Positions 1 through 42,692 of a stretch of DNA of 42,692 bases are shown here, piece by piece. Positions within the stretch are counted from its first letter, which is position 1. Each line of letters begins with the position of its first letter. The DNA comes from OM182 bacterium MED-G24 (GTDB taxonomy: Bacteria > Pseudomonadota > Gammaproteobacteria > Pseudomonadales > Azotimanducaceae): positions 1 to 42,692 of the forward strand of contig NTKD01000010.1 in assembly GCA_002457275.1 (NCBI GenBank), given 5' to 3'. The position numbers and the translations under genes are program-made. The notes under the pieces are model-generated. The model saw only the letters and a list, made by a program, of their open reading frames with translations. It was not told the origin of the DNA and ran no database searches.

Positions 1-2
1 GA

Positions 3-998
3 CATGTGGTGGGCCGGCGCCATGAGAAAGGAACCTACCTCGGTGATGACCCTGCAATGACGGATCTGGTCAACAAGTCGGCAATTACGCCGATTCTTCA
101 CGAAGCACTTGACGACTTTGATCCGCCATCAGATTGCCAGGTTGCCATTTTACGCCCCGGCCAGCCGGGCGATTACTTCAACAATCTTGGGTACCGGGAC
201 CGCGATATGCCTTATAACGGAACCCAGTGCCACATGGATGGTTTGTGCACCATTGCGGCACCGCAGGAGGTACAGGCTGGTACACCCGACGAGATTTATC
301 ATCGGTATCTTACGAACGGTCCCAAGGGTGACATCGGTCGATCGGCGGATGTGGTAGGTCACAACACGGTACCGTTGTTTCAGGATCCGGCGATGACCCT
401 GGGCATGGGTAGTTTCAACGCTTTTGTTTTTGTCTGTCTGAATGATCAGACCCGACCGGAGTGTGGGCAGACGTCCGTGCTTAAAGGCGCTCATCACGCT
501 ACCGAAGCGTTCTTTCAGCGGCAACGTGCATTAGGGGAGCATATCGGACCGGAAGGCCCTGGCTGGCCTCGAATGAACCACGACGTGCCGAACCGCTGTG
601 GTCTGAACTATTTACCTGAACAGGTACGGAACCAGTTTACAGATGAAAGTAGCGCGACCACGCCGGATGGTGTTCGTTGGCCGGAACCCACACCGGCACT
701 CATGGAACCCGGTGACGCATGCATTGCGATGTTTCATATTCCCCACTCGGGATCTCGAAACGAGAAGGGTACGGAAGACCGAAAAAATGTGATCTTTCGA
801 ATCCGCTGTAAGTCCCGTCAACCTGACAAAGTGATTACGGGGCGGCGTGACTATCCAGACCGGGGTGAAGGTGGCACATGGCTTGAGTACGAAGAGGGTA
901 ATAACCCCTGGGAACGTTCAAAGCACGCGCTCTGCCATCAGTGGGATGAGTGGCGCGGTATGCAGGACGTTGTCGCGAGCGAACGGGCCGATGCGTGA
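3..998 (+). CDS. Phytanoyl-CoA dioxygenase (PhyH)-like protein, 5' end outside the window
   Basis: The reading frame is open to the left edge, so the gene very likely begins before the window. The GTG at 6 is only the first start-like codon. A CHMDG motif (His and Asp two apart, about residue 76 from that GTG) and a later FHIPHSGSRNE segment fit the HxD...H/R iron and 2-oxoglutarate sites of PhyH-type oxygenases. Such enzymes hydroxylate acyl-CoA or small-molecule substrates in the cytosol; the substrate here cannot be read from sequence. The C-terminus is rich in charged and Trp residues and ends in TGA at 996-998. The next gene lies 36 bp away on the opposite strand (convergent). Family assignment is moderate because the N-terminal part is missing. 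Confidence 0.6.
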   Translation, partial: HVVGRRHEKGTYLGDDPAMTDLVNKSAITPILHEALDDFDPPSDCQVAILRPGQPGDYFNNLGYRDRDMPYNGTQCHMDGLCTIAAPQEVQAGTPDEIYHRYLTNGPKGDIGRSADVVGHNTVPLFQDPAMTLGMGSFNAFVFVCLNDQTRPECGQTSVLKGAHHATEAFFQRQRALGEHIGPEGPGWPRMNHDVPNRCGLNYLPEQVRNQFTDESSATTPDGVRWPEPTPALMEPGDACIAMFHIPHSGSRNEKGTEDRKNVIFRIRCKSRQPDKVITGRRDYPDRGEGGTWLEYEEGNNPWERSKHALCHQWDEWRGMQDVVASERADA

Positions 999-1034
999 AA
1001 TCGCGCCGATTGCACTGGTCTGATCTGACTAGCG

Positions 1035-1808
1035 CTATGTTGCAGTGACTTCAATGTCACCGAGACCATCCATCGTCAGTTGTGCGCGTTGACCTGCCAA
1101 CAATGGCGTTGGCGGGATCATGCTGCCGGTGATCACGATATCTCCAGCTCGGATCGACAGTCCATGATTCGACAGGGCGTTTGCCAACCAGGCCGATGGT
1201 TTTACCGGGTGGCCGTTGACGTCAGCACCAGTGCCCCTTCCGACCTCGCGGCCATCGATGCTCAGCGTGCAGACGGACTTGTCCAGCGAGCGTGATGACC
1301 AGTCGGTGATGGGGGAGCCAGTGATGATTCCGGCATTCAATACGTTCATCGCAATGGATTGAAACAGCGACTTCTCGCCAAGAAATGGTCGGCGATCGAC
1401 AATCTCGAACGCGAGCATGACGCTCGCTATGGCGGCGAAGACATCCTCATCCGTTAGCGTTTGATCCAGCGGCAGGTCCTGCGCAAAACGAATCGCGACC
1501 TCGCACTCCAGTTCAAGTGCTACATAGTCGCGGGTGTCGAGCACCGCGGGCGAAGGTCGAATATCGGATGCCAACACCCTGCCAAAGGCGGGTTCAGATG
1601 CGTTGATCTGCTTTTGCATCACCGGCGTTGTGTAGGCGATCTTGAAACCACCGAAAGGTTGGCCATTCGCACGTTTTTCCATAAATGAAGACTGCAAGGC
1701 GTATGCGCTGGCGAGATCTTCTGGCGGGTCATCCAACATGAAACGATACGGTGCTCGGGCATTAAAAGCGCTCAGCATCGCGGTTGCTGTGACGTCGAAT
1801 CTGGTCAA
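1035..1808 (-). CDS. 2-keto-4-pentenoate hydratase / fumarylacetoacetate hydrolase family protein
   Basis: A 257-residue protein, the usual length for MhpD-type hydratases of the FAH superfamily, which act on 2-oxo acids from aromatic or sugar-acid breakdown using a divalent metal. The ELECEVAIRF segment near residue 100 supplies the spaced acidic residues expected at the metal site, and AFEIVDRR near 135 is typical of the family. The start is a TTG at 1808 with only a weak ribosome site; an ATG ten codons further in (1778) is the alternative. It lies 45 bp downstream of a TauD-like dioxygenase on the same strand, so the two are probably co-transcribed and may act in one catabolic route. The exact substrate is unknown. 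Confidence 0.8.
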   Translation of the reverse strand: MTRFDVTATAMLSAFNARAPYRFMLDDPPEDLASAYALQSSFMEKRANGQPFGGFKIAYTTPVMQKQINASEPAFGRVLASDIRPSPAVLDTRDYVALELECEVAIRFAQDLPLDQTLTDEDVFAAIASVMLAFEIVDRRPFLGEKSLFQSIAMNVLNAGIITGSPITDWSSRSLDKSVCTLSIDGREVGRGTGADVNGHPVKPSAWLANALSNHGLSIRAGDIVITGSMIPPTPLLAGQRAQLTMDGLGDIEVTAT

Positions 1809-1853
1809 GGCATCAAACCAGGTCGCGGCATCTGAAACGTTACCTGTGTTCAG

Positions 1854-2960
1854 TCAGACGATATCGCAAAAAGGGCGATCACCGCTGACCGTAACGCGGC
1901 GAAGAATTCTTGAGTGTGGAAAGTAGTCGCTCGCCGCGTAGTGCTGTAGCGCACGGTTGTCCCAGAAGGCGACGGAGCCTTCCTCCCACTGGAATCGGCA
2001 AATGTACTCCGGTCGATTGTGTTGTGTCAGCAACCTGGTGACGATGGCACTTGACTCATCTTCAGGAAGGGTGTCATCGGTCCGTGTGTCGTAGAGAGAA
2101 TCGTGCCGAAGGAACCCACCGTGGATGTAGAGTGATGGCTTGCCCGTCTCCGGGTGCGTGCGACAAAGCGGGTGCTCAACGCCGAACGGAATATCCTGTT
2201 TGATCTGGTTGATCAAATCCTCCGGCAGTTGGCTACGATGGCCGCCACCCAAGAAGACACGATAATCGTTGATCCCGCGCAAATAAGGCAGACGTTCTTT
2301 CAACTCGGTGGGTAGACCCTGGTAACACGCATGTGAATCCGAGAACAACGTATCCCCGCCGTATGGCGGGACCTCAATACACTGGGCAATGGAACCGAGT
2401 GAAGGCTCTTCCATCCAGGTGACATCCGTATGCCAGCTATTTTCAGTGCCTGGTGAACGCTTGCCGTGTCGGATTTCCAGAATATAGGGATTGTCGCCGG
2501 GTGGTCCGAACGGGAAAGCATCGAGATCACCAAACAGTCGTCCAAAGGCGACCTGCTGGTCTTCGCTGAGGTGCTGATCCCTGAAACCAATGATTTTTCG
2601 TTCCAGTAAAGTATCTCGAATGAACTTCACCTGTTCTTGGGAGAGGTCTTCCTTGAGGTCGATGTCATGAATGATGGTGCCAATGGTGGTGGCCAGGTGC
2701 TCAAACCGATATCCGAAGCTGTCAGCACGAGATTGCAGGTCGTCCGAGACGGGTTGGTTCCCCATCACTTCGTATTCAAGCGCGACCCCCAGGCCGGATC
2801 GGTTTCCGTCGTGGAACAGATCTTCACGGGCAGGTGGGGGAGATGCTTCTCTGACCTTTTTGACGGCGGCCAGACGGGCCTCGGTGAGTTTCTCAGCAGT
2901 CCGGATCGCGTGTTCGTTGTAGTCGCGTTTCTCGGTAGTGCTACCAGCGGATGCGTTCAT
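1854..2960 (-). CDS. TauD/TfdA-family 2-oxoglutarate-dependent dioxygenase
   Basis: This is a predicted 368-residue non-haem iron oxygenase. The iron ligands are visible as SWHTDV (His177, Asp179) and LQHYAASD (His340), followed by an RILRR segment (about Arg351) that would bind 2-oxoglutarate. The core begins near residue 85 and is preceded by about 80 residues of charged N-terminal extension, which is longer than in typical TauD. The start at 2960 was chosen because the mRNA reads GAGGGG seven bases before the ATG. The frame stays open upstream to 3155, but that part does not look coding. Family members cleave sulfonates, aryloxy acids or related compounds by hydroxylation; the substrate is not predictable. 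It leads the operon with the hydratase-like gene at 1035-1808 and is divergent from the P-loop gene at 3118. Confidence 0.85.
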   Translation of the reverse strand: MNASAGSTTEKRDYNEHAIRTAEKLTEARLAAVKKVREASPPPAREDLFHDGNRSGLGVALEYEVMGNQPVSDDLQSRADSFGYRFEHLATTIGTIIHDIDLKEDLSQEQVKFIRDTLLERKIIGFRDQHLSEDQQVAFGRLFGDLDAFPFGPPGDNPYILEIRHGKRSPGTENSWHTDVTWMEEPSLGSIAQCIEVPPYGGDTLFSDSHACYQGLPTELKERLPYLRGINDYRVFLGGGHRSQLPEDLINQIKQDIPFGVEHPLCRTHPETGKPSLYIHGGFLRHDSLYDTRTDDTLPEDESSAIVTRLLTQHNRPEYICRFQWEEGSVAFWDNRALQHYAASDYFPHSRILRRVTVSGDRPFCDIV

Positions 2961-3117
2961 GATGAACCCCTCGGTTGCCTTGGTTCGGACATCATATAGC
3001 AGGTGTAAATGCCCTGTACAACGCGTAGTCACCTGAACTGACGTGCCTGAATTTGGTTGTGAAACGTTCGTACAGAGGAGTATGTTTCGCCTAATGACCT
3101 GACAGGGACGGGCAGCC

Positions 3118-3759
3118 ATGTTGTTGTTTGTCACCGGTGCCAGCGGTTCTGGCAAGACAACTGTGATTCCCGGACTGAAGAAAAAGCTTCCGGCTTTTGC
3201 GATTCACGATTTCGATGAACGCGGGGTCCCGGATGACGCTGATTCGCGCTGGCGTCAGCGTGAGACCGAGTATTGGATCTCCCAGGCAATCGAGTATCAA
3301 CACCAGGGGCGAGATACAGTGATCTGCGGTGGGGCGGTGTACGGTGAAATCCTGGCCTGCCCCTCGATTACACAGATCGACCACCTGGCTGTCTGCCTGA
3401 TGGACTGTCCGGACAATGAACGGCTGCGTCGTATCCGCGGGCGTGGCGGAGAACCCACGATGGACATCCTGGCGTGGGCGGCCTGGTTACGCGTTCATGC
3501 TGAAGATCCCACGTGGTGTCCTGAAGTGATTACAGACAACAGCTATGACTCGATGCACTGGAAGCACTGGCGGTCCTGGGCCTCGGATGACCCCCGTTGG
3601 CAGCAGCCGGTCATCGAGACCGGGGGTAAGAAGAAAGTAGATCAGATCGTCGCGCTGGTTGCGAAGTGGATAGAACAGCAGGTCAAGCGGAGTGATCAGA
3701 ACGCAACGCTCGTAACGCACCCGGATCAGGATGATATGTTGTCGGCAGACGACAGCTGA
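3118..3759 (+). CDS. P-loop NTPase / small-molecule kinase-like protein
   Basis: A 213-residue protein starting with a beta-strand and a clear Walker A, GASGSGKTT (residues 7-15). An IHDFDERG segment follows near residue 34, resembling the acidic second strand of adenylate- or shikimate-kinase-like folds. A CLMDCPDNERLRRI segment near 95 could be the lid. The C-terminal third is Trp-rich (WRSWASDDPRW). It is therefore likely a cytosolic nucleotide-binding enzyme that transfers phosphate to a small molecule; no specific family was recognised. The ATG at 3118 is preceded by a GGGACGGG purine stretch. The last 77 bp overlap the 3' end of the RluA-type gene on the other strand, so the tail may be poorly conserved. 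Confidence 0.7.
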   Translation: MLLFVTGASGSGKTTVIPGLKKKLPAFAIHDFDERGVPDDADSRWRQRETEYWISQAIEYQHQGRDTVICGGAVYGEILACPSITQIDHLAVCLMDCPDNERLRRIRGRGGEPTMDILAWAAWLRVHAEDPTWCPEVITDNSYDSMHWKHWRSWASDDPRWQQPVIETGGKKKVDQIVALVAKWIEQQVKRSDQNATLVTHPDQDDMLSADDS

Positions 3760-4576
3760 CGTGATCTCCTGTCTCCGGACACTCGAAACCAAGCTCGGTC
3801 GCCACGAGCTGTAATCCGGCGGCGAGATCGAAGGCACCGGCATAGCCATACTGTCGATCACCTACGACAGGGTGACCGATAGTCGCGAGGTGTCGCCGTA
3901 TCTGATGTTTCCGCCCTGTCGTGATTCGTACGCGAATGAGTGAGAGGTCCTGAGATGCGTCCAGGGGGACTGCCTCTGAGAAGGCTTCTTTGTCATCGAT
4001 GGGCAGGTCAATACCCTGAGCTTCGTTGAGTCGGCCGTGGACGACTGCAAGGTACGCCTTGTGGACCCGTCTTGCTTCAAACTGACCTGCCAGGGTGGCT
4101 GCCGTTCGCCGATTGGAGGCAATGAGCATCAGACCACAGGTGAACTGGTCCAGGCGATGGACGAGATAGACCTCGCGTTGCGTCTTTAGTGAGACTTTTC
4201 TGGTCATCGCCAGGTGATCACAGAACCGGGATCCGGTGGTACGAACTCCGGATGGTTTGATCCAGACAGCCCATTGCTGTCCGTCCTGGTGTAGCTCTGG
4301 GTCCGGACCGTCCTGCGTCAACAGCTCGTTGTTGTAGTGAATGGACAGTTGGTCGCCTGCTTCGACCGGGCTATTGGCCCGGCGTATCCGGCTGGTGTGT
4401 TTGCCCTGGGTACGCCATACGGCCCCTTTGGCCATTGCGTCCTTAATTCTTGTTCGCGACAGGGCTGTTTCGGCCGCGAGCAAATCAATTGCTGTGCCCG
4501 GGGTGGCCACCGTCAGTGAACGTTCAAAATGATCTCGGTCTGCAGTCATCGTTGTCCCGGTCGAACGAGCGCGCAT
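3683..4576 (-). CDS. RluA-family RNA pseudouridine synthase
   Basis: A 297-residue enzyme predicted to convert uridine to pseudouridine in rRNA or tRNA. An S4-like RNA-binding segment lies at about residues 35-80 (LSRTRIKDAMAKGAV...VEAGDQ). The catalytic motif HRLDQFTCGL follows, with Asp143 as the nucleophile; the usual Ser/Thr after the gap is Cys here. ARRVHKAYLA and GRKHQIRRHL complete the RluA core. The chosen ATG (4576) has an AGGGA ribosome site five bases upstream; an ATG nine codons further in (4549) is an alternative. It is convergent with, and overlaps by 77 bp, the P-loop gene. The target RNA position is not predictable. Confidence 0.88.
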   Translation of the reverse strand: MRARSTGTTMTADRDHFERSLTVATPGTAIDLLAAETALSRTRIKDAMAKGAVWRTQGKHTSRIRRANSPVEAGDQLSIHYNNELLTQDGPDPELHQDGQQWAVWIKPSGVRTTGSRFCDHLAMTRKVSLKTQREVYLVHRLDQFTCGLMLIASNRRTAATLAGQFEARRVHKAYLAVVHGRLNEAQGIDLPIDDKEAFSEAVPLDASQDLSLIRVRITTGRKHQIRRHLATIGHPVVGDRQYGYAGAFDLAAGLQLVATELGFECPETGDHVSCRLPTTYHPDPGALRALRSDHSA

Positions 4577-4802
4577 TAAATCCCTGTAAAGCGTGCAGGC
4601 ATTAGCTTATGCGGCGATCGTCTTGACCGTACCGGCCTCCGTTTGTAGCGTACCGATTCCCGGGTTGGATTCTACGACGGGTCCTGCATTCGTCGATACC
4701 GCCTATCGGAATCCCTGCAACATTCGTGAACGGGTTCGAATTCACTGGATCGCTCCGGTTGTTGACGGTTTCAATACTAGAGAAATGAAAAAGAGAGGAA
4801 AG

Positions 4803-6230
4803 ATGAAGGAATACCTGAAGTTCTATATCAATGGGGAGTGGGTGGATCCTGAAGTATCTCAGACACTCGATGTGATCAATCCGGCGACGGAAGCACCCTG
4901 CGCGACCATCAGCATGGGATCAGCAGCCGATGTTGATAAGGCCGTCGCGGCAGCCAGTGCGGCCTTCGACGGCTTTTCACGAACAACCCCTGCCGAAAGA
5001 GTTGAGTTGTTTGGTGCCATCCTTGCTGAGTATCAGAAACGATATAACGACATTGCTGAGGCGATCACCATGGAAATGGGGGCACCTGCGTGGCTGGCCA
5101 CAGCAGCACAGGCGGCGACGGGGCAGGGACACTTTGCCACGGTCATGCAGGTCCTTCGCCAGTACGCGTTTGAAAAAAAGAAGGGTGCTTACGTCATTCG
5201 CAAGGAACCGGTGGGAGTTTGCGGACTGATCACACCCTGGAACTGGCCCATCAACCAGATTGCCACCAAAGTGGCACCGGCGCTGGCGGCAGGATGCACG
5301 ATGGTTTTAAAGCCCAGTGAAGTGGCTCCTGTGAACGCCATGATTCTCACTGAGATCCTGGATGCTGCGGGCGTACCTGCTGGTGTGTTCAATCTGGTCA
5401 ATGGGGACGGTGCATCCGTGGGCGCAGCGATGTCATCACATCCAGACATATCAATGATGTCTTTTACGGGTTCGACCCGTGCAGGGATAGAAGTGGCTAA
5501 AGCGGCAGCGTCAGGCGTCAAAAGGGTGGCGCAAGAGCTGGGTGGCAAGTCTGCAAACATCATTCTGGACGATGCGAACCTTGCGACCGCCGTGGCCGGT
5601 GGTGTGACCCAGTGTTTCCAGAATTCCGGCCAATCCTGCAACGCACCGACGCGTATGCTGGTCCCCGAAGCACAGCACAACGAGGCGCTGGACATTGCGC
5701 GTCAGGCCGCGGAAGGCGTTGTGGTTGGCGATCCGACGGCCGCGGGCACGAACCTCGGCCCCGTCGTTTCAGATGTGCAGTTTGATCGTATCCAGGCATT
5801 GATCGAAAAGGGGATTGATGAGGGAGCAACGCTGGTCGCCGGCGGAACTGGACGTCCAGACGGGCTCAATGTTGGCTATTACGTGAAGCCCACGGTGTTC
5901 GGTAATGTGTCCAACGACATGATCATTGCACGAGAGGAGGTCTTCGGGCCGGTACTTTGTATTCTGCCCTACGGGAGTGAGGAAGAAGCCGTCGAGATTG
6001 CAAACGACAGCGACTATGGACTATCGGGTTATGTGCAGTCCGGCGACGTGTCGAGGGCAATGTCGGTCGCGTCTCAGATGCGTACCGGTAACGTACATAT
6101 CAATGGATCCGGTCCTGACTTCAATGCGCCTTTTGGCGGATACAAGCAGTCCGGTAATGGTCGAGAATGGGGAGAGCTCGGGTTTGAGGAATTCCTGGAG
6201 ACCAAAGCAGTGTTTGTGCCCCAGGTCTGA
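4803..6230 (+). CDS. NAD(P)-dependent aldehyde dehydrogenase
   Basis: A 475-residue aldehyde dehydrogenase of normal length. Key sites are visible: the PWNWP cofactor loop at about 145-149, KPSE at 170-173, the general base Glu245 in QELGGKSAN, and the nucleophile Cys279 in NSGQSCN. The enzyme oxidises an aldehyde to the acid in the cytosol; sequence does not fix the substrate. The ATG at 4803 is preceded by AGAGAGGAAAG, a strong ribosome site. The frame is open for a further 70 codons upstream (to 4593), but that stretch lacks the family sequence. It is followed 42 bp later by an SMP-30 lactonase and an aminotransferase on the same strand, suggesting one operon for sugar- or amino-acid-derived substrates. 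Confidence 0.93.
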   Translation: MKEYLKFYINGEWVDPEVSQTLDVINPATEAPCATISMGSAADVDKAVAAASAAFDGFSRTTPAERVELFGAILAEYQKRYNDIAEAITMEMGAPAWLATAAQAATGQGHFATVMQVLRQYAFEKKKGAYVIRKEPVGVCGLITPWNWPINQIATKVAPALAAGCTMVLKPSEVAPVNAMILTEILDAAGVPAGVFNLVNGDGASVGAAMSSHPDISMMSFTGSTRAGIEVAKAAASGVKRVAQELGGKSANIILDDANLATAVAGGVTQCFQNSGQSCNAPTRMLVPEAQHNEALDIARQAAEGVVVGDPTAAGTNLGPVVSDVQFDRIQALIEKGIDEGATLVAGGTGRPDGLNVGYYVKPTVFGNVSNDMIIAREEVFGPVLCILPYGSEEEAVEIANDSDYGLSGYVQSGDVSRAMSVASQMRTGNVHINGSGPDFNAPFGGYKQSGNGREWGELGFEEFLETKAVFVPQV

Positions 6231-6272
6231 TTAAGGTCACAATCAGTGTTTGTCAGATAGAGACAGAAATCG

Positions 6273-7154
6273 ATGGACAAACTCTGTTCGGGTTATGGGC
6301 TGGTAGAGGGCCCCGTCTGGGACGAGGGCAGGAAGGCGCTGCTGTTCAGCGATGTGCTGAACGGTGGTGTTTATGCTGTGACACGCGATTGTGAGGTCAG
6401 TACGGTAATCGAACACCGCCGGGGTATCGGTGGCATGGTGCCGCACGCTTCAGGCGGCGTGGTGGTCAGCGGTCGTAACGTCTCGTGGAAACCGTTTGCC
6501 GGCGATGACGACACTCTTGCCACTATCCTGATGCTTGATCGTGATGAGGGCAATGGCAACGTTGGCTACAACGACCTGACGTCGGATCGTCAAGGACGTG
6601 TTTATGTAGGATCGCTGGGGTCGAGCCCGGTGTTCGAAGATGGACGTGAGCCGGCTTCGGGTGATCTCTACTTGATTGACCTGGATGGCAAGGCGCATGT
6701 CGTCATGCCGGACATTCGATTGACCAACGGGCTGGCCGTGTCTCCGGATGGACGGACCCTGTATCACTCGGATACAACCCCGAGTGTCGTGAACAGGTAC
6801 ACCGTGAACGAAGACGGAACCTTGTCTGACCGGGATGTATTTGTGACAACAGACAAGGGTGTACCTGATGGACTCTGCGTGTCCGAGGACGGCGCTGTCT
6901 GGGTGGCATTGGCAGGTGGAGGCGGTGGCGTTCAATCCTATGCGGCTGATGGTAGCCCACAGGCATTTGTCAGTATCCCCCAACCCATGTGTACGAGCTG
7001 CTGTTTCGGCGGAGATGATCTTAAGGATCTCTACATCGTTTCCGGTTCTGATGGTGGTGATCTCAATACTGGTGCCGTCTATGTCGAGACTTTAGAGACA
7101 CCAGGATTGCCGGTACATCCTGCGAGGATCGCTCTGACCGGAACCGGGGTCTAG
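6273..7154 (+). CDS. SMP-30/gluconolactonase-like lactone hydrolase
   Basis: A 293-residue six-bladed beta-propeller protein of the SMP-30/LRE family, which opens sugar lactones using a divalent metal. VEGPVWDE at residues 11-18 gives the first metal ligand (Glu12), and TNGLAVSPDGRTLYHSDT gives the conserved central Asn/Asp region. A later VPDGLCVSEDGAVWVA segment matches the third ligand region. There is no signal peptide, so it should be cytosolic. The ribosome site before the ATG is modest. The TAG stop lies two bases before the TTG start of the next gene, so translation is probably coupled. With the adjacent aldehyde dehydrogenase it could belong to an oxidative sugar pathway, but this is inferred from context. 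Confidence 0.85.
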   Translation: MDKLCSGYGLVEGPVWDEGRKALLFSDVLNGGVYAVTRDCEVSTVIEHRRGIGGMVPHASGGVVVSGRNVSWKPFAGDDDTLATILMLDRDEGNGNVGYNDLTSDRQGRVYVGSLGSSPVFEDGREPASGDLYLIDLDGKAHVVMPDIRLTNGLAVSPDGRTLYHSDTTPSVVNRYTVNEDGTLSDRDVFVTTDKGVPDGLCVSEDGAVWVALAGGGGGVQSYAADGSPQAFVSIPQPMCTSCCFGGDDLKDLYIVSGSDGGDLNTGAVYVETLETPGLPVHPARIALTGTGV

Positions 7155-7156
7155 CA

Positions 7157-7984
7157 TTGTCGCTGGTGCTCTGGTTGAACGGTCAGTTTTGTGACCCCGA
7201 GACCGCCTCGGTGTCTGTCTTTGATCGTGGTTTCATGTTTGGCGATGGGGTCTATGAGGTGATCCCGGTTCGTGCGGGCCAGCCGTTTCGCCTTGAAGCC
7301 CATCTGGTTCGTCTTGCCGCCAGTCTTGAGGCAACACGTATTCGCAGTACGCTGGCTCAGGATGCGTGGCATGCGCTGATCATGGATGCCCTCGCACGAA
7401 GTGGTGAGATTTACGGGCAAATCTATGTCCAGATCACACGCGGTGTTGCAGAACACCGCAGCCACGATGTCGAGGAAATGACGCCGACCGAGTTGGTGAT
7501 GGTGCAACCTTCAACTCCACACACGCTGGAGCCACTGACTCTGACGGTCTGCGAAGACTATCGATGGCTCCGTGGGGACATCAAGAGTACGAGTCTGATT
7601 GCTGCGACGCTGCTGCGGGTCCAGGCGCGTGAGCGGGGTACGATGGATGCACTGATGCATCGTGGTGGGATTGTCACGGAGTGTACGTCATCAAATGTCT
7701 TTGCCGTGTTTGGCGACACAGTCGTCACGCCCCCGGCGAATCAACACATTCTCCACGGGATCACACGGTCTACCGTGCTGGGGCTGAGAGATTTGACGGT
7801 GACGCTCACTGAACGAACGTTGACGCTGGCGGAACTCATGAGTGCAGACGAGGTTTTCGTGACTAGTTCAAACCAGGGAGTACGGCCCGTCGCGAGTATC
7901 GATGACCGTGTGTTCAGGACAACCGCTCCTCGAACCCTGGAGATATCTGCTGCGCTTGAGGGCCAGATGACAGCTCAAACGTGA
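7157..7984 (+). CDS. Class IV aminotransferase, D-amino-acid-transaminase-like
   Basis: A 275-residue PLP enzyme of fold type IV. SVFDRGFMFGDGVYEV (residues 20-35) is the family signature. Lys143 in RGDIKST should form the Schiff base, and Glu175 in VTECTSSNVF would contact the pyridine nitrogen. An R-S-H pair (Arg101, His103) matches the carboxylate trap of D-alanine transaminases rather than branched-chain transaminases, so a D-amino acid or related substrate is favoured. The start is a TTG at 7157 with CCGGGG about seven bases upstream, two bases after the preceding stop, which indicates coupling to the lactonase gene. It would act in the cytosol. Confidence 0.82.
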   Translation: MSLVLWLNGQFCDPETASVSVFDRGFMFGDGVYEVIPVRAGQPFRLEAHLVRLAASLEATRIRSTLAQDAWHALIMDALARSGEIYGQIYVQITRGVAEHRSHDVEEMTPTELVMVQPSTPHTLEPLTLTVCEDYRWLRGDIKSTSLIAATLLRVQARERGTMDALMHRGGIVTECTSSNVFAVFGDTVVTPPANQHILHGITRSTVLGLRDLTVTLTERTLTLAELMSADEVFVTSSNQGVRPVASIDDRVFRTTAPRTLEISAALEGQMTAQT

Positions 7985-8567
7985 GCGTAGCGATCCATCT
8001 AGTCCTTCAGCCTTGAGTCAGGGAATCTCGTGTAGTGTCCCGAATTGATGGATTCGAAGAAGCGAGCCCTTTCACGGGGAGTTCACAACATGTTGGTTCT
8101 GATCGATTTCGTGTGCTGGTCGTGCTAGAGCTGACCATGACCGCTATGGAGGCCACGTCCCTGCGTTGTGGCAGTCGGTTGGTCTCTGTTGGGGACCATG
8201 TGGTTGAGGTCTTCAAACATTGCGGGATGCCCGTCTACGAGGAGCAGACCACCCTGGTTAAGACGGAACGGTAACGAGCACATCGATTCCACCGGGTCAG
8301 ACTTCGTGAACGCGAGGTGTTGGTGCGCACGCTCACCTACAACTTTGGGCCGCGCCGTTTCATGCAGGAAATCCGTCTGGAAGATGGCGGCGTAAAACAT
8401 ATCAGACGTTTGGAATACGGGTTCAGGGTAGAACGATCCCGATTCCGATCGCCAAGCTGTTGGATCGACGAGCGAAGGTGGTCTAAAGTCTGCCGTCCCG
8501 AATGGGTGCCACTTTTCCTGCACCGTTCGGCGGGATCATTCAATAACGAGTCAGAGGTAGAGATTCT
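7985..8567 (+). other. 583 bp with no convincing intact gene; possible decayed iron-sulfur oxidoreductase remnant
   Basis: No open frame here resembles a known protein over its length. On the plus strand, about 8145-8235 reads LRCGSRLVSVGDHVVEVF followed by KHCGMPVYE. This loosely recalls the segment 'TCY-N--...IG-D-V-V-EHNGIPV' of the HdrD-like iron-sulfur proteins that commonly sit just before DUF3501. The frame then ends at 8274, and the expected CCGMP motif is absent. If related, the gene is heavily eroded. A 132-codon minus-strand frame (8125-8523) was not recognised and is probably chance. Confidence 0.2.
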
Positions 8568-9146
8568 ATGTTGGCACGAACCGACCTCTTGTCGCTCGAG
8601 CAGTACGCTGAGCAGAGAGAGTCTTTCAGGCAACAGGTCCTGGAACACAAAAAGAATCGCAAACTGCCGTTTGGCGATCACATCCTGCTTGTTTTTGAAG
8701 ATCGGATGACGATCCAGTACCAGATTCAGGAGATGCTCAGGGTTGAGCGGGTCTTTGAGCCCGCCGCGATTCAGGAGGAGCTTGATGCCTACAATCCGCT
8801 GATTCCTGATGGCGACAATTTCAAGGGCACATTGTTTATCCAGTATCCGGATGAGAATGAGCGACGGATTCGTTTGCAGGAATTGAGGGGCGTCGAAGAT
8901 CAGGTCTGGTTGCAGGTTGGTGATCATGATCGATGTATGCCGATTGCAGACGAGGATATTGAGCGGGAGAATGACGACAAGACATCGTCAGTTCACTTTC
9001 TTCGCTATCAGATGAGTGGTGAAGAAATTTCCGCACTAAAACAAGGCGCGGGGCTCACGGCCGGTGTCAGCCATGCGGCCTACCCGGTGGACGGCGTCAC
9101 TGTACCAACTGCGATCCTGGGAGCGCTCGTCGCCGACCTGCACTGA
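8568..9146 (+). CDS. DUF3501 family protein
   Basis: A 192-residue protein that I recognise as DUF3501 from its N-terminal region (LFEDRMTIQYQIQEMLRVER at about residues 43-62) and the EELDAYNPLIPDGDNFKGTL segment. The biochemical role of the family is unknown. It is usually encoded next to a rubrerythrin and an HdrD-like iron-sulfur protein, suggesting a link to redox stress. Neither partner is intact beside it here; the 583 bp upstream holds at most a decayed trace. A GAGGTAGAG ribosome site precedes the ATG. There is no signal peptide or membrane segment, so it is probably cytosolic. Confidence 0.8.
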   Translation: MLARTDLLSLEQYAEQRESFRQQVLEHKKNRKLPFGDHILLVFEDRMTIQYQIQEMLRVERVFEPAAIQEELDAYNPLIPDGDNFKGTLFIQYPDENERRIRLQELRGVEDQVWLQVGDHDRCMPIADEDIERENDDKTSSVHFLRYQMSGEEISALKQGAGLTAGVSHAAYPVDGVTVPTAILGALVADLH

Positions 9147-9251
9147 CCGTTCAGCGGGTTTCGTTCAACCTGCGTCGGAATACCTGAAGACGTCCTGAAA
9201 ACATCCATGAAATAGTGGACAATATTGCGCCCTCCCAATTGAGGTTCCTTT

Positions 9252-10562
9252 TTGAGTAGTCAAACGTCGGCGCGTTCGCCGTCGTCAGCGACCCTGTATC
9301 GGTCGGGGATGTTCCAGTCCCTGGCCATCCGTGATTTCCGTTTTCTTTGGATGGGTAGTGTTTGCGCATCATTTGCGATGCAGATGCAGATCGTCGCCCG
9401 TGGCTGGCTGATTTATGACATGACGAGTTCACCCATGGCGCTGACGTGGGTGATGCTGTCGTTCATGTTGCCATCGTTCCTGTTCTCTCTGGGTGGTGGG
9501 GTGATCGCGGACCGGAGCCGGAAAAAGGCGATCATGATTATCTCCCAGAGCCTGAACGCGATTGCCACCGTGCTGCTGGCGTGGATTGTGGTGACCGATC
9601 AGGTGACGTTCTGGCACTTTATCTACTTTGGTTTGTTCAACGGTACGGTTCTTGCGATCAGTATGCCTGCGCGCAGTTCCGTCACGCCCGAGATCGTTGG
9701 GGACAAAAATCTGGTCAACGCCATGGCGCTTCAGAGTGCGACGTTCAATCTGGCCAGAATACTGGGGCCGGTCCTGGCAGGCATTGTGATAGCGATCTTT
9801 GCAGCGGGTGACACCACGTCCACCTTTGGTGTCGGCGTCGTGTTTTTTGTTATCGCGGCACTGTATGCGATATCGGTCCTGGCTACGGCACTGTTGCGCT
9901 ATCAGGGTAAACCTCAGCGGCTAGTGGAATCGACGCCGATGGAAGACATTCGCGAAGGTTTCCGCTACATGCGCGATGAGAAGATTGTGCTGGGCTTGCT
10001 GATTATGGGGCTGGTGCCCATGACCTTCGGTTTTTCTGCATCCTTTCTCCTGCCTGCATTCAATCAGGACATCATCGGTGGAGGCCCGGATGATCTTGGC
10101 TATCTGATGATGGGCATGGGTGTGGGTGCGCTGGGTGGTTCCCTGATGCTGGCTCGTGCCGGTGATTTTGGTCGCAAGGGCCGGGTGATGTTTCTCGCTT
10201 CGTTTGCCTGGGCGTTTGCGATGTTTGGTTTCGCATTCTCGGGGTCATTGATGACCGCGATGGTGATGGGCGCGCTCGTAGGGCTTTTCAGTTCTGTGTT
10301 CGGTTCGCTCAATATGACGGTCGTACAGCTCGCGGTGCGTGCCGAGATCAGAGGCCGGGTGATGAGCATCATGATGATGACCCACGGGTTGATGCCGCTG
10401 GGTACGCTGCCGGTGAGTGCACTTGCGGAATACGTGGGGATTGAAGTGGCGTTAATGTTCGCAGCCGTAATGTTGCTGCTATCGATGCTTCTGCTGGGTT
10501 TCTGGATTCCGGAGCTGCAGAGAATCGACAAGGGACACGGTTCCCACGTCAGTAACGTCTGA
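9252..10562 (+). CDS. MFS transporter, enterobactin-exporter (EntS/MFS_3)-like
   Basis: A 436-residue membrane protein with about twelve hydrophobic segments. After a short polar N-terminus comes LAIRDFRFLWMGS, then GGVIADRSRKK near residue 80, which is the conserved loop 2-3 motif of the major facilitator superfamily. The arrangement is typical of small-molecule exporters of the EntS/MFS_3 type, so it probably pumps a compound out through the inner membrane by proton exchange. The start is taken as TTG at 9252 because GAGG lies seven bases upstream; an ATG at 9309 directly before the conserved core is an alternative. It is convergent with the PhyH-like gene at 10581. Cargo unknown. Confidence 0.85.
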   Translation: MSSQTSARSPSSATLYRSGMFQSLAIRDFRFLWMGSVCASFAMQMQIVARGWLIYDMTSSPMALTWVMLSFMLPSFLFSLGGGVIADRSRKKAIMIISQSLNAIATVLLAWIVVTDQVTFWHFIYFGLFNGTVLAISMPARSSVTPEIVGDKNLVNAMALQSATFNLARILGPVLAGIVIAIFAAGDTTSTFGVGVVFFVIAALYAISVLATALLRYQGKPQRLVESTPMEDIREGFRYMRDEKIVLGLLIMGLVPMTFGFSASFLLPAFNQDIIGGGPDDLGYLMMGMGVGALGGSLMLARAGDFGRKGRVMFLASFAWAFAMFGFAFSGSLMTAMVMGALVGLFSSVFGSLNMTVVQLAVRAEIRGRVMSIMMMTHGLMPLGTLPVSALAEYVGIEVALMFAAVMLLLSMLLLGFWIPELQRIDKGHGSHVSNV

Positions 10563-10580
10563 CCTCTCTTGGGCACGGCG

Positions 10581-11423
10581 CTAGCCCTGTTGCATCACTT
10601 CTTCCTGATCCTTGGGTACGTAGAAATACGAACCAGGTCGAAAATCGTAGCCGAGATCTCCCAGTAACCGTCGTTGACGCGGCGTCACCTGATGTTCCAG
10701 TGATGGCACGTGGTGGTGGTCGTACGAGCGGACCCACAACTGACAGTAGTTGTAGAGCAGGATGCGACGACTGTTGTTTGATTCGTTGCGCGCTGGTCCA
10801 TGCCAGAGCGCGTGCGGGAAGAGGTAGACATCACCGGCGTTGCCCATGAGTTGGGTCGCGCCAGTCGAGTATGGCGTCATCGTGCGTATCTTGTGGTCGG
10901 GAATCTGACGATAATGGCTGCCTGGATATACGGTCAGATTTCCGCTGTTCTCTTCGGTGACGTCTGTAAGCAGGTACATCGCTTTCATGGCGATGGGTGG
11001 ACAGTTCTCCGTGGGTCGAATCATCCGTAATGACTCGCCGCCATCAGTGTGGGTATACCCGGGAAAGTTGTCCGAGGGTCGCCGAACGATCGCTTGTGTC
11101 ATAGACAGTAGCATGTTGGGTCCCATGATTTCGAGAACGTAGTCGAAGACCGGCCTGGCATCGATGAGATCGACAAATGCCTGGTGGTAGGACAGGAGAT
11201 CTCGTCGGTCCATGAAGCCATCCGGATCAAGATCCTTGGCATGGTCGAACCAGGAGTAATGACCCATCGGGAGTGATGGGTCTGAATCCGGCTCATAACC
11301 GGGCAACGCGCGGATGCGATCAAGTTCTTCATTGAAAAAGGCGACTTGGTCCGGGGACAACACACCTTTCAGGTGGAGGAGTCCATCCGAATGCCAGAGA
11401 TGCTGTTCTTCTTCGGTCATCAT
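10581..11423 (-). CDS. Phytanoyl-CoA dioxygenase (PhyH) family protein
   Basis: A 280-residue 2-oxoglutarate- and iron-dependent oxygenase. The iron site is clear: HTDGG (His125, Asp127) and LWHGPARN (His208), with Arg219/Arg220 in NNSRR as the likely 2-oxoglutarate anchor. GNLTVYPGSH is also typical of the family. Two consecutive Met codons start the frame, and an AAAGGGTGG stretch lies upstream. The substrate is unknown; relatives hydroxylate acyl-CoAs, ectoine, halogenated compounds and others. It lies 53 bp downstream of the short-chain dehydrogenase at 11477-12217 on the same strand, so the pair may oxidise one substrate in sequence. This is the third predicted non-haem iron oxygenase in 11.5 kb. 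Confidence 0.88.
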   Translation of the reverse strand: MMTEEEQHLWHSDGLLHLKGVLSPDQVAFFNEELDRIRALPGYEPDSDPSLPMGHYSWFDHAKDLDPDGFMDRRDLLSYHQAFVDLIDARPVFDYVLEIMGPNMLLSMTQAIVRRPSDNFPGYTHTDGGESLRMIRPTENCPPIAMKAMYLLTDVTEENSGNLTVYPGSHYRQIPDHKIRTMTPYSTGATQLMGNAGDVYLFPHALWHGPARNESNNSRRILLYNYCQLWVRSYDHHHVPSLEHQVTPRQRRLLGDLGYDFRPGSYFYVPKDQEEVMQQG

Positions 11424-11476
11424 CGCTGAGCCACCCTTTCTTAAACGACTATCAGATGACGGGAGTATACGCCGTC

Positions 11477-12217
11477 TCAGCCACGACCGATAAAGGGCAT
11501 CTTTGTAGCCATGACCGTCATGAACTGGACGTTCGCGTCGAGCGGCATCTCCGCCATGTAGACGACGGCGTTGGAGACATTTTCAACAGCCATCGTGGGT
11601 TCGGGCATCATCTCACCGCTCGCCTGGGGGACACCGCCTCCCATCCGGGCAGTCATTGGCGTATAGGCATTACCGATATCGATCTGTCCACAGGCGATAT
11701 TGTACTTGCGGCCGTCCAGGGAGGTCGACTTTGTGAGTCCGGTCATCGCGTGTTTGGTGGCGGTGTAGGGTGCCGAATTGGGGCGCGGGACCTGCGCGGA
11801 AATCGAGCCGTTGTTGATGATACGGCCACCCATGGGATCTTGTGCTTTCATCATCCGGAAGGCGTGCTGGGTACAGACAAACGCTCCGGTCAGGTTGGTA
11901 TCCACGACACTTTTCCATTCTTCGAGAGGAAGGTCCTCGAGTAGTCCACCGGCACCACGGCCGGCATTGTTGAATAACAGGTCGAGTCGACCAAACCGCT
12001 GCCTGGTTGCCGCAAACAGGTTCGCAATGGAGCCCGCATCGGTGACGTCGGTACTGACGACCAGTGCATCATCGCTGAGCGATTGGGCAGTTTCCTCAAG
12101 AGGTTCGGTACGTCGCCCGGAAAGGACGATACTCCAGCCCTTTTCCGCCAGTGCAGCCGCTGAAGCCTGACCAATACCGGTGCCAGCCCCGGTGATAATC
12201 GCGACCTTGTCACTCAT
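11477..12217 (-). CDS. Short-chain dehydrogenase/reductase (SDR)
   Basis: A 246-residue classical SDR. It has a TGAGTGIG nucleotide loop at residues 9-16, NNAG at 83-86, and a catalytic Ser138, Tyr151 (YTATK) and Lys155. It should oxidise a secondary alcohol or reduce a ketone with NAD(P)H in the cytosol. An unusual INNGSIS precedes the catalytic serine where INISS is more common. The gene starts at ATG 12217 and is followed by the PhyH-like dioxygenase, with which it probably forms an operon. A 180-bp divergent region separates it from the DUF2089 gene. The substrate cannot be told from sequence. Confidence 0.9.
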
Positions 12218-12398
12218 GTTGTATTCCTGCTGATTTTAGGTGACCGAGCATAAACTACTGCAAAACGAGCGTCAGCAAGTCCCGCTGCGGTGTCTACGAG
12301 AGGTGAATATAGTAATAATTAACAATATTATGGTTTGTCGATGTGGATTTTAGTGGCATGACGCTCAGTTCTGAAGCGGATTTCCGGTGCCTTGCACG

Positions 12399-12767
12399 AT
12401 GAGCAGCGTGCACCTGCAAACGCCTTGTCCGGCATTTCAGCAGCCAATGTTGCCGCATGGGCTGCGTTGTCGTTGTGGTGTTCGCGTTGATGGTCCGCTG
12501 CAGATCAATGAGTTCGCGAATCTGGATCAAGGCCTCAGGATGTTTGTGCTGATGGAAGGGCGAATAACGGACCTTGAGAAGGCACTGGGGATCAGCTATC
12601 CCGCGGTGAAATCAAGGATCAGGGAGCTTAAGTCTGCGCTACATCTCCATGACGAAGATCCAGGTGATCGGCAGTCCAGGATCAGTGGGTTACTGGATGA
12701 ACTTGAATCTGGTGATTTGAGTACGGACGACATGATCTCGCGTCTGCAGAACGAGGATGATCAGTAG
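12399..12767 (+). CDS. DUF2089-like protein with a degenerate zinc ribbon
   Basis: A 122-residue protein with three visible parts. The first is an N-terminal cysteine region (CP at residues 10-11, then CRC at 24-26). The second is a helix-turn-helix-like core, FVLMEGRITDLEKALGISYP, typical of DUF2089. The third is an acidic C-terminus. DUF2089 proteins normally carry two CxxC knuckles; here the first has lost its second Cys (CPAF) and the second reads CxC, so zinc binding may be impaired. The role of the family is not established; the fold suggests DNA binding. The ATG at 12399 was chosen over an in-frame GTG at 12387, and neither has a clear ribosome site. The 3' end overlaps the convergent kinase gene by 7 bp. 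Confidence 0.72.
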   Translation: MSSVHLQTPCPAFQQPMLPHGLRCRCGVRVDGPLQINEFANLDQGLRMFVLMEGRITDLEKALGISYPAVKSRIRELKSALHLHDEDPGDRQSRISGLLDELESGDLSTDDMISRLQNEDDQ

Positions 12768-13741
12768 AGCGTGATCGTCTGATCAACCAGGACTGACGCG
12801 ACTTGGGCACGGATCCCGTCCACCATAGTCAGCAGATGCTTCTCCTTCAGATTGTAACGGGCAAGAAACCAGCCGATGTAGTTCATGTTGCGAATGAGTT
12901 GAAACAAGGGAATGGTGTCAAAGAAGTGATCTTCGACGGATCGGACTGATCGGTAGCCACGGATAAGGGCGTCGTGTGCGGCCTGGTAATGAGGATCATC
13001 GTGCGCAGGCAGCGCAACCGCGAGATCAAACTGATACCAGCCGAATCCCGCATCGTCAAAATCGATCACCATGATGTCTTCATTTGTGATGAGGATATTG
13101 TTGGCATGCATGTCAGCGTGGATCATGCCGTAGGTGTCGGAGGATGTGGGAAACGTCTCCAGCAAGGCATGAATTTTTCGTCGCGTTTCGTTGAGAAAGA
13201 GGCTGCTGTCCTGTGCATGGCGTGGATCTTCCCAGAAGCGCCCCCAGAATGGTTGTTCGCCCATGGTGCCATCAGCATCAAATGCGTGTCGCTCGAAATC
13301 CGTGTCAGGTTTGAACGCCGTGGCGGCACTATGCATCTGTGCCGCTGTAGCACCGATGTGGTGGTACCAGTGATCAAGCCTGCTGTCGTCTTCGGCCAAC
13401 ACCTGGCTGAGAATGCGGCCTTCCTCCCAGTCGTACAGACCTGCGAAGCGGTGTTCGTCAGGTCCTTCTGCAATCGCATAACCACTGTCTGAGGTGGTGC
13501 GGTGGGCGCGCGGAACCTTAAGGCCAGCATCCGCCAGTGTGCGTATCCAGACGTGTTCGGCATCAAGTTCAGGGCGGGTGTGGTAGCCCGGCCGATGCAG
13601 CCGTAGCACGTAGTGTTTTTGTTCCGTATCGCGAACCCGGAATACATAGTTTTCGGATTCAGAAACAAATGACACCGCTTCAGTATCGATCGACCAGTTG
13701 GCCACAACGGCTTCAGCGGCAAACTGCCATGGATGTGTCAT
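12761..13741 (-). CDS. Aminoglycoside-phosphotransferase-fold kinase (SrkA/RdoA-like)
   Basis: A 326-residue protein with the APH/choline-kinase fold. ENYVFRVRD near residue 30 is the nucleotide-binding N-lobe. HADMHANNIL holds the catalytic Asp, and VIDFDDAGFGWYQFDLA is the metal-binding DFD region. The closest look is to SrkA/RdoA-type stress response kinases, which phosphorylate proteins or small molecules in the cytosol; a homoserine- or choline-kinase role is also possible. It lies 23 bp downstream of the enoyl-CoA hydratase gene on the same strand and probably shares its transcript. Its last 7 bp overlap the end of the DUF2089 gene. Confidence 0.85.
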   Translation of the reverse strand: MTHPWQFAAEAVVANWSIDTEAVSFVSESENYVFRVRDTEQKHYVLRLHRPGYHTRPELDAEHVWIRTLADAGLKVPRAHRTTSDSGYAIAEGPDEHRFAGLYDWEEGRILSQVLAEDDSRLDHWYHHIGATAAQMHSAATAFKPDTDFERHAFDADGTMGEQPFWGRFWEDPRHAQDSSLFLNETRRKIHALLETFPTSSDTYGMIHADMHANNILITNEDIMVIDFDDAGFGWYQFDLAVALPAHDDPHYQAAHDALIRGYRSVRSVEDHFFDTIPLFQLIRNMNYIGWFLARYNLKEKHLLTMVDGIRAQVASVLVDQTITLY

Positions 13742-13764
13742 CTGTTGTTGATCCCGGTTGATGA

Positions 13765-14574
13765 TTAATCCGGGTTGACGTATCGCGGTGCGCGCTCTTC
13801 AAAGTTGGACTGGACGGCCTCGACCTGGTTGGGCTTCCCAATCAACTGACCCTGGAGGGATGCTTCGAGACCAAGTCCCTCGTTGGGTTCTGAGTGCCAG
13901 GTCTCTTCGAAAAGCTGTTTCCCCAATCGGATGGCGCTGGGTGACTTACCTGCAATCTGCTCAGCCATTGCCAGGGCATCATCCAGCGGGTTGTCGCTGA
14001 TCTGGGTGACGATGCCCAACGATGCCGCTTCGGTACCTTTGAAAATACGCCCCGTGAAAGTCAGTTCTTTGGCGATATCCATGCGGACCAGGTCCCGAAG
14101 CGTCTGGGTCAGACTGCAGTCCGGGATCAGCCCCCATTTGATTTCCATGACGGAGAAGCGAGCGTCCGGCGCAGCGATACGGATATCGGCGCCCATGGCA
14201 ATCTGGAACCCCCCTCCGAACGCAACTCCGTGGAGCGCAGCAATAACGGGCACGGGGACCTGTTTCCACACCATGCCCGGCTGTTGTGCCAGGTTGCCTG
14301 GAGTCCGTCCCGTACTTTCGCGACGGCTGTTGATGGGGCCACCGTTGTCCTGGCCAGCCATCCCACGAAATCCTGAAAAATCGAGACCGGCACAAAAGCC
14401 ACGTCCATTCCCCGAGAGGACAACGGCGCGGATGTCCTTGTTATCCATGAGCGATTCACCGGCCTCCGTGATTGCGTCAAACATGTCGGGTGACAACGCA
14501 TTGTACTTGTCGGCGCGGTTCAGACGAACATCGGCGACGCCCTGATTGATATCGATAGTCACAAAATCGGTCAT
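13765..14574 (-). CDS. Enoyl-CoA hydratase/isomerase (crotonase) family protein
   Basis: A 269-residue crotonase. GRGFCAGLDFSGF gives the first oxyanion-hole region and GVAFGGGFQIAMGADIRIAA the second. MEIKWGLIPD replaces the classical catalytic Glu region, so hydratase activity is not certain and an isomerase or hydrolase role is possible. It would act on a CoA thioester in fatty or branched acid breakdown. The ATG at 14574 is supported by CAAGGA about eight bases upstream. The open frame continues to 14856, but that sequence covers the antisense of a pseudogene and is not expected to be coding. It is followed by the APH-fold kinase gene. Confidence 0.88.
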   Translation of the reverse strand: MTDFVTIDINQGVADVRLNRADKYNALSPDMFDAITEAGESLMDNKDIRAVVLSGNGRGFCAGLDFSGFRGMAGQDNGGPINSRRESTGRTPGNLAQQPGMVWKQVPVPVIAALHGVAFGGGFQIAMGADIRIAAPDARFSVMEIKWGLIPDCSLTQTLRDLVRMDIAKELTFTGRIFKGTEAASLGIVTQISDNPLDDALAMAEQIAGKSPSAIRLGKQLFEETWHSEPNEGLGLEASLQGQLIGKPNQVEAVQSNFEERAPRYVNPD

Positions 14575-14715
14575 GATAGGTCCTTGTTGAAGTTTGATCA
14601 GTATACCGCCGTGTGGCGAATGGCACCCGATTCGCTTCAGAAAATGTTCTGACTTCTGTCCGTGGTCGGCTGAGGGATTGTCTCGCTGGGTGTGAGGGGT
14701 CCGTTCTGAAGAACG

Positions 14716-15308
14716 ATGACAGTCCAGTATGAAGGCCCCTATCTTGTTGGCGGATTCTCCGGTGGTGATTTCACGGCTTATGAGATCTGCTGACAGTTGA
14801 TGCAGGCAAGTCACGATGTCAAACGGCTCGTGATGCTGGATACGCCACTGCCACATGAAGAACCGTTGAGTACTGTCGATAAGTTTGCAATCCAGTGGCA
14901 GAACGTCCAGCGCGGAGGTGTCGCGTACTCTAGAGAATGGGCGATGAAACGCGTTGAGTGGGAGCTAAGAAAGTACGGGGCGAGACTCTGACGAGTAGCG
15001 ATGGTGAAGGGCCGACCGAATTTCAGAACAAGAGTATTGAAGAAGCATTTCGCCGTGCGTTGGGCAAATACCAGCTTGAATCTCTCGATGTTGATGTGAA
15101 GCTGTTCCGCCCCCGCCGGATTGATGCCTACCAACTACCGGATGGTCGTACCGCCAATTCGGAAAGGGTGATCAATTGAGGAGACAACCGGTGGACGCCG
15201 TACGTCAGTGACCTTGAAATCTTCGAAATACCCGGTGACTGCTACAGCATGGTACTGGAGCCGAATGTCCGGGTGTTGGCGAACAATCTAGCGGAATGCC
15301 TGAAATAG
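14716..15308 (+). pseudogene. Decayed thioesterase domain of a PKS/NRPS-type protein
   Basis: Read across stops and one frameshift, this region gives an almost continuous thioesterase domain. YEGPYLVGGFSGGDFTAYEI (14728 onward) matches the 'EGPY-LGG-SGG--AYE' nucleophile region. LVMLDTPLPHEEPLS follows. After a frameshift near 14950-15000 the text continues FQNKSIEEAFRRALGKYQ, VKLFRPRR, RWTPYVSDLEIFEIPGD and YSMVLEPNVRVLA. Damage consists of an in-frame TGA at 14791-14793, the frameshift, and another TGA at 15177-15179; the last stop is TAG at 15306-15308. Such domains release products from polyketide or peptide synthases. No intact synthase is nearby, so this is probably the leftover end of a lost gene. 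Confidence 0.8.
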
Positions 15309-15337
15309 CTGAACACCTACTGCGTTCCAGCTAGAAT
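15309..15337 (+). promoter_or_regulatory. Likely promoter of the tRNA-Arg gene
   Basis: A TAGAAT at 15332-15337 resembles a -10 box and lies 17 bp after CTGAAC (15309-15314), a weak -35 match. Initiation about seven bases later would fall just before the tRNA at 15347. This is pattern matching only. Confidence 0.4.
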
Positions 15338-15346
15338 GAGCGTCAC

Positions 15347-15423
15347 GCCCCGGTAGCTCAGCCGGATAGAGCATCCGCCTCCTAAGCGGGGGGTCGCAGG
15401 TTCGACTCCTGCTCGGGGCGCCA
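15347..15423 (+). tRNA. tRNA-Arg (anticodon CCT)
   Basis: A 77-base cloverleaf with encoded CCA. The acceptor stem pairs GCCCCGG with TCGGGGC (one G-T pair). The D arm is GCTC/GAGC, the anticodon stem TCCGC/GCGGG has loop CTCCTAA (anticodon CCT), and the T arm GCAGG/CCTGC has loop TTCGACT. It reads AGG codons. A promoter-like TAGAAT precedes it. The TonB-like stub converges on it from the other side. Confidence 0.97.
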
Positions 15424-15443
15424 CTTGTTCAGGTCCTTGATAC

Positions 15444-15460
15444 AGCGCCGGTCCGGCGCT
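15444..15460. other. Short GC-rich hairpin after the tRNA
   Basis: AGCGCCG and CGGCGCT form a perfect 7-bp stem with a 3-base loop, 20 bp after the tRNA. No T-run follows on either strand, so it is not a standard intrinsic terminator. It could help 3' processing of the tRNA or stop transcripts from either side. Confidence 0.35.
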
Positions 15461-15491
15461 ACGTATTCGGACCCGGGTGTTGATCGGGGCG

Positions 15492-15671
15492 TCAGCTCTT
15501 CGTGCGTACCTCGGGCTCGTCCTTGAAGTAAACAAAATCCACAAGGCGAAGGTCCGGCTCGGGGTCTTCAGGGGTGTAGGTGACGGCGATGAGCAGGTGC
15601 ATCACGTAAAACAGCGCAAACGTCATACTGATACCGAGCATTGCAGAGGGTCCTGCGCGAACAATAAGCAT
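15492..15671 (-). CDS. Small TonB-N-terminus-like membrane protein (stub)
   Basis: A 59-residue product starting at ATG 15671. Residues 11-30 (MLGISMTFALFYVMHLLIAV) form one membrane helix, and DLRLVDFVYFKDEP follows. This matches the start of gammaproteobacterial TonB proteins: a membrane anchor, then a '-VDFVR-K-' segment. The proline-rich spacer and C-terminal receptor-binding domain are missing. The frame ends at TGA (15492-15494), and no proline-rich sequence continues in the other frames. It may be a truncated TonB remnant or a short stand-alone regulator of the ExbBD complex. No strong ribosome site is visible. It points towards the tRNA-Arg gene. Confidence 0.5.
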   Translation of the reverse strand: MLIVRAGPSAMLGISMTFALFYVMHLLIAVTYTPEDPEPDLRLVDFVYFKDEPEVRTKS

Positions 15672-15853
15672 AGCGGGCTCGGGTTCCAACTGTTTCAGAA
15701 AGGTGCGATTGCCTCTCCTATTTAGCTGTAAACGATACGGATATGTTTTTGGGGTTTGTGTGGTGAAAAGGCTGGACTGACTATTACCCCCGCTTCGTGG
15801 TATTTTTCGATCCGGATTCGATCTTCAAAAAAAGTAGCTGGACGGAGGCGGAC

Positions 15854-16756
15854 ATGAGTGAGTTCAAAGACAAGGTGGTTGTAGTGACTGGGGCCGGTGG
15901 TGGCCTGGGTAAGTCACATGCGCTGGAGTTTGCGCGCCGTGGTGCGAAGGTTGTCGTTAATGACCTGGGCGGCAGTGGCGATGGTCATGGTGCTAGCGAC
16001 ATGGCGGACGTGGTAGTTGAAGAGATTCGCGCGGCTGGTGGGGTAGCGATTGCCAACAAGGCGAGTGTCTCGGACAAGGCAGGTGCAAAATCCATTATTG
16101 ATGATGCGGTCGCAGAATTCGGAACCGTCGACGTCCTCGTCAACAATGCAGGTATTCTGCGTGACAAGAGTTTCAAGAAGATGCCGCTGGAAGACTGGGA
16201 CATCGTCATGGACGTCCACCTCAACGGCACAGCCTATGTGACGCATGCGGTCTGGCCGATCATGTACGACAAAAATTATGGTCGTATCATTATGACGAGC
16301 TCAACGTCCGGCATTTACGGGAATTTCGGACAAGCCAACTACGGGGCCGCCAAGATGGGTATGTTGGGTCTGATCAACGTGCTTTCGAAAGAAGGTGCAA
16401 GCAAGAACATTAGGGTCAATGGATTATCGCCGAATGCAGCAACCCGTCTTATCGCAACGATACCTGGTCGTCAGGATCTTGATCCCGACAACCCCGCGCC
16501 AGAGGCGCACCCCAGGCTGGTGACCCCAGCGGTGCTGTTCATGGCGAGCGGGGACGCTCCGAATGGCACAGTGATTCAGGCAGGCGGTGGTCGTTTTTCA
16601 GTGTGTGCAGTATTCAACAACGATGACGTCGACCTGGGTCTGGATGTAACGCTCGAGGATCTGCAGGCACATCGTGAACAGCTGCTCGATATGAGCGAAG
16701 CGCAGGAAGGCTGGAATATGATCCGTCGGTATCGCGAGCAGCAACAACAACAGTAG
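15854..16756 (+). CDS. Short-chain dehydrogenase like the multifunctional beta-oxidation (MFE-2/HSD17B4) dehydrogenase domain
   Basis: A 300-residue SDR with GAGGGLG at residues 13-19, VNDLGG at 35-40, NNAG at 97-100 and the triad Ser150, Tyr163 (NYGAAK) and Lys167. The long form with VVNDLGGS and the C-terminal helical part resembles the (3R)-hydroxyacyl-CoA dehydrogenase domain of peroxisomal multifunctional enzyme type 2. It probably oxidises a hydroxyacyl-CoA with NAD in lipid or steroid breakdown. The ATG at 15854 follows GGACGGAGGCGG, a good ribosome site; the open frame extends 19 codons further upstream without need. The C-terminus ends in five Gln residues. It is a single gene, not obviously in an operon. 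Confidence 0.9.
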   Translation: MSEFKDKVVVVTGAGGGLGKSHALEFARRGAKVVVNDLGGSGDGHGASDMADVVVEEIRAAGGVAIANKASVSDKAGAKSIIDDAVAEFGTVDVLVNNAGILRDKSFKKMPLEDWDIVMDVHLNGTAYVTHAVWPIMYDKNYGRIIMTSSTSGIYGNFGQANYGAAKMGMLGLINVLSKEGASKNIRVNGLSPNAATRLIATIPGRQDLDPDNPAPEAHPRLVTPAVLFMASGDAPNGTVIQAGGGRFSVCAVFNNDDVDLGLDVTLEDLQAHREQLLDMSEAQEGWNMIRRYREQQQQQ

Positions 16757-17137
16757 TGACGCTTCGCTAGCCGTCGATTCGGGTCAGGGTTTCCCGGGCA
16801 TCTCCATCAATGGAGTATGCGAGCAGCGTTGGGGTTCACTTGCGATTGGAAGCGGTGAGGCACTGGTCTGGGATATCCGAACAAAGATGGTTTGGTCATG
16901 TCTTCGCCAACCGTATCCTTGCCCGCGTGTTGCATGTGGTTCTCGGTCGTCGTGCTCTCCGATTGCCAGGCTCTTCAAAGGCGCAATACTTGGCGAAGGC
17001 AAACCTGTCAGAGCCTAGCGACAAATGTTTCAAATCTGAAATTGACGGAAGCGTTAGACTGCATTGCCGACGGAAGGATGCAATTTTGCACCATACCATC
17101 TGTCAGCAGGGACCTACCGTTCATAGACCTCACGGGA
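16757..17137. other. 381 bp without a recognisable gene
   Basis: Open frames on both strands cross this stretch (for example plus 16810-17145 and minus 16784-17002), but none resembles a known protein. No strong terminator is visible. It presumably holds the end of the dehydrogenase transcript and the promoter of the glycosyltransferase pair. Confidence 0.4.
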
Positions 17138-17884
17138 ATGGGTGACACTTTGAATCCCTGGTTATCGATCATCGTACCTGTGTTGAACGAAGCGTCATCC
17201 ATCGCCATTCGGATATCGAGAATTCGAGGGCTCGAGTCGACGGTTGGTGGTTTGGAGATCATCGTGGTCGATGGCAAAAGCAAGGATGGCAGTGCTGATT
17301 GCGCCAAGGGTGCAGATCTCGTGCTCAGCTCGAATCCAGGCAGAGCTACCCAGATGAACCATGGTGCCAGACATGCGCGAGGTGATGTACTTCTGTTTTT
17401 GCATGCTGACACGGATCTACCGGATTCAGCGATGCCTTCAATCAAGTCATGGTGGAACTCTGGCGGTCAGTGGGGTGCGTTCCATGTGATTGTTGAAGGG
17501 CGTTCATCCTGGCTGAAGGCGGTTTCTGCTGGCATCAATTTGAGATCGCGCCTGACTGGGATCGTTACCGGGGATCAGGCAATTTACCTCACCCGTGCCA
17601 CATTCGATGACGAAGACGGATATGCCGAGATTCCATTGATGGAAGATGTAGAGCTGAGCGGTCGACTTCGACGACGTTCATGGCCACATCTCATCCGTCA
17701 ACCTGCGCGAACGTCGGGGCGACGTTGGGATCAGCATGGGGTGTTCAGGACAATCGTGTTCATGTGGGGATTACGATTCGCCTACTTCCTGGGGCGAGAT
17801 CCTGGTGTGCTGGCTGAACGGTATTATCCCAACACCGATGATTTCAAGAAGTCCCCTGACCACCACGATGGCAGCTTCCCATGA
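17138..17884 (+). CDS. TIGR04283-type family 2 glycosyltransferase (arsenosugar/rSAM-selenodomain associated)
   Basis: A 248-residue GT-A glycosyltransferase. WLSIIVPVLNEASSI opens the fold, IIVVDGKSKDGSAD is the nucleotide-sugar region, and LLFLHADTDLP is the DxD site. GDQAIYLTR and EIPLMEDVELSGRLRR are hallmark sequences of the TIGR04283 group. This group is found beside TIGR04282 and radical SAM proteins of arsenosugar synthesis, where it is thought to add a sugar. The ATG at 17138 directly precedes the conserved start. The frame is open upstream to 16892, but that part is not family sequence. The stop overlaps the next ATG (ATGA), so the two genes are translated together. Probably cytosolic or membrane-associated. 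Confidence 0.88.
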   Translation: MGDTLNPWLSIIVPVLNEASSIAIRISRIRGLESTVGGLEIIVVDGKSKDGSADCAKGADLVLSSNPGRATQMNHGARHARGDVLLFLHADTDLPDSAMPSIKSWWNSGGQWGAFHVIVEGRSSWLKAVSAGINLRSRLTGIVTGDQAIYLTRATFDDEDGYAEIPLMEDVELSGRLRRRSWPHLIRQPARTSGRRWDQHGVFRTIVFMWGLRFAYFLGRDPGVLAERYYPNTDDFKKSPDHHDGSFP

Positions 17885-18504
17885 ATGACTCTGACCAGAG
17901 GATCATCATCTTCTGCAAACAACCGTACCCCGGACAGGTCAAGACGCGCCTCGCTCAACAGATTGGTGATGTGGAAGCCGCGAATGTGGCGCTGGCCATG
18001 GCGCGAAGGACAATCAGGGCCTGTATCGATGCGGATGTTGCGGAAGTCGATGTCTGGCAGACGCCTGATTTGGATGACATCTTCGCGGTTCCAGGAGTAG
18101 CAAAGGTTCACCTGCAATGTGACGGTGATCTGGGACAGCGTATGGCCTACGCCATTGCCGAATCCCTGAAGGAATCCGCAGCGGTTGTGTTGCTGGGCAC
18201 TGATTGTCCGGGGATTGATGCTGGTTATGCCAAACGGGCGTTTGACGATCTTGCGCACCTCGACGTTGTGATTGGTCCCGCTGAAGACGGTGGCTTTGGA
18301 CTGATAGGAATGACCCGATCTGCTGACGCGGTCGCGCTGTTCAATCAGATCACCTGGAGTACACCTGGCGTCTACCAGGCGGTGTGTGAAAGACTGGCTC
18401 GCGCTAACTGTCGTTGGGGCCGGTTGGCATTGCTGTGGGATATTGATCGACCGTTCGACCTTGCGAGATACCAGGTCTCTTATGATCAGATCAGCCAGGA
18501 CTGA
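17881..18504 (+). CDS. TIGR04282-type glycosyltransferase (DUF2064; arsenosugar-associated)
   Basis: A 207-residue protein of the DUF2064/TIGR04282 group, a nucleotidyltransferase-like GT-A fold. IIFCKQPYPGQVKTRLA at residues 8-24 is the family opening, LLGTDCPGID carries the acidic metal site, and VVIGPAEDGGFGLIGM is the typical third motif. It starts inside the stop of the TIGR04283-type gene (ATGA overlap), a pairing conserved in many bacteria. Family members are annotated as arsenosugar biosynthesis glycosyltransferases. The ArsS-like partner in this window lies at 37220-38179. It converges on the alpha/beta hydrolase gene. Confidence 0.9.
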   Translation: MNDSDQRIIIFCKQPYPGQVKTRLAQQIGDVEAANVALAMARRTIRACIDADVAEVDVWQTPDLDDIFAVPGVAKVHLQCDGDLGQRMAYAIAESLKESAAVVLLGTDCPGIDAGYAKRAFDDLAHLDVVIGPAEDGGFGLIGMTRSADAVALFNQITWSTPGVYQAVCERLARANCRWGRLALLWDIDRPFDLARYQVSYDQISQD

Positions 18505-18549
18505 AAATCTCTCTGACCAGTATCGTTTTGACCGACTGTCTCCACTCGC

Positions 18550-19521
18550 TCAGCTCTCAGTCCAGAGTTCATCCAGAAAAGCTCTGAACTGGTCAGTACA
18601 CCAGGCATTGCGATAGGGACCACAAATGTCTCCAACGAAAACGTGAGATGCCTCATTGCCTTCAGGAACCACCGGAATCAGTCGTTTGTGCTCAGCGCCC
18701 CACGATTCGTGGGCCGAAATCGCTGCTGCTGGATGGACCGTTGGGTCATTGGCCATATACATCGTGGCCAGAGGTATCCTCAATTGGGACAGATCTTGAG
18801 CCTGGGCCCAATCTACGACTTTCTGCATTTCTATGAGTGATGAAACCGGCTGTCGGGTTACCCAGAATTGCTGCTGTTGCTCAGAAATCGGCGTCCACTC
18901 ACGATAGCCACCTGACACAACAGGGACCCATTTGGGTGCCCAGGGCCACGTCAGCACGCGAGAAACCGGATTCCTCACGCGATAGTTGGGAGATAGATGA
19001 AGAAGGGCAGCGATCTGATCGGGAAACTGCTGCGCGAGCCAGACCGAGAGCGTAGAACCCGTCGAGGTTGCTACAATAACGACTTGTTCGCCCAACATTG
19101 TGGCGATTCTGAACTGTGTGAGGACTGACGATAGCCAGTCTTCTGCGGATACACGCATTCCTTCCGTTCCACAGCCATGTCCGGCGATTCGTGCCTGAAG
19201 CACATTGGCATCGAAGTGTTCAGCGAGTGTCTGTGTCAGGGGTGCGGTTTCCGGCCATGTTGCAGAGAATCCGTGCAGGTAAAGGAAAGCCCAACGGGTT
19301 CGCGAGGGATTACCCGGATTCGCAAAGACGATATGTGCTTCTGTCCCTTGACGCGGTTTGGCAGCCGTTTCCTGTTGTGCCAGCCATCCACTGATCTCAG
19401 CGAGGGTACCGTGTTCTGGCAGTGTCTCTGCGACAACGTCAGGATTCAATCTGGGCCTGGGTCCGAAAGCGAACAAGAGACAGAGACCGATTGAAAGAGA
19501 AACAGCGAATGTCAGAAGCAT
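18550..19521 (-). CDS. Membrane-anchored alpha/beta hydrolase
   Basis: A 323-residue hydrolase. Residues 1-20 (MLLTFAVSLSIGLCLLFAFG) form a single membrane anchor or uncleaved signal, so the enzyme probably faces the periplasm. FLYLHGFSATWPE is the oxyanion HG region. The nucleophile is Ser153 in ATSTGS, an A-x-S-x-G variant of the usual GxSxG. Asp259 (ANDPTVHP) and His293 (EASHVF) complete the triad. The fold suits a carboxylesterase or lipase; the substrate is unknown. The gene diverges from ccmA, with 134 bp between the two starts. No strong ribosome site was seen before the ATG. Confidence 0.85.
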   Translation of the reverse strand: MLLTFAVSLSIGLCLLFAFGPRPRLNPDVVAETLPEHGTLAEISGWLAQQETAAKPRQGTEAHIVFANPGNPSRTRWAFLYLHGFSATWPETAPLTQTLAEHFDANVLQARIAGHGCGTEGMRVSAEDWLSSVLTQFRIATMLGEQVVIVATSTGSTLSVWLAQQFPDQIAALLHLSPNYRVRNPVSRVLTWPWAPKWVPVVSGGYREWTPISEQQQQFWVTRQPVSSLIEMQKVVDWAQAQDLSQLRIPLATMYMANDPTVHPAAAISAHESWGAEHKRLIPVVPEGNEASHVFVGDICGPYRNAWCTDQFRAFLDELWTES

Positions 19522-19655
19522 GAAGCCCGTCGTCTTTGGGGGTTCTTGATTCAGTCACCTTACCTTTGTCGAACTTACAGGATCAAATCAGTGTTCCGGT
19601 TCTCGGACCGGTGCCTCAGGTGCAATTTCACGATGCGCACGCTAGTGTAGGTGCG

Positions 19656-20288
19656 ATGAACGGGACAAACGCCAAGGGTAGCCAGTTGCTGACGGTTAGT
19701 GATCTCACATGCGAGCGTGGTGGGCACACTCTGTTCAGGGCGTTGTCGTTTGGTATCGGTCGGGGCGAGCTATTACATATTGAAGGGCACAACGGTAGTG
19801 GAAAGTCTACGTTACTCCGTTGTCTTTGTGGCTTCTTTCGAGACTGGGAAGGTGAGATCACCTGGGATCTGCAGCATCATCCGGTGTATTTAGGACATAA
19901 AGCGGGTGTATCCGGTGATCTGAGCGTAGATGAGAATATTGCCTATCTACTTGCCCTGCACAACATACAGCCGTCGCCTGAGGACATCGAAGATGCAGTC
20001 ACGAGGGCGGGTCTACTGGAGCATCGCTTCCGTGCTGTTCGTGAACTCTCTGAAGGCCAACGCAAGAGAGTAAGCCTTAGTCGACTGGGGTTGCTTGTGG
20101 CGGAAGTCTGGCTCCTTGACGAACCTTTTGCGTCGCTGGATGCCGCCGGAGTGGACTGGCTAATGTCCATGATTACCGATCATCGTTCAAGTGGGGGCGC
20201 AGCGATCTATACCAGTCACCAGGCGGTTGACGCACCAGATCAACAGCGTCTTCGACTGACGGATTTCTCGTCAACGTCTGGTGTCTAA
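19656..20288 (+). CDS. ccmA: Cytochrome c maturation ABC transporter ATPase CcmA
   Basis: A 210-residue ATPase of the CcmABCD complex, which releases holo-CcmE so haem can be passed to apocytochrome c. It has Walker A GHNGSGKST (44-52), the signature LSEGQ (131-135), and Walker B VWLLDEPFASLD (151-162). The length matches E. coli CcmA. The start at 19656 was chosen because the homologous sequence begins just after it; the frame is open to 19536 but that part is not conserved. It is followed 15 bp later by ccmB. It is the first gene of the ccm cluster and is interrupted from ccmC by a 1.5-kb insert. Confidence 0.95.
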   Translation: MNGTNAKGSQLLTVSDLTCERGGHTLFRALSFGIGRGELLHIEGHNGSGKSTLLRCLCGFFRDWEGEITWDLQHHPVYLGHKAGVSGDLSVDENIAYLLALHNIQPSPEDIEDAVTRAGLLEHRFRAVRELSEGQRKRVSLSRLGLLVAEVWLLDEPFASLDAAGVDWLMSMITDHRSSGGAAIYTSHQAVDAPDQQRLRLTDFSSTSGV

Positions 20289-20303
20289 GGTGCAGCCCTA
20301 GCG

Positions 20304-20972
20304 ATGAATCAACTGTCAGTTTCATTCAAGCGTGACCTGCGGAGCCACCTGCGTCGTCCTGGCGACCTGGGCGCGCCACTTGTGTTTGGCTTTGTTGTCA
20401 TTAGTCTGTTTCCTTTGGGAATTGGGCCTGAGCCGGAACAGCTTTCGGTGATGGCGCCGAGTATCGTCTGGGTCGTGTTATTGCTCGCCAGTCTACTGAG
20501 CGTACACCTGTTGTTTCAGCGAGATGACGATGAAGGTGTTCTGGAACAACAGTTGCTCTCCCCATCGTCTCTGTATTTCGTGGTCCTGGGGAAAGTCGGC
20601 GCATATTGGGTGACGACAGGGATGCCCCTCGTACTCGTTTCGCCGCTGATGGCAGAGATGATGTCGATGAGTTGGAAGGCTACTGTGGCGCTGACGGTTT
20701 CCTTGTTACTGGGAACACCGATCGTTTCCCTGTTGGGTGCGATCGGCGCGAGTCTGACCCTGGGGCTGCGAGGTGGTGCCGTGCTGGTCACGATATTGAT
20801 TCTGCCATTCTACGTCCCCGTAGTCGTTCTCGGGACCGCGATGACCAGCGCGGGGCATTCGGGTGACAGCATGGTGTTTCATGCCGCGCTGTTGTCTGCA
20901 GGGCTTTGTCTCGGTTGCGCACTCACGCCGCTTGCGGTCGCGGGTGCACTGCGCGTTTCGGCGGAAAATTAG
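20304..20972 (+). CDS. ccmB: Haem exporter permease CcmB
   Basis: A 222-residue inner-membrane protein with six hydrophobic segments. It opens SFKRDLRSHLRRPGDLGAPL, the characteristic N-terminus of CcmB, followed by FPLGIGPEPEQL near residue 36. It pairs with CcmA as the membrane half of the ABC-type complex of System I cytochrome c biogenesis. The length is normal. Only 15 bp separate it from ccmA. Downstream, where ccmC normally follows at once, lies an rfbC-like gene and a broken glycosyltransferase gene. Confidence 0.93.
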   Translation: MNQLSVSFKRDLRSHLRRPGDLGAPLVFGFVVISLFPLGIGPEPEQLSVMAPSIVWVVLLLASLLSVHLLFQRDDDEGVLEQQLLSPSSLYFVVLGKVGAYWVTTGMPLVLVSPLMAEMMSMSWKATVALTVSLLLGTPIVSLLGAIGASLTLGLRGGAVLVTILILPFYVPVVVLGTAMTSAGHSGDSMVFHAALLSAGLCLGCALTPLAVAGALRVSAEN

Positions 20973-21140
20973 ACGGTTCCGTCAGTTTTGGCGGTCGTAA
21001 ATTCCCCTGTCGGCAGCTTCCTTATACTATTGCTGTCTGATGGATCAGTGATCGTGAACCGGAATTGCTGGCACTACCGCTGGTGAAGAGCGGTTACGGT
21101 CAGTACCTTCTTGACCTGCTTGTACAACCGACGCTCTGAT

Positions 21141-21680
21141 ATGAAGGTGAGCGAGACGAAATTGCCCGGCGTTGTTGCTATCGAGCCGGATATCCATGGT
21201 GACGAGCTAGGGTTCTTTTTTGAGACCTTCCAGCAGGACCGATATGCCAGGGACGCGGGTATCGAGTTGCCTTTTGTACAGGATAATCAATCGAAATCCG
21301 CTAAGGGTGTGCTACCGGGACTGCACTTCCAGAAAACCAACCCTCAGGGAAAGCTCGTTCGGGTGACCGCAGGAGAGGTTTTCGATGTGGCCGTCGACAT
21401 TGACCCGGCCTCTCCGACAGTAGGTCAGTGGGTTGGTGTCACGCTGAATGCGCAGCAGCACAATCAGATCTACGTGCCCCTCGGGTATGCCCATGGATTT
21501 CTCGTGCTTTCTGATTCTGCGGATTTTCTGTACAACCGTACAGCTTTCTACTATCCCGTAGATGAAGGTGGTGTAAGCTGGGATGATCCCGGGATTGCGA
21601 TCGACTGGCCACTGGGTGAACTACCCTTGGTATCCGTTAAGGATCAGTCATTGCCTCTGTTGCAGGATCTGATGCTCTAG
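21141..21680 (+). CDS. dTDP-4-dehydrorhamnose 3,5-epimerase (RfbC/RmlC)-like protein with altered binding site
   Basis: A 179-residue cupin closely following RmlC: GDELGFFFETF, FVQDNQSKSAKG, GLHFQ (base His62), GYAHGFLVLSD and the closing DPGIAIDWPL. RmlC epimerises dTDP-4-keto-6-deoxyglucose in dTDP-rhamnose synthesis. Two arginines seen in E. coli RmlC (GDERGFF and VLRGLHYQ) are replaced by Leu22-23 context (GDELGFF) and Pro59 (VLPGLH). These arginines contact the nucleotide, so activity or substrate may differ. The ATG at 21141 fits the family start. No rfbA, rfbB or rfbD is in the window. The gene sits alone inside the ccm operon, between ccmB and ccmC, and its last 44 bp overlap the broken GT39 gene on the other strand. 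Confidence 0.8.
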   Translation: MKVSETKLPGVVAIEPDIHGDELGFFFETFQQDRYARDAGIELPFVQDNQSKSAKGVLPGLHFQKTNPQGKLVRVTAGEVFDVAVDIDPASPTVGQWVGVTLNAQQHNQIYVPLGYAHGFLVLSDSADFLYNRTAFYYPVDEGGVSWDDPGIAIDWPLGELPLVSVKDQSLPLLQDLML

Positions 21681-22410
21681 CCAAACTCTGACTGGCTGTT
21701 CGGGCAGGACAGTACCAGAGCGTGAACTCGCCGCGATGCATCAGCGCTCTGCAACGGTCGGATGGTTGTTCGCGCTGCCCCATGTCTCTGACGGCAACGT
21801 ATAAAGTCCCTACGGTGTAATGTGCCCCGGGCCGCGCGAAGAACGCGACTCTCCCTTCGGTATAGAACTCGACAGAAAACCTGGATGCACCCGTGCAGAT
21901 GAGGGGACACGGATCAGACACCGATTGGCGCTCATAGGCATCAATCATGGGCTTCTGGTTGTAACGATGTCCGCTGAAGGTGTTTTCCCAAACGTAGAGA
22001 AACACCTTGAAGTAAACCAATGACGACATTGTGAGTAGTACAAGGGTGTGTGGTTGCCATCGCGGCGATAAGTGAAGAGCAAACAGTGCGGGAAGTCGTG
22101 CAGTCGCCTCGTTAATACCGAAGACAAGAAACGAGAGTGCAGTCGACCAGAACACAAACGGAGGCTTTCCCCAGAAGGGTTCCTCGGGTTACAGCCAGTC
22201 GCCCGTCATCAATATCTGACGGGATATCTCTGCGTATCTGGCTTCAGAGAAGTCTGTCAGTGGCAGGTATGCTGACAGGGCGAATCGACCCAGGCGAAAG
22301 ACAGCAGCAAACGACAACAGCGCCCAGTCATACCGAGAACACACCTGGTGGGTTGGCGATGTGTTTGTGCTCATGTTGCGATGGATGGTCATTCGGCGCT
22401 GGCGAACCAT
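21637..22410 (-). pseudogene. Broken GT39/ArnT-like membrane glycosyltransferase gene
   Basis: Reading one minus-strand frame gives an N-terminus with YLPLTDFSEARYAEISRQIL then MTGDWL, a TAA at 22189-22191, then PEEPFWGKPPFVFW, LVFGINEATARLPALFAL. These are the lumen-facing first loop and helix 2 of the dolichyl-phosphate-mannose/ArnT glycosyltransferase family. The sequence then jumps to a last membrane helix (LVLLTMSSLVYFKVFLYVW) and a C-terminal soluble domain (FSVEFYTEGRVAFF). About half of the normal roughly 500-550 residues are therefore missing and one stop interrupts the rest. The intact enzyme would move a sugar from a lipid carrier onto a periplasmic acceptor. It is reversed relative to the flanking ccm genes. 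Confidence 0.82.
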
Positions 22411-22534
22411 AGCATATGTGAATCGGCCCGTATTGGCTTCATCGTGGTGTTCGCAAATGTGGTCTGTTCAACACCGCTAGCCAGGATTCTCAGATATAAT
22501 GAGAAAGTCTGGAGCATCGGTTAGTCATACAGGT

Positions 22535-23281
22535 ATGTGGAACTGGATTCATCGTTGGGGTTCTCCGCCGGAATTCTATGTGATGAGCGGACGGCTGATC
22601 CCTTGGCTGGCCGGATTGACGGTCGCACTGTTCGTGGTGGGGGTTCCCTGGGCACTGTTGATTGCGCCTGAGGACTACCAGCAGGGAAACAGCGTGCGGA
22701 TCATTTACATCCACGTCCCTGCGGCAATTCTTGCTCAATCCAGCTATTTCATGATGGCAACTGCGGGCGCGATCTTTCTTGTCTGGCGCATCAAACTTGC
22801 TGATATCGCGATGGCCAGCGCTGCGCCGATTGGGGCATCGTTGACGTTTCTTGCCCTCCTGAGTGGCGCTATCTGGGGGAAGCCCACATGGGGTACCTAT
22901 TGGGTTTGGGACGCCCGGTTGACGTCTACGCTGGTGTTATTGTTCCTGTTTCTCGGGGTGATGTTGCTGCGTTCGGCAATGGCCGAACGCGCTGGTGGCG
23001 GTCGGGCATGTGCCGTACTTGCGCTTGTTGGCATCGTGAATATCCCGATCATCAAATATTCCGTCGACTGGTGGTTTACCTTGCATCAGCCTTCGACGTT
23101 TACGCTTACTGCCAAACCCGCAATGCCGGCAGAAATGTACCTGCCGTTGGTGGTGATGCTGTTTGCCTATTACAGTTTTTTCTTCCTGGCCTGGCTGATG
23201 CAGATGCGAGCCGAGGTCTTGGCAAAGGAGGCCCGGACGGATTGGGTTCGAAAGCTAGTGGGACGCCATGAACTGGTTTGA
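22535..23281 (+). CDS. ccmC: Haem exporter/handling protein CcmC
   Basis: A 248-residue inner-membrane protein that binds haem and delivers it to CcmE. The tryptophan-rich haem motif is WGTYWVWDARLT, and the flanking His residues in YIHVPAA and TLHQPST are the axial-ligand candidates. Six membrane segments are visible. The ATG at 22535 aligns with the usual MWxW/T start of CcmC (MWNWIHRWGSPPEFY). An ATG 12 codons earlier (22499) is possible, but it overlaps a TATAAT-like sequence (22495-22500) that could instead be a -10 box. Its end overlaps ccmD by 14 bp. Confidence 0.94.
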   Translation: MWNWIHRWGSPPEFYVMSGRLIPWLAGLTVALFVVGVPWALLIAPEDYQQGNSVRIIYIHVPAAILAQSSYFMMATAGAIFLVWRIKLADIAMASAAPIGASLTFLALLSGAIWGKPTWGTYWVWDARLTSTLVLLFLFLGVMLLRSAMAERAGGGRACAVLALVGIVNIPIIKYSVDWWFTLHQPSTFTLTAKPAMPAEMYLPLVVMLFAYYSFFFLAWLMQMRAEVLAKEARTDWVRKLVGRHELV

Positions 23282-23426
23282 ATATGGAACCCATGCTCCC
23301 TATGTATGGGCGGTTTATAGCATCGCTCTTGTGGTATTTGTTGCCAATATCATTTTCCCCATGAGGCGGCATGGCCGACTACTTAAGATGTTGGCGAAGG
23401 ACACCCTGGATCGGCAAAGATCATGA
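23268..23426 (+). CDS. ccmD: Cytochrome c maturation protein CcmD
   Basis: A 52-residue protein read directly from the sequence. It starts at ATG 23268 inside the end of ccmC and stops at TGA 23424-23426, overlapping the ccmE start. It reads MNWFEYGTHAPYVWAVYSIA, then one membrane helix, then a basic stretch (MRRHGRLLK). This is the standard CcmD plan: short polar start with a Tyr/Trp region, one helix, basic cytoplasmic tail. CcmD links CcmC and CcmE and is needed to release holo-CcmE from the CcmABC complex. Overlaps on both sides show tight co-translation. Confidence 0.93.
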   Translation: MNWFEYGTHAPYVWAVYSIALVVFVANIIFPMRRHGRLLKMLAKDTLDRQRS

Positions 23427-23899
23427 AGTTCGGCCCCATTAAGCCGCAACGCCGGCAGCGACTTTGGGTGGTAGCGTCGATTGTTGCCCTATCGGGAGTT
23501 GCTGTGGGATTGGCACTCATTGCGCTTCAGGATAACGTGAACTTTTTCTATTCACCGGCCCAGATCGCGGCAGGCGAAGCACCGGTAGGCCGTACGCTCC
23601 GAGGAGGAGGGATGGTAAAAGAGGGCAGTGTGAATCGTGAAGAAGGCGACCTGGGCGTGACCTTTGTGATCTCGGACCTAAAGGGTTCGGAGGTTTCCGT
23701 ACACTACGAAGGAATCCTGCCGGATCTTTTCCGGGAGGGGCAGGGCGTCGTTGCTATTGGACAGTTGGATGAGGAGCGTGTGCTGATTGCATCAGAGGTC
23801 CTAGCCAAACATGATGAAAACTACATGCCACCCGAAGTCGCCGAGGTGATTAAAGACGCGCACCTCAACACCGACCTCGATACTTTCCAACCCCTATAG
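23423..23899 (+). CDS. ccmE: Haem chaperone CcmE
   Basis: A 158-residue periplasmic haem chaperone with an N-terminal membrane anchor (residues 14-36) and an OB-fold domain. The haem is bound covalently through His130 in LAKHDENYMP, and Tyr134 follows, as in E. coli. VGRTLRGGGMVKEGS near residue 55 is the conserved first strand. It takes haem from CcmC and passes it to CcmF. Its ATG overlaps the ccmD stop, and ccmF begins directly after its TAG stop. Confidence 0.95.
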   Translation: MKFGPIKPQRRQRLWVVASIVALSGVAVGLALIALQDNVNFFYSPAQIAAGEAPVGRTLRGGGMVKEGSVNREEGDLGVTFVISDLKGSEVSVHYEGILPDLFREGQGVVAIGQLDEERVLIASEVLAKHDENYMPPEVAEVIKDAHLNTDLDTFQPL

Positions 23900-25876
23900 A
23901 TGATTGTAGAACTCGGTCATTTTTCCCTGATCCTGGCGCTAACACTCGTTGTTGCGCAGGCTGTTCTCGCCTACCTGACAATTTCAGTCCCGCGGTACAG
24001 ACAATGGATGCGATTGCCTGAATCACTAGCAGCGGGGTCGTTTCTGTTTGTGCTACTGGCATTCTGTGCACTCACGAACGCCTTTCTGAACGACGACTTC
24101 TCAGTGCAGTATGTCGCTGAACATTCAAATTCTCGACTGCCGGAGGTCTTCAAATTCTCCGCGGTATGGGGTGGCCACGAAGGATCGTTCCTGCTGTGGA
24201 CGCTTGTTTCGGCTGGTTGGACACTAGCGGTTGCAGTGTTCAGTGGCCAGCTGACGGAAGACATGAAAGTCCGCGTCCTCGGTGTTCTGGGTTTCCTGAA
24301 TGCGGGATTTCTGATTTTTCTGATCTTTGCTTCCAATCCGTTCGAGAGAATGTTGCCTGTCTATCCGGAGGATGGTGGTGATCTGAACCCACTACTACAA
24401 GACTTTGGCCTGATTGTTCATCCGCCGATGCTCTATATGGGGTACGTTGGGTTTGCCGTTCCTTTTGCATTCGCTATTGCAACATTGTGGGCGGGGCGGC
24501 TGGATGCAGCCTGGGCTCGTTGGTCAAGGCCATGGACCAATGCCGCCTGGGCTTTCCTGACCCTGGGAATCACGTTGGGAAGCTATTGGGCGTATTACGA
24601 ATTGGGCTGGGGTGGCTGGTGGTTCTGGGACGCGGTTGAGAATGCCTCCTTCATGCCGTGGCTGGTCGGCACTGCGTTGATTCATTCGCTGGCAGCCACC
24701 GAGAAGCGCGGTGTGTTCAGGAGCTGGACGGTGTTGCTGGCGATTTTTGCATTCTCTTTCAGTCTCTTGGGTGCATTCCTTGTACGTTCCGGGGTGCTGA
24801 CATCCGTCCATACTTTCGCGGTAGACCCTGAACGAGGGCTGTTTATCCTGGCGTTTCTCGTGGTGGTCATCGGTGGTTCGCTCGCGCTCTACGCCATGAG
24901 GGCCGCGGATGTCAGAAGTACGGCTCAGTTCTCATTGTCCGGGCGGGAAGCCATGTTGCTGGCAAACAACGTGATACTCGTGGTCACTACCGCAGCGGTT
25001 CTCGCGGGGACACTGGCACCCTTGATCTACGAGAGCTTGTTTGCGGGAGATAAACTCTCAGTAGGGCCACCCTGGTTCAATACGGTATTCGTGCCACTGG
25101 TTACGCTGCTGTTCCTGTTCATGGTCCTCAGCCCCTATTCCAGATGGCGATCGACGGATGCCTCCAGGATCGTGGTTCCCGCGATTCAGAGCCTGTGTGC
25201 GGCAGCTGTGGTCTCAATATTGTTGTTTTGGCTGGCGAGCGGATCCTTTGAAGTGGTCGCGTGGTTTTATGTCACGCTCGCGCTGTGGATTGTTCTGGCG
25301 CTGATTCTGGACATGTACCAGAACACACGAAACAAGCGACAACGCCTTTCGGCCCTGTTCGGGCAGAACTGGTCCTACTATGGTATGTGGATGGGGCACA
25401 GCGGAATGGCGGTCTGCATTCTGGGTGTAGCGGCGACGTTGTACTACAGCGATGAACGAGATGTTCGGATGCAGCCCGATGATATTGTCGTTCTATCCGA
25501 CTATGAGTTCAGGTTCCTGGGTGTTGACCAGGTCGAAGGACCGAACTACCTGGCAGATCGTGGCCTTATTGAGGTCCGGCAGGATGATGAGTTGATTGCG
25601 AGGATGTATCCCGAGAAAAGGCGATACCTCTCCTCTGGAAACGTCATGACCGAAGCTGCCATGAAACCAAGATTGTTTGTTGATCTGTACGTGGCCCTGG
25701 GCGAGCCGGTGGGAGATGATGCCTGGGCGGTGCGTGTCCACTACAAGCCCTTCGTTCGCTGGATCTGGATCGGTGGAGCCATGATTGGGTTGGGTGGATT
25801 CATCACTCTGCTGGATCGTCGTTATCGACGGCGTGAACCTTCCAGAATGTCAGTGACAGATGAGGCGCCGGCCTAG
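23900..25876 (+). CDS. ccmF: Cytochrome c haem lyase subunit CcmF
   Basis: A 658-residue inner-membrane protein with about 15 hydrophobic segments and a large periplasmic loop. The haem motif reads GWGGWWFWDAVENASFMPWL (near residue 235-255); the usual Pro after WD is Ala here. HEGSFLLW and VHPPMLYMGYVG supply conserved His residues. With CcmH and CcmI it ligates haem to the CxxCH motif of apocytochromes c. The ATG follows the ccmE stop with no gap. The next gene starts two bases after its stop. Confidence 0.95.
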   Translation: MIVELGHFSLILALTLVVAQAVLAYLTISVPRYRQWMRLPESLAAGSFLFVLLAFCALTNAFLNDDFSVQYVAEHSNSRLPEVFKFSAVWGGHEGSFLLWTLVSAGWTLAVAVFSGQLTEDMKVRVLGVLGFLNAGFLIFLIFASNPFERMLPVYPEDGGDLNPLLQDFGLIVHPPMLYMGYVGFAVPFAFAIATLWAGRLDAAWARWSRPWTNAAWAFLTLGITLGSYWAYYELGWGGWWFWDAVENASFMPWLVGTALIHSLAATEKRGVFRSWTVLLAIFAFSFSLLGAFLVRSGVLTSVHTFAVDPERGLFILAFLVVVIGGSLALYAMRAADVRSTAQFSLSGREAMLLANNVILVVTTAAVLAGTLAPLIYESLFAGDKLSVGPPWFNTVFVPLVTLLFLFMVLSPYSRWRSTDASRIVVPAIQSLCAAAVVSILLFWLASGSFEVVAWFYVTLALWIVLALILDMYQNTRNKRQRLSALFGQNWSYYGMWMGHSGMAVCILGVAATLYYSDERDVRMQPDDIVVLSDYEFRFLGVDQVEGPNYLADRGLIEVRQDDELIARMYPEKRRYLSSGNVMTEAAMKPRLFVDLYVALGEPVGDDAWAVRVHYKPFVRWIWIGGAMIGLGGFITLLDRRYRRREPSRMSVTDEAPA

Positions 25877-25878
25877 CG

Positions 25879-26406
25879 ATGCATCGCACACTGTTCTATG
25901 TCCCGATAGTCTGCTTCGTTATTATTATGGGGGTACTGGCGTGGGCCTTTACGCTTGAGGATGCGTCGAGACTGCCTTCAGTTCTCATCGATCGACCATT
26001 CCCGGCATTTGAACTACCTATAGTAAAGACTGGTGTCCTGGTCACTGAGCAGGATCTGAAGGGACGACCTGCACTGGTTAACGTGTGGGCGACCTGGTGC
26101 GCCAACTGCCTGATAGAGCACCCGCTTTTCATGGAACTGAAAGACGAAGTACCGATATTCGGCATCAACTATAACGACGACACCGATAAGGCTAAGGCCT
26201 GGCTCCGCCGCCATAGAGACCCCTATCAGTTCAGTATCGTGGATATTGAGGGGAAACTTGCGATCGATCTCGGGGTGTATGGGGCACCAGAGACCTATGT
26301 CATTGATGCGGAAGGCGCTATTCAGTATCGACACGTTGGCATTGTGAGCCGTGAGGACTGGGAGTTGACGCTGGCGCCTCTATTGTCACGATTGGAGTCC
26401 CGGTGA
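25879..26406 (+). CDS. ccmG: Thiol:disulfide interchange protein CcmG/DsbE
   Basis: A 175-residue thioredoxin-like protein with one N-terminal membrane anchor (residues 6-24). The active site is WATWCANCLIEHP, a CxxC with Ala-Asn where E. coli CcmG has Pro-Thr. The GVYGAPETYVIDAEG segment carries the cis-Pro region. It reduces the apocytochrome CxxCH disulfide in the periplasm before haem attachment. It starts two bases after ccmF, and its stop overlaps the GTG start of ccmH. Confidence 0.93.
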   Translation: MHRTLFYVPIVCFVIIMGVLAWAFTLEDASRLPSVLIDRPFPAFELPIVKTGVLVTEQDLKGRPALVNVWATWCANCLIEHPLFMELKDEVPIFGINYNDDTDKAKAWLRRHRDPYQFSIVDIEGKLAIDLGVYGAPETYVIDAEGAIQYRHVGIVSREDWELTLAPLLSRLESR

Positions 26407-26867
26407 AACGCCATTTCGCGAGAGTAGTGTTGCTGGTCCTCTGCTGGTCGCTGGTGTCGGTGTGTTGGGCAACGATTGAAGCCCATCCGTTTCCAGACGA
26501 TGAGCTCCGGAGTCGCTATCACTCCCTGATTTCTGAACTTCGTTGCCCGCAGTGCTTGAACACCAATCTTGCCGGGTCCGATGCGATGATTGCACTGGAC
26601 CTCCGGCGTGAGGTACACAGAATGCTGTTGGCGGGACACTCTGATAATCAGATACGGACGTTCCTGTTTGAGCGTTATGGCGACTTTGTACTTTACAGGC
26701 CCAGGGTCACCAGCCGAACGATTCTTCTCTGGGCGACGCCAGCCTTGTTGCTGTGTCTCGGCGCTTTTGTGTTCTGGCGGGTTGTGGGGGCAGGTGTAGA
26801 TCGACAGCGTACACCGCGAAAGCCGGGCGAAGCGGCGAGACTGCAACGATTGTTGAATGACCGATGA
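26403..26867 (+). CDS. ccmH: Cytochrome c maturation protein CcmH (CycL)
   Basis: A 154-residue protein with a cleavable-looking signal (residues 5-22), the redox motif LRCPQCLN near residue 45, and one C-terminal membrane helix (about 104-125). It works with CcmF and CcmI in handling the apocytochrome thiols. It corresponds to the short N-terminal domain of E. coli CcmH; the TPR part is a separate gene (ccmI) here, as in Pseudomonas and Rhodobacter. The GTG start overlaps the ccmG stop, and its stop overlaps the ATG of ccmI. Confidence 0.93.
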   Translation: MKRHFARVVLLVLCWSLVSVCWATIEAHPFPDDELRSRYHSLISELRCPQCLNTNLAGSDAMIALDLRREVHRMLLAGHSDNQIRTFLFERYGDFVLYRPRVTSRTILLWATPALLLCLGAFVFWRVVGAGVDRQRTPRKPGEAARLQRLLNDR

Positions 26868-28150
26868 TGTTCTGGCTCGTTGCATTGGCATTGTCACTGG
26901 TAGCCAGTGGCTTCATCTTGATCCCCCTCCTACGCTCAGCACGTCGCGCCGAAGCAGATCGGAACAGCACTGTTGTGAGCATTTTTGAAGAGCGGCTGGG
27001 GGAACTCAAGGAGTTGCGGAGTGACGGCAGACTGTCGGACAGTGAGTTTGATGCACTCAAAGAGGAACTGGAGGATTCATTGCTTGCTGAGACCGCAATC
27101 GAATCCAGCGAATCTCCGGAATCCTCTCAAAACAGGCGCATCAGCCCTCAGTGGGTAGCTGCCCTCGCAGTTCTTTTGCCGATTGTCGCTTTTGCATTGT
27201 ACAGTGATGTCGGTCTGTCGCTCGGTGCAATTTCAGATCACAATCTCGCAACCTCGCTCAGGGAGACAGATCCGGGCGATACGACACAGATGCGTCAAAA
27301 TGCAGATCGGCTTCGTCGCCAGTTGGAAAACCAGCCAGACAACCACCAGGGATGGTATCTGCTTGCGACCTACCTGATGAATGCATCGCAACCTGAGCAG
27401 GCTGCACAGGCTTTCGAGCATCTGGTGGCGGCCTATCCTGGGGATGTCGATCTTGCGGCAAGGTACGCAGAGATGCTGTTCATGGCGGATGACCGCACCT
27501 TGTCCACGCGCGTGGAGAAGGCGATGAGCAATGTGGTGAAACTGCAGCCACTGCATACTGGAATGATGGAACTCCGCGGCATGAGCGCCGCGTCTTCCGG
27601 CGACTATCGCAGTGCGTTGAGACATTTTGAACGTGCGTTGTCGACCCTGTCGGGCCGGGAGAGGGCTGCAGAACGAGGGCAGATCCTGGGAGCTGCAATT
27701 GCTCGGGTCAGGGAGATGGCCTCTGCCCATGCCGAAGATCCTCGCCAATCCTCAGAGGAACGACGAATCGAGGTCAAAGTTTCACTCGCGTCTCACCTGG
27801 TCGTGTCTCCTGAAACGCCATTATTCGTGTATGCGCGCGCAGCCGGCGGACCTCCCATGCCACTGGCAGTGCGGCGACTTCTGGCAGCGGACTTGCCAGT
27901 CACCGTGGCGCTGACCGAAGACATGGCCATGATGCCAGGTATGTCACTTGCCAGCTTCGACGATGTCGAGATCGTGGCTCGACTTTCGTCCAGCGGGATT
28001 GCGAACGCTTCGCCGAACGATCTAGAGGCGCGCTCACCGGTAATCAATGTGGAAACGATCAGCGACTCCGTATACCTTGAAATTTCGCAGCGACGTGGTG
28101 AACTGGATGTTGATGGTGAGCGATCAACTGGCAATGATTCGGTGCTGTAA
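26864..28150 (+). CDS. ccmI: Cytochrome c maturation TPR protein CcmI (CycH)
   Basis: A 428-residue inner-membrane protein. Two membrane helices lie at residues 2-24 and about 90-107. They are linked by a charged cytoplasmic coil (RLGELKELRSDGRLSDSEFD) typical of CcmI. TPR-like helices follow at about 140-280 (HQGWYLLATYLMNASQPEQA and others). A periplasmic C-terminal domain ends the protein. CcmI holds the C-terminus of apocytochromes c for the CcmFH lyase. The gene overlaps ccmH by the ATGA sequence and is 21 bp from slyD. Confidence 0.9.
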   Translation: MMFWLVALALSLVASGFILIPLLRSARRAEADRNSTVVSIFEERLGELKELRSDGRLSDSEFDALKEELEDSLLAETAIESSESPESSQNRRISPQWVAALAVLLPIVAFALYSDVGLSLGAISDHNLATSLRETDPGDTTQMRQNADRLRRQLENQPDNHQGWYLLATYLMNASQPEQAAQAFEHLVAAYPGDVDLAARYAEMLFMADDRTLSTRVEKAMSNVVKLQPLHTGMMELRGMSAASSGDYRSALRHFERALSTLSGRERAAERGQILGAAIARVREMASAHAEDPRQSSEERRIEVKVSLASHLVVSPETPLFVYARAAGGPPMPLAVRRLLAADLPVTVALTEDMAMMPGMSLASFDDVEIVARLSSSGIANASPNDLEARSPVINVETISDSVYLEISQRRGELDVDGERSTGNDSVL

Positions 28151-28171
28151 CAAAGTAGTCTGGAAAGCAAA

Positions 28172-28633
28172 ATGAAGATTGGACCCAGAAAAGTGGTGTC
28201 ATTCGAATACAAATTGAGTGATGAATCAGGACAGGAATTTGAGGCATCTGATGATGAATCGATGAAGTTTCTGTTTGGCAGAGGGCAAATACTCCTCGGA
28301 CTTGAAGATGCCCTGAAGGGACACTCCGAAGGAGATGAGGTTATTGTCACCCTGCCACCGGAACGGGCCTATGGTCTGTACGATGAGAATAACCGGCATC
28401 GTATCTCTTCCAAGCATGTTGCTGGGAACATCAAGAGGAAGAAACCAGGTGAGATTATTTCAGTCAATACGCCTTCTGGTGTGCGAAATGCACGCCTTAT
28501 CAAGGCAGGCAAGTTCAATGTGGATATTGACAGCAATCATCCACTTGCCGGCAAGACACTTCGATTTGAGATGACGGTGAAACAGGTGAGGGATGCGAGC
28601 CAGGAAGAGCTGGATCACGGACATGCTCACTAG
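28172..28633 (+). CDS. SlyD-type FKBP peptidyl-prolyl isomerase
   Basis: A 153-residue FKBP of SlyD type: KVVSFEYKLSDESGQEFE, then FLFGRGQILLGLEDALKG, LPPERAYGLYD, the inserted flap (about residues 72-118) and the closing FEMTVKQVRDAS. A short tail ends HGHAH, a reduced form of the metal-binding His-rich tail of E. coli SlyD. It speeds proline isomerisation and chaperones folding in the cytosol. It follows ccmI by 21 bp and is probably the last gene of that transcript. Confidence 0.9.
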   Translation: MKIGPRKVVSFEYKLSDESGQEFEASDDESMKFLFGRGQILLGLEDALKGHSEGDEVIVTLPPERAYGLYDENNRHRISSKHVAGNIKRKKPGEIISVNTPSGVRNARLIKAGKFNVDIDSNHPLAGKTLRFEMTVKQVRDASQEELDHGHAH

Positions 28634-28638
28634 CCAGT

Positions 28639-28868
28639 AATTCGCGGCAACGGGTTCAAAGTGCAGGTTGTCTGAGGGTCTGGTGATGAGGTCGGTCGGC
28701 GGGGTGATATCGGTGGGGTTCCCGTTTTGAATGATCTTCGGGACCAGTAGATCCTCCCGTGCCGCGCTATACCCGAGGGTGACTCTGACCGGGTTCCCCT
28801 AGACGCCCATGGCGACGACAATCCCTGTATTCCCAAGTATCCATAGGATTGCTCGTCGGATTCCCACC
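28639..28868 (-). other. 230-bp spacer with a coding-like remnant
   Basis: On the minus strand one frame reads RRAILWILGNTGIVVAMGV, a TAG at 28799-28801, then VRVTLGYSAAREDLLVPKII and PVAANYW. The composition looks protein-like, with a membrane helix followed by a polar part, but I do not recognise the family and it is interrupted. It may be the debris of a lost gene between slyD and the mutase gene. Confidence 0.25.
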
Positions 28869-31037
28869 TTAGCCTCGTGTCAATGACGTACGCGCCTCGA
28901 TGAGGCTGAGTACTTCGTCCGAGGAAACCGTGACCGGTGTACCGGGTCCGAATACGCCGTGAACACCGGAGTTATACAGAAACCCATAGTCCTGTTTTGG
29001 GATCACGCCACCGACAACCACGACGATATGATCCGCGCCGGCTGCCTTGAGCTCTGCAAGAAGGTCGGGGACCATTGTCTTGTGTGCGCCTGCCAGTGAG
29101 GAAACACCGATGGCATGGACCTCCTCACGGATGGCCTGGTCTACGACCTCCTTGGGCAAAGAGAACATAGGGGTCAACGCTGTGCGAAATCCTGCGTCAG
29201 CAAATGAGGACGCGATGACTTTCGCACCCCTGTCATGTCCATCCTGCCCGAGTTTGCAGACAAGGATGGCGGGCGCGGTCTCGTTTTCAGCCGTGAACGC
29301 CTTGATCCGGGTCGTCAGATCCTGCCATGACTGATCGTCGTTCATGGCCTCACCATAGACGCCCGAAACTGTTCTGGTCTCTGCCTCATACCTTGAGTAC
29401 GCATCCTCCAGCGCCAGCGTAATCTCACCGCCAGTGGCACGAGCCCGTGTGGCGATAACGGCGAGATCAAGCAGATTCCCAGAGTTGTTGTCGGCCGCCT
29501 CCCGAAGATCCTTCAGGTGTGTCTGAACCTGCTGCTCATCTCGATGAATCCTGATTTCTGCCAGTCTGTCCAGCTGTTTTTTGAGTACCTCTGAGTTCTC
29601 GATTTCGAGAACTTCAATCTGGTCGGGTGTCTTGGTCTGATACTTGTTGACGCCAACGATGACCTGTTCACCATTGTCGATCTGAGCCTGTCGTTTCGCG
29701 GCTGCTGATTCGATCCGCAACTTGGGTAGGCCGGTTTCGATGGCACTTGCCATACCTCCCTTGTCTTCAATCTCGACGATCAGGTCCCATGCGCGGTCGG
29801 CCAGTTGACTCGTGAGTGATTCCATCATGTAGGAACCACCCCAAGGATCAATGACGTCTGTAATGCCGGTTTCTTCCTGCAGAATCAACTGGGTATTCCT
29901 CGCTAACCGTGCACTGCTCTCTGACGGTAGGGCGATGGCTTCGTCCAGCGCGTTGGTGTGTAAAGACTGCGTACCTCCGAAAACGGCAGCCATGGCTTCG
30001 ATCGTCGTGCGCACAACGTTGTTGTGAGGGTCCTGTTCAGTTAGCGACCAGCCGGAGGTCTGACTGTGTGTCCTCAGCATTTTCGATCGTGGATTTCCGG
30101 GATTAAATTCATCAACGATTCGAGACCACAGTAACCGAGCCGCTCGAAGTTTGGCAATCTCCATATAGAAGTTCATCCCGATTCCCCAGAAGAAGGACAA
30201 TCTGGGCGCAAAGTCGTCGATGTCCAGACCGGCAGCGAGAGCGCAACGGATGTACTCTTTGCCGTCTGCAAGCGTATAGGCCAGCTCCAATGCGGCGTCA
30301 GCACCAGCTTCCTGGATATGGTATCCCGATATCGAAATAGTATTAAAACGGGGCATGTGCTCCGTGCAGTAAGCGATGATGTCGCCGACGATTCGCATCG
30401 AAGGCCCTGGTGGGTAGATATAGGTATTACGTACTAGAAACTCTTTCAGAATGTCATTCTGGATAGTGCCTGATAAGTCAGCTTGCGCGACCCCCTGTTC
30501 CTCTGCAGCGACGATGTATCCGGCCAAAATGGGTAGCACGGAGCCATTCATGGTCATGGACACAGAAACCTGGTCCAGCGGTATCCCATCAAACAGGAGC
30601 TTCATGTCCTCGACAGAATCGACAGCGACACCAGCCTTTCCCACGTCGTGGATTGCCCGTTCGTGATCCGAGTCGTACCCCCGGTGGGTGGCGAGGTCAA
30701 AAGCGACCGAGATACCCTGCGCACCTTCCGACAGGAGTTGGTGATAGAACGCGTTGGATTCTTCGGCAGTGGAAAACCCCGCGTATTGTCGAATTGTCCA
30801 GGGTCGTCCCGCATACATGGTCGCCTGCGGACCACGGATGTACGGTTCAAGGCCAGGCAATGTGTCTTTTGTTGCAGATCCAGAAATATCCTCTGCAGTA
30901 TAGAGTGGCGATAGTTCGATACCCTCCGCAGTTTGTACCTTCAGGCTGTCAACAGGCTTCCCCTTCATGAGTTTGCCTGCCGCCTTTGCCCAGTCTTCGA
31001 GGCTGCTCTTGGGTGGCGTATAGCGGTTGTCACTCAT
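28869..31037 (-). CDS. scpA: Methylmalonyl-CoA mutase
   Basis: A 722-residue B12-dependent mutase converting (R)-methylmalonyl-CoA to succinyl-CoA. The N-terminal TIM barrel includes [20 protein letters not shown] and [13 protein letters not shown]. The C-terminal cobalamin domain has [13 protein letters not shown], with the lower-ligand His. It is a single-chain (homodimer-type) enzyme of normal length. The ATG at 31037 matches the conserved start and overlaps the epimerase gene by 8 bp; ATGs at 31061-31064 and the frame to 31109 are alternatives. It is the last gene of a four-gene propionate operon. Confidence 0.95.
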
Positions 31038-31476
31038 TTGCGGCTCTGTCGGTTTGTTCATCATGGTGAGCATCTTCTGGATACTCGTTGAGCTCGATGA
31101 GTACGCCATCGCATGACTTCGGGTGAATAAAAATCACACGCGTACCGTGTGCGCCAATAGAAGGCTTGTCGGTGATGAACCGATAACCCTTTTCCTGCAG
31201 GCGCAGGATATCGGCGTCAAGGTCATCGGTTCTAAAACACAGGTGGTGAATACCTGGCCCTCGCTGCTCCAGGTATTTCACCAGTGGGCCGCCGCCGTCG
31301 CTTGGGTGAACCAGTTCGATGCTGGTGCCTGGGACCGGAAAAAAAGCTGTTGTCGTCTGTGCGGCAGCAACCTCTTCGGTACCCTGAAATTCCAGACCGA
31401 AGTCCTCCATGAAGCGGGAGATGGCCCGCGTTAGATCAGGTACAGCGATCGCGATGTGATCGAGTGCGGTGATCAT
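31030..31476 (-). CDS. mce: Methylmalonyl-CoA epimerase
   Basis: A 148-residue vicinal-oxygen-chelate protein. [10 protein letters not shown] near residue 6 and [14 protein letters not shown] near 73 give metal-binding His residues, and VLIELNEY near the end gives the Glu ligand. It interconverts (S)- and (R)-methylmalonyl-CoA, joining the carboxylase product to the mutase. Its ATG overlaps the stop of the biotin carboxylase gene (ATGA), and its end overlaps the mutase start, so the three are co-translated. Confidence 0.93.
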
Positions 31477-34289
31477 GGTCGGGCTCCGTCGTCAGATTCC
31501 AGGCGTAGCGTTCGCAGGAACTCATCCGTCTCGGATCGTCGGAGAGCGGCCATTTCGTCTGGGGTTGGTAGTGTGATGATCTCGTCGGGGGTGACCTTGA
31601 AGATAGGCTGTCCCTTTTTGATGATCGTCTGATCCTCTCCAATCAGTACTTTATCGATGGTTCCTGAGAATGGTGCTCTGACCTTGTTGAACATCTTCAT
31701 GACCTCGATGACGCAGAGATCATCTCCTGTTTCGAAGTGGTCCCCTGGTTCAACGAGCGGCGGGCGATCGGGCGCCTCGCGCGAATAGAACATACCACCG
31801 GAAGGTGCAGAAATTTCGTCCCCGGCGGCTACCGGTGGTGGTGACAGGTATCGCAAACTCTCTGCTGTTGTATCTGGATCGCGGGTCCAATTAGGCAACT
31901 CAACTGTCAGATCCGCATTAACACGAAGTTCGAAAAAGCGTGCACGATCCGCGATGTAGGGCAGCAGGTTCAACAATTCAAGTCCGATCTGATGACCGGC
32001 ATGTGCACCGACGACGTCATCTCGGGCCTCGGTGTGCAGATTGCCATCGGGTCCCATCAGATCGCGTGCCGAAAGTTCACGGATGAAGGAGAGACCCGTT
32101 TCGAGGATTTCCAGGTCCTCTGGCCAGATCGTATACAAGGCAGGTGTGTTGTCGTCCGGAAGCATGTTGAGGAACTCATAGATGTCAGCGAGCACAAACA
32201 ACCTGTTCCTGTGCCATGACACGGCTCGGTCAGTAACCGTGAAGTCCCCCTGGTACCTTGCGAGCCAACCGGCGAGATAGTGGGGTTGATCTAGCAATCT
32301 TTCCACCGCCCGAATAACCAGATTCGACTTTCTCGCCATGACATCTGAGATCGCCGCGTTGTGACTGGCGTCTTCTGTCCCGGACAGGTAGCGCTGTTCG
32401 ATCTGGCGCCACGCATAGGACAGGTCAATATCGGACGCGCAGCGAGTTAGTTGTCCAACGGCGGTCAGGTAGGGCAGTGTGAAACTGGTCGCCGGTCTAG
32501 CCTGTACGTTCTGGCCGGTGAACCAATTGATTAACCCATAGTGGAAGTTCAGGTTGGTGCTGAGGTTCTCACCTGTGATTTTCATTTTACGGAGGATTGT
32601 CGCCGCACGTTCGAACGTATCTTCGCGACTCAGGCCGGTGGTGAGTTCCAGCGCAATATTCGAGTCGTAAGCACCGGCAAGGTGATAACGCATGAACATA
32701 TCGGTGTCGGGGTTGGTGAGGCAGATCCCCTGATCATCCCTGATTTCGCCTTCGAGTGGCGATGACCAATCGGTGATCACACCACCGGCGTGGGGTCTCA
32801 GTGCATCGTCGCTCGCGTTCAGTCGAATTTCCGCTGATGCTCCTTCCCGCCTGATCCGCTCGGGACAAGGGAGTCGAGCACCATGTCGGGCCAGGAGCAC
32901 CATGAGTTCGATGATCGCATCGACTTCAAAGCGGTCGTTGTGATCCTCTGGGTTTATGAATCTCAAACTGTAGCAAAGTTCGCTGACGCGATGTTCGACC
33001 TGGACGCGAGTGTTCATTTCCATGAAGAAGTGGTTGTCCTGGTCAACGATACATTCGAATGTGGAGACGGAGTCGAGTCCGACAGCTGCACCAAATCTGA
33101 CTGCCTCCTCCTCCATTCGGATTAGGGTTGCGAGATCCTGTTTTAGTGAGGCCACTGCGGATTCCTGGCCCGCATCGTTAGCTTTCAGGATGCCATCTTC
33201 AAGTTCGGGGACTGTGAGCGACAATTCGAGTAGCTTTTGCTCATTCATCTGAACTGAACAATCACGTCCACCCATGGTGAGGCACCACTCGCCATTTCCC
33301 ACAACCTGAATTTCAACGTGGCGAACGGTCTCAATGTTGAGTTCTGCAAGCACATTCTTGTTGTCGCCAACGCCCCCGGCGCGTACTTCCGACAGAATTT
33401 CACGAAAGAGCGTGTCCACACGTCCGCATGCGGCGTCAATGGACTCAGAACTGCTATCGGAGGGAGCGTCAAGAATGCGTTGTCCCTTACCGCCACCGCC
33501 ACCGATAGCCTTCAGGCGGATACGGTACCTGGGATGAAGACGCATGAGGTCAGCGACACATGCAGTCAGCGTCTCGCTCAAGTCATCGATCGAGAAGAGG
33601 TCTACACCTTGTTCATAGGATGTCTCCAATACCGCGGAAACAGCTTCTTTGAGTTCCATCGTGGCGATATCAAGGTCGAATCCCTGTTCACTGATCAGTG
33701 AAGACAAAGCCGCCTTGTCCGGGTACAGACGTTCCAGTGTCAGTTCGGTGGCATTGTCGACGCCTGGAGTGACTGACACGTCTTCAGCGATTGCCGTTCG
33801 TTTGGCAAGATCTTTGTTACCGGCTGATCGTACGGTTCTTGAACAGGGGCCAATAAAGTTCAAGCCCGCATCTTCCAGCGCGGAGACCAGCGTTTCATCT
33901 TCGGCCATGAAACCGTAACCGGCAAACACCGCGTTATAGTTGTGCGCATGCGCGATTTGAACGATCTCATGGATGCGTTCAAGACGTTCCTCTTTCGTCG
34001 CGCCACTGTAGTCCGGTACGCGATGGACCCGCTCATCCGGCAGTCCCTTCCGCAACTCGGGAGACAATGCTTCGGTATAGGTGATTGAGTCCTTCTCTGA
34101 AAGCAGGATGCCGTAGTGCTCGATTCCGAGTTCTTCGAACACCGTCATTGCTTCGATCCGAATAGGCCCGCGGCAGATGATCAGCGGCTGAACATCTGAA
34201 CAGTCAAACGAGCGACGCCAGGTCGATCCACCTGTCTTTCGGCGGTTCTGGTGTATAAGCGGATTTCGGTGGTACCACTGACCGGACAC
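31473..34289 (-). CDS. Atypical biotin carboxylase/biotin carrier fusion, predicted propionyl-CoA carboxylase alpha subunit
   Basis: A 938-residue protein. The N-terminal carboxylase part begins PLIICRGPIRIEAM (usual form: ILIANRGEIA) and holds KAIGGGGGKGQR (ATP-grasp loop), RHVEIQVVGNG, GGRDCSVQ and FFMEMNTRVQVEH. The ATP-grasp domain carries an insertion of roughly 70 residues before the glycine loop. A long middle region (about 560-790) of unclear fold follows. The C-terminal biotinyl domain has EVMKMF (Lys865; EAMKM is usual). It would carboxylate biotin and, with the carboxyltransferase encoded 11 bp upstream, make methylmalonyl-CoA. The GTG start at 34289 has CGGAG six bases before it. 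Several active-site neighbours differ from the standard subunits. Confidence 0.85.
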   Translation of the reverse strand: MSGQWYHRNPLIHQNRRKTGGSTWRRSFDCSDVQPLIICRGPIRIEAMTVFEELGIEHYGILLSEKDSITYTEALSPELRKGLPDERVHRVPDYSGATKEERLERIHEIVQIAHAHNYNAVFAGYGFMAEDETLVSALEDAGLNFIGPCSRTVRSAGNKDLAKRTAIAEDVSVTPGVDNATELTLERLYPDKAALSSLISEQGFDLDIATMELKEAVSAVLETSYEQGVDLFSIDDLSETLTACVADLMRLHPRYRIRLKAIGGGGGKGQRILDAPSDSSSESIDAACGRVDTLFREILSEVRAGGVGDNKNVLAELNIETVRHVEIQVVGNGEWCLTMGGRDCSVQMNEQKLLELSLTVPELEDGILKANDAGQESAVASLKQDLATLIRMEEEAVRFGAAVGLDSVSTFECIVDQDNHFFMEMNTRVQVEHRVSELCYSLRFINPEDHNDRFEVDAIIELMVLLARHGARLPCPERIRREGASAEIRLNASDDALRPHAGGVITDWSSPLEGEIRDDQGICLTNPDTDMFMRYHLAGAYDSNIALELTTGLSREDTFERAATILRKMKITGENLSTNLNFHYGLINWFTGQNVQARPATSFTLPYLTAVGQLTRCASDIDLSYAWRQIEQRYLSGTEDASHNAAISDVMARKSNLVIRAVERLLDQPHYLAGWLARYQGDFTVTDRAVSWHRNRLFVLADIYEFLNMLPDDNTPALYTIWPEDLEILETGLSFIRELSARDLMGPDGNLHTEARDDVVGAHAGHQIGLELLNLLPYIADRARFFELRVNADLTVELPNWTRDPDTTAESLRYLSPPPVAAGDEISAPSGGMFYSREAPDRPPLVEPGDHFETGDDLCVIEVMKMFNKVRAPFSGTIDKVLIGEDQTIIKKGQPIFKVTPDEIITLPTPDEMAALRRSETDEFLRTLRLESDDGARP

Positions 34290-34300
34290 AAATTACTCCG

Positions 34301-35935
34301 TTAGTGAAATTCTCGCTGGATACCGTTGAACGGCCCTGGCTCGTAGTGATCAAGGTGGAATTTCATGTGCTCGGCAAGTATCTGCCGCAGATTCTGTGGC
34401 ATAACCATCTGAGAAATGGACCCCAGGCTGAGCGCTTCCTTCGGATTCATCAGTTCTTCTTCGTACCGTCGCGCCAGCTTTGACTCTTCCTGCGCGAGCC
34501 ACGCGTCATCATGATCCGCTGCTTGCTTTCGAATTGAACGCAGTTCGTCTTTGTAAACAAACTCAACACCTGGCGGGCCCATGACTGCAACCCGGGTTGG
34601 TGGCAATGCGATGACGAGATCAGCTCCGGTCGGATAGTTGTTATAGGAAGCGTAGGCGCCACCGATGGCGTTTCTCACCAGTACCAGGAGGCGTGGGGTA
34701 CGCAGATCGATTATTGCGTCCAGCATGGCACGTCCCGCCTGGACGATACCGCGACTTTCCTGATCTCGCCCTGGCAGGAAGCCGGTTGTATCTTCCATGA
34801 AAATAACCGGGATGTTGTAGAGGTTACAGAACCTGATGAAGCGGGCGTTCTTATAGGCTGCGTCGATGTCGATTTGTCCCGAGCCAACGGCGGAGTTGTT
34901 GGCAACGAAGCCGACGACCTGGCCACCCAGCCGCCCAAAACATGTGATGGTATTGCGCGCCCGGTCAGGCTGTATTTCGAAGTAATCACCGTGGTCGCAG
35001 ATCTGCTGGATGATGATGCTCACGTCGAAAGGTGTGTTGAACCCTGCGGGGGAATCAAATGCGACCCGGAATAACCTGTCAATATCGCTGGTCTCACGAT
35101 CGATTGGGTCAGACGTGTTTTGAAAAGGGGCGAGTTCGCTATTGTTCCTGGGGAGGTACTTCAAGAGTTCCTTCGCCTTGATCAGAGCGCTTACCTCGTC
35201 TTCAACAACAAGATCTGTCACACCTGTTTGACTGTGCACGTCTGGGCCACCCAAAGCATCCGGTTCAATATCTTCACCGAGTACCGACTTCACGACGGCT
35301 GCTCCGGTCAGACCGAAAAAGGTCTCTCTGGGTTGAATCAGGAAGCTCCCCTGTCTCGGAAGGTAGGAGCCTCCGCCCGCGTTGAAGCCAAACATGCACA
35401 TGATGGATGGCACGACACCGCTGATTTTTCGAAGTGCGGTAAATGCCTTGGCGTAACCGTCAAGGCCACCGACACCGGCGGGCACATAGGCACCTGAGGA
35501 GTCGTTCATCCCAATCAACGGAATCTTGCGTTCACCTGCCAGTTCAAACAATTTCGCTAATTTTTCACCGTTGGTGGCATCCATCGATCCAGCGCGGACG
35601 GTGAAATCATGTCCATAAATCGCGACGTCTCTTCCATCGATATTGAGTACGGCGGTGACAAGGGAAGCCCCATCCAGGTTCGGTCCCCAGTTCTGATACA
35701 GTACTTTCGGAGTCGCGTTCGACAACACGCCCAGTCGTTCCCATACGGTCATCCGATTCTTGGCGTGTTGACGCTGAATGTTCTTCCAGCTTGGCGCAGT
35801 CTGCGGACGCTCTAGGAGCTCTTTCGTTGACGCGAGCGTTGTTTCATATGGACTCTGCGTGCTAACACCGTTGGATGATGTGTGATCTGGAACCTGCAGA
35901 GGGTTTGTCAGGGAAGGTAAAGGTCGGGTACTCAT
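34301..35935 (-). CDS. Acyl-CoA (propionyl-CoA) carboxyltransferase subunit
   Basis: A 544-residue carboxyltransferase with two crotonase-like halves. The N half includes [20 protein letters not shown] and [15 protein letters not shown]; the C half includes [19 protein letters not shown] and [13 protein letters not shown]. It moves carboxylate from biotin to an acyl-CoA, most likely propionyl-CoA because the epimerase and mutase follow. The ATG at 35935 is the first gene of the operon. A roughly 50-residue polar N-terminal extension precedes the conserved core. Confidence 0.92.
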
Positions 35936-36446
35936 GGTTCAGTATTCAGTAGGGGCGGGGATTGTAACATCGGGTTTTTGTGAAACACACGCTCACAGTA
36001 TCCGCCGACTCGCTGACCAGGACAGTGGCCAGATAGTCAAATTGTACAAAAAATGCTCAATTTCGCAGTTTGTCGCCTAGCCTTGCCGCTGAATCGTGAA
36101 ATTGTGACCCAGTTCAAAGTTTCTGCCAGCTTTACCATCGCATACTTGGCTTCAAGAAATAGAGTCCCTTGCTTCGGACTGACCGAGCATGAGGGGCCAC
36201 AAACGATAAAGGATGGCTATCAAGGATGTATGATCAGACAGTGGGGAAGGAACAATAAGGGAACTATGTTAAATCCCAACATCATTCCGGTTGATTTCGC
36301 CAGTGAGGGGCTTATCCCCGCCGATGAAATCCCAACGATGACCCGTCGCCTTTGACCCGCCGGCTCGAGCGATTTGAGCTGGACCAGGAGGACTTTGGTC
36401 ATGGCATTACAGCCAAGCTCTGCAGGTCATAACGACAAATACTCGG
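35936..36446. other. 511-bp region: propionate-operon promoter side and possible eroded 5' part of the next gene
   Basis: The left 300 bp should contain the minus-strand promoter of the carboxyltransferase operon; a TACAAT-like box on the minus strand near 36045 is only suggestive. From 36266 a plus-strand frame with an AAGGGA ribosome site reads MLNPNIIPVDFASEGLIPAD and stops at 36355. A second frame (36355-36432) reads RRLERFELDQEDFGHGITAK. A third frame runs into the next gene. The three frames together look like one coding region broken by frameshifts. A very good ribosome site (AGGAGGA, 36386-36392) precedes ATG 36401, which opens only 17 codons. Confidence 0.3.
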
Positions 36447-37136
36447 TTGAGTGAACGTCGTGCGCTCTATGCGCGAACGGTTAGAAAAGTGGATCAAAGA
36501 GTTGTCGATCCGATGCGCCTGTTGCCCTTCGTCATATTCGAACCTCATCGAAATCTGGCTGCAGAGGCGGTCGCAGAGTACCTCAAATATCGACATTGTG
36601 ATGTCAGTGATGAATTTGCCGGCGTTCACGAGATCATTGGAGTCCTAGCAAACGACTACACTGTCAACAAGGGAGCGGTTCTGGCTAGGCTTATTCCCTT
36701 TGGTGGTCGACGTATCAATGCTGTCGCTCGCGCGGCGCGACGACTATTGAAACCGGTTGATATCCGTGATTTCGCACGCGTTCAGTCAAATAGTATCGAG
36801 TCCTCATCTGTTGAGTTCTGCCTAGATTGGCTTGTTGAGTTGGATCAGGACAGCGGCCAACGTGCAATCAACGATCTTTCTTGCGCCATTCAACCGATGG
36901 CGATCCATGATCAGCTCGGAGCGGTTGAAGATGTTACTGAGAATAACTACGTCGGACTGGGACCTACGCAGGTATTGCAGTTCAAACCGTTTGAAAGCTA
37001 TTTCGCTGAGACCGATCCCATTCTGGGTTATCTCTCGTCGAGGGAAGGGTTCGAAGAGGCGATTGAGAACATCGTCGAGGTTTGGAAGTCTCACAGGGAA
37101 GATGCTCAGTATTTTCGCGCCTTTTGCGGCGTTTAG
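36447..37136 (+). CDS. Hypothetical helical protein, possibly 5'-disrupted
   Basis: A 229-residue frame starting at TTG 36447 that I do not recognise. It is mostly helical and charged, with repeated segments such as MRLLPFVIFEPHRNLAAEAV, VHEIIGVLANDYTVNKGAVL and RRINAVARAARRLLKP that resemble HEAT-like helical pairs. There is no signal peptide or membrane segment. The frame is open upstream to 36378 without a standard start. The strongest ribosome site nearby (before ATG 36401) leads into a different frame that ends at 36454. Either a frameshift separates the true start from the body or the TTG is used with translational coupling. It converges on the ArsS-like gene. Confidence 0.5.
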   Translation: MSERRALYARTVRKVDQRVVDPMRLLPFVIFEPHRNLAAEAVAEYLKYRHCDVSDEFAGVHEIIGVLANDYTVNKGAVLARLIPFGGRRINAVARAARRLLKPVDIRDFARVQSNSIESSSVEFCLDWLVELDQDSGQRAINDLSCAIQPMAIHDQLGAVEDVTENNYVGLGPTQVLQFKPFESYFAETDPILGYLSSREGFEEAIENIVEVWKSHREDAQYFRAFCGV

Positions 37137-37219
37137 CCTTTGCAGATGTCATTCCGGGCCGGTTCGTATCCTCACCCCACAGTTAGCCCGTAAATAACCC
37201 CTGTAAACAACCCAAAAGG

Positions 37220-38179
37220 TCAGGCGGACAGGGCGCCACCACAGCTCGAACCCTGTCCGGCGGTACAGCCGTAACAGTGTTCGCCAACATGAATGGACCG
37301 TCCTTCAAGTTCGGCGTCAAGCAGTTCAGACAGGTGAACCTGGTGGTCGGTGGCCAGTGGCATCTCGAGCATCTGGTTGAAGTCGCAATCGTAGACGAAC
37401 CCCCGATAGTCGATACTGATCAGTGAGCGACACATGACAGTCGCAAGGTTATCGGGCACAAATGCGTCCCTGAGAAGGGCCATGTAGTCGGCGTAGTCTC
37501 CCTTTGCCAGTAGTCTGGCGCCAAACCGGCTGATGGGCATGTTCGCTAGGCAATACAGTTCGTTGAACACGATGTCATGTTCAGTGGCGAGGGCATCCTT
37601 GTAGTCCTGCGTCAGTTCCTGCTGAGGTGGCGGCAGAATAGGTGCGTCCGGGTTGTACACGAGGTTCAGTGTGAGTCCGGAATTCGGGTGTCCATAACCG
37701 AGGGCATTCAGTTTTTTAAGCCCCGCGATGCTGCGTGCATAGACCCCTTTACCACGTTGCCCGTCGACGTTCTCTTCCTGATAACAAGGCATGGAGGCGA
37801 CGATCTGAACCTTCTGTTCTGCGAGGAATTGAGCGAGATCCTCATAACCTGGTTCGACGAGAATCGTGGGATTGCATCGATCCATGACTTCAATGTCACT
37901 GCGACGTGCGGCACGAACCAGATCACGAAACCCCGGGTTCATTTCCGGCGATCCACCAGTCAGATCGAGCGTCTGGATGTCCCGAAGCCTGGCGAATTTG
38001 AGTACCAGGGCCAGCGTCTCTGTGTCCATCAGTTCTGTGCGTGTGGGACCCGCATTGACGTGGCAGTGGGTGCAACTGATGTTGCACAGGTATCCGAGGT
38101 TGACCTGCAGGGTGCTTAATCGGCCACGTGTGATGGGTGGGAAATCTGTCTCCAGCAGGAGCGGTCGTGTGTCTTGCAT
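37220..38179 (-). CDS. arsS: ArsS-like radical SAM protein (TIGR04167; arsenosugar biosynthesis family)
   Basis: A 319-residue radical SAM enzyme. The iron-sulfur motif is CNISCTHC (Cys32, Cys36, Cys39), and LTGGSPEMN is the SAM-binding GGE-like region. The C-terminal Cys-rich domain (DUF3641) ends in CYGCTAGQGSSCGG, a hallmark of this family; some relatives carry selenocysteine nearby, but here all are Cys codons. ArsS-type proteins transfer the 5'-deoxyadenosyl group to methylated arsenic in arsenosugar synthesis. The matching TIGR04283/TIGR04282 glycosyltransferases are about 19 kb away at 17138-18504. No ArsM was found in the window. Confidence 0.88.
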   Translation of the reverse strand: MQDTRPLLLETDFPPITRGRLSTLQVNLGYLCNISCTHCHVNAGPTRTELMDTETLALVLKFARLRDIQTLDLTGGSPEMNPGFRDLVRAARRSDIEVMDRCNPTILVEPGYEDLAQFLAEQKVQIVASMPCYQEENVDGQRGKGVYARSIAGLKKLNALGYGHPNSGLTLNLVYNPDAPILPPPQQELTQDYKDALATEHDIVFNELYCLANMPISRFGARLLAKGDYADYMALLRDAFVPDNLATVMCRSLISIDYRGFVYDCDFNQMLEMPLATDHQVHLSELLDAELEGRSIHVGEHCYGCTAGQGSSCGGALSA

Positions 38180-38313
38180 CGGAGGACTATATCATGATGA
38201 GTTTGCGGGGCAGCGGCTGGTCAGATTTCAGAGGCGACTGCACCAGACTGAACACACGGTCGTCTGGCCGTGTACCTAAGGACCCGGTCAGTGCAAACAA
38301 TGTTGCACAGGGT

Positions 38314-39342
38314 TCATGCAGAAATGTATGTGGCAGGGTCCGATTGTCGGGTCTGGATACGTCGCGCCGCGTCTGCGGCGATTTCGAATGATCGCACACG
38401 TTTTGCATGTTCGTAAATGGAACACACCAGCATGAGCTCGTCAGCCCCAGTCTCTTCAATAAACGCGGACATTCCCGATTCCAGATCATCCACTGTGCCC
38501 GAAGCAATCGGGTTGTTCATTTGCTTCAACAATGACCTGTTCAGGTCGTCGAGCTGATCTTCAAGATCAGCAACGGGCGGCGGTAACAGGGTCGGTGTCC
38601 CCTTACGCATATTGAGGAACGAGAGTTTTGACGACGATCGCAGGTAGTTGGCCTCCTCCTGACTTTCCGCGCCGCAGATATTGAAACCGAGCATGACGTA
38701 GGGCTGTTTCAAAGTCTCTGACGGTTTGAAAGTGTCCCGGTAGATTGAAATGGCTTCCGCCATCATGGCAGGTGCAAAGTGAGAGGCGAATGCGAATGGG
38801 AGACCCAGCATCGCGGCGAGCTGCGCACCGAACAGGCTTGAACCAAGAATCCAGAGCGGAACATGGGTCCCGGCACCCGGTGTGGCGACGACTCGTTGTC
38901 CATCCTGCGGAGCGCCCAGATAGTGATGCAATTCCACTACGTCTCTTGGAAAGTCTTCCGCGCTGCCGTTCAGGGTCCTGCGCAATGCGTGTGCTGTGAT
39001 CTGGTCAGAACCCGGTGCCCTTCCGAGGCCGAGATCTATTCGATCCGGAAACAGTGAGGCGAGGGTACCGAACTGCTCCGCGATGACGAGTGGTGCGTGG
39101 TTGGGCAACATGATGCCGCCGGCCCCGACACGGATTTCCTGTGTGCCCGTCGCGATATGGCAGATAACGATGGAGGTTGCGGCACTGGCGATGCCACGCA
39201 TGTTGTGGTGTTCTGCAACCCAGTAACGGTTGTAAGCCAGCTGCTCTGCATGTTGAGCCAGATCGAGAGAGTTCCGCAATGCGTTGCTGGGTGTACTCCC
39301 CTGTACAACTGGTGACAGGTCCAGCACCGAAAATCGGGTCAT
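38314..39342 (-). CDS. LLM-class flavin-dependent monooxygenase (luciferase-like)
   Basis: A 342-residue luciferase-like flavin oxidoreductase. [12 protein letters not shown] at the start, YWVAEHHNM near residue 40, [20 protein letters not shown] and [11 protein letters not shown] are typical of the MsnO8-like subgroup. These cytosolic enzymes use FMNH2 and oxygen on varied small molecules; the substrate is unknown. The gene diverges from the acyltransferase at 39570 with a hairpin-rich region between. It is a single gene, 135 bp upstream of the ArsS-like gene on the same strand. Confidence 0.9.
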
Positions 39343-39477
39343 GTTTGTGCTCCTCTACGCCACGGGTACGTCACGGGAATTTTATCACGGTATCACCCGT
39401 CCTAGGCTGTGCACCGTGACAACCGCCTGTCAGGAAAATGGTGTGATGTGAGAGGTTCGTCAATCCCGCCGCACTGT

Positions 39478-39510
39478 TGAAGGGTACGTTTCAAAACGTA
39501 CATCCCCCAA
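39478..39510 (+). promoter_or_regulatory. Stem-loop in the leader upstream of the acyltransferase
   Basis: GTACGTTT (39484-39491) and AAACGTAC (39494-39501) form a perfect 8-bp stem with a two-base loop. The stem can be extended outward with GG/CC and TTG/CAA pairs around mismatches. It lies directly before a strong terminator hairpin on the same strand. Confidence 0.6.
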
Positions 39511-39514
39511 TTAT

Positions 39515-39551
39515 AACTTCAGTCCCGATTTTTGGGACTGAAGTTTTTTTT
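39515..39551 (+). terminator. Strong rho-independent terminator within the leader of the acyltransferase gene
   Basis: AACTTCAGTCCC (39515-39526) pairs perfectly over 12 bp with GGGACTGAAGTT (39534-39545) around a 7-base loop, followed at once by a T-run to 39551. It faces the plus strand. No plus-strand gene ends just upstream, because the LLM gene is on the minus strand and starts at 39342. It therefore either attenuates the acyltransferase gene starting 18 bp later or ends a small RNA transcribed from this divergent region. Confidence 0.85.
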
Positions 39552-39569
39552 GCTAGGGGATAACGTGTC

Positions 39570-40217
39570 GTGGCCGATGCATCAGGAAACGCTTCAGATG
39601 ATCACCAGAACGCCATGACTCAGCGCGTAAGCCGAAAACGGGCCTGCGGCTCTTTTGCCCGGTGGCTTGGCAAAACGGTCAACCGGTGCGCCGGCTGGCA
39701 GGTTGAAGGACAGGCGCCGGACGATGCGAGGATGCTGATCATCGCTGCACCGCACACCAGCAATTGGGATTTCATCTACCTGATCGCGGCAGCATTTTCT
39801 CTTGGGTTGTCTGTTCACTGGATCGGTAAGGAAAGTTTGTTTCGCGGCCCCCTTGGCCTAGTACTTCGGTTCATGGGGGGTATCCCTATCGATCGCTCGC
39901 GTCGGAACAATCTGGTTGCGTCGCTGGCTGAGGAGATCAACGCGAGCCCCGGATGTGTACTGGTGGTCCCGCCGGAAGGAACTAGAGGGCAAGCACCCTA
40001 CTGGAAATCGGGCTTTTTTCGTATTGCCCAGACCGCAAGGATCCCGATGGTTTGCGGTTTTCTCGACTATCACAGAAAAGTCGCCGGACTTGGGCCGGTG
40101 ATTCCACACGACATTGATGAAGAATCCCTCATGGCCAGGCTGAGCGACTTTTATGTCGGCATCCAGGGGAAATACCCTGGTAACTTTGGTCCTGTCAGAT
40201 TGAAGGAAACGTCCTGA
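39570..40217 (+). CDS. 1-acyl-glycerol-3-phosphate acyltransferase (PlsC)-like protein
   Basis: A 215-residue acyltransferase. HTSNWD (His62 to Asp67) is the HxxxxD catalytic motif, and PPEGTRG (134-140) is the glycerol-phosphate binding motif. FMGGIPIDRSRRNN is the third conserved block. It probably acylates lysophosphatidate or a related acceptor at the inner membrane; no clear transmembrane helix is present beyond short hydrophobic parts. The GTG at 39570 has GGGGA about nine bases upstream, just after the terminator's T-run. Its stop codon is directly adjacent to the stop of the convergent MFS gene. Confidence 0.85.
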   Translation: MADASGNASDDHQNAMTQRVSRKRACGSFARWLGKTVNRCAGWQVEGQAPDDARMLIIAAPHTSNWDFIYLIAAAFSLGLSVHWIGKESLFRGPLGLVLRFMGGIPIDRSRRNNLVASLAEEINASPGCVLVVPPEGTRGQAPYWKSGFFRIAQTARIPMVCGFLDYHRKVAGLGPVIPHDIDEESLMARLSDFYVGIQGKYPGNFGPVRLKETS

Positions 40218-41480
40218 TCAGAGACTTTCTACCTTGGCACTCATGCTGACTCGTCGACTACCGCGTGTTTCAACTCTGAGTACCGCGATGGCAAGAGCGA
40301 CAATACCGTAGAGACCAAAAAACGTCAGGAACGCGGCGTCGTAGCTACCGGTATGGTCATAGACCCATCCTGTAAAGGGTGGTCCTGCTAGATGAATAAA
40401 GGCCATCAGCAGGTGCATGACGCCCATCACCTGTCCGAAGGAAGCCCTTCCAAAGGCTGCGCCGACAACTGCTCCCTGCATCGGAACGATCCCTCCCATG
40501 CCAAACCCGAAAATCGCGGCGCCGAACATGAAAAGCGCGTAGTCGTTGTTCAGAAACATGATGCTCTGACCAATAACCTGGCTCGCGACCGCAATCCAGA
40601 AAGCGAGTCGAACTGGCATCCGGTCGATCATGGAACCGAAGGCCAGTTTTCCGACGACGCCCGTCCCAGCGCACACCGAGGCGATGAAGGCGGCAGCCAC
40701 AAGGTCAATGCCGATATCGGTTGCGCGGGGAACCATGTGGATCAAGGTCGCGCTCTGGATGCCGAACAACAGGCCGATGATCACGACCATCGCGATAAAG
40801 TTCCGGTCAACCACCATCTCGCTGGTCTTGAGTGGCGATCTTGCAGGCGGTAGCTGCTCCTGACTCTTGAGGCCATCGGGAAGAAGCCCAACATCTTCAG
40901 GACGAGATACGACGAATCGAAGCACGAGGGGTACGAGGACCACCAGGGTGATCAGTCCATAGACCATAAACCCTTCGCGCCACCCGAAATGAACGATAAA
41001 CCATGCACTCACCGCGGGCATCACCATACCGCCTATGGAAATTCCGGTTGAGGCAATGCCTAATGCCGTGCCGCGCTTCAGCACGAACCAGTTGCTGATG
41101 AGTTTCAGTGATCCGATCTGTGCGGTTGCCGTTGAACCGAATCCCATGAACAGGCACATGACGAGATAAAACCAGAGTGGTGAGGTCGTGAAACCGAGCA
41201 GGATGAAACCAATCCCCAGAGACGTTGCGGCAAGTGCGATCACCTGCTTGATGGGGTATCGATCGAGCGCACGTCCGATCAGGGGGGCGAGCAATGCACC
41301 TGTACCCTGTGCAATGACGATACCCAGGGAGACCCCCAGCCTGGACCCTTCGAAATCGTCCGCGATGGCTTTAAAGAAAACCCCGTACGAGTAGAAGAAG
41401 AAGCCAATCGCAATGAAATCTATGCAAAATCCGATGGCGACCATGCGCCGGCCGAGGAATCGGTTGGTGATATCATTCAC
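40218..41480 (-). CDS. MFS transporter (monocarboxylate/oxalate-formate antiporter-like)
   Basis: A membrane protein of about 420 residues with twelve hydrophobic segments. GRALDRYP at the loop between helices 2 and 3 and ASTGISIGGMVMPA in helix 5 fit monocarboxylate or oxalate/formate antiporter-type MFS carriers. A long polar loop (SRPEDVGLLPDGLKSQEQLP) separates the two halves. The substrate is unknown. The GTG at 41480 is chosen because GGAGTGACGGG precedes it and the membrane part begins soon after; an ATG at 41444 is an alternative, and the frame is open to 41603. Its TGA abuts the acyltransferase stop to form TGATCA. Confidence 0.83.
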   Translation of the reverse strand: MNDITNRFLGRRMVAIGFCIDFIAIGFFFYSYGVFFKAIADDFEGSRLGVSLGIVIAQGTGALLAPLIGRALDRYPIKQVIALAATSLGIGFILLGFTTSPLWFYLVMCLFMGFGSTATAQIGSLKLISNWFVLKRGTALGIASTGISIGGMVMPAVSAWFIVHFGWREGFMVYGLITLVVLVPLVLRFVVSRPEDVGLLPDGLKSQEQLPPARSPLKTSEMVVDRNFIAMVVIIGLLFGIQSATLIHMVPRATDIGIDLVAAAFIASVCAGTGVVGKLAFGSMIDRMPVRLAFWIAVASQVIGQSIMFLNNDYALFMFGAAIFGFGMGGIVPMQGAVVGAAFGRASFGQVMGVMHLLMAFIHLAGPPFTGWVYDHTGSYDAAFLTFFGLYGIVALAIAVLRVETRGSRRVSMSAKVESL

Positions 41481-41553
41481 GGACGACCCGTCACTCCAAT
41501 GAAGTTCTGCGAAGTACTGCGCGAGGCCCGATTTTAGGGGCCAGGGGTGATAC

Positions 41554-42491
41554 CTATCGCGGCATCGCTTTGCCGTCAGGACTGACTCGCGGCTGAAATC
41601 CACGATCCTGGCGTCGCATGTTTGTGCGCTTTATGGCCGGTAGATCGAGCGTCATGTGTGGCTGTCCTCGCAGGCAGCCTAGAGCATAGGGGAATTCATG
41701 GGTGGAATGGTAGTGGTAGAGCTGTTTTGACACGCCATCCCACTCAATGTCGTGCTCATGTCCGTCACAATCGTCGAGACCCACGTCGGTGATGGTTTCG
41801 CCATCTACTGTCATCGCGTTATAGATTTCGAATCCGTCTGCACCTTACCCAACAAGTGCATGTGGCTGAGAGGCGGCATCGCAGTGTGTCACTTGGTGGT
41901 AGTGGTAGATGCCACGTTCGTCCGGGTGGCCCATGCAAATTTCCGTCATATTGTGAGCGCCAGCATCGCGCTGCATTAGGTCGAGTGGGTCGAACGGCAG
42001 CCTCCCTGTCAGCATCACGCCGATAGGGCCCGCCGGCAGACAGTGTGCCGCGGGCGAACGCTATGGTGTCTGGGGCAACGTCATCGAAAAATCCTGGAGT
42101 CGTACAGGATTTCCATTGCGTTGATACCTGACCCCATCGTCCTGCCGCGAAATTGGAAACTCTCCCGTTGGGTGATTGGGCAGATTATTGGTGGTGATTT
42201 CTCGGATATTGTGGTCCGGCTGGGAAGACATTTCCAGGTCTTCGGGCCAGTGAATCTCTACGTAGACTGAAGGCTTGCTGTCCGGTTCGTAATGACCCAC
42301 TACAATCCAGTCGCCGCTGCGATGCGCGACCGGTTCATAACGATCCCCCTCACAGGTGTACACATGGTGCTTCCGGGGCATGTCCGAGATTTTCCATCTC
42401 CGATGGGCGCTGACAGGGTTGCACCACCTACTGAGCCCAAGAAAGCCAGACCCGTCAATATCAGGGTCAACTGGTTTCTTATAGGTGTCAT
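41554..42491 (-). pseudogene. Decayed YHYH-domain secreted protein gene
   Basis: Reading the minus strand from ATG 42491 gives a signal-peptide-like start (NQLTLILTGLAFLGSVGGAT). After a shift of frame near 42380 it continues RKHHVYTCEGDRYEPVAH and LPNHPTGEFPISRQ. A TAG lies at 42061-42063, then come PIGVMLTGRLPFDPL, RGIYHYHQVTHCD, a TAA at 41845-41847, GADGFEIYN, and KQLYHYHSTHEFPYALGC. The paired YHYH motifs and the GADGFxIY segment identify the YHYH domain (PF14240), a secreted family of unknown function. At least one frameshift and two stops make it non-functional. It lies just upstream of the MFS gene. Confidence 0.8.
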
Positions 42492-42692
42492 GGGTCTGCC
42501 GATTTGCTGGTACATCCCTTGGTACATGGGGGGCTGAAGAATGAGCCTCTGTATTGATGTAGTTGAGACTTTAAGACTGACGATTGATTCCAATCCGGCG
42601 CAGGTGCTTTCTGGCGGCACTGAACGGAGTCAGTTATTCTTCGGCCATTGTCCTGTGATCGCCAGTCCTCTCTGGCACGGATCACAAGAACG

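Follow-up and report, generated by a model that had tools for sequence, protein, structure and literature searches.

A candidate small RNA gene ending in an orphan terminator between divergent oxidoreductase and acyltransferase genes of OM182 bacterium MED-G24

Hfq-dependent trans-acting small RNAs (sRNAs) of gammaproteobacteria end in a terminator hairpin with a U tail and carry an unpaired stretch before it. For a leader that acts through termination, one would expect an alternative fold, a leader peptide or a ligand family, as well as a stable link to the gene that follows. In Sinorhizobium meliloti, sRNA candidates were selected by orphan terminators (PMC2573895), and according to PMC4509938 Hfq-dependent sRNA genes typically carry such a terminator. 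The element that we describe lies in the window, the whole 42,692-nt stretch of contig NTKD01000010.1 that was analysed. It resembles the S. meliloti candidates in being a short intergenic element with a gene-less terminator that is kept in a close relative, but differs in that it is known from sequence alone, with no promoter recognised and with one relative. With the Hfq-dependent sRNAs it shares the terminator and the U8 tail, a stretch before the terminator that is unpaired in the predicted fold, and an hfq gene in the genome, whereas Hfq contact and targets are putative here and no Rfam sRNA family is reached. In transcription attenuators and riboswitch leaders a terminator hairpin likewise stands shortly before a gene of the same strand, but the tests made here yielded no alternative fold, no conserved leader peptide and no ligand-binding family.

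The LLM gene and the acyltransferase gene are divergent, and the terminator sits in the intergenic gap that separates both (Table 1). Because the upstream LLM gene points away, the terminator is an orphan. At this level the sequence-only reading was borne out: the perfect 12-bp stem and the T-run are present on the plus strand, the adjacent upstream gene is on the minus strand, so that no plus-strand gene precedes them, and the ORF just downstream matches an acyltransferase family.

Table 1 Features of the locus in coordinates of the window
Feature	Position	Strand	Basis or remark
ArsS-type arsenosugar biosynthesis radical SAM protein	37220-38179	-	TIGR04167, 447 bits against a cut-off of 300
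MsnO8 family LLM class oxidoreductase (luciferase-like monooxygenase)	38314-39342	-	TIGR03558, 425.9 bits against a cut-off of 166.95
Proposed small RNA body	39440-39514	+	moderately conserved, 5' end approximate; alignment to L031:2342-2414
First hairpin GTACGTTT-CA-AAACGTAC	39484-39501	+	exact 8-2-8 palindrome GTACGTTTCAAAACGTAC
Intrinsic terminator hairpin AACTTCAGTCCCGATTTTTGGGACTGAAGTT	39515-39545	+	12 perfect pairs, 14 with G-U
T-run, eight T (U8 tail of the transcript)	39544-39551	+	read in the sequence
Acyltransferase	ORF 39570-40217, likely 39615-40217	+	PF01553
MFS transporter, L-lactate / monocarboxylate carrier-like	40218-41603	-	score under the NF049980 cut-off

The terminator repeat surpasses in length all other perfect inverted repeats (spacer 2-10) of the window, which holds one with arms of at least 12 against a mean of 0.03 in 30 dinucleotide shuffles. 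It also tops the 41 terminator-like sites of the whole window (7 + 15 + 19) in pairs, with 14 compared to 9 in the next site. On the opposite strand TTATAATTGG comes after the stem, an arrangement called terminator-like by a looser scan but not by the standard one; given the call of the looser scan, the terminator may be considered mainly, perhaps not only, a plus-strand terminator. The segment 39400-39555 folds below its own shuffles (z -4.2, 0 of 200 as low), while after removal of the terminator the folding is not clearly below them (z -1.4, 17 of 200). The element is single-copy in its own assembly (85% complete), where the second match of a covariance model falls on this very terminator, read on the opposite strand.

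When the intergenic DNA was searched against 58 genomes, own genome included, 30 of them gave a match at E up to 1. Apart from the own genome, the sole convincing match is the same-genus genome G001 (E 2.5e-8), and the next one reaches 0.017 over 19 bases. The order ArsS-type radical SAM, LLM, acyltransferase, MFS transporter is common to the window and G001. In G001 the terminator is found at about 2414-2445 of L031, with seven T at the same place (2444-2450). The 12-nt 3' arm GGGACTGAAGTT is identical, and the 5' arm carries two changes, a mismatch and a substitution that leaves a U-G pair, with which the stem still folds (-17.2 kcal/mol versus -20.7 kcal/mol in the window). In the window the last T lies 209 nt from the LLM start and 63 nt from the acyltransferase ATG; the corresponding distances in G001 are 208 nt and 155 nt.

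Conservation was assessed by segment, with borders that had been picked after the alignment was seen. The terminator segment agrees with G001 in 37 of 47 columns and the 74 nt before it (39441-39514 against L031:2342-2414) in 47 of 79; in either case none of 500 shuffles does as well. The LLM-proximal 98 nt are random-like (62 of 500), and the 62 nt that follow the terminator are unconserved in a local alignment (99 of 500). The first 38 nt of the 74-nt body, taken alone, are matched by 6 of 500 shuffles. A sliding test with cheap gaps, which performs poorly with a null median of already 0.83, is passed by the terminator only, and by a narrow margin (0.93, where the null has its 95% point at 0.90 and its maximum at 0.93); when it was redone with stricter gaps, the best 30-nt stretch of the body was equalled in 11 or in 34 of 300 shuffles, according to the gap cost. 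Judged from this alignment, the terminator far exceeds every other part of the intergenic region in conservation, and the ~75 nt before it appear moderately conserved in G001. The element is known from two genomes, too few for a real covariation test.

A covariance search in related genomes, which had been suggested along with the sequence-only reading, did not extend this picture: with model R1, built from two sequences (window and G001), only G001 is credible beyond the window. Among 206 family genomes R1 detects at E <0.1 just the loci of the window and of G001, besides a reverse-strand match to the window's own terminator. With the stricter filters applied, at which weak matches are lost, none of the remaining 204 family genomes yielded the element, and nothing credible appeared in 390 genomes of the order that were drawn evenly from a larger group. 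Two weak matches at the family level (E 0.22 and 0.52) overlap ORFs. At the order level, four other matches at E 0.1 were counted as chance or convergent terminators, one being inside an ORF, one continuing from the end of an ORF that is presumably a fumarase and two being terminators in other contexts. An order-level relative has an intergenic look-alike terminator, AACUUUAGUUCUGAUUUUUGGAACUAAAGUU (L177:1501-1546), with other neighbours, which we take as convergence. The exact terminator pattern occurs in viral contigs in 9 stretches, in most of which R1 finds hairpins; the best viral-contig match to R1 (E 8.7e-06, in L188) stems mainly from the terminator stem. Plasmid records gave no match to the element.

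The gene neighbourhood has a similarly narrow distribution. Among the loci examined, LLM stands beside the acyltransferase in the two same-genus genomes only; the adjacency is seen in 0 of 28 other acyltransferase loci (30 loci listed of 80 genomes with a match, flanks of ~1.5 kb) and in none of 80 loci from named genomes, whose flanks extended to at most 3 kb. No comparable terminator precedes the 28 LLM homologues from outside the genus, these being the loci listed of 132 other genomes with a match, or the 28 acyltransferase homologues from other genera among the loci listed, three of which have <600 nt upstream. Smaller or other hairpins are present in nine of these 56 loci, namely 6- or 7-pair hairpins only at five LLM loci and smaller or other hairpins at four acyltransferase loci. 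The largest hairpin outside the genus, with 11 pairs in L055, lies inside an ORF upstream of the acyltransferase and is not an equivalent. The element is apparently confined to one genus.

We propose, with a probability of roughly 0.45, that the element is a stand-alone plus-strand sRNA gene reaching from about 39440 to 39551 and thus roughly 110 nt long. It is the moderate conservation before the terminator that tips the balance towards an sRNA gene. A promoter upstream, probably within about 39380-39440, would start an RNA heading away from the LLM gene. Termination at the strong intrinsic hairpin would give this RNA a stable 3' stem-loop and a U8 tail of the sort bound by Hfq, and the RNA would then probably base-pair with mRNAs elsewhere. 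The hfq gene (PF17209) is above the cut-off in 2 of 2 genomes, the window's own and G001, and a clear pairing of the RNA with the two adjacent gene starts was not detected (19 to 59 of 200 shuffles as good). No sigma-70-like site (9 of 12) was recognised upstream of the proposed RNA, nor anywhere in 36000-42692; as shuffles of this region give a mean of 3.8 sites, the scan may not suit the organism. At the same threshold, 20001-36000 holds 0 sites against a shuffle mean of 8.3, and 1-20000 holds 10 against 11.4.

An ordinary sRNA candidate of restricted distribution is plausible on these data. We give very little weight to a more far-reaching version, in which a new sRNA family of restricted distribution, bound by Hfq, would be co-regulated with the divergent LLM and ArsS-type radical SAM genes and would, by way of trans targets, link these genes to membrane lipid or arsenic-related metabolism. 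If transcribed, the element would add one more small RNA, so far in one genus only, and would illustrate how, next to a divergent promoter, an sRNA gene of recent origin can be marked by an orphan terminator. Its value would be mainly that of an annotation, since it is an ordinary kind of bacterial feature and opens no long-standing question.

An attenuator, a riboswitch-like leader and a small RNA of about 100-150 nt had all been offered as explanations on first sight of the sequence. This interpretation is supported in part: the sRNA is the one that fits best, whereas no riboswitch family, antiterminator or conserved leader ORF was found. One alternative would be a leaky leader, in which transcription starts upstream, most copies end at the terminator, and read-through, under the control of a protein, a ribosome or a ligand, sets the expression of the acyltransferase. 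The terminator is on the same strand as this gene and directly upstream of it in both species, and the window has no sigma-70-like site between the two and little room for a promoter in the 63 nt before ATG 39615. G001, however, has a promoter-like site after the terminator, although the number there (2 sigma-70-like sites against a shuffle mean of 0.7) is expected by chance and says little. When the 3' arm of the terminator was forbidden in one constrained fold of 39440-39552, made for the window only, the 5' arm paired nowhere else, which speaks against an antiterminator, and none of the leader ORFs listed for both species looked conserved by eye. At the gathering score Rfam returns no sRNA or riboswitch family in the whole window and one tRNA only; riboswitch families are absent even from permissive scans, for which the E limit was 10 in the window and 5 in G001. 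The permissive matches, mir-9791, anti-hemB, MIR7994 and HSR-omega_1 in the window and sR55 as the sole one in G001, are far below their gathering scores, the best sRNA match being anti-hemB with 16.1 bits versus 49.5. Parts of 39430-39480 resemble what we take to be the conserved core of the cobalamin riboswitch, a family that is absent from the permissive scans of both species, and G001 is without most of those letters. As neither the spacing nor the sequence after the terminator is kept in G001, and as the acyltransferase homologues listed from other genera lack such a terminator, we consider a regulated leader unlikely. Only somewhat unlikely, in our view, is an insulating role, by which divergent activity of the LLM promoter or stray plus-strand transcription would be halted before the acyltransferase while the short RNA itself has no function. 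According to PMC10268837, many prokaryotic promoters drive divergent transcription, and PMC12825309 is cited in support of insulation. A strong terminator that faces the acyltransferase, exceeds the rest of the region in conservation and keeps its distance to the LLM start is consistent with this role. Conservation of the 74 nt preceding the terminator, for which the evidence is moderate, would not be needed for insulation, and no comparable terminator is seen at the LLM homologues listed from outside the genus.

The first hairpin was half of the argument for the initial proposal of a two-hairpin leader. Both hairpins do exist in the sequence, but the first one is near chance in size: the window gives 11 entries of inverted repeats with arms of at least 8, three of which are second registers of repeats already listed, against a shuffle mean of 7.1 counted alike. 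The surrounding 42 nt have a folding energy of -9.6 kcal/mol, which 12 of 300 shuffles reach; for the counterpart of the hairpin in G001 the value is -5.0 kcal/mol, with 255 of 300 shuffles equal or better. The letters are similar in G001 (20 of 29 columns), the structure is not kept. A lack of conservation of this hairpin in relatives had been named beforehand as evidence against the two-hairpin proposal, and such a lack is what the sole relative found displays. The inverted repeat could alternatively serve as a DNA operator, a palindrome bound by a protein, and not as an RNA hairpin, and indeed the 8-2-8 palindrome is perfect and intergenic with divergent genes on either side. We hold this to be most improbable, since the palindrome is present in a single copy in the window even if 3 mismatches are allowed, is lost in G001 and is of a size in which repeats are near chance level.

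Some observations concern the flanking genes. The acyltransferase probably starts at ATG 39615 and not at GTG 39570, where the ORF opens, because in G001 the matching ATG is immediately preceded by an in-frame TAG. Automatic annotation may choose the longer form from GTG 39570. The closest named relatives of the acyltransferase are mostly from Pseudomonadales and other gammaproteobacterial MAGs, which makes a gammaproteobacterial host probable. The MFS transporter gene is convergent with the acyltransferase ORF and directly adjacent to it, and on the other side of the gap the ArsS-type radical SAM gene adjoins the MsnO8-type LLM gene, a pair that is also adjacent in G001.
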